NCBI GenBank assembly: GCA_963971425.1
Contig: OZ020518.1
Span: forward strand, 759,001 to 823,000
Direction: 5' to 3'
DNA from: Bryoerythrophyllum caledonicum
Taxonomy: Eukaryota > Streptophyta > Bryopsida > Pottiales > Pottiaceae
DNA length: 64,000 nucleotides
The position numbers and the translations under genes were made by a program. The notes below the pieces were generated by a model that was not told where the DNA came from, searched no databases, and saw only the letters and a program-made list of their open reading frames with translations. Shown here one piece after another: positions 1 through 64,000 of this stretch. How positions within the stretch are numbered: the stretch's first letter is position 1; each line of letters starts with the position of its first letter.

Positions 1-2232
1 TTACTGCCACAGTCGACAAGTTTACCACAGAGATTTGAAGGTGTGTTTATCGCATGAAAAAACAAACATAATGTTGATTTTGAGTTTGACTCTCTTTTTC
101 CTGCGATTTCGTTCGTTTCGTTTCGTTCACACCTAATACCTGCATATGGATTTGTTTCTTCAGCCGGAGAATCTGCTTCTGGATGCGAAGGGCAACTTGA
201 AGATTTCGGATTTCGGCTTGAGTGCTCTGCCTCAGCAATTCCGGGTAAGGTCTAGGATGTGCTTTCACTGGCATCTTTTGCAAATGAAGAGTTTTTCGCG
301 AATGGCAAACGCTCTTGATGCATAGAATACTTACGTGATGTACTGTGACGATTTCAGGAGGATGGACTGCTGCACACAACTTGTGGAACGCCCAATTATG
401 TGGCGCCGGAGGTCATTATGGACAAGGGTTACTCGGGAGCTACGGCGGACTTGTGGTCGTGCGGTGTGATCCTTTACGTGCTGATGGCTGGTTACTTGCC
501 CTTTGAAGAGCCTACTATTATGGCCTTGTACAAAAAGGTACATTTCTGCTCTGCTACCATAACTATATAGGAGCTTGTTCTTAACTCAAGGGAGTAGACT
601 CTTTTATTCATGAGACTTACTTTTCATTATTTGACTGCAGATATATCGTGCTCAGTTTTCGTGGCCTAACTGGTTTTCATCAGGCGCCCGGAAACTAATC
701 TCAAAAATACTGGATCCCAATCCCAGAACTGTAAGTCATTTTCAACATTTCAACCTCCTCAGATTCGAGATATATTTGAAAATTCCCTTTCTTCAACTTC
801 AAAGTTTAGGAATTTTGCAGTGTTTTGACTTGTCTCCGTGATTGTGGTTGCAGCGCATCACAGCAGCTCAGATTTACAAAAATGATTGGTTCAAGAAGGG
901 ATATACTCCTGCCAAGTTCGACAGGGAAGCAGATGTTAGCTTTGACGACGTAGATGCTATTTTCAGTGGGTCAACGGTAAGTTTAGAGGTCACTCTTTCA
1001 TTTAGTGAGATCGTGTTTAACCCCTAAATGCTCAAGCATCGACATATAAATCTTTTGTCAACGGACATGATCTTCATTCATGCACCTTTTGAAGATGATT
1101 TACCTTGTCATATCTTACATGTAGAGGTGCTTCAAGTATATTTAGTATTCTTCTATCGAGTTTTGAAGTGTAGATTCTCATTTTTGGTATGAACATGTAG
1201 GGGCCAACGAAGAACTCAGATTGCTGTCACCTTTTCACTAATATTGTTTCTGGTTGAATCTCAGGAGCACATGGTGACAGAGAAGAAAGAAACGAGGCCG
1301 GTCACAATGAACGCCTTCGAGCTCATTTCCATGTCGCAAGGTCTCAACCTCTCCAGTCTCTTTGAGACCAAAGAAGTTCCTGAGAAGGAAGACACGCGGT
1401 TCACCAGCAAGAAGTCAGCGAAAGAGATCATCTCCTCCATCGAGGAGGCTGCGAAGCCCTTGGGGTTCAACGTGCAAAAGAAGGACTACAAGATGAAGCT
1501 GCAGGGAGACAAACTGGGCAGAAAGGGGCATCTCTCAGTCTCAACTGAGGTGTTCGAGGTGGCGCCTTCCTTGTTCATGGTCGAGTTGCAGAAGAACAGC
1601 GGCGACACATTGGAGTATAATCATGTAAGTTCATTACCATTGATGCCATTACTTCTGTATCCCTCTTTTGGTTTATTATCCTACTCTTCCCTTACTCTAA
1701 ATAGAAGTTATTAGATCAAATAGAACAGCTTGTTTGTCGCCAAACTTAAGTCTAAGTAGTTATAGCCGTCCTAAAGAGTGAAGAAAGAGCTTACCGTAGA
1801 GTCGTTTGTAAAGTCACCCAAGTTTCAGGTAGATACCCTACGTTTGATTTTATTGTACTACTCTTTCCTCACTCTACGTAGTTGTTAGCTCCATAGAGGA
1901 GTTTGGTGGTCTTACCCTTCAATTCAGTCAATGGAAGAGCTTGGTAGTTTCTAAACTCAAGCCAAAGTATATCAGTCTTATAAAAAATTATTTAGAGGTG
2001 ATTTTTGATGGGAGAAGAGGGGGCAAATTTCTTGAAACTTGACAAGTAGCTTCAACTCTCACGTTGCTGACAAACCAGGCAAGTTTTATCATAGAGTTTT
2101 ATCAAGTTTTCTCGAGTTTTGTTTTGAATTTCCTTGTGATTGTTTGTGGTGCAGTTTTACAAGAATCTTTCCAAGGGTCTGAAAGACATTGTGTGGAAAG
2201 CGGATCCTGTGGAGGGTGCACAACAGAAGTAG
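1..2232 (+). CDS. CIPK: CBL-interacting protein kinase (SnRK3/CIPK), 5'-truncated by window edge
   Basis: Serine/threonine kinase activated by calcium-bound CBL sensors in plant ion and stress signalling. I read seven exons: 1-40 (partial), 164-244, 358-537, 641-730, 854-976, 1265-1624 and 2155-2232. All introns are GT-AG, and the six joined exons after the first keep frame without a stop. The first exon ends in the catalytic-loop HRDLK and the next begins [15 protein letters not shown], the activation loop and the [14 protein letters not shown] motif follow. Exon 1265-1624 holds the regulatory half: the NAF/FISL core (MNAFELIS, about 1307-1330) that binds CBLs and, further on, the PPI-type segment ([18 protein letters not shown]) that binds PP2C phosphatases. 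The end (IVWKADP) and the stop at 2230-2232 are normal for the family. The N-terminal lobe lies outside the window. It looks intact and functional. The exact paralogue cannot be assigned. Confidence 0.95.
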
Positions 2233-2880
2233 AAGGCTTCCGCTGCGGCTCTAAAACAGAGATGCTCGTGCTGTGAAGTTACCACCAATTCTCTTTCCTT
2301 CATTCCTTTCAATTAGGCCATACACCCTAAACACATTCTGTTATGCCCCTTTCCTGTTGGTCAGCTGAACCCAGAGGAAGTGCTGCGTTTGTACTGTACA
2401 TATGATCAATGAGTATGGTCCTCAAAGATGGATGTTAAGATAATTACCGTCATTTATCAGAACATAATCTGGGAAGGAAGGAAGTGCCTTTTCCAAGTTT
2501 TTGCGAGATTCTTATATTTTTTCCTGGTAGGCAGAATTCTCAGATGGATAGGCAGATTTCTCTGAGTCGTTTGAAGTGCTCTGAGGTTTGTAGTCATTTT
2601 TTTGAGCTTGTAACTTATTGCTTTTTGAGGTATTCAAAACACGTGAGGGGTGTACTGGAAGGGTTGTTGGGTGACCAGCTATGTATTAGTCAATCAAGAT
2701 GGAAGGGCTGTTGGATGATCATCTATTACTCAATCAAGTGGGTGGTTGTTGCTTGTGCTTTGAGTGCCCTTTCAAGTGGTGCATTTGTCTGTCACCAAGT
2801 GAAATAAAAGTATAAGCATAAGAGAAGTAAATAAAAGCATAGGCGTAAGAGGGATCCAAAAAAAAATGACCTTTAATTCT
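2233..2880. other. CIPK 3' flank, no gene seen
   Basis: The first few hundred bases after the stop are presumably the CIPK 3' untranslated region. I could not fix a polyadenylation site. A short direct repeat (gggtgaccagctatgtattagtcaatcaag, then a diverged second copy) lies at about 2668-2740. No coding signal was seen. Confidence 0.4.
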
Positions 2881-3434
2881 TTAACCCTTAAACGACGGAG
2901 CCTATGACCGTGGCTTCTCATCAAATAAAAGTGGAATTTTTTTAAAAAAAATTCAGAGATGAGATCATATGTCTCAATTATGTTACAGAAGTCACAAATT
3001 TTTTTGTCGAAATTTGAATCTTTGTGGTTTTCAGAGGAATAAGTGAAGAGAATCCATATTAAATACAAATTATGCTAATTTTTTTTGAAATTTTCACCAA
3101 AGGTGGACATTGTAGTGCCAAAACTTGTGTAAATGAAAGTTCCGTGTTTGGCTAAAATTAGAATCACGGTTATTGGTCCAAGTTCAAATTGCAATAACTT
3201 ATTCAATTTTATGTAGTTTTTAATTTTCAAAATGGTATGGAAACTAGAGATCATTAGCTTCATTTCATTAGTTGGACTCAAATTCAAAAAATATCATTTA
3301 GATGGCTTGAATTCAGATCTAAAGCTAAAGCTAGAAGTTTATCAATTTCACTGTATTGCGATTCGTATCACAAACATTTCCTGTCTTTCGTATAACATGA
3401 TTACCTCAATGAGGCCAGTTTCAACATCATCTAA

Positions 3435-4098
3435 GGGGTTGTTTACATCTAGATGGTTTGGGCTGGAGCCCAAAGAAATCCCGAGTTGTGATTGGAGTAA
3501 AGAATTGGTACCCAGAAATGGGTTTACATCAATCAAAATATGGGCTGTGGCCCAAAGTGTTTTCCGTGGATGAGAAACCTACATGGCAGATTTGAATAGT
3601 ATTTTACGGAACTTAAGGAGACTTATTTCCTACAACCTCTAGGAGGTTGTATTTCCCGAAGTCCGGGAGAGTATTTTTCAAAACGAATTTCAGCCAATCA
3701 TTTGTAATATTTTACTACTGACATTTACTGTTGACATTCACTGCTGAAATTTACTGTTGAAGTTAACATTTACCGCTGGCATTTGCTGCTGAAATTTTCT
3801 GCTGAAATTTACTGCTGAAGTTACATTTATATTTTTGTAATTTAAGTAATAAAAATTCTTTCACTATGGGGTAGTTTTCAAAAGAGCCCATTTTCATATA
3901 ACTACTTAAAAATTCAGCCCAAGTACACAATGGGCCACAACCCTTCTATTCGGGTTTACACCTAATTTTTGGGCCACAACCCACTTAGAACTCCCTTGTT
4001 TGGTGGAAGGTACCCCGCTTACAATGGTTTCATCCTTCAAGCGGGGTACCACTTGTGTCTATGGGCTCCAACCCAAACCTTCAGGTGTAAACAACCCC
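3435..4098. mobile_element. PIF/Harbinger (Tourist-like) MITE nested in the TTAA element
   Basis: The left terminus GGGGTTGTTTACA (3435) is mirrored by TGTAAACAACCCC at 4086-4098. The inverted similarity runs about 38 bp and includes the GGTTTGGG..GGAGCCCA segments on both arms. A 3-bp TAA lies directly outside each end (3432-3434 and 4099-4101). A TAA/TTA duplication and a GGGGTTGTTT terminus are typical of PIF/Harbinger MITEs. There is no coding capacity. Confidence 0.75.
3713..3828. repeat. Short tandem repeat (about 13-15 bp unit) inside the MITE
   Basis: Degenerate tandem copies of TGAAATTTACTGC and close variants (tgacatttactgt, tgctgaaattttc) fill this interval in the middle of the MITE. 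Confidence 0.7.
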
Positions 4099-4226
4099 TA
4101 ATGCTTGTACATACAAGAAACTCTTCTAAAAAAAAATTGGATGAAAAATAGTTGTTTATGTTGATTATCATCCAACAATGTCATCCGAGAAGCCAATTTC
4201 TGGCTGCTTTGGCGTTTAAGGGTTAA

Positions 4227-5145
4227 GGCCAATGAGCTTTTTTACCCTGTGAGAATGTACGAGAGTTCTAGGTCATGTTGAATAACATCTACGCACAAGG
4301 TGCATTTCATCACAACCCCTATTCCCAAAAATTAGCGTTGCTCGCCGATGTTTGCACGGATTTTTATGGCAATTGTCTCAATAGATGCGTATCTTCCTCC
4401 ATCTCTCTTTCATAGTTGAAGTCTTTCATGGAGGTGGCCTGTAGCAATTGCTATAGAGATTATTGTGCTAGAATAACCTGAAATGGGCCGCTCAACCTTA
4501 AAAGGATTATTATGACCTGTTTTATGGCCTTAAAATGAATCAAGTCATTTGACACCGGTGGCTTCAATCCTCCACAATGAGTTTCAAGTAACTTGATTTG
4601 TTCAATGCACTACAAATGTGGAGTGCTCTGATATGTCTACTAATTTCTTATAAAGTAACCTTTGGGGTGCTTTGAACACATTTGTAATGCCTTCAAGACA
4701 ATGTCACAAAATTCATAGGCCTACTACTGGTAGTGGATATCTTTCCCGTCGTGCAATGTTGCCAAGACAACATTGTTGGTTAGTGTGCCTCATGTATAAC
4801 AGACTTGTGTATGGGATCAAAAATTGTGATATTTAGCCAATCTGCATATATGCATGTATAAGTGACATGCATATATGTTTTTTATAAAGACACAAGTGTC
4901 CAATGCCATAGTTCTTTGAACCAATAATTAAATATGGGTGTTTAATTGGAATGCTAATCATAATGTGGACGATGCTTTGGATTTTTGGCAATTTGAAGGG
5001 GATACTAGATAGTTTATCATGGTGGATCAAGGTGTCTATAATAAGTACTAAATGACTTCTTTCTTGGTAGCTACAAATTTTTGGAGTTTACTCTTCAACA
5101 ATTGCATGGTTAGGGAATTACAAACTACACGTAGTCCCATGTACC
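4227..5145. other. Intergenic, no gene seen
   Basis: AT-rich sequence without a credible ORF. The segment around 4227-4340 is weakly similar, in the same orientation, to 5160-5290 (ctacRca..gggtacatttcattgcaaccc pattern). Both stretches may therefore be pieces of one diverged repeat interrupted by TTAA elements. Confidence 0.35.
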
Positions 5146-5180
5146 TTAACCCTTTAACGCCTACGTGGACCATGATGTAT
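5146..5180. repeat. Solo left end of a TTAA element
   Basis: TTAACCCTTTAACGCC matches the termini of the element at 2881-4226 apart from one or two bases. No partner right end was found nearby, so this is a truncated or solo terminus. Confidence 0.4.
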
Positions 5181-5769
5181 TGGGAGCATCTACAAGGATA
5201 ATAGATTATGCAGAACACCAACTACACAATGGGTACATTTCATTGCAACCCTACTTCATAGAAATCATTGAAGTTCATCAATGCGTGCATCAATCAGAGA
5301 TAAGAGAGAGATGCATTGGAAAGCTCTCTTAGAGCTCCAGCTCTGTTCTGAGTGACTCGATGACAAAGGACAATTATGGTGAAAGTTACAACATCAAAAG
5401 GACAGAAAGTGACCATGTAAGGACCTTGTAGACGTTAAAGAGATAACTATGACTCTGTCTTTCTGAAGGAGAAGGACGGGAATAGGGACTTGTGCGAGGA
5501 CATGGTATCACATCGGAATAGGCTCTTAGGGGACTAACCTTACCCCGTTGGAGACAATGGGCATCAACACTTCTAATCTCCAAAGAAGTATTTATTTGTA
5601 ATTGCCTCAAGGTGTAATTACCACACACAAAAAATGTTGTTGCAAGAGCTTGTATTGAAGTGAATTTGTTGCAATGTGGAGATGATTATCACTTCTCATT
5701 TCTTCCTGGTGGAAAGCTCTGAAACACGTGAAAATTGTTGGATAGTAGAGTTTTCCTAAAAGTAAAGGA

Positions 5770-5975
5770 GGGTGACCCCACATGTCACCCCAAATCTTAG
5801 GGTCTTATGTTAGTAATTGGGACCACATGCACATGGTGACTAGCTTGGGAAAGGTGTGGGGGAACCACTGGTCAACTTTCAAGGAATTTGGGATACTACG
5901 GGGGAGCTTTAGCTTGCATGGGATAGGGCCCAAGAGCGTCGATTGCCATGCATTTCATTGGTGTAGAAAAATGGA
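5770..5975. repeat. Dispersed repeat, copy A
   Basis: About 170-200 bp (tcttagggtcttatgttag, then cacatgcacatggtga and gggcccaagagc) recurs at 47333-47520 in the same orientation with scattered substitutions. I do not recognise the family. No terminal structure is evident. Confidence 0.6.
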
Positions 5976-8171
5976 GTATGATATTTTTGGAAGTCTATTT
6001 TGGTGCATTAAAAAATCTCATCGTGTTTGGCACCACTGTCATGATGGCTCTCCCCTGGGAGAAGCACTTTCAGGAAAACTCTAGTGCTTGCAACAGTTTG
6101 TATGTACCAACAGTGCTAATTATGGATGATTTACTAATATTTCATCCACTATTTTTAACACTTTATCCATACTGAAACTTTGACAATAATTTTTCTACAA
6201 TTCTACATTCAATGTTATTTTCAAAATTTCACAATGCAAGATAAAATAAAGTTTTTTTGTTGAATGTGAATCATTGATAGAGAAGGTTGATCCACGCCCA
6301 ACATAAGTAATCCATCACAATGTTTACAATTTATCTTTATAACACTATTGATCAATTAACATTAATCAATATTTTAGTGTGTTATTGTAAACTTTTGTTA
6401 TAAAATGAATTAGTGACATTAGCCTTGGTGTACAATACAATACGTGGTGTTATTTGGTCTAAATTCACATACATTCATTTATTAGATAAATTTTCTCTTT
6501 CATAGTGGTGGCACATTTGGGGCATATTTGAATTCTCCAATACATTCAATTTCTATTGGAGGTCATCTTTAGCTTAAGTTGGACACATTTGATGGATTTT
6601 ACAATTTCTTCTTTTTGGTAGGGCTCTATTCTATGTTTTCCATTTTCTAATTTGCTTCCTTATTATTGCGTTTTGGGCCAATGTAGAACTAGAAGTCAAC
6701 GTTATGAACAGTTTCTTCCCCTACTTGCCCAATTTTTTTAGAATAATTACATTGGTATTCTAACATCCATTTCCTGGATGAAATCACCCTCCCATGCTTC
6801 TAAACAACATATTTAGGAGAGTAAAACATGACAATGACTCATTACTGCCCACCTCTAAACCTTCATTAGGTGTCAAGGAGAAATGTAGCCTATCCTTAGA
6901 TGATATATGCATCGACCGATGAAGTCATTAGTGATGGAATAACATGCTACATTTCCTCCTTGAAATATCTGCAATGTTTGGTGTAGTTGGTTTTAGGTTG
7001 TCTTACCTTACAAACAAACAAGGTTATCAAGTGCGGAGTACATGTATTTGTATCATGAATACAAATACATGTATTCAATTATACTCTACATATTCCAAAT
7101 GCGCCCAGGAAGTGAGTGAGGCAGAGGGAAGCTGCAAAAGGAGTGGTTCAACACAAAATTTCTAAACATAAGAATGGTCCACTGATGGCCACAATATTCT
7201 ATATGTGTGGAGTTGTGTTTGAACATGATAAGGCTCAGATATTGAAGTGACCTCCAAATGAAAGATGTGGGGGAGCAGCAAACATTACGGCAACTTCATG
7301 GGTACATAATTCTGTGTCCCAATGGGGCACTTGCACAAGTACTTCACCATTGGACAGAAACTCTAGTTTCCTTACGCCGTGATTGGTTCATGTGTCCGCC
7401 TCCAAGTACGTTTCAGTACAGGTAGGTGACTGCTGTTGAAAGGTTCAGGAGTTCACATGATGCATTTGACATGAACCAAAATAACAGTGTAACGTATTAC
7501 GTACAAAGACGATAACTCCAGAAAATGCAACGCAGTACCAGTACAAAAACCAACACCTGATACCTCCTCTGCATCAAGAAAAGCAACCAGAGTACCCAGC
7601 ATGTACCGGGTGTTCAGAGATGTAACTACCTTCTGTACAAAGTACCGATAACTCCTCTGCATTCCGGGTCTTCAAATGAGCCTTTGTATGTAGTCCGCTA
7701 ACATAATTATTCTGTGGCATATCCTCATGTAATAACTGCTGATAGTACGCGTGACCAATTCCCAGAGCACGCTCTACCTTGCAAAATCTCAAAATTAGTG
7801 AGGGCTGGACTTGATAGAAGCATATATTAGATAGTATCACCTTCACTTATTACCCTCCCAAACTATAAGCCTACCCTCTTTACCGGTCAAATCTCTAGAT
7901 CTACAAAGTAAACCTTCAACTACACAATTTTAACCCTGTAAATGCTGCATTCAGTTTACGTCAATCATGTACAACATGCTGTGCTTCTTCTCGGATATGA
8001 AGACAAAAGGCCACTATCAGAGTAAATAAATCTGTACTGATTGAAGTACCAAGAAAAGAATTTCTAGCCAGGAACCAAGTCTGAAGAAGTTGTAAGCCAA
8101 AAGTGCAGACCTTAAACACCATCTCCAAGCTGAACATCTGGTGAGGTTTACTGTCATTTCGGTTCACATTA
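5976..8171. other. Intergenic and possible 3' region of the MAM33-family gene; no gene seen
   Basis: No ORF with family similarity. A short hairpin lies at 7040-7072: the 14-bp arm acatgtatttgtat, the loop catga, then the exact complement. The stretch 7450-7850 is slightly richer in GC and might be 3' untranslated sequence of the minus-strand gene that ends at 8172, but I could not show this. Confidence 0.3.
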
Positions 8172-9781
8172 CTACTGATCGAGAACTGCTGCCACTTTCT
8201 CAAAATTGGTGATGCGTTCTTGGTTTCGTTTCCTCTCGAAATATTGATGCAGAAACAGTGCCATTTCATCATCAAGTCCACGAAGGAAGAGATAAAACAC
8301 GAATTCACGCTTGAGGTCTTCCGAGAGTTGTCTGCAAACACACACAAGAGTAATTTAGAATGTATTGTAAAGCCACCTAACGTGATAACCCCTCTTTGAT
8401 ATCAGCTCTAAGTAGTTCTCAATTACTCTAAAATATTACTCTCAAAAGGAGAGAAAGGCGGTTCATATTCTTTACAGCTAAAACTACTTTGACTTGGGTT
8501 GAAAGACCTTCCATTGACTGTATTGAAGGATAAAACCACCAAGCTCGTCTATCCAATCATTTAGAGTGAGCAAAGAGTGGTCTAAAGAGGAGGCATCTCA
8601 TTCTAACCTTTTATCAAATCAGTTCAAGTAACAACAGAAAGTAGAACCTACGAGTTATCCATGGAATCCACAGGTTATCTATGAAAGCTACGAGTTGTCT
8701 CAATTATTCTAACCCAGACTTTGTTCTAATCCTGATATTAGAATTGTATTGATAGGAAATTGCATTGGAAGAACAGAGATGAAAGAATAATGTAGAACTA
8801 GGACTCACTTTTCATGCACCGCGTGATCGTGACCCTTTGTGCCCAAATTCTCGTGAAAGGAGACGTAGTTGATGAAGTACTCGTCCCCATGGCACTGGCA
8901 GCTGATTTCCAGCGCCTCTGGCGCGTCTTCCTTGGTCACAGTGATGGTGAGGTTGATGAGCAGGGCATACGGAGCTTTGACTGGATCATCCTCTTCGTCT
9001 TCTTCGTCACTTGGGTGCAGCAACAGTCCACATTCCACGTTGATCTTCTCGTGGTCAAAGTCTCTGTGTAGCGTCACGTCCAGGGACCCGGGGGTTTCTT
9101 GCAGTGTGTAGGGCTCCGGTGGCGCCACTTCCCTGACCTGGAAGAATAGTTAATCATGAAGATATCAACAGAAGAAAAGAACGTGTAAAGCACATTTGGT
9201 GGTGGGAATTATACATAAAACTACAAATGGTGAGATTTAGTATCAGGTATGGAACATGGGATTCACAAGCACACACATAGTCATCTTTCTACCTCTACTA
9301 CAATGCACACAGCAGTAGTCCTTGAATCCTAAGACAAGGCTAATTCAATTAAATAGAAATAGCGCGTAAAGCAGTTTTAATTTGGAAGCTACCCATAACC
9401 ACATATGGTGACTTTCCGTATCAGGCATGGAACATAGGACTCACTCTAAACCTTGAAGAATAAACTTGCCTACCTCAACTACACAAGGACAATGCGCACA
9501 CCAGTAAAACCCCGAAACCTTAAACCCTACAAACAAGGCGAATTCAACCTCACAAGCATGGCACTCACCACATTCGCAGCCTTCAATCTCCGGACCTCGT
9601 CTCTCAAACTCTGCGCAACCTCGCATTCCTCAACCCCAATTGTGGAGAAGGGCTGTGACCAACGCCATTGTCGCTGCAATTCACAACTCCGAGCTCTTGG
9701 AACCAAAGCTGCCGCTGATTCCAGCCCCTTCTTTCCCGTCCTGGCGATGATCCGTGACGCCGCACGCACTGAAGCCTGCAT
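8172..9781 (-). CDS. MAM33/p32 mitochondrial glycoprotein-family protein
   Basis: Three exons on the minus strand: 9781-9569, 9137-8809 and 8331-8172. Introns are GT-AG and phases agree (0, then 2), giving 233 residues. The start ATG at 9781-9779 opens an Arg/Ala-rich, acid-poor presequence (MQASVRAASRIIARTGKK), as expected for mitochondrial import. The middle exon carries the family pattern ETPGSLDVTLHRDF..EKINVECGL, an acidic stretch (DEEDEEDD) and LLINLTITVTKEDAPEALEISC. The last exon (LSEDLKREFVFYLFLRGL..FLHQYF) matches the C-terminal helical region of p32 proteins, followed by TAG at 8174-8172. p32/MAM33 proteins form acidic trimers in the mitochondrial matrix. Their exact role in plants varies, with links to respiratory assembly and mitoribosome function. 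No break is seen. The upstream region carries telo-box-like repeats. Confidence 0.85.
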
Positions 9782-9803
9782 CGCTACGATTCACTGCATC
9801 GCC

Positions 9804-10370
9804 TCAGGGTTCAGGGTTTAGGGTTTCAGGTACAAACGTGGGGAGGTGTCTTATCTCAAACGGAAGCTCTGAAAAATAATTCTCTGCGGTAACCTCCTCT
9901 CTGACAGGGTTTAGGGCTTAGGGTTTTAGCCACAAACCCAAATGTGAGGAGGTGTGTTTTCTCAAACCAGAAAAGAAAAGCCCTTGACAGGGTTTAGGGT
10001 TTTAGCCACAAACCCAAATATGGGGAGGAGTGTTTTCTCAAACCTGAATAGAAAGCTCTCATTGGAATTCCTCGACTGTGATAATTCCAGAGACCTTGGA
10101 TTAAGTCACACTTCTGACAGAGTTTAGGGTTTAGGGTTTAGAAAAGCTCGTGACAGGGCTTAGGGTTTAGGTTTTAGCTAGAAATTCACATGTGGGGAGG
10201 TGTGTCCGCTCAAACTATTAGAGGAAATTCTCCATGGAATTCCTCCACTCTCCTAATTCTCTCTAGTGATTGAAGAAGGCTTGCGCAAAGCATCCTCTCT
10301 GGTAGGGTTTAGGGTTTTAGTGACTAATCCAAGTGTGGAAAGCTGTGTTCCCTCAACATACGAAACAAAG
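9804..10370. repeat. Telomere-like (TTTAGGG) interspersed array upstream of the MAM33-family gene
   Basis: About five degenerate copies of a 70-110 bp unit. Each has GGGTTTAGGG-type motifs followed by TTTTAGcCACAAACCCAAATGTGGGGAGGTGTGTT and CTCAAAC. They start near 9804, 9906, 9985, 10150 and 10300. On the minus strand the nearest copy reads AAACCCTAAACCCTGA within about 50 bases upstream of the ATG. Telo-box motifs (AAACCCTA) are known plant promoter elements of ribosomal and mitochondrial-biogenesis genes, so a promoter role is plausible. It could equally be interstitial telomeric DNA. Confidence 0.7.
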
Positions 10371-10680
10371 ATCTGAATGAAAATTTCTCCCATGTTTACA
10401 GCGGTTGAAGAAATCTTGCACCATGAATTGAATTTCATACATTTCATATCTTTTGAAATAGACAAATTCAATTATGAATTAGTTCTAATAAATTTGCTTA
10501 GCAGGAGGGGTTTGCGGACATGTTGGTGTTAATTAATCAAGTGCACATTCTCTATATCACAAAGATAATTTTTCAATTTTCAAATTTTTATCAACATATG
10601 GGTTATTTTTTCTGGAGACCATCTAGTGCATGAGTTGCTCATAAACCACAAATCTCATGACATGTACAGTACCCTCCAGT

Positions 10681-10745
10681 AAGTTGACAGCAAAAAGGAA
10701 AGGTATTTTCTACAGTACAATACCTTTCCTTTTTGCTGTCAACTT
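10681..10745. repeat. Perfect 26-bp inverted repeat (hairpin)
   Basis: The arm 10681-10706 (AAGTTGACAGCAAAAAGGAA followed by aggtat) is the exact reverse complement of 10720-10745, around a 13-base loop. The arm sequence relates to the degenerate repeats that follow (caaagttggca..aaaggaaa), so it may derive from two head-to-head units. Confidence 0.85.
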
Positions 10746-10749
10746 TGAC

Positions 10750-11850
10750 ACCCTCTTTAGGGCTGAACAATTGTTAATTTACCACAAAAGTTTTGGCACA
10801 ATATCATATCTATGTTTATAACATGTGCCAAATTTTAAGGCCACATGATGAATTAAAAAAAAATATTCCAAATTGTTTCTCATAGTTACACATGTTGGTA
10901 GATTTTGAATAACAATTTTTGTATTCATCTTGTGGCCTTGAAATTTGGTACATATGTTGTCAACATAAAGATGATCTTGTGCCAAAATTTTCATGGTAAA
11001 TTAACAAAATCTCAGCCCTAGGGAGGGTGCCGAAGTTGGTAGTAGTGAAATGGTTTCACTTATTTTTTCTCACAACTACACGTGTTTGTAGATTTTGTTC
11101 TTTTCTTTCCTTTTGTGGATCCCCTAAATATTAAATTAAAGACACGTATAACCAACATAAATGTGGTCTCATGTCCAAAATCTCATGGGAAAAAATAAAA
11201 AATTCAATCCTTGGAAGGTGTCAGAATTGGGAGCGATGCTATTTTGTGAGCCGTGAACGATGAGCCGTGAGCGGTAAGTGAAAAAAAAGTAGGAGAGAAA
11301 TCATTATTTTGTACCTTTTTTGAAAAAAATGAAAGTGTTACCTATTACTAAACCATATAACCTAAAATATAAACCTTAAATCCTAAACCCTTAATCCTAA
11401 AATATAAACCCTTAATCCTAAACCCTAAATTTGGTTGCTCAATGCTCACCGCTCACCATTTACCGCTCACAAGATAGCAATCCTCCTTGGAAGTGTGTCA
11501 AAGTTGGCAGGAGTGGATTTTCTCATAACTATACTTGTTGGTAGATCTTGAATAATTTTTTTTTTGTGGATCTCTTCGACTTGATTTTTTCACACATGCA
11601 ATCAACATAGAGATGGTTTGCTCAAAATTTCATGATATATTATTATCTCATGCCCAAAAATTCTATTATTATATCTTGCCCAAAATCCCATGGCAAAGGT
11701 TTTTTTTCAGTCCTTTTTTGTATCTATCTTTTGACCTTGAAGTTTGGCACACATGTTGTCAATATAGAGATGATCTTGTGCTCAAAATTTCATGATATCT
11801 TAGCAATTTTTCAACCCTCACGAGGGTGTTAAAGTTGGCACCTAAAAGGA
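10750..11850. repeat. Diverged tandem-like repeats of about 300 bp
   Basis: At least four degenerate copies share the order: cacatgttgtcaacataRagatg, then tcttgtgcccaaaatttcatgg, then agggtgtcaaagttggcag, then ctcataactacacgtgttgg. They recur near 10790-11040 (partly inverted), 11090-11240, 11490-11680 and 11740-11850. No coding content. The MITE at 11238-11478 is inserted between two units. Confidence 0.55.
11238..11478. mobile_element. MITE sharing termini with the 12.8-kb Mutator-like element
   Basis: The ends GCTATTTTGTGAGC (11238) and GCTCACAAGATAGC (to 11478) match the termini at 12961 and 25794. Like those, they continue into 7-bp repeats of the form GTGAGCG/GTAAGTG. The 241-bp interior has no ORF. 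It contains degenerate telomere-like heptads (about 11370-11435, taatcctaaaccc variants). I see no clear target duplication. Confidence 0.7.
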
Positions 11851-12509
11851 AACGTATTGTACATAAGAACAAGTATGTATACTTATTGGAGGATATTGTA
11901 TTGTACCCAAGGGTTGGTTTCAAATATTTATTATTTTCTAAAAAGAATTGTTTGGCAAAACAAATATTCTTGAGATTCATTTTTCCACCGAGTTAATTTA
12001 TTGAATAATGATTTCCATATTTTTTGGCATTTATTTACTTTGCCAATTCCTACCTTGGGTACAATAATTATTTCATCACAAAAGTGGAGGTTTTGTGACA
12101 GAAATTTGAGTGCCAATACTTTAGATACCCATACAATACCTTGGGATCCCCATCTCAATCCTATAATAGTTTAATTTGAAGTAGAAGATTATCTTTAAAA
12201 TATACCAATTTTTAGACTAGTTTATAGCGGCAATTAAAATCCTATGAAAATTTCAATTCTAGGGAGCACATTTTTCCACAATTGTAAGGACACACTTTTC
12301 TACCAGAGTTTGAAGTATTTTGTATTAGCAATTGATATGTTATGACAAGCATATTATTGTATGTTTCTTAAAACTAAAATTTACTATAAACAATATAATG
12401 TATTGTCATTTTTACATAATCTATGTATACTCTATTGGTTCATTGGATGTAAAAGTTATACTAAAATCATGGCAACCGATTTCTACACCTGTAAGTCCAC
12501 AATAAACCA

Positions 12510-12950
12510 TGAGAATGATGGTGACTAAATGGACAATTGTGTGTAAATCAAGCTAACGACAGAGTCATGTGCTTTGAAAATCCTGACGCTATTAATGATC
12601 TAACTAGACATTCTTGCTCTTATTTTGAATTTGAATTTGACTCACCAAAAATGAAAGTACAATGATGGTGTCTGGAAAGTCACATGTAGACCAAATTCAA
12701 GACCCAGTAAAGCGCTTTACCACCAACACATATTCTAACACCAATCATGTAGAATTAGGCATTCTAACTTCTAAGTGTTATCAAAATTTGATATTGATTC
12801 AACAAAAAAGTAAATAGATTGGCAGTTTTTATAAAGTAGCTACAAACCAAAACTTAAGACCTAGCTTGCTCTTTTGACGCTAATCACGAGGTCTAAATGG
12901 GCCATCAAAAGTCACTACATACTGTATTGAATCTTAATAGCTCACTTTTT
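12510..12950. repeat. Dispersed repeat, inverted relative to 42540-43003
   Basis: The segment gatggtgtctggaaagtcac..tgtagacc near 12664 is the reverse complement of the segment near 42925. Flanking stretches (attgattcaacaaaaaa, gtagctacaaacc) also correspond. Family unknown, no coding content. Confidence 0.5.
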
Positions 12951-12960
12951 TTCCAGGAAT

Positions 12961-13004
12961 GCTATCTTGTGAGCGGTGAGCGATGAGCGGCGAGCGGCGA
13001 GCAC
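12961..13004. repeat. Left terminal inverted repeat with heptad structure
   Basis: After GCTATCTT come five consecutive 7-bp units: GTGAGCG, GTGAGCG, ATGAGCG, GCGAGCG and GCGAGCA. Arrays like this could be binding sites for the transposase. Confidence 0.8.
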
Positions 13005-13743
13005 CGAATTCAGGACAATTTTTACCATTGTTTTTGTTGTGAAATTAAAAAGAACACCTATTGCCGTGAGTGTAGGTGGATTGTGCATCAAAAATTAAAA
13101 ATTAAAAAAATTAACATAAGAGAAATTCTTGACTTACAATCGCTTTAATTTATAGTTTATTATATAGAGGTGCCTATAGCCGTGGCACTATTATTAGACT
13201 TTTGGGGGAAAATTACATCCAAAAGTAAATTGATAAGAGATAATGTAACATATATTACAATGCAAACTTCTATTCCAAACGATTACGATTCTATATATGA
13301 TTAATGGGGGAGAAGTAATAAACATCGCTTGAATAGCTCTGCGACTTGCGGTAGAGGAATTCTCCCGGATGTGTATTACTATTCTAATTAAGTCAAATAT
13401 GTAGTACTATTATAATGACTGTTTAGGTTAAAGGAAATTTCTGCAAGACAGTTTAGGGTGCTGAATGGAGAGAATGATAAAGGTGGACCATCTAAAAATA
13501 TTTCAAACTTTGTATACTATTCATGATGTGAAAATTGTATACTTCTAAATTCAAAGACACATTATTAAAATTGATTAAAATCCATCCGTGAATGATAATT
13601 CAATATCTATTAGATTATCTAACTAGAGTACAAACATATATGTGGATGAAACAAATAATCAAATAAGACATGCAAGGGTGATATATATCCATAAATCCAA
13701 AGCCTCATATCAGGTCAATTCGGCATACAAAATAGAGGAATCA

Positions 13744-16700
13744 CTACTCCTCAGATGTGAACTCATCGTCACTGCCCTGATGGATAAACATCATACTGCT
13801 ATCAGAACCACTATCAGAATCAGTACTAGCCTCCTCAGCCTCGTCATCCAAAAAAACCTTTGCTCCGGAGTCGGATCGAGCAGCCGGTGGACGTCGTAGA
13901 GGCGACGGCTGCGCTACGGATGCGATGGCAACAGCTTCAGCATATTCAGACAAAATATGCGGCTGCTCCGGACTGACAACCTTCCATGCCAAGCGAGCCA
14001 GCACTCCAGCGGGAGGTGTTGACAGGGAAGCCATCAACGACGTCGTCAACCGTCTGCAACTAATATTCAGTAGCAAAATACCAATGATAGAATTACATAA
14101 CAAAAACAACAACTGAATGAAGAGAACTTACTTACAAGTTCTCTTAGGCGCAGTCTTAATCTCTGGTTCATCATCACCAAGCTCTAAAGGGCGCTTGAGA
14201 GAAGTCTGCTCCATGGGCTCAACAATCGCAGAATTAACTTCCAACGTCTCTGGAATCATGGGTCGAAGCACCTCGTCTACCAAGTCCTTGTTTGCCTCCA
14301 AGGCAAGAATATGACGCTTGAGGGCTTTGCAAGCCTTGATAGATGCACCTGTAAAAAGTGTCGATTGCAAATACTAATAAATTAAAATCATGGTTGGATA
14401 ATAAAAAAAATGATTAAATGAAAAGCAAATACCAGTAGAAGCGGTGAGGTCCATGACGATCTCATCCTCCTTGGTGCAAAGATCAATAAGAGCCTCCAAT
14501 AGATTCTGCGACTTCTCTCTCGCTCCTCGCCATGGCATCCCGGTGGAGGCTCTCACCGTCAGTGACTCCTGGGTGATGAAGTTGGTCAGATGACCGTCTG
14601 AAGAAAGCTCAATCCCATCCGCCGAAAGTTCCACTCTATCATTGAAGACAAATGGAATTGGAGGATCCCTCTTTTGAACGAAGCACTTGACCATGAAAGT
14701 CTTGTGTATGCGGCCGAGGCGAACATCAGAGAAGAGGGGAAGTCCATTGATGGCAAACCACTTCGCCTCTTCGTCGAATCCCGACCACTAAGCCCAGGAA
14801 ACCAGTTCATTTGAAATGAACCTGGAGTCTGGATAGAACACAATGATAGCTCTTCCATCACGAAGAAACGACTCTGCCAACTCGAAGTTAAACCGAATCC
14901 ACAATGATTCTTTCCGATCCTTGGGGGTCGGCACTGTAGGTAGTGTGTTCCATGGTGGAATCACAGTACCACCCTCAATGCTTGGAACTGGCAAGTCCTC
15001 CGGGACGTCAAATATGAACATATCCGCCAAACCATCCTCAGTCAACTCCCCCTTCATGTACCGCGTCTTGGATCCGCCATGCGCCATCAACCACTGTGCT
15101 ATATCCCTCCAAACTGACGGAACGTCATCCTCAGCTGTAACTGAATCATACTCAGTAAAGATAGAGTAAGCGCTGGTATGGATTACCTCAACAACTATAG
15201 TGGACTCTGTCTGCTCCACTACAGGAATCGAATAGATGGTCCGCGCTGGTTTTGCAACGAATGCTCATGGGCGGCTGCTGGCGGACGGAGAAGCGCCAAA
15301 AGTTGTCAATACAGGTGCCGGCTGTGAGAATGATCCAAGACCCATGGTAGACAACAATTTCTCGGGCCCCTCTTTCGCCATCAAAGCTGCCAATTCCTTG
15401 TTCCTCACTCGAGTCTCTTTCCTCTCCTTGTGTGCACTCTCCTTCTCCAAACGGGCCGCTTCTTGCTCTGCTCCTCTGGCTGCAATCCTCGCCGCCTTTT
15501 GTTTTGCCCTCTCCTTGGAGTTTTCAGAGATCTCAAGCTCAGGCTCAATCAAGAATGGAGCTGAAGCTTGCAAAGCTAGACCTGCTCTAGAATGAGTAGC
15601 CAAGGCATCACAGGACTCCCGAAGCTCCACCTCGTCACTTGGAGTTGGAGCTGAATGCCAAAGCTCTAAGTACCAAGCACACTGAGCCAAATGATGCCGA
15701 GTAAAACGGCGCACTTGAGACTCTGTGAAGATGCACTCAGCGCTGATTGTGGTAACACACCACTTCCTCAGCCGGATTGGCAACTCCCGAGGCTGCAAAG
15801 CTCCGTTGGCAACGAGCTCTCACCAAAAATATCAGAGCACCACTCTCCTGACACTTTGAGTTGTCTCTGGCTGCTTGAAAAACTCATCAGAATTTACGAA
15901 CGGCTTCGTCCCACTGAAATGGTTCTTAAACGCCTTCTTCCAGAATGTGAGATAGTTGGCCTCCACCCATGAGCCAATATCCAGAACGGGGTTGGGGAGA
16001 CCCTCCATCCTAATGGTGATGTTGTCATCCTCCACGACCTTGGCAAATAACTTCTCTGCCTCCTCCTCAAGCTATATAATGAAAACAAAATGTTAGTGAA
16101 CAAAACTTACAACTGATAGAAAATAAAAACGTAAAACGATTGAGGAAAATTGAACTTAACTCAGCCCAAAATGAAGCCACGTCAAGCGAGGGTTTAAGAC
16201 TGATCTCCGAACATAATGCTTTTGGAAAATTGAATTCATCCCTCCCCTCTTTCGACAAATTCCACCAACGCATCCATCTACCTTTGAACCTCGCAGAAAC
16301 CTTGGAAGTGCAAAGCAATTGCAACCTCTCAATTGTAATTTCCTCCTTGTTCTGATAAACATCATAATGATGAAGAACCTAAATCAAATGATAACAGAGA
16401 AGTAGTCAATAAAAAATAAAAAAATATTTGAAAGATAATGAATGAACGAGTACAATGAATTGAATAAACGAATACCTCTTTGAAAAACTCTTCACCATTA
16501 CGAGGGTCAGCAATGGCAAGAAGTCGGGTGAGTAAGGTGCCACATTGAGTCTTCTTCTTTTGCACCGCTTCGGAGCATAGAGTGACCAACTCCGCAAAGC
16601 TTCCAACACGATCAGCCCCAACACCGGTCACAAGTGTGTCACGGTAAGTTCGAATACAATCTTCTTGAGCTGCAATAAGCTCCCGCTACACGAAGAAATT

Positions 16701-19700
16701 TTTGAACATAATTAGAATACATTCCCAAAAAAATACAATAACATAGCATATATGTATTCTGGGGCATAGATAATAGCATAGAGTACACAAAGTTGGACCA
16801 AATTCAATCCCAACGTACCTCATAAAGTACCTTCAAGAATGAATCGAAGGTCATATGGTACCACTTTTTGGTACCCTTTCTAGCCTACTACGCCACGCTA
16901 GCATCGTGATCCTCCTCACTATTCAGACCCTTGAGCTGATCGAAGTCCAACAATCCAAAATGCTGAACTCTCTTCACATCATGTGACAGTTGTTGTGTCA
17001 CATGGTCGGAGTCTTTCTGCCTGAGTGACAATGATCATAAACTTCAAAGTCATGCGAGAATAACAATAAAAATACAAATCTGTTGAAAAAACCAAACCGA
17101 AATAGGAAATAAAGAAAAGAACTCCCTTGTTCCAGTCCGTCATGGCGTTTAGTAATATATGGCGGTTCCCCAATGTAGGCTCCAATAAAACTGCCCGGAC
17201 TGGAATATGAAAGGCAGAATCGTTCCTATGCATGGTGGATATGACATCCATCCATGCAAGATGGCGGTGGTTGCCATCCCACACAAAAAAGTAACGATCA
17301 GAAAGGCATTGTAACTCTGGCCTATTTGCAATCAAAGCTTCGAAGTTGTGGTCCTCCGCCCTCCAAAGCTCTTACCATCCCTCAGGCCTTTCAGGCAGAA
17401 CTTCCCGTTCGACCATGGAAAAGTCTTTCAATGCAACATAAAAACATGCAGATCCTTGGCGGTAGCCTTTGACAAACTCGCTCTTCAGCTTCTCTATGTC
17501 CAGCTTCACTGGAATACGCACCTCCGCCATTGGCAACATTCGGCAGAGTGGGATGTGCAACTCCCCAATAGACGGATAATGAGACTTTTGGAGCACATCG
17601 TAGGAAGTCCCACGAATGGACTTCCTCAATGAAAGCTCTATTGTGTCCAAACTGGAATCTATCCCTATCACCGGTATAACTTGCAGGACTAAACTCGAAT
17701 CAACATTCGGCAATCTCAAAGCCTCTGGAGCCGGCGATCCCGAAGCCCCTGGAGCCGAAGTCGTGTCCTCACCTGGCATCCCCAAGTCCTCAGTTGGCGT
17801 GACCTTGTCTCCGTGGAGTGACTCCATCTGATGACATCCAGTGTCAATCATATGGATTTACAAACAACAGCATGAAAGAAGTGCTTTTCTAAACTCAAGG
17901 AATAATATCAAATGCAACAAAATATGAAAGAAGCAACAGGACACAAGATGTATGGAGCATGATATGACTTAAACTCAGCATGAAAGAAACCATATTGCAT
18001 ATCGAGACGTTTAAAAGTAATCCAGCTTGTTTGGACAAGGTCCACAATGCAGAATCAAAATAAATAATTCAGAAGTAAATGGATTCTAAACATTGAATGA
18101 ACTAAACGAGTAACCATAAGAAGCTTCAACTTCGATGAAGGTGCTACTAGTAAACAAAACAAAATGAATCAAAAATCAGCTGTGCATACAGTCAATCGGA
18201 TCCAAGGGACCCGATCCTACCATCAACTTAGGTTTTTAGGGCACATCAATCTATCTAATCTAAATTCTCACTACAACAATCGGAAACCTAATCTAGAGAT
18301 GAACTGAAATGGACCTAGAACACATACGTGCTAAACTGAACTTAGATTCTAGAACTCACGATTGATGGAAAGCTCAAGCACGAATACTCAACAAGCTCAC
18401 AGTGCTACGATGCAGGTGAAAACCAAAAACCAAAAAAAAAAAACCAGAATTCAATACTCCTCACAGTACCTCGGATCCGAGGGACTCGAGTCGACCTCCA
18501 AGTTCGGTATTTGTTTTCATCTATCAATCTTATTTTTACTCTATAAAATGCAATCGCAAACCTTATCTAGAGATGAACTGAAATGGACCTAGAACACATA
18601 CCAACTAAACTGAACTTAGATTCGAGAACTCACGACTGATGGAAAGCTCAAGCACGAATACTTAACAAGCTCACAGTGCTAGGATGAAGGTGTAAGCCAA
18701 AAACTCCAAAAAAAAAAGACCACAAATTAGCACTCCTCACAGTACCTCGGATCCGAGGGACCCTAGTCTACATCCAAGTTCGGTTTTTTTTTTTTACATC
18801 TCTCTATCTTATCTAAACTCTGTTGAATGCAATTGTAAACCTAATCAAGATATAAATTGAAATGGACCTAGAACACGTCCCAGAAATACTGAACTAAGAT
18901 TCCAAATAGCACAGACAGTCTGAATGCTCAAGCACGAAACACATCAAGTAGATTAAATGTGTCAGAAGGTGTAACCGAGAACCAACAAAAAAATCCACAA
19001 TCCAGTGCACACAGTCCCTCAGGGTCGAGGATCAAGAGGCTCTATTCGAATCTAGAATCCAGTCTATTGATAAGAAGAGGAAGCATCGTCATCCATTCCA
19101 AGAAGATGCATAACAGGTTTCATGTCTGAGTAGAGTTTGAATTCACAATTAAAGTGATCTGGTTCTTCCCGGCTTCGACAGCGTCTGCTCCAAAGCTCTT
19201 GAACCCAACTTCGGCTCGACTCTCAGAAACGCCAACCTAATTGTGTCTCAACCCATTTAGGGTTTATGGAATTCTATGAACTATGCTCACAAGATCAGGG
19301 TTTATAGGAATGAAAATCTAGAAATGGGTGTTGGGTAAATTGCGGCAGACTTGTGTTCAGACTTCAAATACAAGTACCGAACTTCGAAAGCAGACACAAG
19401 ACTTAGCAAACCCGATTTTGAAGTGAAACGAGTGAGTTGAAAATTTTTTCTACTTACCTCTCTAGTTTGCGGCTGCAGCTCCACGTCGTCATGCGTCTGT
19501 CCACTTCCTTCACCGTTCTCACGACCTCCTGCCTACAAGAGAAAGGGATTCCTTCTTATGCACATCAGGGTTCAGCAAATCCACCTTTCATTTAACCTCA
19601 TGTTCATGGACGACTCTAAAATGCGATGCTATGGCAGAAACTATAGTTGAAATAGTTTACCACACCAGAAGTATACTTCAGCTGCCACTTGTAAGTTCAC

Positions 19701-20650
19701 AAACTACATGGTATGTAAAGTAGATGTTCAGTGAAGCCACACAGTAGCAACAGCTCGTGCTCGAGTTGAATTCAAAATGATCCAGATGCCTTATAACTCG
19801 CGAATATTCAATCGGTCAATCTCCTCACATATTAAAAAACAGATTCTAGAAACCTAATAGTCTAGGAAGCATAACGCACAGTATAGTTGGAGATGCATTG
19901 AGCTATTTAGGAAACCAAACTTATGATGCATATTGTAAATCGTTCTGATGATATTGTACCTGTGTCATTTGGGCCCGCTTTGCACCCAAAAGTATTGGGA
20001 CAGATTCCCCCGCGCTTCCTCGATCGTTCCTTGGTCGACCATTGATTGCCCTTGACGAGGACCTATTCCTATTCCTTGTGGATCGTGTTGAATTCACTCG
20101 GCTCCTAGGGTCCATACTTGAGTCCATGCTTTGACAGTCATTGTCGTCAACAACACCGTTTGCACCCTTACCCCCATGCATCGAGCTTATTGGCGCATTA
20201 GGTCCCGTGAAATCACTCGTCATAATATCTTGTATAGACTCTTGTTCCCCCCTTTCTCTACGCAGCTGCATCACATAGCTGTACGACTACACAGTACGAA
20301 TTATAGTATGACCAATACCGGATTGCACTATTGAAAACTAACTAATCATATGAAAATGAAGCACTTACTTCGACGGTATTGAGTGGCGCCTCTTCTGCTT
20401 GAAATATACTTGACAAATTCCTGAATTGCACGGGCCCCTCAGATGACAGGTCCTCACGACTCTCCTCTAAAACCAAGGCCTTGTGCTCTTGTCGCTGCGT
20501 TCGGGACCGACTGGGCTTTGGATTTGAGTCGTGTGTTGTTCTTCCCTTCCGGCCACCCTTGCTTGTCATCCTCTGCAAGTCGTCCTGGTCACATTGAACA
20601 TTTTCACCAGGGTTCGGCTCCAATGATATGGCAAGACATCGTTGAACCAT
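13744..20650 (-). pseudogene. Transposon cargo: ParB-like domain plus beta-class DNA methyltransferase-like protein, with stops
   Basis: Exons I can place: 20650-20369 (ATG), 20265-19960, 19532-19458, 17827-17123, 17016-16819, 16685-16476, 16378-about 16161, 16071-14433, 14348-14132, then about 14057-13744. The N-terminal exons are basic, low-complexity and Ser/Arg-rich. Exon 17827-17123 reads like a ParB/sulfiredoxin-type N domain: a RIPVKL strand, then YFFVWDGNHRHLAWMDVI and HIPVRAVLLEP. A helical region follows. The 16071-14433 exon has FIFDVPEDLP where the methyltransferase motif IV (DPPY) would be, then DGRAIIVFYP. Across the next junction comes motif I, DEIVMDLTASTGASIKACKAL..LALEANKD. 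Motif IV before motif I is the beta-class order. An acidic tail ends at TAG 13744. In-frame stops lie at 17372-17374 (TAA), 16885-16890 (two TAGs), 15265-15267 (TGA) and 14788-14790 (TAG). One or two frame slips occur near 15840. The protein would be about 1,200 residues. Activity is doubtful because motif IV is altered. Confidence 0.65.
18180..19040. repeat. Three tandem copies of a 275-285 bp unit in the cargo-gene intron
   Basis: The landmarks cggatccgagggac, gaactgaaatggacctagaac and gaaagctcaagcacgaat recur at spacings of about 282, 276 and 272 bp, starting near 18190, 18472, 18748 and 19020. Copies also share an A-rich tract. They lie in the 19457-17828 intron of the minus-strand gene. 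Confidence 0.8.
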
Positions 20651-21459
20651 AATTACCCCTACTTAGTTCTATGTTACTATTTCAAGCAGTTGCCAACGGA
20701 ATGGCCCATAATCCGCATCTAGTTTATCAATTGTTGTCAGCCTTAATTTGAATTTCAAAAACAAAGTTAGTCGTGGCTATAGCATCTCTATTCTTTGCTT
20801 CTGCAGTCACAAGCATTTGACTTTTCCAAATTTATCATTTATTTTAAGTGAATAACGACAACACTGGGGAATAATTAACTTTAAGCAGACTTAGTGGCTT
20901 AGCAGATACAACTACTGCTTATCTATTTGTAAATTGCCGACTCAGATCATGACCTCTAGATTTGAATCAGAACTTTGTCGTGTATAATAAAGATGTGTCA
21001 GATTGTGTGCAAGTGGTACTGGCAAACTAAGAATGCACTATTCCACCGTAAAGAGAAACTGCGTGCTATGCGATTCTTGCAGTAAACAAAGTATTTTACT
21101 CTATTACAATTAGTCATCTCTCATCTCTCTTCTCATTGGATATTTGCTGTCAATTTAGTTAAAAACAAGTGAACATATAGCATACCAACTTTATGGTATA
21201 CTCCGCCTCAGTAGAATCAACCTATTAATTTCTATCCTTAATTTGAAATCTTTTCCATTTTCATTGAGGCGCCGTCAGGGAGCGTGCATGGGCATCTGAC
21301 AGAAGGCATTAAATATTTTCGCCAATTATGAGCACGATGCGTTTTTGTAATTGGATGTCTCCACTGAGATGTTTAGGCAAGCAGTTGATTTCTACAATAT
21401 ACAACCGCCATCGTAGACAACACGCATTCCATATCCTATGTTGTGGAGAGCTCTTGACT
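20651..21459. promoter_or_regulatory. Divergent intergenic region of the Mutator-like element
   Basis: About 800 bp between the starts of the minus-strand cargo gene (20650) and the plus-strand transposase (about 21460). It presumably holds both promoters. I could not assign a specific TATA box or other motif with confidence. Confidence 0.35.
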
Positions 21460-24400
21460 ATGGCGTCACTCACATCTCAGTACGGTGGTGTTCCGTTTGT
21501 CGTGTCCGTTGGTGAAAATGGAACTATCAATGTCCCGGAGGCAGTCCTCAGTAGTCGCTTTTGGGTTTAGACTTGGAACCGTTCATGTTGAATAAGAGGT
21601 GTTTGATAGCTCGGGAGTATTAGAACATTCTATATACCAAGTGGAAGATCGAGACGATTTAGGCTTTCTCTGGAATCTGTGTCGTGGTTCTTTTAATGTA
21701 TATGGTGTTAGGGATACTCAAACGTCCGCTAATGCGTCGTGTGCCGTGATGGTCCCTCCTACCGATTCCGATGATACGATACTTGTGCCCGGTTTGGGCA
21801 CACGGTCTAACCCAAGTATGCAGCTTCTAAGTGACACAGACGAGGACCTCTCTGATGTCAATTTGGGGGAATCATCGTACACCTTTAAGTCACAAGACTC
21901 GATCTGTCCCGATGCGTCTATCCATACGCCAAATATGTTGCACATGTCTCCGTCTCTTTCCTTTAGAAAACCACCTATCCATCCAAATTCTAAAAGTATC
22001 CGCAATATCATTCCATATGTTCGTAGGACCTGTTCTAGAAAGGGATCCGGTTCTGAGTTGACACACGTGGATTTTGAGAGCATTGAGGTTTCACGTGTAA
22101 AGTATTTGCCTCCGTCTTACAACGGGGACGTGTTGTTTGAGTTGCCTCCACTTCCAGAAGGCATACCAACTCAGTTTGGAGGAGGACTGGATGGTATGAG
22201 CAAGCAACACGATGGTCACATATGGTGCAGGACAATGACTACGAATATCATGAACGATTTTGGCCTGACATTCGTATGTCAGACCAAAATGAAGGTCATC
22301 TTGTACTGGCCATCTTCAATGTCCTAACCTTCATTGTGACAATAAGTGCAGGAATGAAGGTCGCACTAATCAAACAGAGTGAAGTGGACTCGCCATTTCC
22401 CCCTGGCCTGTCAATGGCGCTCCGCACCCGAAATCAACATTGGCTTGTAAGGTTTGTCAAACCCCGCCTATTTGTCTAGCTCTTTGTGATGCACGTATTT
22501 ACTATATGGCGTGTACCGATTCGGAGCACACCCGACTTGCCATTCATCTTGGTATTTACCAGCATCCCATCTCGAATGGAGTTGACCAAACCGCAATGGA
22601 CGTGATGCATGAGTGCGTTGCGAAGGAAGTCGAGCGTCCACCCAACGCCACTAATTCGGCAATCACTATGGCTGCCAGTAAGAATTATCTTTCTGATTAC
22701 TTGATCCGTCCCGGATCGAGATCATCAAACCTTGAAGGAGCATCCATGGATGTTGTCTTGGATCAGTTCCAGACTTTGTCATCCCCTAACATAAGGAATT
22801 TGATTTCGACATGCTAGCGCTTCTACAGTGGTGGGAAGGGTGTCATGGTTAACATCATGGAGCTAATGGAGTCGTCCAAGTTTGTCTTCATCCATGAGAA
22901 CAAGTTCCCGAGCCAATCTAAAGGTAAGGTATTTGTGTTTAAAATGTTTGTTGATCGTTCTGGTAGCAGTGTTGATCTTGTTTGGCGGATGCAACCTGGT
23001 GGAGACCTCCAAGATTGTTGGTTGATGTTTGATCACGTAAAGCGGGTTAAAGACTAGACTACCATGGCATGCCATGTATACGACAGTAAGTATTGTAAAG
23101 TTATGACGATAGCTATGTGTGATATACAATCGGAGGATGGTCAAGAACAACAGTTGTTTTGGGAGAACCTGAATGACTACGATGTTGAATCACGGAGTGG
23201 AGAACACGAACTTTAAAGGGTTCATGGCTGATAGTGCCGGAGCGAATTGGCACGCTGTCCGGCGAGTGTATGGCAATGGCGACAAGGACGTCCCAATCAA
23301 AAACAAAGAACGGACTTATTTATTCCATTGGACCAAGTGCCTTCAAGGAGCCACCACGAAGAGCATTCTATCAGCATTCCAAGATCAATACATTGCACTT
23401 TGCAAGATTTGGAAGAACGCGAGATCATAAGAAGAGGATGAAGCACAGTACAACGTCATTCGTGGATAGTGGATTTCATCTGGGGCCACTACCGAAAGCG
23501 GGCGTCGTGCACTGGAAGATTGGATGGCATTTTGGCATTTCCGATATAGACAATGGGGTGGAGCAATGCAATTAGTAAGTTTTCGCATTTTTTGTTTATA
23601 AATATTCAGATTGTTGAAAAGTTATATGTGAACGATGTACTGACCATTGCTGTATAATATCAGGACCTCACACTCGACGAGCGAGCTGACATGCCATCAT
23701 GTAATCTTGTGGAGACAGTCCACAACCGCTGGCTTCAATAGTTCGGGAATACCATGACATGTTTATATGCAGCTACCGTGGATGACCTAATTCGGGCTGT
23801 CATGCAAATCACTTTGTACCGGGCATGGATCAATGGAGGGACCTCCGGAAAAGGTCCAGACAAAGGTACGCTTCGATCAAGATCTGCCCAACGTTTTGGT
23901 GATCCAAGACTCATTGCAGAAGTTGTGCGGAGTTTTCCGGGGACAGAGGATCTCTTGACAAAGACGGGCGGGCTCGTAGGAGCGGAGATTTTTGGATCTA
24001 CCAAACGGAAACTTGACATGCAACTTGGATCTAACAACGACTCCCACCGCTCCGATACGGTGAACTATTCGATTCCACGAGATGGCAGAAGGGTGACTCG
24101 GGCACGGATCGAAGAGGTCCTAATTGAACAAGGTTCCGGGGTCCGTCACACAATGGTAGTATTGGAAACAGAGTGTGATCCGTCAAAGTGGCACATTGGT
24201 CGACTTCCGAAGACCTCCCACCGAAAGTGCTTGGCATTGCAAGCTCACACCGGTGAGAGGTGTGACGCCCGAGTTGGGCGTGGGAGTAAGGGAACACCTG
24301 CCCCAACATATATTGGCAAGAAGAAGGAGTTCAGGCTGCCAGAAACACTTGTGTCAAGTTTTGATTTTGTGCTGATGATATTAGCCGATGCGTGATGGGT

Positions 24401-25030
24401 TCGAAGAAATCGTTTGTAGTGGACTGGCCATTAGTCCCAATGACATGGCCAGTGAAGCTTGGCACGAACCTAACGACGCAAGAAATTTTATCGTTAGAAG
24501 AAGCAGGTTTTCAGTTAGAGCAACGTGGTGTTTTGTCGCCTCGTAGACAATTCCAAGTAACTTTGAACATGCCTCTTCCGTGATCAAACTTTCCGCTTCC
24601 AGAGAATCCGGACTCATACCATACTTTCCGCAACGGCTACCAGATTTGCCAAAGTTCAGACGTGCCTTCCGTTGAGCACCGAAACAAGTGGTCAAGCCCA
24701 GCTCTGATCAAGAATTGCTACATTACGAATGTCACCGCAATGCCGTATCCGGGATTTGGATGCGTTATCACTCTTCTCACGGAGAAGGAGAAGTCTTATT
24801 GCATAACCTTTACAGACTACCCACCGTGTACATGTCCAGATTTTCTGAAGATTTCAGTGGAGGCGTTGGGGAAGAAAGGGCAATGGAAGTACTGCAAGCA
24901 TGTGTACTACATCCTACGCTATTTATGTAAGATGGACTACAAGGAGGACTTATTCATGCATGCCCCAAGCTACAGCTTTAACGAGGTCATGCGCATTCTA
25001 GAGCTTGCTAATATTGCCGAGCAAGCATGA
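21460..25030 (+). pseudogene. Mutator-like transposase with SWIM zinc finger, degenerate
   Basis: Begins at an ATG (21460) and is recognisable to the TGA at 25028-25030 in several frames. Segment 21599-22327 is an acidic N-terminal region. In a shifted frame near 22295-22400 comes a zinc-ribbon-like CTGHLQCPNLHCDNKC..NQTEW, as in N-terminal Mutator DNA-binding regions. Segment 22845-23430 carries the core: VFIHENKFP, KVMTIAMCDIQSEDGQEQQ, then FKGFMADSAGANWHAVRRVY and LFHWTKCLQ. These look like the catalytic Asp and histidine regions of a DDE transposase. Segment 23754-24395 is a basic linker. Segment 24662-25027 has the SWIM finger, CTC..CKH (about 24830-24903). Frame changes and stops (for example near 21568, 22327, 23057 and 23430) mean no full product. 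Some may be unrecognised introns. This is the likely mobilising enzyme of the parental element. Confidence 0.7.
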
Positions 25031-25758
25031 ATCTCGCAATGAAGTATCTTCTGAATAGTATTTGTATTTTGCAGTAGCTCGTATTTGAACATGTGCATTG
25101 GTTTTGTTTGTCACGTGTATGGCTAGTAGTCAATGCATGAGTGAATTTATCACTCGTACTTCTCTTCAATATACTAATTTATATTACAATGTATCATTTT
25201 TTCTTATACATTATTTTAACCGGCTTCAGAGATGCTATGTTAGCAACATGGAGAAGTTATGTCATGTATTGGCATCATATAACATCTCCAATTTTGAACC
25301 ATGCAAACTCCATGTGGAGAGATGGGGTATCTTAAACCATTGGACAATAGTTTATAATCAAATATTAGAGCATTAGAATATTATTTGTTCCAAATGTTGT
25401 TATTATAGCTATCACGATGAAATTATATGACTTCACATCCCTTACTATTGGACTTCACAATCATTGTAAGTTTTATCAAATTTTATTCAAATTTTTTATT
25501 TGATTGTGGACTCTGTAATTTCAACCTTTTAATAAATGGAAATAAAACCGCGAGTTGATAGTCGTGGACATGAGCGACGAAAGGGAGTCGCAAAAAAACG
25601 TCTATGGTTAGTGGTTCCACGGCTATAGGGTACCTTCTAAGTTAAAAAAATTCTTTGAATTTTTCTCGCAAACTTTGAGAGACTTATCGTTACTTTCCGT
25701 GAAAATTTTAAAAATCTGGAAAAAAACAACTTTTTTTTCTTGTTTTCAGACTATTTTC

Positions 25759-25794
25759 TGCTCGCCGCTCACCGCTCACCGCTCACAAGATAGC
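25759..25794. repeat. Right terminal inverted repeat of the Mutator-like element
   Basis: Reverse complement of the left end over about 36 bp with one mismatch, again made of GCTCACC/GCTCACA heptads. Confidence 0.8.
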
Positions 25795-27314
25795 GTCGCT
25801 GACTTTTTTTCCATCAATTATGAAGTCTTATTGCCATGAAGTCTTATTATATACTACCATTATTCAATATGTGTACTATAACAAACAAAAAGTGATGTAA
25901 ATAGCAACTAGATTACTCCCCAATTAATAAGATAGGGTTCCTATGTCAAATAAAGATATATTTGAAAGCATTGTAAATGCACTCGTTCAAATTATAACCA
26001 ACATGAACATGCACCAAGCCTCTTCTACTTACATGAAGCACAATTGAGTGACAACATACAATAGTTAGATTAACGTGTAACAATTTAGTAAGGGACATTT
26101 TGGATAAAATACTATATTTCTAGGATTCAATTTTTTACTTCAAATTATCATTAATTAAGGTTGAACTAAATATAAATAGGGGAAAGAATGTAAAAAGGCT
26201 GTTTAAGACACTTCAATAATTTCACTTTTTGTTTGGACCCTAGGCTTTCTTCTCCTTGTTCTAATATTCTCTTGCTATTTTTTAAGATTTTGGTACAACC
26301 TTTAATAAACCTTTGAATGTGTTTGTGAGCACGGTTTTTTTCATGTTTCCAATTCACTTTGACCATTTATAATTTCTATTGATGAATATGCATTTCAGAA
26401 AGATTTCTTGTCAAAAAACCTATACATATTAATCTAAAATTTAATAGGACCCTTATAAGCTAATCCTTGTTTTTGCTAAGAAGTGACGAGATGATCTTTG
26501 TATACCAGATATCTATTTGATTGTACCTATTTTGTTGTATTATCTATTTAATTGTACCTACTAATATATATCCCATCTCTCTACCCTTTATAAAGAACCA
26601 AAGTAGAACTAATTCGAACGGTCTTTTAACCTTAGAACCCAACCTACAAATTTCAAACTTCTCTTTCATCTTCCAACATGACTTTCAAAATAACTATCTA
26701 TGTGTACCAATACATCCATATTTTAGTACAATGTAAACCTAGACTTTAAATCGAAGCATGTTCCAAAGTAGTACATTTAGAGCCGCTTCACACCTAACGC
26801 TCAAGTTGAGAGGCCGTTGGTTTCCACTAATGAGATTGCTAGAATGGTCAAAGTTTGGCCTTTGGGCCTTCACACTTGTGCCCGAAGTCCAAAGGCCGTT
26901 GTCCTCCATTGTGCCTACATGGAAACAATTTTGCGGAGTTTTGGCGCCAAGGCGACGGCCTCTCGAGCAAAACTTGGGTCGCCCGTTTTAGTCAATCCAA
27001 ACTTTCTTCGAGAGTTTGTCGATTTTTTTAATAAAACAATCAATGGAGAGCCTTCCTTCCTCCTTCCTTCCTTAGATGTACATGCACGCAATTCTCCTTC
27101 TCTTATGGCAATTACAGTCTTTGTTTTAGCTTCCAACATGCGTTGTAATTGTTCTTTCGCTCCCATTTTTGAACATTTTGGCTCAATTTTTGGTTTTCAT
27201 GAGTGTAAGAATCCACTCATGGGTGAGGTTACATGCAAGGATGGTTGTAATGCTTCCAAAGTTCAACCGCATGGCCAGAGCTTGCCGCAAGAAATTCACT
27301 CAACTTTTTGCTTC
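25795..27314. other. No intact gene seen
   Basis: AT-rich sequence to about 26750. From 26758 the composition becomes gene-like, with short ORFs on both strands (for example 26817-27371 +). I recognise none of them. They may be decayed parts of the Harbinger-type element whose transposase fragment lies just to the right. Confidence 0.3.
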
Positions 27315-27584
27315 TTACGAAAAGGACAAATTGGCAAACACCAAAGTAGTACTCAAACCTATCCCAAATAAATCACCAATCCTAGCTAAAGTATTTTCAG
27401 TTGCTAATTGAGATAGCATTTTAGCAAGTTTATAATCAATGGTAATACTTTTCCTAAGAAATGTATACTTTCTTCTCAAAATAGGCCCCAAAAGATTACA
27501 TAAGTATTTAAAAGTAGATGGACTAACCATCATTTGTTTTTGAAATTCTCTCTCCAAATAAGACCCTATAAGACTATGCTCCAA
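27315..27584 (-). pseudogene. PIF/Harbinger transposase fragment
   Basis: A minus-strand open stretch reads MMVSPSTFKYLCNLLGPILRRK..ITIDYKLAKMLSQLATENTLARIGDLFGIGLST. This is the characteristic N-terminal helical region of plant Harbinger/PIF transposases (MSRSTF..LC..LGP, then a LATG-like LAT and a FGIGxST helix). The DDE catalytic part does not follow in frame, so this is a remnant. The neighbouring plus-strand open stretch 27949-28239 is unrecognised. Confidence 0.75.
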
Positions 27585-28415
27585 AAATCCTCCATACCTT
27601 TCAAATTACCAACAAGACCTCCCAAAACCCACCCTCCATCCTTGAGCAATAAATACGGCCATCATCATCATTTAGACATTTTGTCAAAATATTACAAGTT
27701 CTTGCCATGTCAAAATGCCCACTATAACATACTTCATTACCATGAAAACCAAAAGTAGATCAGGAATATGTTCCCTTCAAAGACTCCATGGTAAAAGAAT
27801 GAGAGAGAGGAAAAATTCAAAAAATTGATCCATTCATGTTTAAGAAATTATTGGAATCTTTGCAAATGGTATGGGGTTTGGCCTTTTGACTTGGCCATTG
27901 GGGCTTCACACCACGACCAACTAGAGGCTTCAATATGTATAAGTTTTAATGTATTTTTTCAGCAAAAAAGTTTGGTCTCTCCCCATTGTTTGGACTGAAA
28001 TTTTTGACGGACGGTCGCTCGACTTGGGCAAGTATGAAGCCGCCCTAAGGTGTACCATGCATGAAAACCATATCCCATATGATGGTGCTTACAAAATTCT
28101 TTTGAAAATCCACTCTAAATGTCCCGAGATTTTTACAGGTCTTCTTGTGCAGATATTCATAAATAACATGGGACAGTCACAGGATTGGCATGACAAGCCT
28201 CCAACTCAATTCACCAACCTGCATGATGACAAATTATAAACAAAATTTATGAAGAAGCTCTGAAAGGCTGGAGCAAGTCCATGTCCACATACAAGGGCAT
28301 GCATTTACGACATTAACAGTGACTTTAATTAAGCAGCTCTTCATGTGACAGGCCTGCCACACCATGAATTGTAAGTGCACATGTAATGCACCTGCCATAG
28401 CCACACTCATTTCAA

Positions 28416-28417
<2 letters not shown>

Positions 28418-28470
<53 letters not shown>

Positions 28471-28487
28471 GTATATGTATATGTATA
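28418..28487. repeat. (TA)n microsatellite
   Basis: About 70 bases of TA dinucleotides with a few interruptions by gtatat. Confidence 0.95.
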
Positions 28488-28820
28488 GAGCGAGCTATAC
28501 AGTATTAGTGTGGTGAATTTGTGTTGGCCCAGCATCATGCCTTATGAGAATGTGATAGCAGACTTGGTCTGGTAAAATGGGTTTGCTTCAATGCTTGCAC
28601 CATTGTAAACCTTTTGTGAGTGATATTGCACATGGATATGTGCAACAACAATCCACAATATATTTTGTTAGATAAAACCTTTCTCGAAAAGACCACAGCT
28701 GAAACTAGTTCGTCTTTGTAGACACCTGCAAAAACACCTAAAAAATCTTGTTTTGAGTGAGGCAGTTGAGCTTCTGGATACATACTGTGGGAACCATATT
28801 TTGAAGACTTTTTACTAGTA

Positions 28821-28941
28821 CAAATGGGGTTGGTTGCGACACTTTGATTTTGACACTTTCTGATGGAGTGGTGAACAAGTGTCAAAAACTTGTGTGTAGT
28901 ATAAAAGTGTTGAATTTAGAGTGTCAAATACACCCCATTTG
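28821..28941. mobile_element. Stowaway-like (Tc1/mariner) MITE, 121 bp
   Basis: The end CAAATGGGGT is mirrored by ACCCCATTTG, with TA directly outside each end (28819-28820 and 28942-28943). The arms pair imperfectly along most of their length. TA flanks and a hairpin form suit a Stowaway-type MITE, although the terminus is not the classic CTCCCTC. Confidence 0.5.
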
Positions 28942-28944
28942 TAC

Positions 28945-29990
28945 TCCATGGTCAAAGCAAAGCTTCATGACAGAGACTGAGGATGTGAATGACACACAGA
29001 TGAAGATGCAAACTTGCTTCAAAGCCCTACAATACCTAGCTTGCACAACCCAAGCAAGGACATCACCCCCTGATCACCATGGTCAGTCATTGCACTGCAG
29101 TGACATTGAAAGTTTCAGCCAAACTAACTAACTAATTCACATCTCATGCAGATGCAAAAAGAATCCCTGAATCATGTCCTGTAGAAATAAATGTATGTAT
29201 GAATTTGCAACCTCAGGAAGTTTGCCTTCCCAGGTGAAGGTCATCACAGCAGTACTAGCTCTGCAATTGATGACCCTCTGGCCTGCTTCTCATGTACACT
29301 AACTAAATATACGACCTAACCTAAAACTAAAATAAGATCCGGCCTAAAACTACACATTGAAGCCCTCCTTTCTTGGGTTCATCCAGTAAGAATGCAAGAT
29401 CAATTCTTATCACAATGCCGTGTCCATGACTCAGAAACACCTCCAAATCTGGCTACTAACCTTACATGTAGATGAATCAATCTAGCAAATAACATAAGAC
29501 TTCCTAAGTTGTGGTTATAGCAAAACTCTAGTCGTGAAGCACATTTACAAGAAGAGTGATAAGACTCCTTATCATGTAGCATAACTCTAATCATCGATAG
29601 TGATAAGACTCCCTATCTTGTAACATTGAACTCTAATCATAGAAAAGAGTCTATAAGTTGACATAGCTAGTGGTGAAGCAGATTGCAAGATGAGTGACAA
29701 GACTCCCTATCTTGTAGCATTGAATTCTAACCATGGAGAGTTACAAGATGAGTGGTAAGATTAACTACCTGGTACTCTACATAACTCTCCATAACTCTCC
29801 ATAACTCTAGTCATGGAGGGTTCCAAATTGAGTAATAGTCTCACTAACTTGTAGGCTCATTCAACTCTAATCATAGAATAGAGCCACTTCTTGCAAATGG
29901 AAACTCCGACACCGCGTCAATGATATCGACGTGTGATCGACGAGCCAACTTCGTGAGAAGTGAAAGAATATTATGTTGTAAACTACGAGA
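28945..29990. repeat. Intergenic, with degenerate repeats
   Basis: From about 29500 to 29890, phrases such as aagactccctatcttgtagc and aactctaatcatagaa recur five or more times at irregular 60-110 bp spacing. A short triplicate of ccataactct lies at about 29780-29810. No gene seen. Confidence 0.45.
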
Positions 29991-29996
29991 CCATGA

Positions 29997-30326
29997 TCAC
30001 CATCCCTGCGGCCACCGCTTGGTCGGATCGAACTGGTACTCGTCAGCCGGCGGTCGCCCCATCCACGCCCACGCGTTATGGCTCTTGGACTTGGCCAAAC
30101 CTATCTCCTTGACCTCGCGCCCGGGCCGCTTCAACCAACTCCACCGCGTCCCGGGATGCTTCCCCATCTCGAACCGGCCCTCCAGTGCGTCGTCGTCGGG
30201 GTGCATCAGGCGTACGTACGTGGTGTCGGCCATTGTGTGCAGCGGCACCTCCTCGCTCAGCAGCGGCCGTGGCGAGAATCCTGACCCCTTCCTCTTACCG
30301 TCGAATCTCATCCTAGCAACCTGCAT
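29997..30326 (-). CDS. Small conserved-looking protein of unknown function (109 aa)
   Basis: ATG at 30326-30324 and TGA at 29999-29997 in a GC-rich island that contrasts with the AT-rich surroundings, which supports real coding. The product begins MQVARMRFDGKRKGSGFS and is rich in Trp, Arg, Lys and Pro. It ends in DPTKRWPQGW. No signal peptide or membrane segment is obvious. An upstream exon is possible, since cag splice-acceptor candidates lie at the start codon (tgcag before and within the first codons). I do not recognise the family. Confidence 0.5.
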   Translation of the reverse strand: MQVARMRFDGKRKGSGFSPRPLLSEEVPLHTMADTTYVRLMHPDDDALEGRFEMGKHPGTRWSWLKRPGREVKEIGLAKSKSHNAWAWMGRPPADEYQFDPTKRWPQGW

Positions 30327-30616
30327 TTCGCTGCAACGGACGTGATCATTTGGCGCGGTTTATGTGAATGACCAGGTGGGAGTGGAATGTGGAAAGAATG
30401 GATTGCAAGCGCAGAGCGGCGGGATCACGTCGGAGTATGAGCTCATAGCGTGCCTGGAACAGGGTGTCGTTTCCCTCTCTTTGCAGCTTCTCTTGACGGT
30501 GGAGCTGTGAGGTGCCAACAGTGGAGGAGGATTCTGGCCTGGTTTTGTGGGTGACGATGGATGTGAATTGTTACTGAGGTGATTATGGATTGTTGCTTAT
30601 TCATGGTGTAACAGAA

Positions 30617-30983
30617 ATTACCTAGGTCCATAACGCTAAACTGTGGTGGGGGAGCACATTGAGAAAGGGCCCTACCAAAATTCAAAAGGTGTGGAATTCA
30701 TTGAAACCGCCCTCCTTGTGTTCAACTTCACCTAAAGCACCAACACCGTTCGGTACACTGCGGCCCATGGCGGGATGTGTTGTAGCAGATGTGGGGCCGG
30801 GTGGGTTGTTGCTACTCACATCCACACTATGTCTCCACCACTCTAGTGTGTCGCCCTTGCAATGCATTCCGACACACCTCCTCGTAGAGCCTACGATGGA
30901 TTTAGCAACTCCTTGTTCAATGGAGGTTTGGCGTGCAAAAAATTCTACGGCGTCATCCTGTGGAATGGCCTTCCAATGCCGTA
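30617..30983 (-). repeat. Duplicated coding-like segment, copy L
   Basis: About 365 bp, beginning attacctaggtc on the plus strand, recurs at 37546-37935. On the minus strand both copies stay open over about 100 codons and translate similarly (HWxAIPQDDxVxFFARQ, then CVGMxCKxDTLEWW and GGFNEFHTF). Substitutions appear concentrated at silent or mild positions. I do not recognise the protein. It could be an exon of a multicopy gene or of a transposon. Confidence 0.6.
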
Positions 30984-32082
30984 TTAACCCCTAAAAGCCC
31001 AAGGCATTTTCCCTCATGAAACACTCCAAAACTACCATCATCAACAAGTGGCAACGAAATCTAACATTAAAGTCTAATTTTAGACTTTAAACCATACATT
31101 CTTAAAATAGACACATATATAAACTTACAATACAAATTTGGTTGCAATCCTCCGCACGGATGTGAAGATTATAGCGTTGTGCAAAGAAAAGTATTTTCCC
31201 CCCCTTGCCCAGCAAGGTCAACCTACTTTGACTAGGCATATCTTCTAGTTTTTACATTGAAATGTGATCAAATCTTTTACCAACATGACTTACATGTTGT
31301 TAGCTATTTGTGCGCAAAATTTGAGGTCAATTCAAGGGGTAATAGATGTAGAAATATACACTTTAGTGAAAGGGGGTACAAAATGATGACAATTACTACA
31401 TAAGTGATATGAAATTGTTTGTTTCATACAAGTTGTTGCATTTGAGAATCCCAATGGTGGAAACTTTCAATTTATTTTTTCACTAATTTTAGAAAAAGAT
31501 ACACCTAAAATTAATAAATCCATAATTTTCATGAATATATGGAATAAATAAAGCATTATGGGAAAAGGCAGTGCTTGAAATTGGGTGGCCACTTTGACCC
31601 GTTGTTGACCGCCTTCGCAGTTGGGAAAATAAAAAATAAAAAATAAAAAAATAATTGGCTGGCCCGCTCTTCGTGCGAGACGCTGGCAGGCCAGTTGTCA
31701 GCTGGTTGTTTGTTGTTTTTTTAAAATTATTTTAATAACTCTTTCAGTAATTTTCAAAGTTTTTTCTACTTGGACTTCGTGCATAGAAGTTTGGACTCCT
31801 TTCCTTGCCCTTTCTGTCCCAAAATTCTGCCCCATTTTTTCTTCAAATTGCATTGGTTGACATGGTTGCCCCTATGGTCCAAACTCCCCATTTTGACCTT
31901 TGAAGGCTAATAACTTTTGAATCAAAAGTCCAAAATCATATTTGAAAAATTCCCCATATAGATTTCATTAAGGACAATGCAGTGTAAAATTTTCATAAGA
32001 ATCGGAGTATTTTTCCACTCAAAGGTACATGCCCAAAATCCAAAACGTACGCCCGAAGTACACTTGGGTTCTTAGGAGTTAA
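30984..32082. mobile_element. TTAA-flanked piggyBac-like element, copy 2
   Basis: The ends are TTAACCCCTAAAAGCCCAAG (30984) and, reverse-complemented, TTAACTCCTAAGAACCCAAG (to 32082). The right arm also shares TTTTGGATTTTGGGCATGTA (reverse strand) with the left arm of the copy at 44465. No ORF. The right TTAA directly abuts the copia LTR at 32083. Confidence 0.65.
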
Positions 32083-32467
32083 TGTTTAAAGAAGTAGAGA
32101 GATGGTTGCACAAACAAGTGAAAGATACATAAGGTAGTATTGTACAAACAATGCTTGGAGTGAGATGTTGTCTTCTTTCAAAGGCCTTTACTTATACTAT
32201 CACTTAATGGCGTCTCATGCATCTTATAAATGACTTCTCAAGCAACTTGCAAGCCCATCTATGCCAACTCATGGCCACCCACTTGTCCTTGCTTATTCCA
32301 AGCAAAACATGTGGGTTGGTTCTACCTCTTTGACCTTGCGCCATACATGTACCTCTCAAGTTCCTTTCACATCTTCTTCTTTTCTCCCAATTTACTTTTC
32401 CCTCTAAATCTGCCTCAATAATTATTTACAATGTCATAATAACTACAAGCAACTCTGAACTCCAACA
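32083..32467 (-). repeat. Copia LTR (3' LTR of the minus-strand element)
   Basis: Begins TGTTTAAAGAAGTAG and ends CTCCAACA on the plus strand. It matches 37166-37545 along its length. TG..CA ends are intact. Confidence 0.9.
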
Positions 32468-32477
32468 CTCCCACTTT
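32468..32477 (-). promoter_or_regulatory. Polypurine tract of the copia element
   Basis: Minus strand AAAGTGGGAG lies directly before the 3' LTR start TGTTGGAGTT. This is where plus-strand DNA synthesis is primed. Confidence 0.8.
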
Positions 32478-35400
32478 GTCAGTAGTTACTATCTCGCAAT
32501 TCCATCTCATTACTAACCTTTGATGTCGCTCTCTCGCAAGTGCCTTCGTCAACACATTGGCCACAATGTCTTCCGTTGGCCAATACTTCAAGCTATTCTC
32601 GCCGCTCTCCAACTTCTCTCGAACGAAGTGATGTTGTACATCAATGTGCTCCGTGTGTGAGTGGTGTGTACGGTTCTTTGCAAGAGCTACGCACCATTTG
32701 TTATTACACATGATGGTTGTTCTACATTCTTGAATAAACCCCACATCCGCCAAGAGCTTGCGAAGCCAAATGGCCTCCTTTGTACTTTGGCTAGTTGCCA
32801 TGTACTCCGCCTCCTTCATGGAGAAGACAATGGAGGGTTGCCTCTTGCAATTCCAAGAGATGGCACCATCTTCTACAAAAAAACACATATTTCCTTGTAG
32901 AACGACGATCGTTCGCATCTCCAATCCAATGCGCATTGAAATAGCCCCTCATAGCAATGTTATTACCGCCAAGCTATAATTTGTTGTTCTAGGTACCTTG
33001 CAAGTACCGCATGATGCATTTTACCGCACTCCAATAAGATGGACCAACCTAAGACATGAAGTGGCTCACCATGCTCACCGCAAAAGCAAGGTCAGCCCGT
33101 GTGGCCACCATGGCATACATCAATGATCCAACTCCACTCTTGTATGACAAGCCTTCCATCTCACCTTGAATGACTTGAAACTCTTCCCCCAAAAACTTCA
33201 ACAACTTGACATTCACATCGAGAGGAGTATCGATGGGCTTGCATTCCTCTATGTTGAAGCGCTTGAGCACCTCCTCAACATACTTCTTTTAGCTCATGGT
33301 GATGGTGCGTGCCTTGCGGTCTCTCACAAATTCCACACCAAGACAATACTTTAACTCACCAAGATCGTTCAACTCAAATTCCGTGTTGGGCTAACCTTTG
33401 AGCCACGCTAACTTAGCCAAAAGGCTAGCCAATGTGATCAAGTCATCCACATAGATGAGGACTGTTAACCAGTACTCATCCGTTTGCTTGATATATAATA
33501 AGTGATACGCTTCACTTCTTGTAAAGCTCTATTTGATGGAAAATGAATCGATCCGTTAGTACCAAGCCCTTGGAGATTGCTTAAGTTCGTACAACAACTT
33601 CTTGAGCTTGCACACAAGCTGCTCAAAGTCCCTCTTCTCAAAACCTTGCGATTGGCTGATGAAGATGTTCTCTTCCAAATAGCCATTCAAAAATGCGGTC
33701 TTCACGTCTATTTGATGGATCTCTAAATCCAATGCGGCTCCAAGCGCAAGGATGTACCTAATGGTGTTGAACTTTGCAACGGGAGCAAAGGTCTCGAAAC
33801 AATCCGCTCCTTCAACTTGAGAGTATCTCTTTGCCACCAACCGCGCCTTGTGGCGCACAACTTGACCCGAAGCATTATTTTTTGTGCCAAACACCCACTT
33901 GCATCCGTCGCTCTTGCGACCCTTTGGAAGGAGAGCCAACTCCCAAGTTTCATTTGCCATGAGCGAGTCATACTCCTCTTGTATGGCCGCCTCCCACTTG
34001 CTCGCATCCTCGGATTGCATGGCTTCACACACGTTTAATGGATCCACATTGGCCCTATTCCATCAACACCTACATCGTGGCTCCTACTATCCTCATCAAC
34101 AGTTGGTGTTGATGTAGGTGTTGTTGAATGCCCCATGGTTGCACCTCCTTCAACACCATCCACCATCTTCTCCTTCTTGGGATCACTATCACCTGTGGTA
34201 CTTGATTTGGAAGATTCGTACACCAAAAGCAACGAAGGCGTCTCACTACTCCTACTTGAACTCATTTTCAAACCATGACCAACACTTGAGCTATCTTCAA
34301 CAAACACCACATCATGACTCCAAATTATCTTCTTCGTCTCAACACACATGAGGCGACATGCCTTGGTGCCCTCGCAATAACCAACAAACAAACATTTTGT
34401 GCCTTTTGCATTGAGTTTACCCCTCTTTGCATTCGGCACCATTGCATATGCAATACATCCAAACACACGCATGTGTGCAATGCATGGCTTGCGGCCGCTC
34501 CAAGCCTCTTGTGGTGTGATGGTGACAAGAACCTTTATTGGGCATCAATTGTGGATGTCCACCGCATTGGTCATCGCTTCCGCTCAAAAAGCAAGTTTGA
34601 GCCGTTGAGTATAGATCATACTCCTTGCCATCTCCACAATGGAGCAGTTAGCTCGCTCCGCCACTCCGTTTTGCTCCGTTGTGTACAATGTTGATGGTTG
34701 CCTCTTGATGCCGTGATGCTTCAAGTAGCCTTCAAATTCATTAGAAATGAACTCTCCACCATTGACGGACCAAAACACCTTGATCTTATGCTCCGATTGC
34801 TTCTCCGGAAGCACCTTGAACTCCTTGAACTTCTCAAGGCACTCCCCTTTTGTCTTCAACGTGTACAACCACACCTTCCTTAAAAAGTTTTCAATGAAGG
34901 TCACAAAGTACCTTGCACTGCCAATGGACGTGGTCCTCATGGAGCCGCACACATCCAAATGTACAATTTCCAAGGCTTTGTGGCACGAGTCCCTTCATCC
35001 TTTGAAAATATTGCCCTATGTTGGTTGCCTTGCACACACCCTTCACAAAATGACATAGATGACTCATCTTTGCCAAGGGTCATCTCACTTACCATGCTTT
35101 GAAACAAATGCACACTTCTCACGTTCAAATGACCAAGTCAACGATGTCTAGGCTCCATGGCGCCATTCTTGCTTCATGATTGTGCCAAATTTGTGGCATC
35201 CGCCTCATACACCTTGGTGGAGGCCACTTGGTACAAGTTGTCTTCACAACGTGCCACCTCAAGTACATCTCCATTTGGTGCCTTCATTTTGTACCCATGC
35301 AAATTGAATTGCACGTTCATACCGCATGACACAAGTTTGCTCACCAAGAGCAAGTTTGCTTGCAACTTGGGCACATAAAAGACGTCCTTGATTGTCTGTA

Positions 35401-36411
35401 TCTTCAACCGCCCCCTCACAAGTACTTCGACAACAATAGATCCGATGCCAACGGCCTCCACAATACAATCATCACCCAAATGCACGTTGCGTAATGGAAT
35501 TACTTCATACGTATGAAATGATTTCCGATGTGGTGTCATGTGTTTTAAGGCGTCCAAATCCAAAATCCACTTACAAATGAACTTTGAATGAGGTCCATCT
35601 TGAGTTGCAAATGCGTAGTCATCGTCTTCCTTAGCATGGTTGGCATTTTCTTTCTCCTTTGTTTGGTTTACGATTCCGCTCCCCTTTCTTCACCATGTAG
35701 CAATTTTGTGCAAAATGGCCCGGTTTGCCACAATTATAACATACCTTGACCATGTCATGTGAGGATGAGCTACCCCCTTACTTTGCCTTGATACCAAGGT
35801 TGCATCATCGTCATGCGCCTCCTTCTCCTTGTGCTTAGACACTTCGTGCATCATCCGTACAACCACAAACTCCATGGTAAGGTCCTTCATGCGCAATGTC
35901 TCCAAGGCGGTGATCAAGTGCTCAAATGAAGGCAGCAAGCTCTCAAGCAACGTCATCACCACATCTTCATCTATGACGGTTACCTCCAAATAATTGAGTT
36001 GATCCGCAAATGCCTTGACTTGGTTGATGTGGGTCAACAAGTCATCACCTTCTTGCATCTTGATTGTGAAGAACTTGCGACAAATGAAAAGGACGTTGGA
36101 CAAGCTCATTGTTTCGTAGATGTTGCACAAAGTCTTGCATGCTTCCGCCGCTCCTTTGTCAGTCTTATGTGGGCAAGTTGGTTGTCCACCAAATTGAGCC
36201 CAATGATGGACATGGCTTTCTTCATACGTTGATTGTAATCTTTTATCACCTTTGGATCATCGTCGAATGATGGAGGTTCCTCCATCTCCTCAACAATCTC
36301 CTAAAGGTCCATGGACTCCAACACCATCTCTATCTTGAACTTCCAAAGGTTGAAGTTGTCCCCCTTGAACTTGTCAATGACTCTAGCACTCTCATTCTCA
36401 AATGTTACCAT
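32478..36411 (-). pseudogene. Copia gag-pol polyprotein, broken
   Basis: Gag starts at the ATG 36411-36409 and shows the UBN2-type region (36411-35740; stop in the MDL*EIVEEMEE stretch and a frame slip near 36130). A CCHC knuckle CYNCGKPGHFAQNC follows at about 35700-35745. The protease/pre-integrase segment 35563-35174 has DLDALKHMT in place of the active DSGA. Integrase 34973-34584 keeps LDVCG and QNGVAER but has WSVNGGEF instead of the usual SDNGGEF. Reverse transcriptase 34047-33049 has DVKTAFLNG and, at about 33440-33455, YVDD. RNase H 32936-32478 shows AEYMA and the TEHIDVQHHFVRE pattern. The lost catalytic residues in protease and integrase confirm a dead copy. Confidence 0.9.
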
Positions 36412-37165
36412 GCTGACACTCAAATGGTCAAGATCAACCCTTTTATGTTTCTAATGTGCACTAATGCACCTCAATCACTCAATTGAACCCCTTCTAGGCT
36501 CTCAAATGAATAACTAAGCACCTTACACACTCAAATCAACCCCTTCAAGGCTCTTATGTGCAAAAACAATCAAATGAGCCACTTCTAAGTTCAAATATCC
36601 AAAGGTACTATTCAAACACTTAAGTCACTCCTTCTAGACTCAAATGTAGACCATTGCACCTCATTCAAACATATCAGCCCTTTATTTCCTCATGCATGCA
36701 CTTCAATTACCTCAATGAACTCACGTAGACTCCAATGTGCAACTAAGCACCTCAATTATTCAAATTGGCACTTTTGGAAAGCAAACAAACACATCCACTA
36801 TGAATGAACACTTACAATGTTCAAAAGCTTGAATGTGCAGAACCGCAGCTCTTTGCAACTTCTACAGCCTTCCCTAATCGCCTCTAATTCTCCAAATGAG
36901 CCCTTGTGCACCACCAAAGCACCAAAGCCTCGCTTCGGCACCACCGAAACTTTAAAATCTTCCTCGTACGATATCGAAGCTCCAAAGCCTTCTTTCTACA
37001 CCACCAAAGCTCCAATAGCCGTCCTTGCGCACCTCCAAAGTTTAAAATCAGCCCTTGTGCACTCAAACATTCAAACTCACTCAAGACCTCCTCCAAACAA
37101 CTTAGCAATAAAACTCGTCACTTGCAACTCCTATGAGTGTGCCCATAACCTACTTCTTTTATTGA
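36412..37165. other. Copia 5' untranslated leader
   Basis: Between the right LTR and the gag start (minus strand). It contains loosely repeated phrases (ctcaaatg..cacctca; ccaccaaagc) but no recognised site. Confidence 0.6.
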
Positions 37166-37545
37166 TGTTAAAAGAAGTAGAGAGATGGTTACACAAGCAA
37201 GTGAAAGATACATAAGGTAGTACAAACAATGCTTGGAGTGAGACGTTGCCTTCTTTCAAAGGCCTTTGCTTATACTACCACTTAGTGGCGTCTCATGCAT
37301 CTTACAATTGACTTCTCAAGCAACTTGCAAGTCCCTCTATGCCAACTCATGGCCACCCACTTGTCCTTGCTTATCCCAAACAAAAGATGTGGGTTGGTTC
37401 TACCTCTTTGACCTTGTGCCATACATGTACCTCTCAAGTTCCTTTCACATCTTCTTCTTTTCTCCCAATTTATTTTCCCCTCTAAATCTACTTCAATAAC
37501 TATTTACAATGTCGTAATAACTACAAGCAACTTTTAACTCCAACA
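37166..37545 (-). repeat. Copia LTR (5' LTR of the minus-strand element)
   Basis: Begins TGTTAAAAGAAGTAG and ends CTCCAACA. Direct copy of 32083-32467. Confidence 0.9.
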
Positions 37546-37950
37546 ATTACCTAGGTCTATGACGCGGTACTATGGGGAGGGAGTACATTGGGAAAGGAGA
37601 GAGAAAGACAAGGGCCCTACCAAAATTCAAAAGGTGTGGAATTCATTGAAACCGCCTTCTTTCTTGTGTTCAACTTCACCTAAAGCACTAACACCGTTCG
37701 GTACACTGCGGCCCATGGCGGGATGTGTTGTAGCAGATGTGAGGCCGGGCGGGTTGTTGCTACTCACATCCACACTATGTCCCCACCACTCTAGTGTGTC
37801 GGCCTTGCAACGCATTCCGACACACTTCCTTCTAGAGCCTACAATGGATTTAGTAACTCCTTGGTCAATGGTGGCTTGGCGTGCAAAAAATCTCACGACA
37901 TCGTCTTGTGGAATGGCCTCCCAATGTCATCCCATCACTCCTTGTTGTGG
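37546..37950 (-). repeat. Duplicated coding-like segment, copy R
   Basis: Starts attacctaggtc exactly at the LTR border and parallels 30617-30983. A small insertion (aggagagagaaagaca) and single-base differences distinguish the copies. Minus-strand reading stays open from 37896 to 37627 (KADTLEWWGHSVDVSSNNPPG). Confidence 0.6.
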
Positions 37951-38284
37951 ATAAACATTTTGCAGTGGGGAGATCCGTAGGCATCTTTTCATTGTTTGGC
38001 TTGTTCGAGTGCTTGTTGGAGTGAGTGGTGTCGTTGCTTTAAACGTGACTTACTAGAAATTATACCCTAGACTAGATCCACCACCATTGCAAAGGAGAAG
38101 GTTTATTGGACTAATGTTATGGCTTGGTTAAAGCAAGGTTGGAGCCCTTTTTTATCTGGGTTTTCATCAAAGATACATGAAGAAACACCTACAGTAGGAA
38201 TGAAGGTCAATATGAAATAGATAATATGATATCAGCATTAAAAATTATTATGTTGTATTAAGATCATTTGAAGTTATATAAAAC

Positions 38285-39216
38285 TTACCCCTAAAGACCC
38301 AAGAGTCCCTCGAGGGACTCTTGAAGGTTTGGGCAGGTTCCTATGGCATCAATTCAAAACATTCATCTTTGAAGTTTCTATTGTGAATGGAAATTACTAA
38401 AAGCTTTGTGTGAGTACAATTTTTTTCCGAATCCAACATTCAATGAAAAAGTTATAGGGTTTTGAATTTCAAATGGCGAGAGCGGGCACTTCGAGCAAGT
38501 CCAAAAACTTTTGCTATGACACCTATCAAATGTGATATTTTTAATATTAGCAAGTAATATTATTTTTTTGTATCGTCAAAAAACATTTCTTGCCTTTAGT
38601 GAAAAAAATAGCACATTAACCCAAGTCAAACATTTTCATACATTGTCACATTTTGTCGGGCAAGGTACCAAAAAAACTTCGTCTTTTCTGCATAAAACTT
38701 AGAAATCTTTGTATTTTATCAACTATATTTTTTCTACTACAAGATGTGGTATAAACCTTCTTATTGACCATTTGGATTCTCACTCTTAATCATATATCCT
38801 CCACAAAAAATTAAAAACGTAAATTGGCAGTTTTTGAACCTCCACTCCTTGCACAACTGCCTTGAATATGCTACACCCCTTCTCGACTTCTAAAAATTGG
38901 TGTACAAGGTAATAACATCAATATTAACATGATGGTAACGTTTTTAAACCTTGTGTAATGCACAAACATGACACCAAGTGAAGTCAAAGTCTGCTGATCC
39001 ACTCAACGCAAGGAAGAAAATGAACCGTATTCTCTACTACAAATACTATTATCTTCAATCCGTGGAGTCAAAGTTTATGAAATTTTGTGAGGACATTACT
39101 AAACTAGTACTCATTGAGATCCTATGGTTAGATGTAGAAATAATAGTTTTAATTCCCTCCTTACTCATTGCACTAGAACAAGCAGTTGTGAAGTGTCTTC
39201 GGCCTTTCGGGGTTAA
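38285..39216. mobile_element. TTAA-flanked piggyBac-like element, copy 3
   Basis: The left end TTACCCCTAAAGACCC has lost one A of TTAA. The right end GGCCTTTCGGGGTTAA finishes at 39216. The interior closely follows the copy at 44465-45390 in the same orientation (aagtcaaacattttca, cttttctRcataaaac, aacctccactccttgcacaa). Confidence 0.65.
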
Positions 39217-39236
39217 ATACATGTACTAATTTACTT

Positions 39237-39530
39237 TCATGCAATAACTTCATCAGAATCATACGCAACTAATGTAAAACGTTGCAAATTCAATATTGAA
39301 TCAACATCGACATTGAACGAGACGCGGATTCTGGGCCCGAATTCGTGGCGCGATTGGCATGTTGGGAGGAATTGCGGCGTGCATGCGGGTGGGAAAATCA
39401 AAGGTAATGTGCGCGTGATTGTGGCTGTGTCACGTGATTCAGCAGCAACTTGCTCCAGAGTCCTGTGCATCTGGTCCAAAGCGACGCTTTCGCCGTGACC
39501 GTATCGATCGCCTTCCTCAACGTCGTCCAA
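39237..39530 (-). other. GC-rich open stretch, possible exon
   Basis: The minus strand reads without a stop (DDVEEGDRYGHGESVALDQM, then TLEQVAAESRDTA) in a locally GC-rich patch. No ATG opens it. An AG acceptor lies just upstream (gcaacag, about 39551). It may be an orphan exon or gene fragment. No family recognised. Confidence 0.25.
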
Positions 39531-39803
39531 GATTCTGGACCATGTCTGTTGCCTGATCCAATTTTGAAACTACTGTAGTTGTGTATTTCCTGGAGAGATG
39601 GAGTGAATCTAGTTGTGCGGCAGAATTTCATTCCATGTGTGTCACCAACAACAGAAGAAGAGGCTGAAAGTAAGCAAAACTCAACATCACTACTCTGAAT
39701 TTGATGTTTTGTGATTGGTACTTTATGATGTGAAAGTGCTATAACTTCTTACTTTTGATGAAGATTTTGACTAAAAGTTCAACTTTCTATACTACTTAAA
39801 GAG

Positions 39804-40084
39804 CGATTTGACAAGACATCCCCCATGCTTGGACTTACTGGGTGGGGGATGAGGTGGTGGGGTCAAAACCTGGCCCCTATTTTGTTTTTGAATGGGGCCC
39901 TAAATTTAGCCAGAGGGGGACCCGTAGACTAAATTGAGGCCGTTGGCCCCAATTTTGTTTTAAAAAAGGCCAAAAAAAGCCTATGACCCCCCCAAAATGG
40001 GAGGGCCAAAAAAATGAGCCCATGCAATTAAGACGGGGGCCCACCTCGGGTAAGTCCGAGCGTGGGGGACGTCCTGTCCGCGCC
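39804..40084 (+). mobile_element. Mutator-type MITE, 281 bp, copy 1
   Basis: The termini CGATTTGACAAGACATCCCC and, reverse-complemented, GGCGCGGACAGGACGTCCCC pair over about 35 bp. The 9-bp sequence CTTAAAGAG is duplicated on both sides (39795-39803 and 40085-40093). A 9-bp duplication fits the Mutator superfamily. The interior is G/C-homopolymer rich and non-coding. An inverted second copy is at 47042-47320. Confidence 0.85.
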
Positions 40085-40093
40085 CTTAAAGAG

Positions 40094-42430
40094 GATGATG
40101 ATCATCATCATGGTTGGTAAAATTATTCATCAAGAGTAAAAACTTATAGCATTTGAATTAGGTTTGGACATGTGAATGTGAATCAAATGGAAATGTAAAG
40201 TAGTTTTGGTAGTTAGGATATGAAAAGGCATAATTGTATAACTACCTAGGACTATAAGTTAAAGAATGAAGGAGAGAGGAAATACTACATACTTAGTTTT
40301 GAGCGATTATATTTTACAGTGTTAATCATCATCTTAGCTTGAATCTACTTGATCATACTTTGTTGTCGAATATAAAGCTTCATTATTATATAGTGATAGC
40401 AGTTATATTGTGATACATCAACTTGATTACTATATGTACAATATCAAATCAATGTGTGATCAACTGGATATGAGTCGAATCGCTAGATGAGTTTGTTTTC
40501 AATTGTGACATATCAACTAGATTCACTGATGCATACACCCTGATTACAATATCAAATAGTAGTCAGAGTTGTTCTAGGATGGTACGTTGAGTCACAGTTG
40601 GGAATGTTAGTTGGAAACCGTGGTTGTAGTATCAATTGGATAAGGGAAAGATCAAGTTGATTAGTTGATTCCAAAAGAGGTCTGAGGTTGAATGAGAGTT
40701 ACAACCGTGACTATCCAATGGATTAGAGAAGTTAATTGTAGAGAAGACGATCATATGATAGCTATGACATGAATTTCTATCAATTGAATTTAACATGTGT
40801 GTTGCCAAGAGTGAGGTTAACATACAATATTCAAATTATAGATAGGAAATACATAGTCAAAAGGAAATGTAAATGATTAATTGAATTTTGTTGTATTGGA
40901 TATGTGTTTGGCCAACTATATCTATTAGATGATTTACTGAATGGTTTGATATGTGAAAACAATAATCTAATCAAGGGTACTCTATTTGATATGAGGTGTG
41001 CGCAGCCTTCATTAAATAGAACACTGTAACTATGATTGGAATTTATTAAGTCTTTGCATTTAGGAAGATCAGGAATGTAAGTTGCTCATGGGAGTATGAA
41101 TCGTAATCAATGCATTTTACATACGCAAAGTGTTCTCAATTGGAGATTGAGATCAGATTACAAGAAGTAATGATGGAGTAAAGAATTAACGGGAGAATTG
41201 CATGAGCTAAGTATCGAAATCCTTATTTCAATTCTGCAACACAGCATGATACAGTTTGTAATATAGAATAAAGTAAATGAATTTGCAATTGTGTGACTAT
41301 CAATTTGATCACGGATACATCAACTGGACACTAAAGGTACTATCAAATTGATTGGACTAAGGGTGCTCCCTAGTTGATAATTTATTTATTTTTTAAAATA
41401 CCTTGGTATAATTCAATAATAAATACAATTACTACCTTCATGTGACCTTAAGCTATTTATACACTAAACAAAAAGATCCATTCCCAATAAGAAGTTTTTA
41501 GAGTTGAATTGCGTGGGGTGTTTTGATTGATTTAATTGACGATAGAATTTTTCTATACTACAAATACCCGTTGGTAGCCTCATACCATTGTGCATTGATC
41601 CTTTTCCCCTACATACTTACAGCTACATATATTGGACTGTGCTTTCATGCTTGATTTCTTGTCAAGGGATGTAACCATCAATCTTTTGAGGATCATTCAT
41701 CTTTAACTTACATGTGCATGTAATTCATAAATTTTAGCATTTTTATATAATCAGAGGATGATTCTTGAAGTGGTTGTTTCTAATTGTAGTTTTGGTGGTT
41801 AAAGGAGATAACATCAAAGTTATATACATAAAGTTTACAAAATCTTTGACTTTTTATCTCTAAAAAGATAGTGATCTACATTCTAAATACGTATGATCAT
41901 GGATTTTACTACAGATGTGGAGAATCTTGAAGAAGATTATTATTTGAAATTTAAATTCATTTTTAGAATTTAATGGCCAAAATGATGGCAATGGCAATTA
42001 AAGGCTAATTGTACGAATTTTCAAACAAATTTGTAGAAGAATAAATTAGAATATGGAGAAGAAAATGAGTATATGAGTGCAATAGAAATTTTTTGAAGTG
42101 TCTTGAACCATTGTACCTTTCCACATTTTGTTTCACCCTTTAGAGTTAGTTAAACCTTTATTTGAAATGATCCTAAGTAGACAATGAATTTTAGAACAAA
42201 TAAATCTTATCCATAATATGCCACCAATTAAATGTTGGAGCTTTATTGAACAATTTAATGTTACAACTCATTTATGTTTTAGATAAATGAAAGAGGTTTG
42301 AAAAATGCTCAATTCTTTTCACCAAGTTTGGATTTGATTTATACCTTTTTATCTATGAGTCTTCTAAGAGAATTATTTATTTGACACTAAAAATTATATT
42401 TCATTTACTAAAGAGTATTTTAGCTGCTAT
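40094..42430. other. AT-rich intergenic region, no gene seen
   Basis: No credible ORF. Between 40320 and 41370 phrases like atcaactggat, atcaattggat and tatcaaattgattgg recur irregularly in both orientations, suggesting an old degenerate repeat. Confidence 0.4.
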
Positions 42431-42440
42431 CCACATCAAG

Positions 42441-42521
42441 TTATAGAATATAAAGGTAATATTGTTGTCAAATTAAATAAAGGCAATTATAGAATATAAA
42501 GGTAATATTGTTGTCAAATTA
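42441..42521. repeat. 46-bp tandem duplication
   Basis: ttatagaatataaaggtaat..gtcaaatta occurs at 42441 and again at 42487. Confidence 0.9.
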
Positions 42522-42539
42522 GACTATGTGGCTTGTGTT

Positions 42540-43003
42540 GAAACAACAAGTTGCAAAGATTGTAATTAGGTGTTTAATAATTTGAGATTCAAGAATGCCT
42601 AACTAGACCTTTGTGAATGGTGTCAAAAGAACAACTTATCAAGACAACTTATTAAGACTACAACTACATCTTAGATTTAGTCGTCAATGGCTCTAGACTG
42701 ACCATTTAGACCCTAAGTTGTGATTTGCATCAAATCAACAAGGTAAAAAGACACAACAATTTCTTAATTTTTTCTAGAGTAGCTTTTTAGGCACCATTCT
42801 TTTCATTTTTTTTGCTGAGTCAATGTTGAATTCAAATAAAAGTCAAAAAGATCTTGTTGGACCCCGTGACTTGCATCAAATCAAACAAGTTGTTAAGAGC
42901 ATGATTGAGGCTTGACATTGATCTACATGTGACTCTCCAGACACCATCATTGTAGGCTTGACATTGATCTACATGTGACTCTCTAGACACCATCATTGTA
43001 CTT
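42540..43003. repeat. Dispersed repeat, inverted relative to 12510-12950, with a 46-bp tandem duplication
   Basis: Shares tctacatgtgactctccaga and neighbouring sequence with the complement of 12510-12950. Within it, aggcttgacattgatctaca..catcattgt is duplicated in tandem at 42908 and 42954. Confidence 0.6.
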
Positions 43004-43017
43004 TTTTTTTTGCTGAG

Positions 43018-43448
43018 TCTATTGTAAATGCTCAGATAGTCCTTTAGATTAGCGTCAATTGTAAATGCTCATACAGTCTTTTAGATTAGAGTCAGTCCTC
43101 AGTCCTTTAGATTAGCGTCAGTCCTCAGTCCTTTAGATTAGCGCCAGTCCTGAGTCCTCAGTCCTTTGGATTAGCGTCAATCCTTAGTCCTTTAGATTAG
43201 CGCCAGTCCTCAGTCCTTTAGATTAGCGTCAATTGTAAATGCTCAGACAGTCCTTTAGGTTAGTGTCAGTCCTTAGTCCTTTAGATTAGCGTCAGTCCTC
43301 AGTCCTTTAGATTAGCGTCAGTCCTCAGTCCTTTAGATTAGTGTCAATTGTAAATGCTCAGACAGTCCTTTAGGTTAGCGTCAGTCCTCAGTCCTTTAGA
43401 TTAGCGTCAATTGTAAATGCTGAGAGACTCCTCCAGGTTAGCGTCAGA
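43018..43448. repeat. Minisatellite with two interleaved unit types
   Basis: About 430 bp built from CAGTCCTTTAGATTAGCGT followed by either CAGTCCT or CAATTGTAAATGCTCAGA. At least a dozen units give a simple higher-order alternation. Non-coding. Confidence 0.95.
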
Positions 43449-44464
43449 AGAGAAAATTTCAAAGAGCATGACTCAGTCCTAAGCTCGATCTACAGAGGGC
43501 ACTTCTGTCAGTCACCATCACCATTATTGTTCTGATGTACTATGTATTAACCATTGTTCCAAAAAGTAAAAATTGACGACCATGGTTTTGGTAGAACCTT
43601 TAAATCCAATACTTTCCAATAAAGTAGATATAGTTGTATGTAAAAAGACAATATTATTTGATTTATGATGTTTTTTACATTTTTTGAACATAAATATCCT
43701 TCGCTCCAACTTGATTTAAATCACAACTGGCAATATATACAATAAATCAAACTTTAGTGTTTTGTTAATTTTATATATTTCATTTCCTACCTCAATTTGA
43801 TTAAGTTACTCACATGTATCACTTGGTCAGAGAGGTATCCAAAAAGTGATTGAGAGTCATGTTGTAAGTTTAATTTAGGCATTGATGGAGTTCATTTGTC
43901 TAGTAATACTTGATTTCACATTATTCATAACACCTTCTACATCTACAATAGCTCTACCAACATTGTATATCAAAATTTATGGGGTACTTGGAACTTATGA
44001 CCAATTTCCAAATTCTTGTAGCCTAATTCTTAACATTCAATTTTATACATTCATGAAGACCTAAGAGGCATTTCAAGCCAAACATTTGAAATTATATGTT
44101 TGATCAAAAATTCTATTCTTGGTCAAATGTGAAAAACTCTAAACCTATTTAACTCCGTAAGGACAATTTGTATCGACGTAGTACAAATCAAGTTTGGGCA
44201 AATTCTTAAGAATCTAATTTTGAAGATTAGTTTTTAAAAAGATTACCAAGAACAAGAATACGATTTTTTTGAGCGGGAATATTATTTTCTTTTTAGAACT
44301 TGTGGGAAAAAAATCATGGTGCTTCAAACATCAGAAACTTGAATATAGGGCAGCTTGGCAGAGTATTGTAGAGGTGAACAACACAATATTTTGAGGCAGG
44401 CAACAGTTTAGAAAAGTTCCTACCAACCTCCATTGATTTAGAAATCAATGATATTATTTTCTTT
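43449..44464. other. Intergenic, no gene seen
   Basis: AT-rich, no ORF of note and no recognisable repeat. Confidence 0.4.
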
Positions 44465-45390
44465 TTAACCCCTAAAGGACCAAACGTCCCCCCGGGGTCA
44501 TTTTGGATTTTGGGCATGTACCTACAATTCGAAAAAAAATCCCTTTTAATTGATTTTTTTTCAAGATAGGATCTGATAAGAGCTCCATGGGAATATTTTT
44601 TTAATTTTTTTTGGATTTGTGGTTTGAAAGTTAGTACCACTTAAAGCCAAAAGTGGGACTTCGGGCACCTCCAATAATTTTGACAAAAGTTTCTATTGAC
44701 ATTGAGATTTTTCACACATATAAAGAATATTTCCTTATTTAGAAATTTTCAAAAAAAAATCTTGTCTTTAGTGTAAAAAGGCATTTTATTCCAAGTCAAA
44801 CATTTTCACACATTGTCGGGTAACGGGGGAAAAAACTTCATCTTTTCTACATAAAACCTAGAGATCTTCATATTTTCACTTTTTTTTTTCAACAACAATA
44901 TATGGTGAAAACCTTCTATTGACCGTTTGGATTATCATTTGAATACATACGTAGTTCACAAAAAAATAAAACATGAAATGGCAATTTTCGAACCTCCACT
45001 CCTTGCACACTTGTTTTGAATATGCTACACCCCTTTTTTACCTCTAAAAACTGGTGTGTTGGGAAATAGCATCATGCTGAAGACAATGGTAAAAGATTTA
45101 GACCTTGTACAATGCAAAAATTTGATACAAAATGAAGTCAAAGTCAGCTGATCTACTCAACGCAGGGATGAAAATGAACCATTGTTTTGACTTCAAACAC
45201 TAAAATCTATCAATCTGTGCGGTGGATTGCAACCAAAATTTGATGGCATGTTTATATGAAAGTCTGTTTTAAGATCTTACGGTTGAAAATCCAAAATTCA
45301 CTTTAAAATGTGATTTTCATGTCTGTTTTTGACAGTGGCAGTTTTGGACTGGTTTTAGAGCGAAATAGGACGTGGTCCTTTAGGGGTTAA
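44465..45390. mobile_element. TTAA-flanked piggyBac-like element, copy 4 (best preserved)
   Basis: TTAACCCCTAAAGGACC at the left and GGTCCTTTAGGGGTTAA at the right are exact reverse complements over 17 bp. 926 bp, AT-rich, no ORF. Confidence 0.75.
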
Positions 45391-45912
45391 ATAAGTGTTT
45401 TCCCTCTCATTGAGGAAAGCATGATAATATCAACTACCGTTTGGATTTTAGATCCACAAGTATTTATTTATTTTTAAATATAAAAACTTTGCTAAGGAAA
45501 TGCCCGCACTCTATACCCCTAATCATTGCAAGACCTTTCTCCTTATCCTAAACCCCTAAATTACTTGTGCATTTTAGCGTGCAATGACCTAACATAATTT
45601 AGAACATAGTTCCATAAAACTTATGCAATGTGTAGTGGAAAAATATGCTATTATCTTGAGTCAAAGTACATTGACCATGTGCACGCAGGGAAGGAAAAAA
45701 CTATATTGTACCCTTCAAAAGCAAGTATCTTACAATTTGCATGGTCAAAGTTTACAAAACATCTTAAGCATCTTCTTATAGTACTAAACTTTGATATCCT
45801 ACAATTGAAAATATTAAAAAGTTGTTTAGATTAGTCTAACAATATCTCATTTTGAAAGAGGCACTTTTGGGGTGGTTTTGGTGAAACATAGCCACCGTCC
45901 TTGAAGGGTTAA
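45391..45912. mobile_element. Left-truncated TTAA element, copy 5
   Basis: Ends GTCCTTGAAGGGTTAA at 45912 and is alignable to the right half of copy 4, including the taccgtttggatt and cccgcactctatacccc landmarks. The left terminus is missing. Confidence 0.5.
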
Positions 45913-47041
45913 GTTTCATTACTTATTCTTCGGAGCTTTAAAATGACGAAAACCAGTCCATATTGAGTGAGAAACAGACAGAAATAACCAGAAATTTCTC
46001 ATGCATATATCGTATGTTCGCATGATAAATTGATGGATGAGGCTGGATTCTGAATCATGTAACGTATCATACCCAGCATGGGTGATAAGCATGCGTGAAG
46101 AGAAGCAGCTAGCAAGAGGCTGATTACAACAAAATTTGCGTCGTGAATCATTGCGATGCTAATGCAATCCTAAAACAATGAAGCTGCCATCTCCAAAAAG
46201 GGATCGCCCCCATCACTTTGAACCCACATTACAAGCTGGGCTTCACTCTTAAAAAAAGGGAAGAATGATTCCTCGCATGAAAAAATTGAATTTGGATGAT
46301 TCTAGGGCGGGAGAAAGGTGCTGTGCTCTTGTGTGAATCTCAGAAAATGGAAGGGGACCCAGTGAATAATCTTTATTTGGAAAGCACTGGAGGTTGTTTC
46401 AAGATGATAATGTGAGCCTTGAGTCTAGGTTCATTCTGGTTTATCATGGGATGTTGTTGTGTGGCATAATTTGAGGCTTTCCAGGAAAGATTTCTATTCT
46501 GCTCATTCATGCATGTCAAGTCTTGACATGGTGGAACAAAACTGGTACTTTACTCACGCAATCTCATGTAGGGACCATGGTTCATCTTTCTGAGTATTAT
46601 GTTTGTTGGAATAATTAGATTGTTTAAGTGTTTTAGGCTTATTATTGTTCTGCAAAAATTGGAAGTGTTACCCAACAAATCTATATTTCAACAGGCTTTA
46701 CATGGAGGTAATGGTATCAGAACTCCATAACATAGTTATCAGCAAATAGTTCTGAGAAATCGCGAACAAAAAGTACGAATTGAATATAATTTATGATATT
46801 TTGATGTTTCTGAGTGAGAGTAATGTGTTGAGGAAGATGGACTACCTTTTGATGTAAATTTTGTACTTAGTTTGTTGACAAGTCTATTTTGGAAGGTAGT
46901 GAAGACGTCTGTTGTACTTGAGTCTTTGGGTAAGAGGGAATGCTTTTTGAGATTGAATTAGATTATTTTTTGGTGTTTTGGGCATTAATAGAGTTTTCCT
47001 GAAAGTCACCAAAATACACTTGATAGCCCCCCAGTTCTTAG
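45913..47041. other. Intergenic, no gene seen
   Basis: No supported coding sequence. The last 60 bp belong to dispersed repeat copy B, which is split by the MITE that follows. Confidence 0.4.
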
Positions 47042-47320
47042 GGCGCGGACAGGACATCCCCACGCTCGGACTTACTCGAGGTGGGCCCCTGTCTTAATTG
47101 CATGCGCTCATTTTTCTGGCCCTCCCATTTTGGGGGGGTCAGAGGCTTTTTTTGGCTTTTTTTAAAACAAAATTGGGACCTACGGCCCCAATCTAGTCTA
47201 CAGATCCCCCTAGACTAAATTTAGGTCGTCATTCAAAAACAAAATAGGGGCCAAGTTTTGGCCCCACCACCTCGTCCCCCACCCAGTAAGTCTGAGAGTG
47301 GGGGATGTCCTGTCAAATCG
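47042..47320 (-). mobile_element. Mutator-type MITE, 279 bp, copy 2 (inverted)
   Basis: Reverse-complement copy of 39804-40084 along its whole length, with scattered substitutions. The 9-bp sequence AGTTCTTAG is duplicated at 47033-47041 and 47321-47329. Confidence 0.85.
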
Positions 47321-47332
47321 AGTTCTTAGGCC

Positions 47333-47520
47333 CAGTTCTTAGGGTCTTCTGTTAGTAACTCGGATTACATGCACATGGTGATTTGGTTTGGGAAAGGTGT
47401 GGGGGAACATTGGTCATCTCTTTGAGAACTTAGGGTACTATGGAGTAGCTTTAACTTGCATGGGGTAGGGCCCAAGAGCATTGATTGCCAAACATTTCAT
47501 TGGAGCAGAAAAGAAGGAAA
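47333..47520. repeat. Dispersed repeat, copy B
   Basis: Second copy of the 5770-5975 repeat, interrupted on its left by the MITE at 47042-47320. Confidence 0.6.
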
Positions 47521-48318
47521 AAAAGGGCTATGAACTTCCTCATGCTCTCTTTCTTTTTGTTTTTAAATCTCATACAGTCTGGCACCATATTCCTCCTGTC
47601 TCGCTTCTTCAGGAAGCAAATTCTAATATCACAAGAACTTGCTTCACTTGAATGTTCATGGTTTTCTTTCAAATGTATGGTTCTGAATCTTGATCCATAA
47701 TTGATATAATATCCACGATGTAATTGTAAACAAATCTCAAAATCCAAAGAGGTATGTCGTGTATTTTTGTGAAAAATATATTGTATTTAATAAAAATCCA
47801 GATTTTTGTGTGTTCTCATTTTTTTTAGTATGTTTATGTAAGATGTCAATTCACAAAGTCTATTGATGCAGTACAAGTTACTTGGAATATTTTTGCACCC
47901 TATTTGGAAAAGTCATAATACTTCAACTCCTCATTGATAACTTGTGCAGTGTTAGAAGGACTTTGAAGGAGGCCGACGTGAATAGAGTGTCCATTTGTTT
48001 CATATCTAAGTCTATATCCACACGAGTTGTACAATATATTGAGTTTTTTTGCTGAAAAGATCCAATTTGGGATTAATAACGGAAACCGAGAAATGCAACG
48101 AGGCATTAGGCCACAAAGAAACCCAGAACTAGGCCCCATAAGCAAGAGCAAACAAGTTGAATGCCAAGGCCAAATGCCAACAAGTTGACGCATCTTGGGA
48201 ACACGCTTCCAAACTCTTGCACTTGTAGGGCCATGAAAGAAAGAGTGTTTTGGGGATTCTTGGGCACCACCAATACTAAGCTATTTGCTATATGAGTAAA
48301 GATTGCATTAGTAACTTA
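47521..48318. other. Intergenic, no gene seen
   Basis: Only short unconvincing open stretches. No repeat recognised. Confidence 0.4.
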
Positions 48319-48330
48319 TAAATTACATCT
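48319..48330. repeat. LINE target-site duplication, left copy
   Basis: TAAATTACATCT, identical to 61069-61080. A 12-base exact match at these two places by chance is very unlikely. Confidence 0.85.
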
Positions 48331-48736
48331 GAGGAGACGAGAATGCTTAGAGAGTAGCTCCGCAAAACCTGGTGAGGAGGGGTTCTAGGTGTTAGGCGCA
48401 AAAACGAAGCACAAGGCAATGAGAGATGCTGGGCCTCATTGCAAATCCCGTTGTGTACCTCATTTTTGTTGCTAGAAGTTGTTTCTAAGATGTGAAGAGT
48501 GTTGGCAGGGATTGCAAGATCTTGATTTGCTGTCATAAGTTTATGAGGGCTGCAAAGGATCTAGCACTAGAATGGGAGAGTAGATCTGAAGTGGGGCTCT
48601 GTGTTGGCCTAGATCTAGCTCTAGATCCTGCACTACCCACATCAAACATGAACAAGTAGATCTAGATCTGGATACCATGTCACAGCTAGAAACACCACAC
48701 CTAGCACCTCCTCAACCAGAACACTAGCACATTCAC

Positions 48737-49870
48737 ATGAAGATTGACTACTGCCAACAATACGCACAACACCGAAGTCAAGATACAAGATTTATCCACA
48801 AGGGCCGACACTCTCAAGGATCAGCTAAGCTACATATATGTATTATGTACTTAGGAAAGTCTTTACATTGCTCCTACAAACGTAGTAGGTACATGCTAGA
48901 AATTGTTGATGCTGCCATATGCATGTCTAATCCCTATTGCAAGAAGTCACAAGAGCAGCCCAAGCAGATTGGTACTGAAATGCAGGTACTCCTGAGGACA
49001 ACGCATGAAGCGACAGCACCCAGAGAAGAAAGCCAAGACACCTGCGACAAAAGCAACAAATTAGTGGTAGCACTCCGCAGTCAACAAACTCATCAACTGC
49101 TGCAGATCAGCAACAAAGTTCAAGGATCCACACCCCCCGAGGACAACACAAGGAGCTGCAATAGTCAAGTCCAGCACATACCGCAGCCCGAGAAGATCAA
49201 CATTGTGATGAATTACAGGGATCAACCCTTACGAGAACGACGTATGGAGCAGAAACACACAGCAAGGTGCGGCACGAGCAGCAGCACTCGCTGGAAGAGC
49301 GATGAGCTTCAAAACCGACACAGTCCAAAGAAACCAGGGTCATATCAACAAGGACAACAAAGGGAGCAGCAGTACCTGCTAGAGAGCACCACCGCAAGGA
49401 ATACAACAAACAACGACACTTCAGCCCACCCGGCCAAGGTACGTCCCTCTAACCCTAAACTCAGCACCACTTATTTTTTTTTCCATGACTTTAGGAAAAA
49501 CGCAGAACACATCAGCAGATCAGCGAGAAGAAATGAGACATGCCAACAAAACAAGAAGGAGCTGAAAAAGGACAAAACAACAGAATACGAGAACTCATCA
49601 AAACCGAAAACGAAGGAAGATCAGGCCTCTCGACCCTACAACTTGAGAAGTCCCACGTCAAGACCAATACAGCAACAACACCACTTCCAATGCCAAACTC
49701 GACAACTGAAAGCAAACAAGACCTTAGAACAGCAAACAAGCATCAGGTATGTGCACAATCACGTAAGCAACCTTACCACCACCACATCTCAATTCTTTCT
49801 TGCTAGTAAAACACTACTAAATACTGACAGATTGCCAAAGGCCATACAGCACACAGGAGACCATGACTAG
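48737..49870 (+). other. Long open stretch in LINE 5' leader (377 codons)
   Basis: ATG at 48737 to TAG at 49868-49870. The predicted chain is very rich in Gln, Thr, Lys and Arg with no domain I recognise. It may be an extra upstream ORF, or a by-product of the A/C-rich, stop-poor leader composition. The element's leader is unusually long, so translation of this frame deserves a test. Confidence 0.3.
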
Positions 49871-50185
49871 CCACAACCATACAAGCAAAACCCTAGCCGC
49901 CACAACAAGAATGACGAATCCACGAAAAAGCAAGATCAAAACGCCCATCTGAGTCATGACAACTTACCAGCCACAACCCAACGGCTACCAGAAGGAGCTA
50001 ACCCTATACGACCAAAAAAACGACGACGTTCATCAACCTCAACTACATCCAGCAAACACCAACACAATACAAGGTATAAATCACGCCCCCATTCCACTCT
50101 CAGATCCTCTCACATTGTTCTATTGCGCAGCCATTCTCTCCATGCGCTGAGGCAACACCGCGATATCTACCCAACCCGTGTAGAG

Positions 50186-50275
50186 TTCACGTGCCTGCCA
50201 GCAGCCGCGAAGCATTGGCGGAGAAGTGTGTTCACGTACCTGCCAGCGGCCGCGAAGCATTGGCGGAGGAGAGTG
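50186..50275. repeat. 45-bp tandem duplication in LINE leader
   Basis: ttcacgtgcctgccagc..gcattggcggagaagtgtg and its second copy starting at 50231 are in phase with the ORF1 frame (15 codons each; LPAAAKHWRR repeated). Confidence 0.9.
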
Positions 50276-51631
50276 GAGACATCTTCAAATCTAGCCCGAA
50301 CGCCCAGCACCAACAAAGAACAGGCTACCTCTCCCCCTGTGGACTTATTGTTTCTCTTATGGTTTATTTGTGTACTAATCAACTCTAACTTGATCTTGAA
50401 GTGCTCTCCACACACAGAAAGGTACCTGCAGACAAATGCAAGACGTCACAAGTTAGCACGCACACAAGTGGTGGTCAGACAGATCGAAGGCACTTCGACT
50501 TACCAGTACAAGGCGCAGCAGATCCGCACGAAGCGCCGTCTCCCGAAGCAGAGGGCTGCCTACAAACCCCGATACCGACCTCAGCAAAGACGAACGCGGA
50601 GTACCACCCCAAGCCAGGCGATCGGACAAGCCCAGCCCTGGAGACCCAAACCCTACAGAAGCCGAAGGAAGAGCCGCGCAGACAGGCGACAACTAGACCG
50701 CAGAGCCGTGCAGATCGCAACCGGCAACCAAGATCAAACCCTACACGCGGTCGGAAGTGAAGCTTACACTCAACGGCCATGCCCGCCGTTTGGTAACCTA
50801 TCGTGCTGCCAGCCCAGACAAACACAGCGCCCGGAGACTGCACGCAGGCAAGCGCAAGACACACACAACGACTCTGTTAAGCCACTAACCCGCCGAATAT
50901 CCCGAAGCCGGCACCCTCGCCCCAGTCCCAGACGATTCGCACCTCCTTCTTGGTGGGATCAAGACCTACCGAGCGTAATCTTCGCAGAAGGCAGCCAAAG
51001 GAAGGGCCCATCTCGGAAGGCGATCGAAAACCCGGTGGAACCAGAACGGTGTGGAGAGCTGAACGTGAAGTCACGCGCCCACGCGGGAGATACAGTGAAG
51101 ACGCCAACCTGTTACATTCAGCCCCCTCCCCCAAGACCGACCCCAGGGACCCAACTCCCTGCCTCTTCCAAAACCGCCAGCGTGACAACGACCAGTTTTG
51201 GTGAACGAAGAGGAGACCAGGAGAAGACTGAGAGTAGACCAAGAGGTGCAGTCCTAAATTACAACACCACCAACTGTTCCCCTCAAGCCAAGACCCCACA
51301 TCATAGCGTACCAAAGGTAAAAATTTGTTCAGGCCATACCTCTTTCACTTCTTTATCACAACTATCTGTTTTTTGCCATCATTGGGATTATTATGCAATC
51401 CTATGGGCATGTAAACAACATATTATAATTAAGCCAGCTACTTGGGGAGGTGACCAACATTCTGGCACCTCCCATGTGTGTGCATGCGCAAGAGTCAATG
51501 TCAATGTATTGTATTATGATAATCCCTCTAAAGTCCAAGTCTTAGATATTAAGTCGGTCGATTGTTGGTATACCTTTCATATTACTTTCAAACCCTTCTT
51601 GGTAACTCTAACATCAAAAAGCCTTCAACGT

Positions 51632-53317
51632 ATGTTGGAGGGAGAAGTTGAGGACAAGATGATAAGGGCCAATAGTGAGCCAAGACAATCTCCTCCATCG
51701 ATTAATATTCTTCACTTTGACTGTCACAGTATGTCGCAATGCCAAGATGTTGCCTCCTCCTCCAAGCGGCTATTTGTTGATGTGGTTGAAGAAAATCCTT
51801 GCCCAGTAAATACTAGTCAAAACCTCCTATTTATCACAAACACTAGCCAGAAAAAAGTGAAGGCAACAAGTTTGCCTTGCACCGAATTTTGGCTAGGCTT
51901 CCATGCAATGAATATGATTGCAAAAAAGAATGGGAATCAAAAAATACCTATAGTTAGCATAGAAGAGTTGGTGAAATGTGGACTGAATATACAAGAAGCT
52001 AGTGAAAGTTTTAATGCCATGCCTGCTTTTCCATTCGTCCCCCAAAACGAATGGCCATCTGAAAGAATAGATGGTAAATTGGGTAACCACTTTAATCTTA
52101 CCCAACTTCCAAGTGAAGTTGAGGTGGATACTAGTGGTTATGCATTGGACTACCAAGTGGCGATTTACTTCGAACTCGGTACCCAAGTTTGGACCAAAGA
52201 CATCGTGTTAGACATGGTGAAAGCTAGGCTAAACGAAATGGGGATACCTACTGGAGCAGGCATTGGTGAGCCAATAGCCGTATTTTGCTACCACCAAACC
52301 AACAATTGGAATGGGGTCATTAAAATACACCTAAAGAATCCGGATATTGATGCTAGTGGATTGTTGAAAGGCAAGAGACCCTTCATTCTCATCTTGAATG
52401 AAGGGATTCCACACAAGGGTAAAGTGTGCAAATCATATGACTCCCTTGCCTTTTCACACCTACTATCAGTGAAAATATCCGGCCCTAATCTTGCCAACAA
52501 AGAATCTTTTGAATTGCATGAAGAGATAGTAAGGGACAGTTTTGCAAGGGGTCATGAGTTTGAAATAACCGGGGTTGAAAAAAAGGGACTCGCTGATTTT
52601 GCATGGGTAAAAACTCCCTCCCCAGATCAAGCAGCCAAAGTCAAAGATTACAAAATCTCATTTTCTAATGAGATATTTGTGCCAATGTTTGCCACTAGGA
52701 AGATGGATGAAAATGAAATCGCAAAAAAGAATTGTCTCATTCTCATTGCTAAAAACCTTAACAAAACAAAAAATGAAAAAGAAATTACAAATGGAATCAA
52801 ATCCATATTTGGTGAGGAGAATGTGGTTAATATATTCTTCAAACTCGAACATGGGCGGCATGTAGGGACATGTAACATTGAATGCCTAAATGCTGCTGTA
52901 TATAAAAAGTATGTCAAACAAAGCAAGAAATTACATGGTAAGTATGTCATGTTCACACCTCATCCTAAGAGTTTAGATGGAAGCAATAAACCAAGTACGG
53001 AGGAACTCACGAGATTAGAATTCTCGGATGTAAACTCGGCAGTAGTAAACGCTGTGATTGCCATGGAGAATGGACCGAACAAAGGGAACGGAGTTACCCT
53101 TAACCAACTTAGAGAGGAGATGAAGACCATGAAAGGTGAGATCGTACACGAGGCAAGACAATATGCGGATATGGTACAAGCGAATACCGTCAAGTCCCTT
53201 AGGGGAGAAATGTCAACTCTCCGATCTCAACTCATCCAAACAATCATGGCGGCCGAATCACAAGCATCGGAACGGGAGCAACGTGCGATAGAAGGCAAGA
53301 TGGACATGTCAAACTAA
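51632..53317 (+). CDS. LINE ORF1 protein (RRM-like domain and coiled coil)
   Basis: I take the ATG at 51632 because composition changes from GC-rich and Arg/Pro-rich leader to ordinary coding sequence near there. The frame is open upstream to 50123 without a convincing ATG. The product is 561 residues, ending at TAA 53315-53317. Residues about 365-450 look like an RNA recognition motif: CLILIAKNL as RNP2-like strand and HVGTCNIECL as RNP1-like strand. Residues about 489-560 form a heptad-rich coiled coil (LNQLREEMKTMKGE, then LRGEMSTLRSQLIQ). ORF1 proteins of LINEs bind their own RNA and multimerise through coiled coils. Here the coiled coil follows the RRM rather than preceding it. The frame is intact. 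Confidence 0.75.
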   Translation: MLEGEVEDKMIRANSEPRQSPPSINILHFDCHSMSQCQDVASSSKRLFVDVVEENPCPVNTSQNLLFITNTSQKKVKATSLPCTEFWLGFHAMNMIAKKNGNQKIPIVSIEELVKCGLNIQEASESFNAMPAFPFVPQNEWPSERIDGKLGNHFNLTQLPSEVEVDTSGYALDYQVAIYFELGTQVWTKDIVLDMVKARLNEMGIPTGAGIGEPIAVFCYHQTNNWNGVIKIHLKNPDIDASGLLKGKRPFILILNEGIPHKGKVCKSYDSLAFSHLLSVKISGPNLANKESFELHEEIVRDSFARGHEFEITGVEKKGLADFAWVKTPSPDQAAKVKDYKISFSNEIFVPMFATRKMDENEIAKKNCLILIAKNLNKTKNEKEITNGIKSIFGEENVVNIFFKLEHGRHVGTCNIECLNAAVYKKYVKQSKKLHGKYVMFTPHPKSLDGSNKPSTEELTRLEFSDVNSAVVNAVIAMENGPNKGNGVTLNQLREEMKTMKGEIVHEARQYADMVQANTVKSLRGEMSTLRSQLIQTIMAAESQASEREQRAIEGKMDMSN

Positions 53318-53354
53318 TATTGCCAAAAAACGCTGCAATAAATCAATACATATC

Positions 53355-53532
53355 AGTATATATGTATACTATATTATACAATATAAAAATCCAGAAAAAA
53401 CATTACAAAAACTCATACAAACCAAAAACAAAAACAAAAACTTTAGTATATTTATATACTAATAAACACAACAATTACAAAAAAAATATAAACAAAAACA
53501 AAAAAAGATATAATATAGTATATATATATACT
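53355..53532. repeat. Three AT-rich palindromes between ORF1 and ORF2
   Basis: agtatatatgtatact (53355-53370), agtatatttatatact (53445-53460) and agtatatatatatact (53517-53532) are near-perfect or perfect 16-bp palindromes in otherwise A/C-rich, unstructured sequence. Confidence 0.85.
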
Positions 53533-53561
53533 ATTGTCATACCAATATTCTACCAAAAAAT

Positions 53562-53703
<142 letters not shown>

Positions 53704-53769
53704 AACCCCACACCCCTCCCACTAGCAACCACAAACATTATCCATTGCAAATTATCAATCATACTCTGT

Positions 53770-53796
53770 GGAGACATAGAAACTAACCCCGGCCCG
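53770..53796 (+). other. 2A-like ribosome-skipping motif in ORF2
   Basis: Encodes GDIETNPGP, fitting the consensus D(V/I)ExNPGP, and is preceded by the hydrophobic KLSIILC typical of active 2A sequences. In known 2A sequences the ribosome skips the bond between the last Gly and Pro. That would release the poly-Gln leader peptide from the enzymatic part of ORF2. Confidence 0.85.
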
Positions 53797-56700
53797 ATGC
53801 CAAATGTCTTCCACAACCATCCAAAAACACACAAAAGAATATCAAAAAAATATTTCATACCAAATACGATAAAACTCCACCCCGAATTTCAACACCTAGC
53901 ATCCTCCTTTGCACCACTTCTGAAAAATACTCACATACTTCACCAAACATATTCTACCCTCTACCCCAACATTTCCCGATACATACATCAAAAAAACAAC
54001 CACCCACCCACACATCTCTTGTTTGCTATAATTACCACCCTCCACCCTTCAATAGAAGAATGCAACAATATTATCAACCAACATTCTACCAACACAAACT
54101 CAACACATTGGACAAATTTACTACTAAACACCCTATCCTCTCTATAGAACCCCCCCGAAAGACATATAGATACACCCCACCCTTACACCAAATTCCTAGA
54201 AGAAAATCATCATTTATTTGAACACAAAACCGCCCTACACAATGACCTATACAACTTCATTCATAGCCAAACCCCACCCCCTTCCCTCGATGAACTACAA
54301 CTAAAATTCCCATACTTTCCGCACAATCTTATCCTTGAAGCACTTAGATGCTTTGAACCAATTCAGTCCTACACGCACCCCACCCCGACACCCACCTACA
54401 TTCCCCCTCCACTTTGTAACCACAACAATATAAACGATAGTAGCACATATATAATTACATGGAACGCCGCAACGTTAAACACTGCTTTACCATGCATCCA
54501 CAACTTAACCGCCCACATCAACACACCACCCGCCATAATTGCCATACAAGAAACGAAACTAACCGCTACTAAATCCACGAAATACATTCAAAAAACATTC
54601 CCCGATTATAAACTCATATTTAATAACACTCATTCTCTCACACGATGCATCCAACAACGAAGGCCATACACTCCGGCTAGAGGAGGTCTACTCATGCTAA
54701 TACACCAATCATATGCCTTCCCCGGAAATATCACTAAAATTCCTACCCCGGCTAATATATCACCATATTTTCAAATCATTGAAATTACCAACCGACCCCT
54801 CCAACCATGGCTTATTCTTTATTTATATATGCCCACGCACATAGAAGATTCTAGGCTTATTCCTGAAATCCAAAATTCCATCACCTCACAAATAAATACA
54901 CACAATAACCATACAATAGTACTTTGCGGAGACTTTAACCGAGATATCGCCCTTATCGGACGACAAAACGGAGGGGTTTTTACTCCTCCACTTGACATAG
55001 ACTATCAATGGCAAACCTATACGGATAACCTAGGACTATACCTAATCCCAACCAATACACAATACTCTCGTCAAGGTGGACTTAATTACACACACACTAG
55101 CCTAATTGATGGTTTTTACATTAAAACACCTAACCATATCCGATATACATCTACCACAAATACCACAACCAACTTAAATTCAGACCACTTCCCAATCCAA
55201 CTCAATATACCTCACAACATCCTTATAAGTAGACCTCCCACAACCATCAACTCAAATAATATTAAAATACAGAACCCCATCCCAAGAGAAAATCTTCATA
55301 ACTTTAACACAATATTCTTTGAAAAGAACTCACTACAAATAGACTCTCTCATAGATATTCTTTCTAACCACCAACACCTCACACACATACAATGGCAAGA
55401 AGCTTGCACGAATCTTGACAAAATTATTAATGAAATTTCTACTATATTAGAAAAAACTTGTAAAGCACCCCCAACTCCTCAGCTCACACCTCGAACCTCA
55501 AAACAAGGGGGTTATCTCCCGAGAAAGCTTGCCAAAAAATGGAAACAACATCTTGTCACATACCACACTATTCGTAAAACAATTTATATTGCTAAAACTA
55601 ACCAAAATTGGCGAAACCACCCCATACTCTCCGAACTACAAAACCTGCATCACCCCCAAATCCCACAAATACCACTACCCGACACCCCTCACGAAGATTG
55701 GCTAAAAAACATTGCTACCATTGCAAAAGATGCCAACAAAGATGCTCGAAAAATTACCACAAAATATGCAAGAGAATGTGTCAAAAAAGCCATATCTAAG
55801 TACCGTCAATTATACGAAACTAGCCCAAAAAAGATTAATCGTAAAGTCTTTAAAAACAACACAAACATACCATTAGACTGCATTCTAGACCAAAACAATA
55901 ACATATTAACCAGCCCAGATGACATCGCAAACGAAATACATCTTCAGCAATCCATAAACAATAGACCAACCACCCCCCCATGTCACTTTCAACCACAACA
56001 TACACCAACATGCACATGCGGAGTTAGACAATACCCGTGGCATGATCTAGACGGATTTACTATTGATAAAAGAGGCGAATCAACAACACCCCTCCACACA
56101 TATTATAACAGAGATACATACAACATGTGCCTGAAAAACCTAGGGACCAATAAAGCCCCTGGCCCGGACCACATACCCAACTCAATTCTAAAAAACATGC
56201 CCCCAAGATTCCACGATCTTTTATCATTATTTTTCCTTCATTGTTACAAACAAAAATCCATTCCCGCATCTTGGAAAACAAGCTTAACAATCTTATTATA
56301 CAAAAAGGGCAACCCATCCGTGCTACCTAACCACCGACCTATTGCCTTAGCTAATACCATTTACAAATTATATACTAGTACACTTACATCAATATTATCC
56401 GCCTACGGAGAAACACACCAAATATTACATGAAAGCCAAGAAGGGTTTAGAGCCGAAAGAAGTACCACGCGTCAACTTCAAACCCTTATTGCCGCTCTTG
56501 AAGATGCTAAATTCACGAATAAAGACATTTACATACTCTATATTGACTTTAAAAATGCATTTGGCTCTATTGACCATCCTCGATTGCTAGCCGTTATGAA
56601 TGATCTTGGATACCCGGAAGACGCAGTCACACTAGTTGGCAATATATACTCCCAATCTACCACTACATACGTTGGAGAATTCTTTGGTAAAACACGCCCT

Positions 56701-59700
56701 ATCCCCATCCAATGTGGTACCATCCAAGGTGACACATTGAGCCCATACCTCTTTATTATTTTTCTAGAACCTTTACTCAGATGGCTTCAAAGAGGTAATA
56801 ACGGCTACACATTCGGTACCTCTAAAGTCACCGTAAATTCGGCCGCATATGCCGATGATCTAGCGGCCATCTCCGGACGACTTAAATCACTTCAAATTCA
56901 ATTAGACAAAATAGACAAATTTTGTCTATGGACCGGGATGGAACTGGGGGTCCAGAAATGTGCCGTAACTGGATGCCCAAACAAATCCAAAATAAATCCG
57001 ACCGCCTTCAAAGCCCTTATTCAAACTACCAATATCCACTATCGTAATCAACCAATTCCGGTTCTCAACCAAAATCAACCCTACATATACCTTGGAATAA
57101 ACCTAGTCCCATCTCTAAAATGGAAAACCCAAATCCACGCCACTACTACAAAACTTATTAAACAATGCAAGGAACTTACACTCTGTCCGGCCACATTGCA
57201 ACAAAAAATAAAAATGATCGATACCGTCATACGTCCGGGTATCTCATATAGTTTCTATGCGGTCCCTTATTCTATGCCCGCCATAAATAAACTTGATAAA
57301 AAAATCATAGCCATACAAAAGAAAGTATGCGGACTCCCTAATTGTACGCCTAATGTCATAACACAACTCCCCCACGAACTATTTGGATTAGAAGCTTTCT
57401 CCCTCAAAAATGCCTATCTACGCTGCATTGGAGAATAACTCCAGAATGCACTTAACGATAAAGGACGACTAGGACTAATTTACAATGGACTCCTTCGACA
57501 CATCCTGGCCATTTATGGAGGAGCACAACACCTCCAAAGACTTAAAAAATCTGATTGTCTTCGGTCCCCCATTACCCGCACACTTTTTCTACTCAAAACA
57601 GAAGGTCAAATATTTCTAAAAAGCACAGTAGAAGATTTCCTACTAGACCCCGCACCACTTGAACAAAATTGGGCAAATGAAATACATAACCTCCCTAGAC
57701 TTGACCGACATTTATCCGACAAACTCCTACAAAAACTTCTCTCAGCTAACATTACTGATCTAAAACAAATTACACTACCAAATGGAACACACCTCATGGA
57801 CGATAAGAGCTACAAAACATCATATGGTACCCCCCATAAATTAATAAAAAGTGCACTAAATATTGCTAAACAAATATTTTGTCACCCTCCATGTCTCCCT
57901 ACATGCCCTAACCCTTGCACCACTCACGCCCCACCATACACACTTAAAGACTCATACATCATCAATCACAATGACATCCACCCCAACACTAGCCCCCCAT
58001 TAATCCCTCCACACCCGCCACATCCACGACCATATGCCCCTCCACCACACATATTAAAAAATCCTTCCACACACCCAATAAACAAAATATCCGCGCACAG
58101 ATATCGTAAATACACTGACTCAAACAAAATAAGCAGACAATATACGTCATACTTATGCCATTGGTCCCACAATAACAACACCTACGCCAAATGGCTCCCA
58201 CAAAGAAATCTTTTCCCTTGGCACAACCCAAATACTTCCTTACATAACACCGAAATCCTCACACAATACTACATTAGAACTCAAAACAGTTATTACCTAA
58301 ATATCATACAAATACACCACCCCCAAGCACAACCTCGAGATAGCAGATTTGTCACGTCACCTCTTATTATCCCCCTTCTTAACATCTTTACTACTGAATG
58401 CAACCCAGAAACGGACATCCAAGCACAAACAAATAAAATCAAAATACAGCAAGACAATGCCCACATATACGAAGCGAATGGTAGACATCTAATAACCATA
58501 TCACTCACTAGACTACAATGGTTGTGGAATCAATATCATAATGCACTACAAACCCACATTAACATTGAACCAATATCCCAAACATTCGAAACCGAAATTG
58601 TTTGGCTATACCAAAGATATAACTACCAAATACCCAAAAATGACCCCCTTAAAAATGCACACTACACATTACCCGATCCTATCTTAGACTACATCATTAC
58701 ATCAATGAATATCACACATTCATACTTCTCATCCCCCGTTACGTGTTCCACAAAAATCTCAAAATTCTACTCCCCATTTGAACGAGATACGATTTTTGGT
58801 TCTCTTGGAAAAGCTTTTGATTATAAGTGGAGTGGAATAGGCCTTGCACACCCTCACAACGAAGAAGAAACACAACAAGCAATACATTGGGCACGCCTAG
58901 CGGCAAATAATGACCCCAACCACAACATCACCATTATTATCACTCCCGACACTCAATGGTACCATAACCCTAACCCATATTTAGGCCCATTCCCGGACTC
59001 CCACATCATAGCACTATTTGAAGCGGACTCTATGACATACAAAGAACCCACTATGCCGCCGCAAATACAAACACCTCGCCTTGAACCGGCAACCCTACGT
59101 ATCCTATGCATACACCATCAAACTCGTGAAATAGGTACTCTAGACAACCTCACTCATCTCACTTTGCTAGCAAAAAATCTAAACATCAACAAAGTATACA
59201 CCGCAATTGCTTCTCCCACACCCATTTCAACCCATGTAAATCGCAACAAGAAATGGTCTAAAACCCCCCACACAAACATCTCCACATCACAAATTACCGA
59301 ATTGAGCCTCCCCCTCTCCTACTACCAAACTAATATAGATCTTAAATTTGACCCCAACTTTAGCTACTACACTGACGGCTCTTTCAAAGAACCAACCGAA
59401 GTAAGCCCGGGACATTGGCACCGAGAGAAAGCCGGTTATGGGATATACAATTCCACCAAACAAATTAAACTAGGTAAAAGACTACATGGACTCCAAAATA
59501 TTCTAAGAGCCGAAATGATGGCTATACACAAAACCCTTAAAATAATCACCACTCAATACCCAAACGAACCGGCTCACATTTTTACAAATTGCATAAATGT
59601 ATTATATCTCCTTAATACACATATTAAACACCCCACTTTACACAATAGTCACCCGGATAAAACTATCCTTACATCTATGGTGGAAATGCTCCAAAACCGT

Positions 59701-60900
59701 ACACAGATTACTACACTCCATAAAGTCCGTGCTCATGCTAATATCGACGGTAATGAACAAGCCGACAAACTAGCAAAGGAAGGAAGAGAAAAAACCCACA
59801 AGAATGCCGAACACCCATACGAACACGCCCATGCCACCCCATACTACTTCCATAGATATGAATGGCCCTCTATGGGTGAAACTCCCGATAAAGGCCCCAT
59901 ACGATTCTTAGACAAATACCTCAAAAAACATGATCTCGTAAATAACCTAGTAAAACTTACAGAAAACTTCCCCAATATTGATAAATGGACTGGCAACCCA
60001 AACATTCATAAGGTGCTATCCAACAATTTCTGGAAAAACCCCATAATTACAGATCCACAAATCACCTGCCTAATGAAATTCCGCACCGGACAATACATGG
60101 GTAATGCCCGCAAACAACTCTTCTTTGGAGTAGAAAGATTCCCTACAATTACATGTCCAATTTGTAACTCCACGGACCCAGACACATGGCTACATATCCT
60201 ACTCAAGTGCCAAAACCCCCATATACATTCACTAATTGTCAAAAGACATAACAAGGCTGTATGGGCTATTCGTAAACTACTTATATCATCAACCAAATCC
60301 CGGTGCTTCATTCTCATGAATGCCGGAACCTTCAATGACAACCCACAAGAAAATACGGTCCCCCCGTGGCTATTACCCTGCAGTTGTCATACCCAAAGAT
60401 GTCACTGCAATGCAAGATTCAAACCGGACCTACTATGTGTTAGAGGACTTTCATACAAAGACTCCCCACCAAACCACATAGACCCTAGGCTTACCATCCA
60501 ATTTATTGAATTCACATATTGCAATGATAGATTCTCCCCGGACACTATTTCAAACAAAACAAATAAATACCAACCATTACTTGACGATATTCAAGCACTA
60601 GGATGGAAAGTAGACCCCCTCATTGTCATCACCGCGGGTGCTAGAGCCACCACCTTCATCCCCTCAATGACAACCCTTGAAGACACATTTCAAATTCCCA
60701 ACACTTCAATCAAAGCCACCTTTTCAAATATTAACACTATTGCAATTCAACATGCTATGTCGATACTCTTACATAAACGTAAACTTGAAAACAACCAACC
60801 CCTCCCGGACGCTTCAAACCCCCCCCCCATAGATCTATACTTGCATTTTACATTTTACCGTACATGCCCTTCTCCCCTTTTAGGACTTTTTGGGACCTAG

Positions 60901-61068
60901 GGTCCTTTGGTATTGGTTACTTGTTACTGGGTACATAGTGTCCACCCTCGAAAGGGGGAAGTAGTTCCATACTACTAACCCATGCCCGGTGGGCATGGAC
61001 TTAGTGGTGGAATGAACGGACACTTTACTCACGCCGGCCCCCTCCGGGGACCGGCGTTCTTCTTCTTC
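60901..61068 (+). other. LINE 3' untranslated tail with hairpins and TTC repeats
   Basis: Three inverted repeats in 100 bases: agtagt-tccat-actact (60961-60977), ccatgccc-ggt-gggcatgg (60981-60999), and cgccggcccc..ggggaccggcg with one mismatch (about 61032-61056). They are followed by TTCTTCTTCTTCT, then the target duplication. Structured 3' RNA plus a short-repeat tail is the usual recognition site for LINE reverse transcription. Confidence 0.75.
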
Positions 61069-61080
61069 TAAATTACATCT

Positions 61081-62215
61081 TCACGGTAGATGTAGAGGCA
61101 TGTAGCAAAATTTTATGAAAACAACCTAGGGAAGAGAAATATGTACATGATGTTTGATGCAAAGATCAATAATACAAAATAGTTACATATACCTTAATTG
61201 AATATGAAGCTTGTGAATAATGATGGACTTTGAAATTGTATCGAAGCTTGTTTTTCTAATCATATTTTGCTTATAGTAAGACCAAAGAATGAAAGAACTC
61301 TAACCTAACCCTTAGACAACATGCATTCAACACAATTCAACCAAGGCTTAAGTCCCCTTATATGTACATCATGCATTGTATCCATTGTAGCTATGATGAA
61401 ACTACATCAATCTTCTCATGGAAGTTACAACTATGATGAAAATTTTAACTGATTTATTTCTTCTTTCCTATTTATGTGAGACTATAGCATGCCATTTTGA
61501 TTTTAAAATAAAATTACCTTAAAAATACTTATAAATTCTACAACATAAATACTGAAGTTTTTCATAAAATAAGGCAAATAGATCATAACTTCTAACCACT
61601 TCTAACAAATTCAATGATTACAAATTAGTTCTAGAAAATTAGAAGTATTTATGATTAAGACTAAGAGAAAAGAAATGGCTAACATACATAGTATAGTACA
61701 ACATGACCTCTCCTTCTACATTCCCAAAGATAGTTATAACTTGAAGCCAAAGGGCACCAACCTCTTTAAAATCTAATAACCATCAAGAGTGAATAAACAA
61801 GAATATTACAAATAAGAAGAGGAGTATTGTATTGTATTTGAGTAAAAAAATCACTCAAAAATAATTAACAAACAACAAAGATAAAGAAGTTCACTTTGCT
61901 TGCATGCTCAAGGCATAACACACTGTAACCTCTTTTATATCACTTTCTACAATATCACCCAAATTATAGATTCAAAGCATTTTATCATGATTTAAGGTAT
62001 TAAAGTGGATTACAACATTTTATTGTCAAGGGAAAAGTATGATAGTGGAAACTTTGAGTCTTGGACTAGCACTAGTAGAAGAAGAAGAACTTCGGTTACC
62101 AAAGGAGATCGACATGAATAAAGTGTTTGTTTGTTCCACCACTAAAGCGATGCCCATTGGACAAGGGTTTAGTGATATGGCACTACTTTCTCCTCTCACT
62201 GGTAGAAACACCTTC
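61081..62215. other. Intergenic, no gene seen
   Basis: AT-rich. The short open stretches near 62039-62287 overlap on both strands and match nothing I recognise. Confidence 0.4.
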
Positions 62216-63040
62216 TTAACCCTAAAGACCAATGTCCCCTCAAGGAACATTTTGAGTTTGGATAGGGTACCACATTCTCAAATTTAGGCATGATTTTTTG
62301 AGATTTTTTTTATTGAATGGGCTACTTTTTATTAGCTTTCCGTAGACATAATTTATTTTTTTTGGTAGAAATTCAACTTATGGTTCAAAAGTTACAATCT
62401 TCTTATATAACATATACAAATAGTGCAGCAATTCAGTGTGACATATAACAAATAGTGTAGCAAAATTTTAATTAACTCTAAATTCAATAGAAATTTGAGT
62501 TTTGTCCATTTAAGATTTTTTTTGAAAATCCTCTTGGACAAAAAAAGAGGAAATATTTGCATCTACCATACGGCATTTTGTATTTTTAAAATATGAGAAG
62601 GATATGATATATGCAAAACTTGAAGTGTATTGTTGATTCTTACCACATAGTTGCACTGCAAGATTTTTAAGGACATCTTCTTCCCCTCTTTTGCTTCTAA
62701 AATTTGGTGTACATGTGCTTAACATGATCCTTTTAAAGTTAAAATTAGAAAATCACGGATTGTAGTGCAAAAAAATGCCATGGAAGGCGGTCAAAGTTTA
62801 TTGAAGGTGTTTAGAATGACCTCAAGAAGAGTTTATGTCTCACCTCAAAGGCTGATATCTTCCAATTTGTGTGGTCAAACAAAACAATTGTTTTTACCAC
62901 ATACACTTGTGCAATCCTAGTACAAGATCCTATGGTTAGATATGTGAAAACTGTTTGTTTGCATTTTGTGTTGAATGCATTGAAACTGACAGTTTTCAAT
63001 GAGTTTGGGTGCAAAAATGCCTTGGGCCTTTAGGGGTTAA
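62216..63040. mobile_element. TTAA-flanked piggyBac-like element, copy 6
   Basis: TTAACCCTAAAGACCAA at 62216 and TTGGGCCTTTAGGGGTTAA ending at 63040 are inverted matches with a few differences. 825 bp, no ORF. Confidence 0.65.
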
Positions 63041-63333
63041 AGTACTCAAGAGAAGTGGAATTCCTTAGTATATTTTGTTACAAATTGACTTGCTTTAGAG
63101 AATTTGCAACAAAAAGTACCAAAAAGTCCACCTTTATTGGGTACTTTGGGATAATAACTATGGCATTAGGTGTAGCTTGAAATTTGTTGTTAACTACCTC
63201 ACCATAAACAAGTTGAAACTCAAGGTGTGCTATGCACTGAGTAAAATATTAGTGAATGTCAAGATGATCTATGGGGCTACTGAAACTCATACTAAATGTA
63301 CACTTGTTACATCTTTCTACCCTTCAATATTAC

Positions 63334-63545
63334 TACACTAAACACTGAATATAGTGTAGAGGGATTATTGATGTAGATCACTCACACTAATTTCCATCAA
63401 AGCATGTGCATGCCAAGTTCTGATTGGGTATTTGTTCTCAAGCAAGTGTGTGTCAGTCAGCAATTGCATGTAAATTTTCAATTAGTGTAGGAAATTTCAA
63501 ATAGTTTGGTCTACACTATATTCAGGGAACGGTGTAGTGTTAGAC
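63334..63545. mobile_element. Possible MITE with about 30-bp inverted ends
   Basis: actaaacactgaatatagtgtaga (63341 onward) is mirrored by tctacactatattcaggga..gtagtgttag (to 63541). No clear target duplication was found and the family is unknown. Confidence 0.4.
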
Positions 63546-63958
63546 ACACATTTAGTGTTAGCCACATCTAGGCATGTGTTGACATTTAGTGTTTGTGTCT
63601 GTATCAAGTGTTGCCAACTCTAAATACCATAATTAGTGTAGTGTAGTGCAGTGATTACAGTGTAAATGTAAGAGTAACTCCACATTAGTTATGGTGAAAA
63701 TGTCGTACTTTTACTTGAAATATCGTGGGATTGATCGTACATGGAAATGTGGTAGGGGGACACAGCTCTTTACTAGGTGATGAGTTCTGATGCTCCTAGA
63801 GTCAGTTAAGGTTGAAGTTATGACCTCATTCATGAGAGATGCCCATGTGACCCCCCCTTGGTTTAATGACTGCTTGATTAGTACCATGCTCTGTTGCAAT
63901 CAATCAATTACTTGCTCTCTTCTTTTGTCTTCCCACAAGGATGCAGTCAGTTAGTTTG

Positions 63959-63960
<2 letters not shown>

Positions 63961-63990
<30 letters not shown>

Positions 63991-63991
63991 A
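63961..63991. repeat. (TA)n microsatellite at the right edge
   Basis: About 30 bases of TA repeats. Confidence 0.95.
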
Positions 63992-64000
63992 TCCCTGTAA

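Follow-up and report, generated by a model that had tools for sequence, protein, structure and literature searches.

A 12.85-kb element (12954-25801) of Bryoerythrophyllum caledonicum, bounded by terminal inverted repeats and a target-site duplication, was found to enclose two divergent genes, one of which belongs to a family of putatively ParB-like/methyltransferase-like proteins that has lost the DPPY signature of its catalytic motif. We tentatively interpret the element as a decayed two-gene Mutator-like plant DNA transposon encoding its own self-recognising DNA-binding regulator, a reading to which we assign slightly less than an even chance. The sequence studied comprised 64,000 nt of assembly GCA_963971425.1 (contig OZ020518.1, 759,001-823,000); this whole stretch is called the window, and its positions are used throughout.

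The left terminal inverted repeat occupies 42 bp on the plus strand (12954-12995), and the right one (25760-25801, minus strand) is identical to it at 38 of 42 positions. Both ends contain an exact 22-bp core, GCTATCTTGTGAGCGGTGAGCG, which was expected 0.00 times with up to three mismatches as judged from 100 shuffles. Adjoining the repeats, the sequence ACTTTTTTTC is present on the left at 12944-12953 and on the right at 25802-25811, as established by direct reading and a random-pair test. This duplication measures 10 bp as drawn and is exact over 10-12 bp, extending to 11-12 bp if the end is set one or two bases further in. A length of at least 11 bp was reached by 1 of 20,000 random position pairs, which ruled out a poly-T accident as its source. 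The initial annotation had placed a minus-strand, multi-exon gene inside inverted termini, and this arrangement was confirmed: the gene (20650-13744) lies between the 42-bp ends, which reach beyond it and take in the divergent plus-strand gene as well. The ends are known from the window copy only, and no inverted ends were found in the 4.7 kb of the intact relative L017. A MITE-like element of about 250 bp with related ends (three mismatches in 22 bp at each) was observed at 11232-11484.

The divergent plus-strand gene (21460-25030) is frameshifted and, when read by eye, probably encodes a Mutator-type DDE/SWIM transposase. Putative DDE residues were assigned at 23031 (D), 23230 (D) and 23712 (E), and a SWIM-like CxC..CxH pattern at 24827-24901. 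The decayed conceptual protein gave no Pfam match at E-values up to 10, the MULE DDE transposase profile included. Target-site duplications of 8-11 bp adjoining the inverted repeats are a Mutator trait, and the duplication seen here has 10 bp as drawn and is exact to 12. MuDR-type Mutator elements are described, in part of the text of PMC6446971, as having duplications of 8-11 bp, SWIM transposases in many groups and second genes that are often antisense. The window element resembles them in its duplication, its SWIM-like pattern and its antisense second gene, but differs in that the decayed plus-strand gene has no Pfam MULE match and the ends measure only about 42 bp. We regard the Mutator label as supported, though at a weaker level.

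The minus-strand gene extends from an ATG at 20650 to a stop at 13744. It is decayed in the window copy, where seven in-frame stops were counted, the ParB-like exon is interrupted by a stop (EGW*ELWRAED) and two splice donors appear altered. The relative L017, in contrast, is intact, encodes 1136 aa in seven exons and has introns in common with the window copy. Counted from the ParB-like exon through to the stop, both loci have the same arrangement of seven exons, and exons 2, 3, 4 and 6 are equal in length (202, 210, 219 and 217 bp, respectively). All exons of the window gene are read on the minus strand. The ParB-like exon (17127-17827, with the domain at about 17563-17127) has a counterpart in L017 and is followed by three middle exons at 16819-17020 (70.3% nucleotide identity to the L017 exon 1314-1515), 16476-16685 (64.8%) and 16160-16378 (56.6%). 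A large fifth exon (14433-16071) carries the linker, the motif IV region and the TRD of the methyltransferase-like domain, exon 6 (14132-14348, 67.3%) the stretch after motif I and a basic tail, and the last exon (13744-14053) is 50.5% identical to that of L017. Three additional 5′ exons were predicted at 19458-20650 (e.g., 20650-20369, 20286-19960 and 19532-19458); upstream of 17827 the model derives from splice-site prediction alone and represents one of the 18 open GT-AG variants returned by a wider splice pattern, a narrower first pattern having given no model. The encoded protein would be at least about 1100 aa long: a ParB-like part at the N-terminus is followed by a middle region lacking any known domain and then by a methyltransferase-like domain of permuted, beta-class order and prokaryotic type.

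Searches of a set of 5.8 billion proteins revealed 23 clusters of relatives for the ParB-like exon and 15 for the methyltransferase exon. Since each of the two exons has relatives, chance does not account for the exon structure; conserved introns together with these relatives likewise ruled out a chance run of open frames. Twelve of the 15 methyltransferase-exon relatives stop no more than four residues from the end of the window exon after motif I, and the NK end of the window ParB-like exon is the exact end of 12 of the 23 relatives, the rest either extending beyond it or being shorter. Exon-sized queries succeeded where the full-length query (1165 aa) found no relative among the 8000 best candidates scored. 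Scans of viral contigs with the methyltransferase family, the SWIM piece, the ParB-like family, the palindrome described below and the terminal core returned no relative. Comparison of the window copy with L017 gave pS 0.72, pN 0.29 and a dN/dS of about 0.15 (bootstrap 0.08-0.21, with 264 of 300 replicates defined and dS saturated), demonstrating long-term purifying selection at the protein level in this pair. The gene might instead be a captured passenger, that is, a host or laterally acquired gene caught between the ends in a Pack-MULE-like manner and without a role for the element. Such an origin would be in line with the single copy seen with ends and with the tendency of MULEs to acquire host gene fragments, as reported in part of PMC6446971, but it appears quite improbable given that the relatives form 15 and 23 protein clusters, that the divergent layout resembles that of the algal cargo gene (described in part of PMC12477816) and that two loci have a palindrome at the corresponding position.

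The permuted N6/N4-methyltransferase-like domain that had been proposed from the letters was upheld by profile searches. The window protein matched Pfam PF01555 (N6_N4_Mtase) with an E-value of 4.8e-6 and 27.1 bits, just above the cut-off of 26.7 (27.6 bits for the trimmed methyltransferase piece), PHROG 3008 with 1.8e-6 and CcrM of the PDB with 0.0043, and 12 of 16 family members matched N6_N4_Mtase at E-values up to 1. L017 scored 20.5 bits, below the 26.7 cut-off, the match to CcrM of NCBIfam (25.8) was far below its cut-off of 830, and the family profile (A1) retrieved no methyltransferase among 39 PDB matches at E-values up to 10. A motif-IV-like strand, FIFDVPED (15018-14995), lies ahead of motif I, corresponding to the permuted beta-class order. 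Motif I, DLTASTG, the predicted AdoMet-binding loop, is located at the exon end (14433-14451) and within the PF01555 match, so that an intron interrupts MDLTASTG/ASIKACKAL (14454-14433 / from 14348). When aligned with five phage ParB-MTases by hhalign, DVPE fell onto DPPY and motif I onto motif I. The order IV ... TRD ... I was recovered in one collinear alignment of 167 columns with a nominal probability of 3.6%; the methyltransferase score of 24.8 compared with a decoy maximum of 22.3, and 0 of 60 decoys were as good.

The DPPY signature itself is lost in the family. None of the 12 rows (of 16) that cover the position shows the catalytic motif IV, [DNS]PP[YFW]; the aromatic residue is missing from all 12 and also from L017, and nine rows read DVPE, as does the window copy at 14998-15009. 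The earlier suggestion of self-methylation is weakened by this exchange, in which D-V-P-E mostly stands where [DNS]PP[YFW] would be expected, and the protein is probably not an active methylase. An active amino-methyltransferase, in which the ParB-like part would target the element and the MTase would write 6mA or 4mC, could account for the profile-level similarity, the motif order, the retained AdoMet-binding loop and the purifying selection across the whole protein, and self-marking has been proposed by others for algal elements (in part of PMC12477816). Nevertheless, we consider activity unlikely in light of the degenerate motif IV and of the rotifer enzyme N4CMT, in which a change of SPPY to APPA abolishes activity (according to part of PMC8885841).

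At the N-terminal side, the segment VWDGNHRHLAWMDV is encoded on the minus strand at 17284-17243 and includes a GNHRHLA box (17255-17275), the putative equivalent of the ParB G-x-x-R-x-x-A box, in the right place of a ParB/Srx domain. N, H and R are invariant in all 24 rows of the family alignment (A2), while G is nearly invariant. A profile alignment to ParB by our own method gave z-scores of 3.5-3.6, with 2 of 150 decoys as good and 0 of 150 after an insert had been cut out; a repetition gave 3.1, compared with values of at most 1.93 in 22 control windows. Probabilities obtained by hhalign were low (3-5%, with a local match of 7 columns), and in global mode the program detected no signal, 98 and 90 of 200 decoys doing equally well. 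ParBc was not matched in Pfam, NCBIfam or PHROGs. The ParB-like domain of the initial annotation thus stands in part, as a supported but weaker label: the GNHR box and a weak but specific profile similarity argue for it, whereas Pfam ParBc (PF02195) matched 0 of 24 family members at E-values up to 10. The latter result, and the lack of ParB or Srx among the six PDB matches of the A2 profile at E-values up to 10, would be expected if the N-terminal domain were unrelated to ParB and the GNHR motif had arisen by chance. However, the collinear profile similarity exceeds decoys and controls, and the domain order is the one known from ParB-MTase proteins, which makes such a coincidence improbable in our view.

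Tandem repeats with units of about 274-279 bp (18150-18996, minus strand) were detected within the intron predicted on the 5′ side of the ParB-like exon. They contain the palindrome CTCGGATCCGAG, exact at 18470-18481 and 18746-18757 and with two mismatches at 18195-18206; five near-matches occur in the window, one of them outside the element, at 758. This palindrome occurs in tandem repeats upstream of the same exon in the window copy and in L017, and it is the sole word of at least 12 nt common to both 5′ regions, with two exact copies in the window and three in L017. The motif was recognised post hoc and in two loci. A shared 12-mer was ruled out as significant by length alone (40 of 200 shuffles shared a word of at least 12), while a palindromic 12-mer was shared in 0 of 500 shuffles, a 10-mer in 3 and an 8-mer in 53. 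Because shuffling destroys tandem repetition, the repeated palindrome copies do not constitute an independent sign. Judging from the sequence, these intronic palindromes may be candidate sites of the encoded protein. If the protein were a transposition helper like mudrB of MuDR, with a role in excision, integration or end recognition and not in silencing control, its conservation at the protein level would be expected, and several MULEs possess second genes, which frequently run antisense to the transposase (part of PMC6446971). The palindromic arrays, however, reside in the predicted intron and not at the ends, and a helper function appears rather unlikely.

Comparable cargo has been described in algae. 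Part of PMC12477816 reports that the Ectocarpus element Sola1-1_Ec32 encodes a ParB-like/methyltransferase protein of 1104 aa opposite the transposase and cites ParB-like/MTase proteins of green and red algae to Iyer 2011 and Petroll 2025; in one passage it is guessed that the algal ParB-MTase cargo marks the element's own DNA. As far as described there, the algal accessory proteins share with the window gene the two-domain architecture, the size, the orientation antisense to the transposase and the location in a large DNA transposon. The window element differs in its plant host, its 42-bp ends, its 10-12 bp duplication, its Mutator-like transposase and its palindromic arrays. Its family has lost the catalytic motif; the algal proteins were compared at the level of their described architecture. 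The ParB-MTase fusions of phages (e.g., Streptococcus phages Javan65 and EJ-1) also carry ParB first and the permuted MTase second, but they are about 390-420 aa long (L002-L006), retain DPPY and have neither introns nor a long middle region. The gene for the anti-silencing protein VANC of VANDAL is likewise the second gene of a Mutator-like element with short motifs multiplied by intronic tandem repeats, and the targets of VANC21 are short-motif arrays in tandem repeats that lie in introns and upstream regions (part of PMC5735166). The VANC21 motif, YAGTATTAY, is non-palindromic, unlike CTCGGATCCGAG, and the likeness would be confined to the repeat arrangement. DNA transposons with TET/JBP or SET genes (part of PMC12730594) similarly bear epigenetic-type cargo, but of other enzyme families and in other hosts.

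The view that this cargo was undescribed for a plant Mutator-like element held for the open-licence literature matches listed, none of which contained such a case, and has to be narrowed by the ParB-like/MTase cargo of algal transposons (part of PMC12477816). The main text of a P. patens transposon paper (PMC7466625) contains none of the terms MULE, Mutator, methyltransferase, ORF or capture, a paper on eukaryotic 6mA (PMC12695648) makes no mention of moss or ParB, and a review of plant gene capture (PMC13317346) none of methyltransferase or ParB. What looks new is the occurrence in a Mutator-like element of a plant, the loss of the catalytic motif and the tandem repeats with CTCGGATCCGAG that both loci have upstream of the corresponding exon.

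We infer that the ParB-like/methyltransferase-like protein would act mainly as a sequence-specific DNA-binding factor recognising its own element, for which the CTCGGATCCGAG palindromes of the intronic repeats would be candidate docking sites. It could thereby counteract silencing or control its family at the level of transcription or transposition, in the way that VANC acts for VANDAL, and the methyltransferase fold would provide palindrome recognition and perhaps AdoMet binding, not methyl transfer. A bolder version, possible but doubtful, is that a bacterial-type ParB-methyltransferase fusion in plant transposons has had its MTase half turned from writer into reader, the catalytic motif gone and palindrome recognition kept. 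This half would bind CTCGGATCCGAG arrays, multiplied by every family within an intron of its own, and the outcome would be a system for self-recognition and anti-silencing that resembles parS or VANC and has an independent, prokaryotic origin. This case adds a Mutator-like element of a plant to the known carriers of ParB-MTase cargo and supplies both an intact relative and a candidate target; the guess that such cargo marks the element's own DNA is now testable through the candidate palindrome. Should the DPPY-less domain bind the palindrome repeats without methylating them, a bacterial modification enzyme would have been turned into a self-recognition factor by transposons.

The DNA of the window is plant-like: it encodes a NAF domain of the CIPK kinase type (1193–1714) and a MAM33 domain (8805–9149). 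The element at 12954–25801 is bounded by 42 bp inverted ends (38/42 identical). Each end contains the 22-bp core without a mismatch; no occurrence was expected even with three mismatches allowed (100 shuffles). A target duplication, ACTTTTTTTC, is present on both sides and exact over 10 to 12 bp by choice of end; when 20,000 pairs of positions were drawn at random from the window, one gave a match of at least 11 bp. Within the frameshifted plus-strand gene (21460–25030), we recognized by eye an N-terminal zinc-finger-like part, an aspartate at 23031, a second one followed by FHW at 23230, the glutamate of NLVETVHN at 23712 and a C-terminal SWIM motif (CxC..CxH, 24827–24901), an order which we take to be that of Mutator transposases. 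Profile searches of this decayed copy gave no support for a Mutator transposase. Target duplications of 8–11 bp, SWIM motifs and antisense second genes are described for MULEs in the available passages of PMC6446971. Given the duplication length and these habits, Mutator-like is the best available label for the element, short of proof.

A MITE-like element of about 250 bp (11232–11484) has ends related to those of the 12.8-kb element, which fits a family that includes non-autonomous copies. In place of a clean 9–11 bp duplication, its flanks show a direct repeat, imperfect and about 25 bp long (CCTTGGAAG...). A cluster of inverted repeats at 10708–11869 (120 nt arms, 78%) probably represents more DNA elements of small size on the left side of the transposon. 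Elsewhere in the window, direct repeats at 32079–32467 and 37162–37545 (92% identical) enclose copia-like frames on the minus strand (32415–36256); this is probably a decayed copia element with its two LTRs. A large non-LTR retrotransposon at about 48.7–60.9 kb shows, by eye, reverse transcriptase and RNase H-like parts; its long frames are directly preceded by an open frame (53203–54147) with a 2A-like motif, CGDIETNPGP, at 53785. To our knowledge, 2A-like peptides would be unusual in a plant LINE.

The initial annotation placed a multi-exon minus-strand gene between the inverted termini. Indeed, the reading frame runs from 20650 to 13744, within the ends of the element, and a counterpart with introns, four of its exons equal in length to those of the window, was found on a 4691-base contig (L017, CADCWO010000058.1) in a scan of a one-genome-per-species collection. 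The contig is filed under a desert-crust cyanobacterium (a MAG); given its introns, it is probably a contaminant, evidently a eukaryotic gene in a cyanobacterial MAG, perhaps from a crust moss. From the ParB-like exon on, its gene is complete, with seven exons, GT-AG introns and 1136 stop-free codons' worth of protein (1136 aa). Another sequence, P0019, is 99% identical to it, so that the two are not independent. The gene model of the window is secure from the ParB-like exon through the stop, while additional exons farther 5′ are predictions that use the window sequence only (18 open variants). For the methyltransferase exon, 15 clusters of relatives were found (E 1.4e-93 to 2.5e-48), and for the ParB-like exon, 23 (E 1.4e-80 to 1.4e-27). 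Of the 15, 12 end at most four residues from the end of the methyltransferase exon in the window (one shorter, two longer); of the 23, 12 end exactly at the end of the ParB-like exon (ten longer, one shorter). Both sets resemble gene calls confined to one exon. The copy in the window is dead, with seven in-frame stops and two splice donors that appear altered relative to L017. Synonymous differences between the two genes far exceed the others (pS 0.72, pN 0.29; dN/dS about 0.15, with dS saturated), which indicates that selection acted on the protein for a long time, both within the ParB-like exon and outside it.

No profile library (Pfam, NCBIfam, PHROG) names the ParB-like half. Its conserved segments, IPLCRM..P...VR....DVEKLK.EF..GY ... 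F.VWDGNHRH.AW..VI ... PVRAV ... LLNAMTDWN, follow the order of the ParB N-domain, apart from an insert of some 40 residues that is lineage-specific. In local mode, hhalign matched only seven columns to 16 phage ParB domains, with a score that 1/200 decoys reached (3/200 with the insert removed), and in global mode it gave no signal. Our own profile alignment yielded z 3.5 (2/150 decoys), or z 3.6 without the insert (0/150), and on repetition z 3.1, with 22 control windows at or below 1.93. The proposed ParB-like domain is therefore supported by these z values (3.1–3.6) and by the box residues N, H and R, invariant in 24/24 rows, but not by any ParBc match. The phage proteins retrieved here likewise carry ParB first, then a permuted methyltransferase.

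For the methyltransferase-like half, the window matched Pfam N6_N4_Mtase slightly over the cut-off, the intact L017 relative scored lower (20.5 bits), and 12 of 16 family members matched at E up to 1. PHROG 3008 and the PDB entries of CcrM and DpnA agree with this label, as does NCBIfam CcrM, but far under its strict cut-off. A whole-family profile, built from an alignment in which most rows stop at motif I and a low-complexity linker is included, retrieved no methyltransferase among 39 PDB matches. Against five phage ParB-methyltransferase proteins, hhalign gave a single collinear alignment of 167 columns spanning motifs IV and I, which beat 60/60 column-shuffled decoys at a nominal probability of just 3.6% from thin alignments. 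The DPPY signature is absent: in this alignment the family's D-V-P-E falls together with the phage catalytic DPPY, and the 12 rows covering the position read DVPE (nine), DIPE, DVHE and NVLE (one each), none with the aromatic residue. In the rotifer N4CMT, changing SPPY to APPA abolishes activity (PMC8885841). Judged from these motifs, ordinary amino-methyltransferase activity is unlikely, and the suggestion that the element methylates its own DNA is not borne out. The last glycine of motif I is retained in 13 of 15 rows covering it, so AdoMet binding appears possible.

Cargo of this kind is already known from algae. As described in the available passages of PMC12477816, a 21.5-kb Sola1 element of Ectocarpus encodes, opposite to its transposase, a 1104-aa protein with ParB-like and N4/N6 methyltransferase domains, the same architecture as that of the minus-strand gene, and similar green and red algal proteins are cited; those passages contain nothing on land plants with such cargo, on the catalytic motif or on target repeats. 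Among the matches listed from the open-licence literature, no plant Mutator-like element with this cargo was found; the claimed novelty may hold for such elements, but does not hold for the kind.

On the 5′ side of the ParB-like exon, a predicted intron contains tandem repeats of about 275 bp. There, CTCGGATCCGAG occurs twice exactly, with no other exact copy in the 64 kb, and a third time with two changes; two more matches, each with two changes, were found at 20097, in the 5′ part of the gene, and at 758, outside the element (five matches with up to two changes versus 0.71 expected). In L017, whose repeat unit differs, the 551 bases 5′ of the corresponding exon carry CTCGGATCCGAG three times, in two of these cases at the centre of a perfect 30-bp palindrome (16–45 and 338–367); besides binding protein, these palindromes could form RNA or DNA hairpins. 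A perfect 24-bp palindrome, CAAGAGTCCCTCGAGGGACTCTTG, also lies elsewhere in the window (38300–38323). CTCGGATCCGAG is the sole word of at least 12 bases common to both 5′ regions. Any shared 12-mer arose in 40/200 shuffles and is not rare by itself; a shared palindromic word arose in 0/500 (12-mer), 3/500 (10-mer) and 53/500 shuffles (8-mer), in a post hoc test of a motif already seen at two loci. Two palindrome copies on both sides (0/500) say less, since shuffling destroys tandem repeats. Beta-class methyltransferases often recognise short palindromes, GGATCC being such a site. For VANDAL elements, passages of PMC5735166 describe VANC proteins that bind to short motifs of the element encoding them and lift silencing at these places; the motifs occur in many copies through tandem repeats, which lie in introns and in upstream regions. 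This layout is the same in kind as that 5′ of the ParB-like exon. In view of this layout and of the palindrome habit, we favour the minus-strand protein as a self-recognising DNA-binding regulator rather than an active methylase: it would bind the CTCGGATCCGAG arrays of its own element and, once bound, may act on that element as VANC does.
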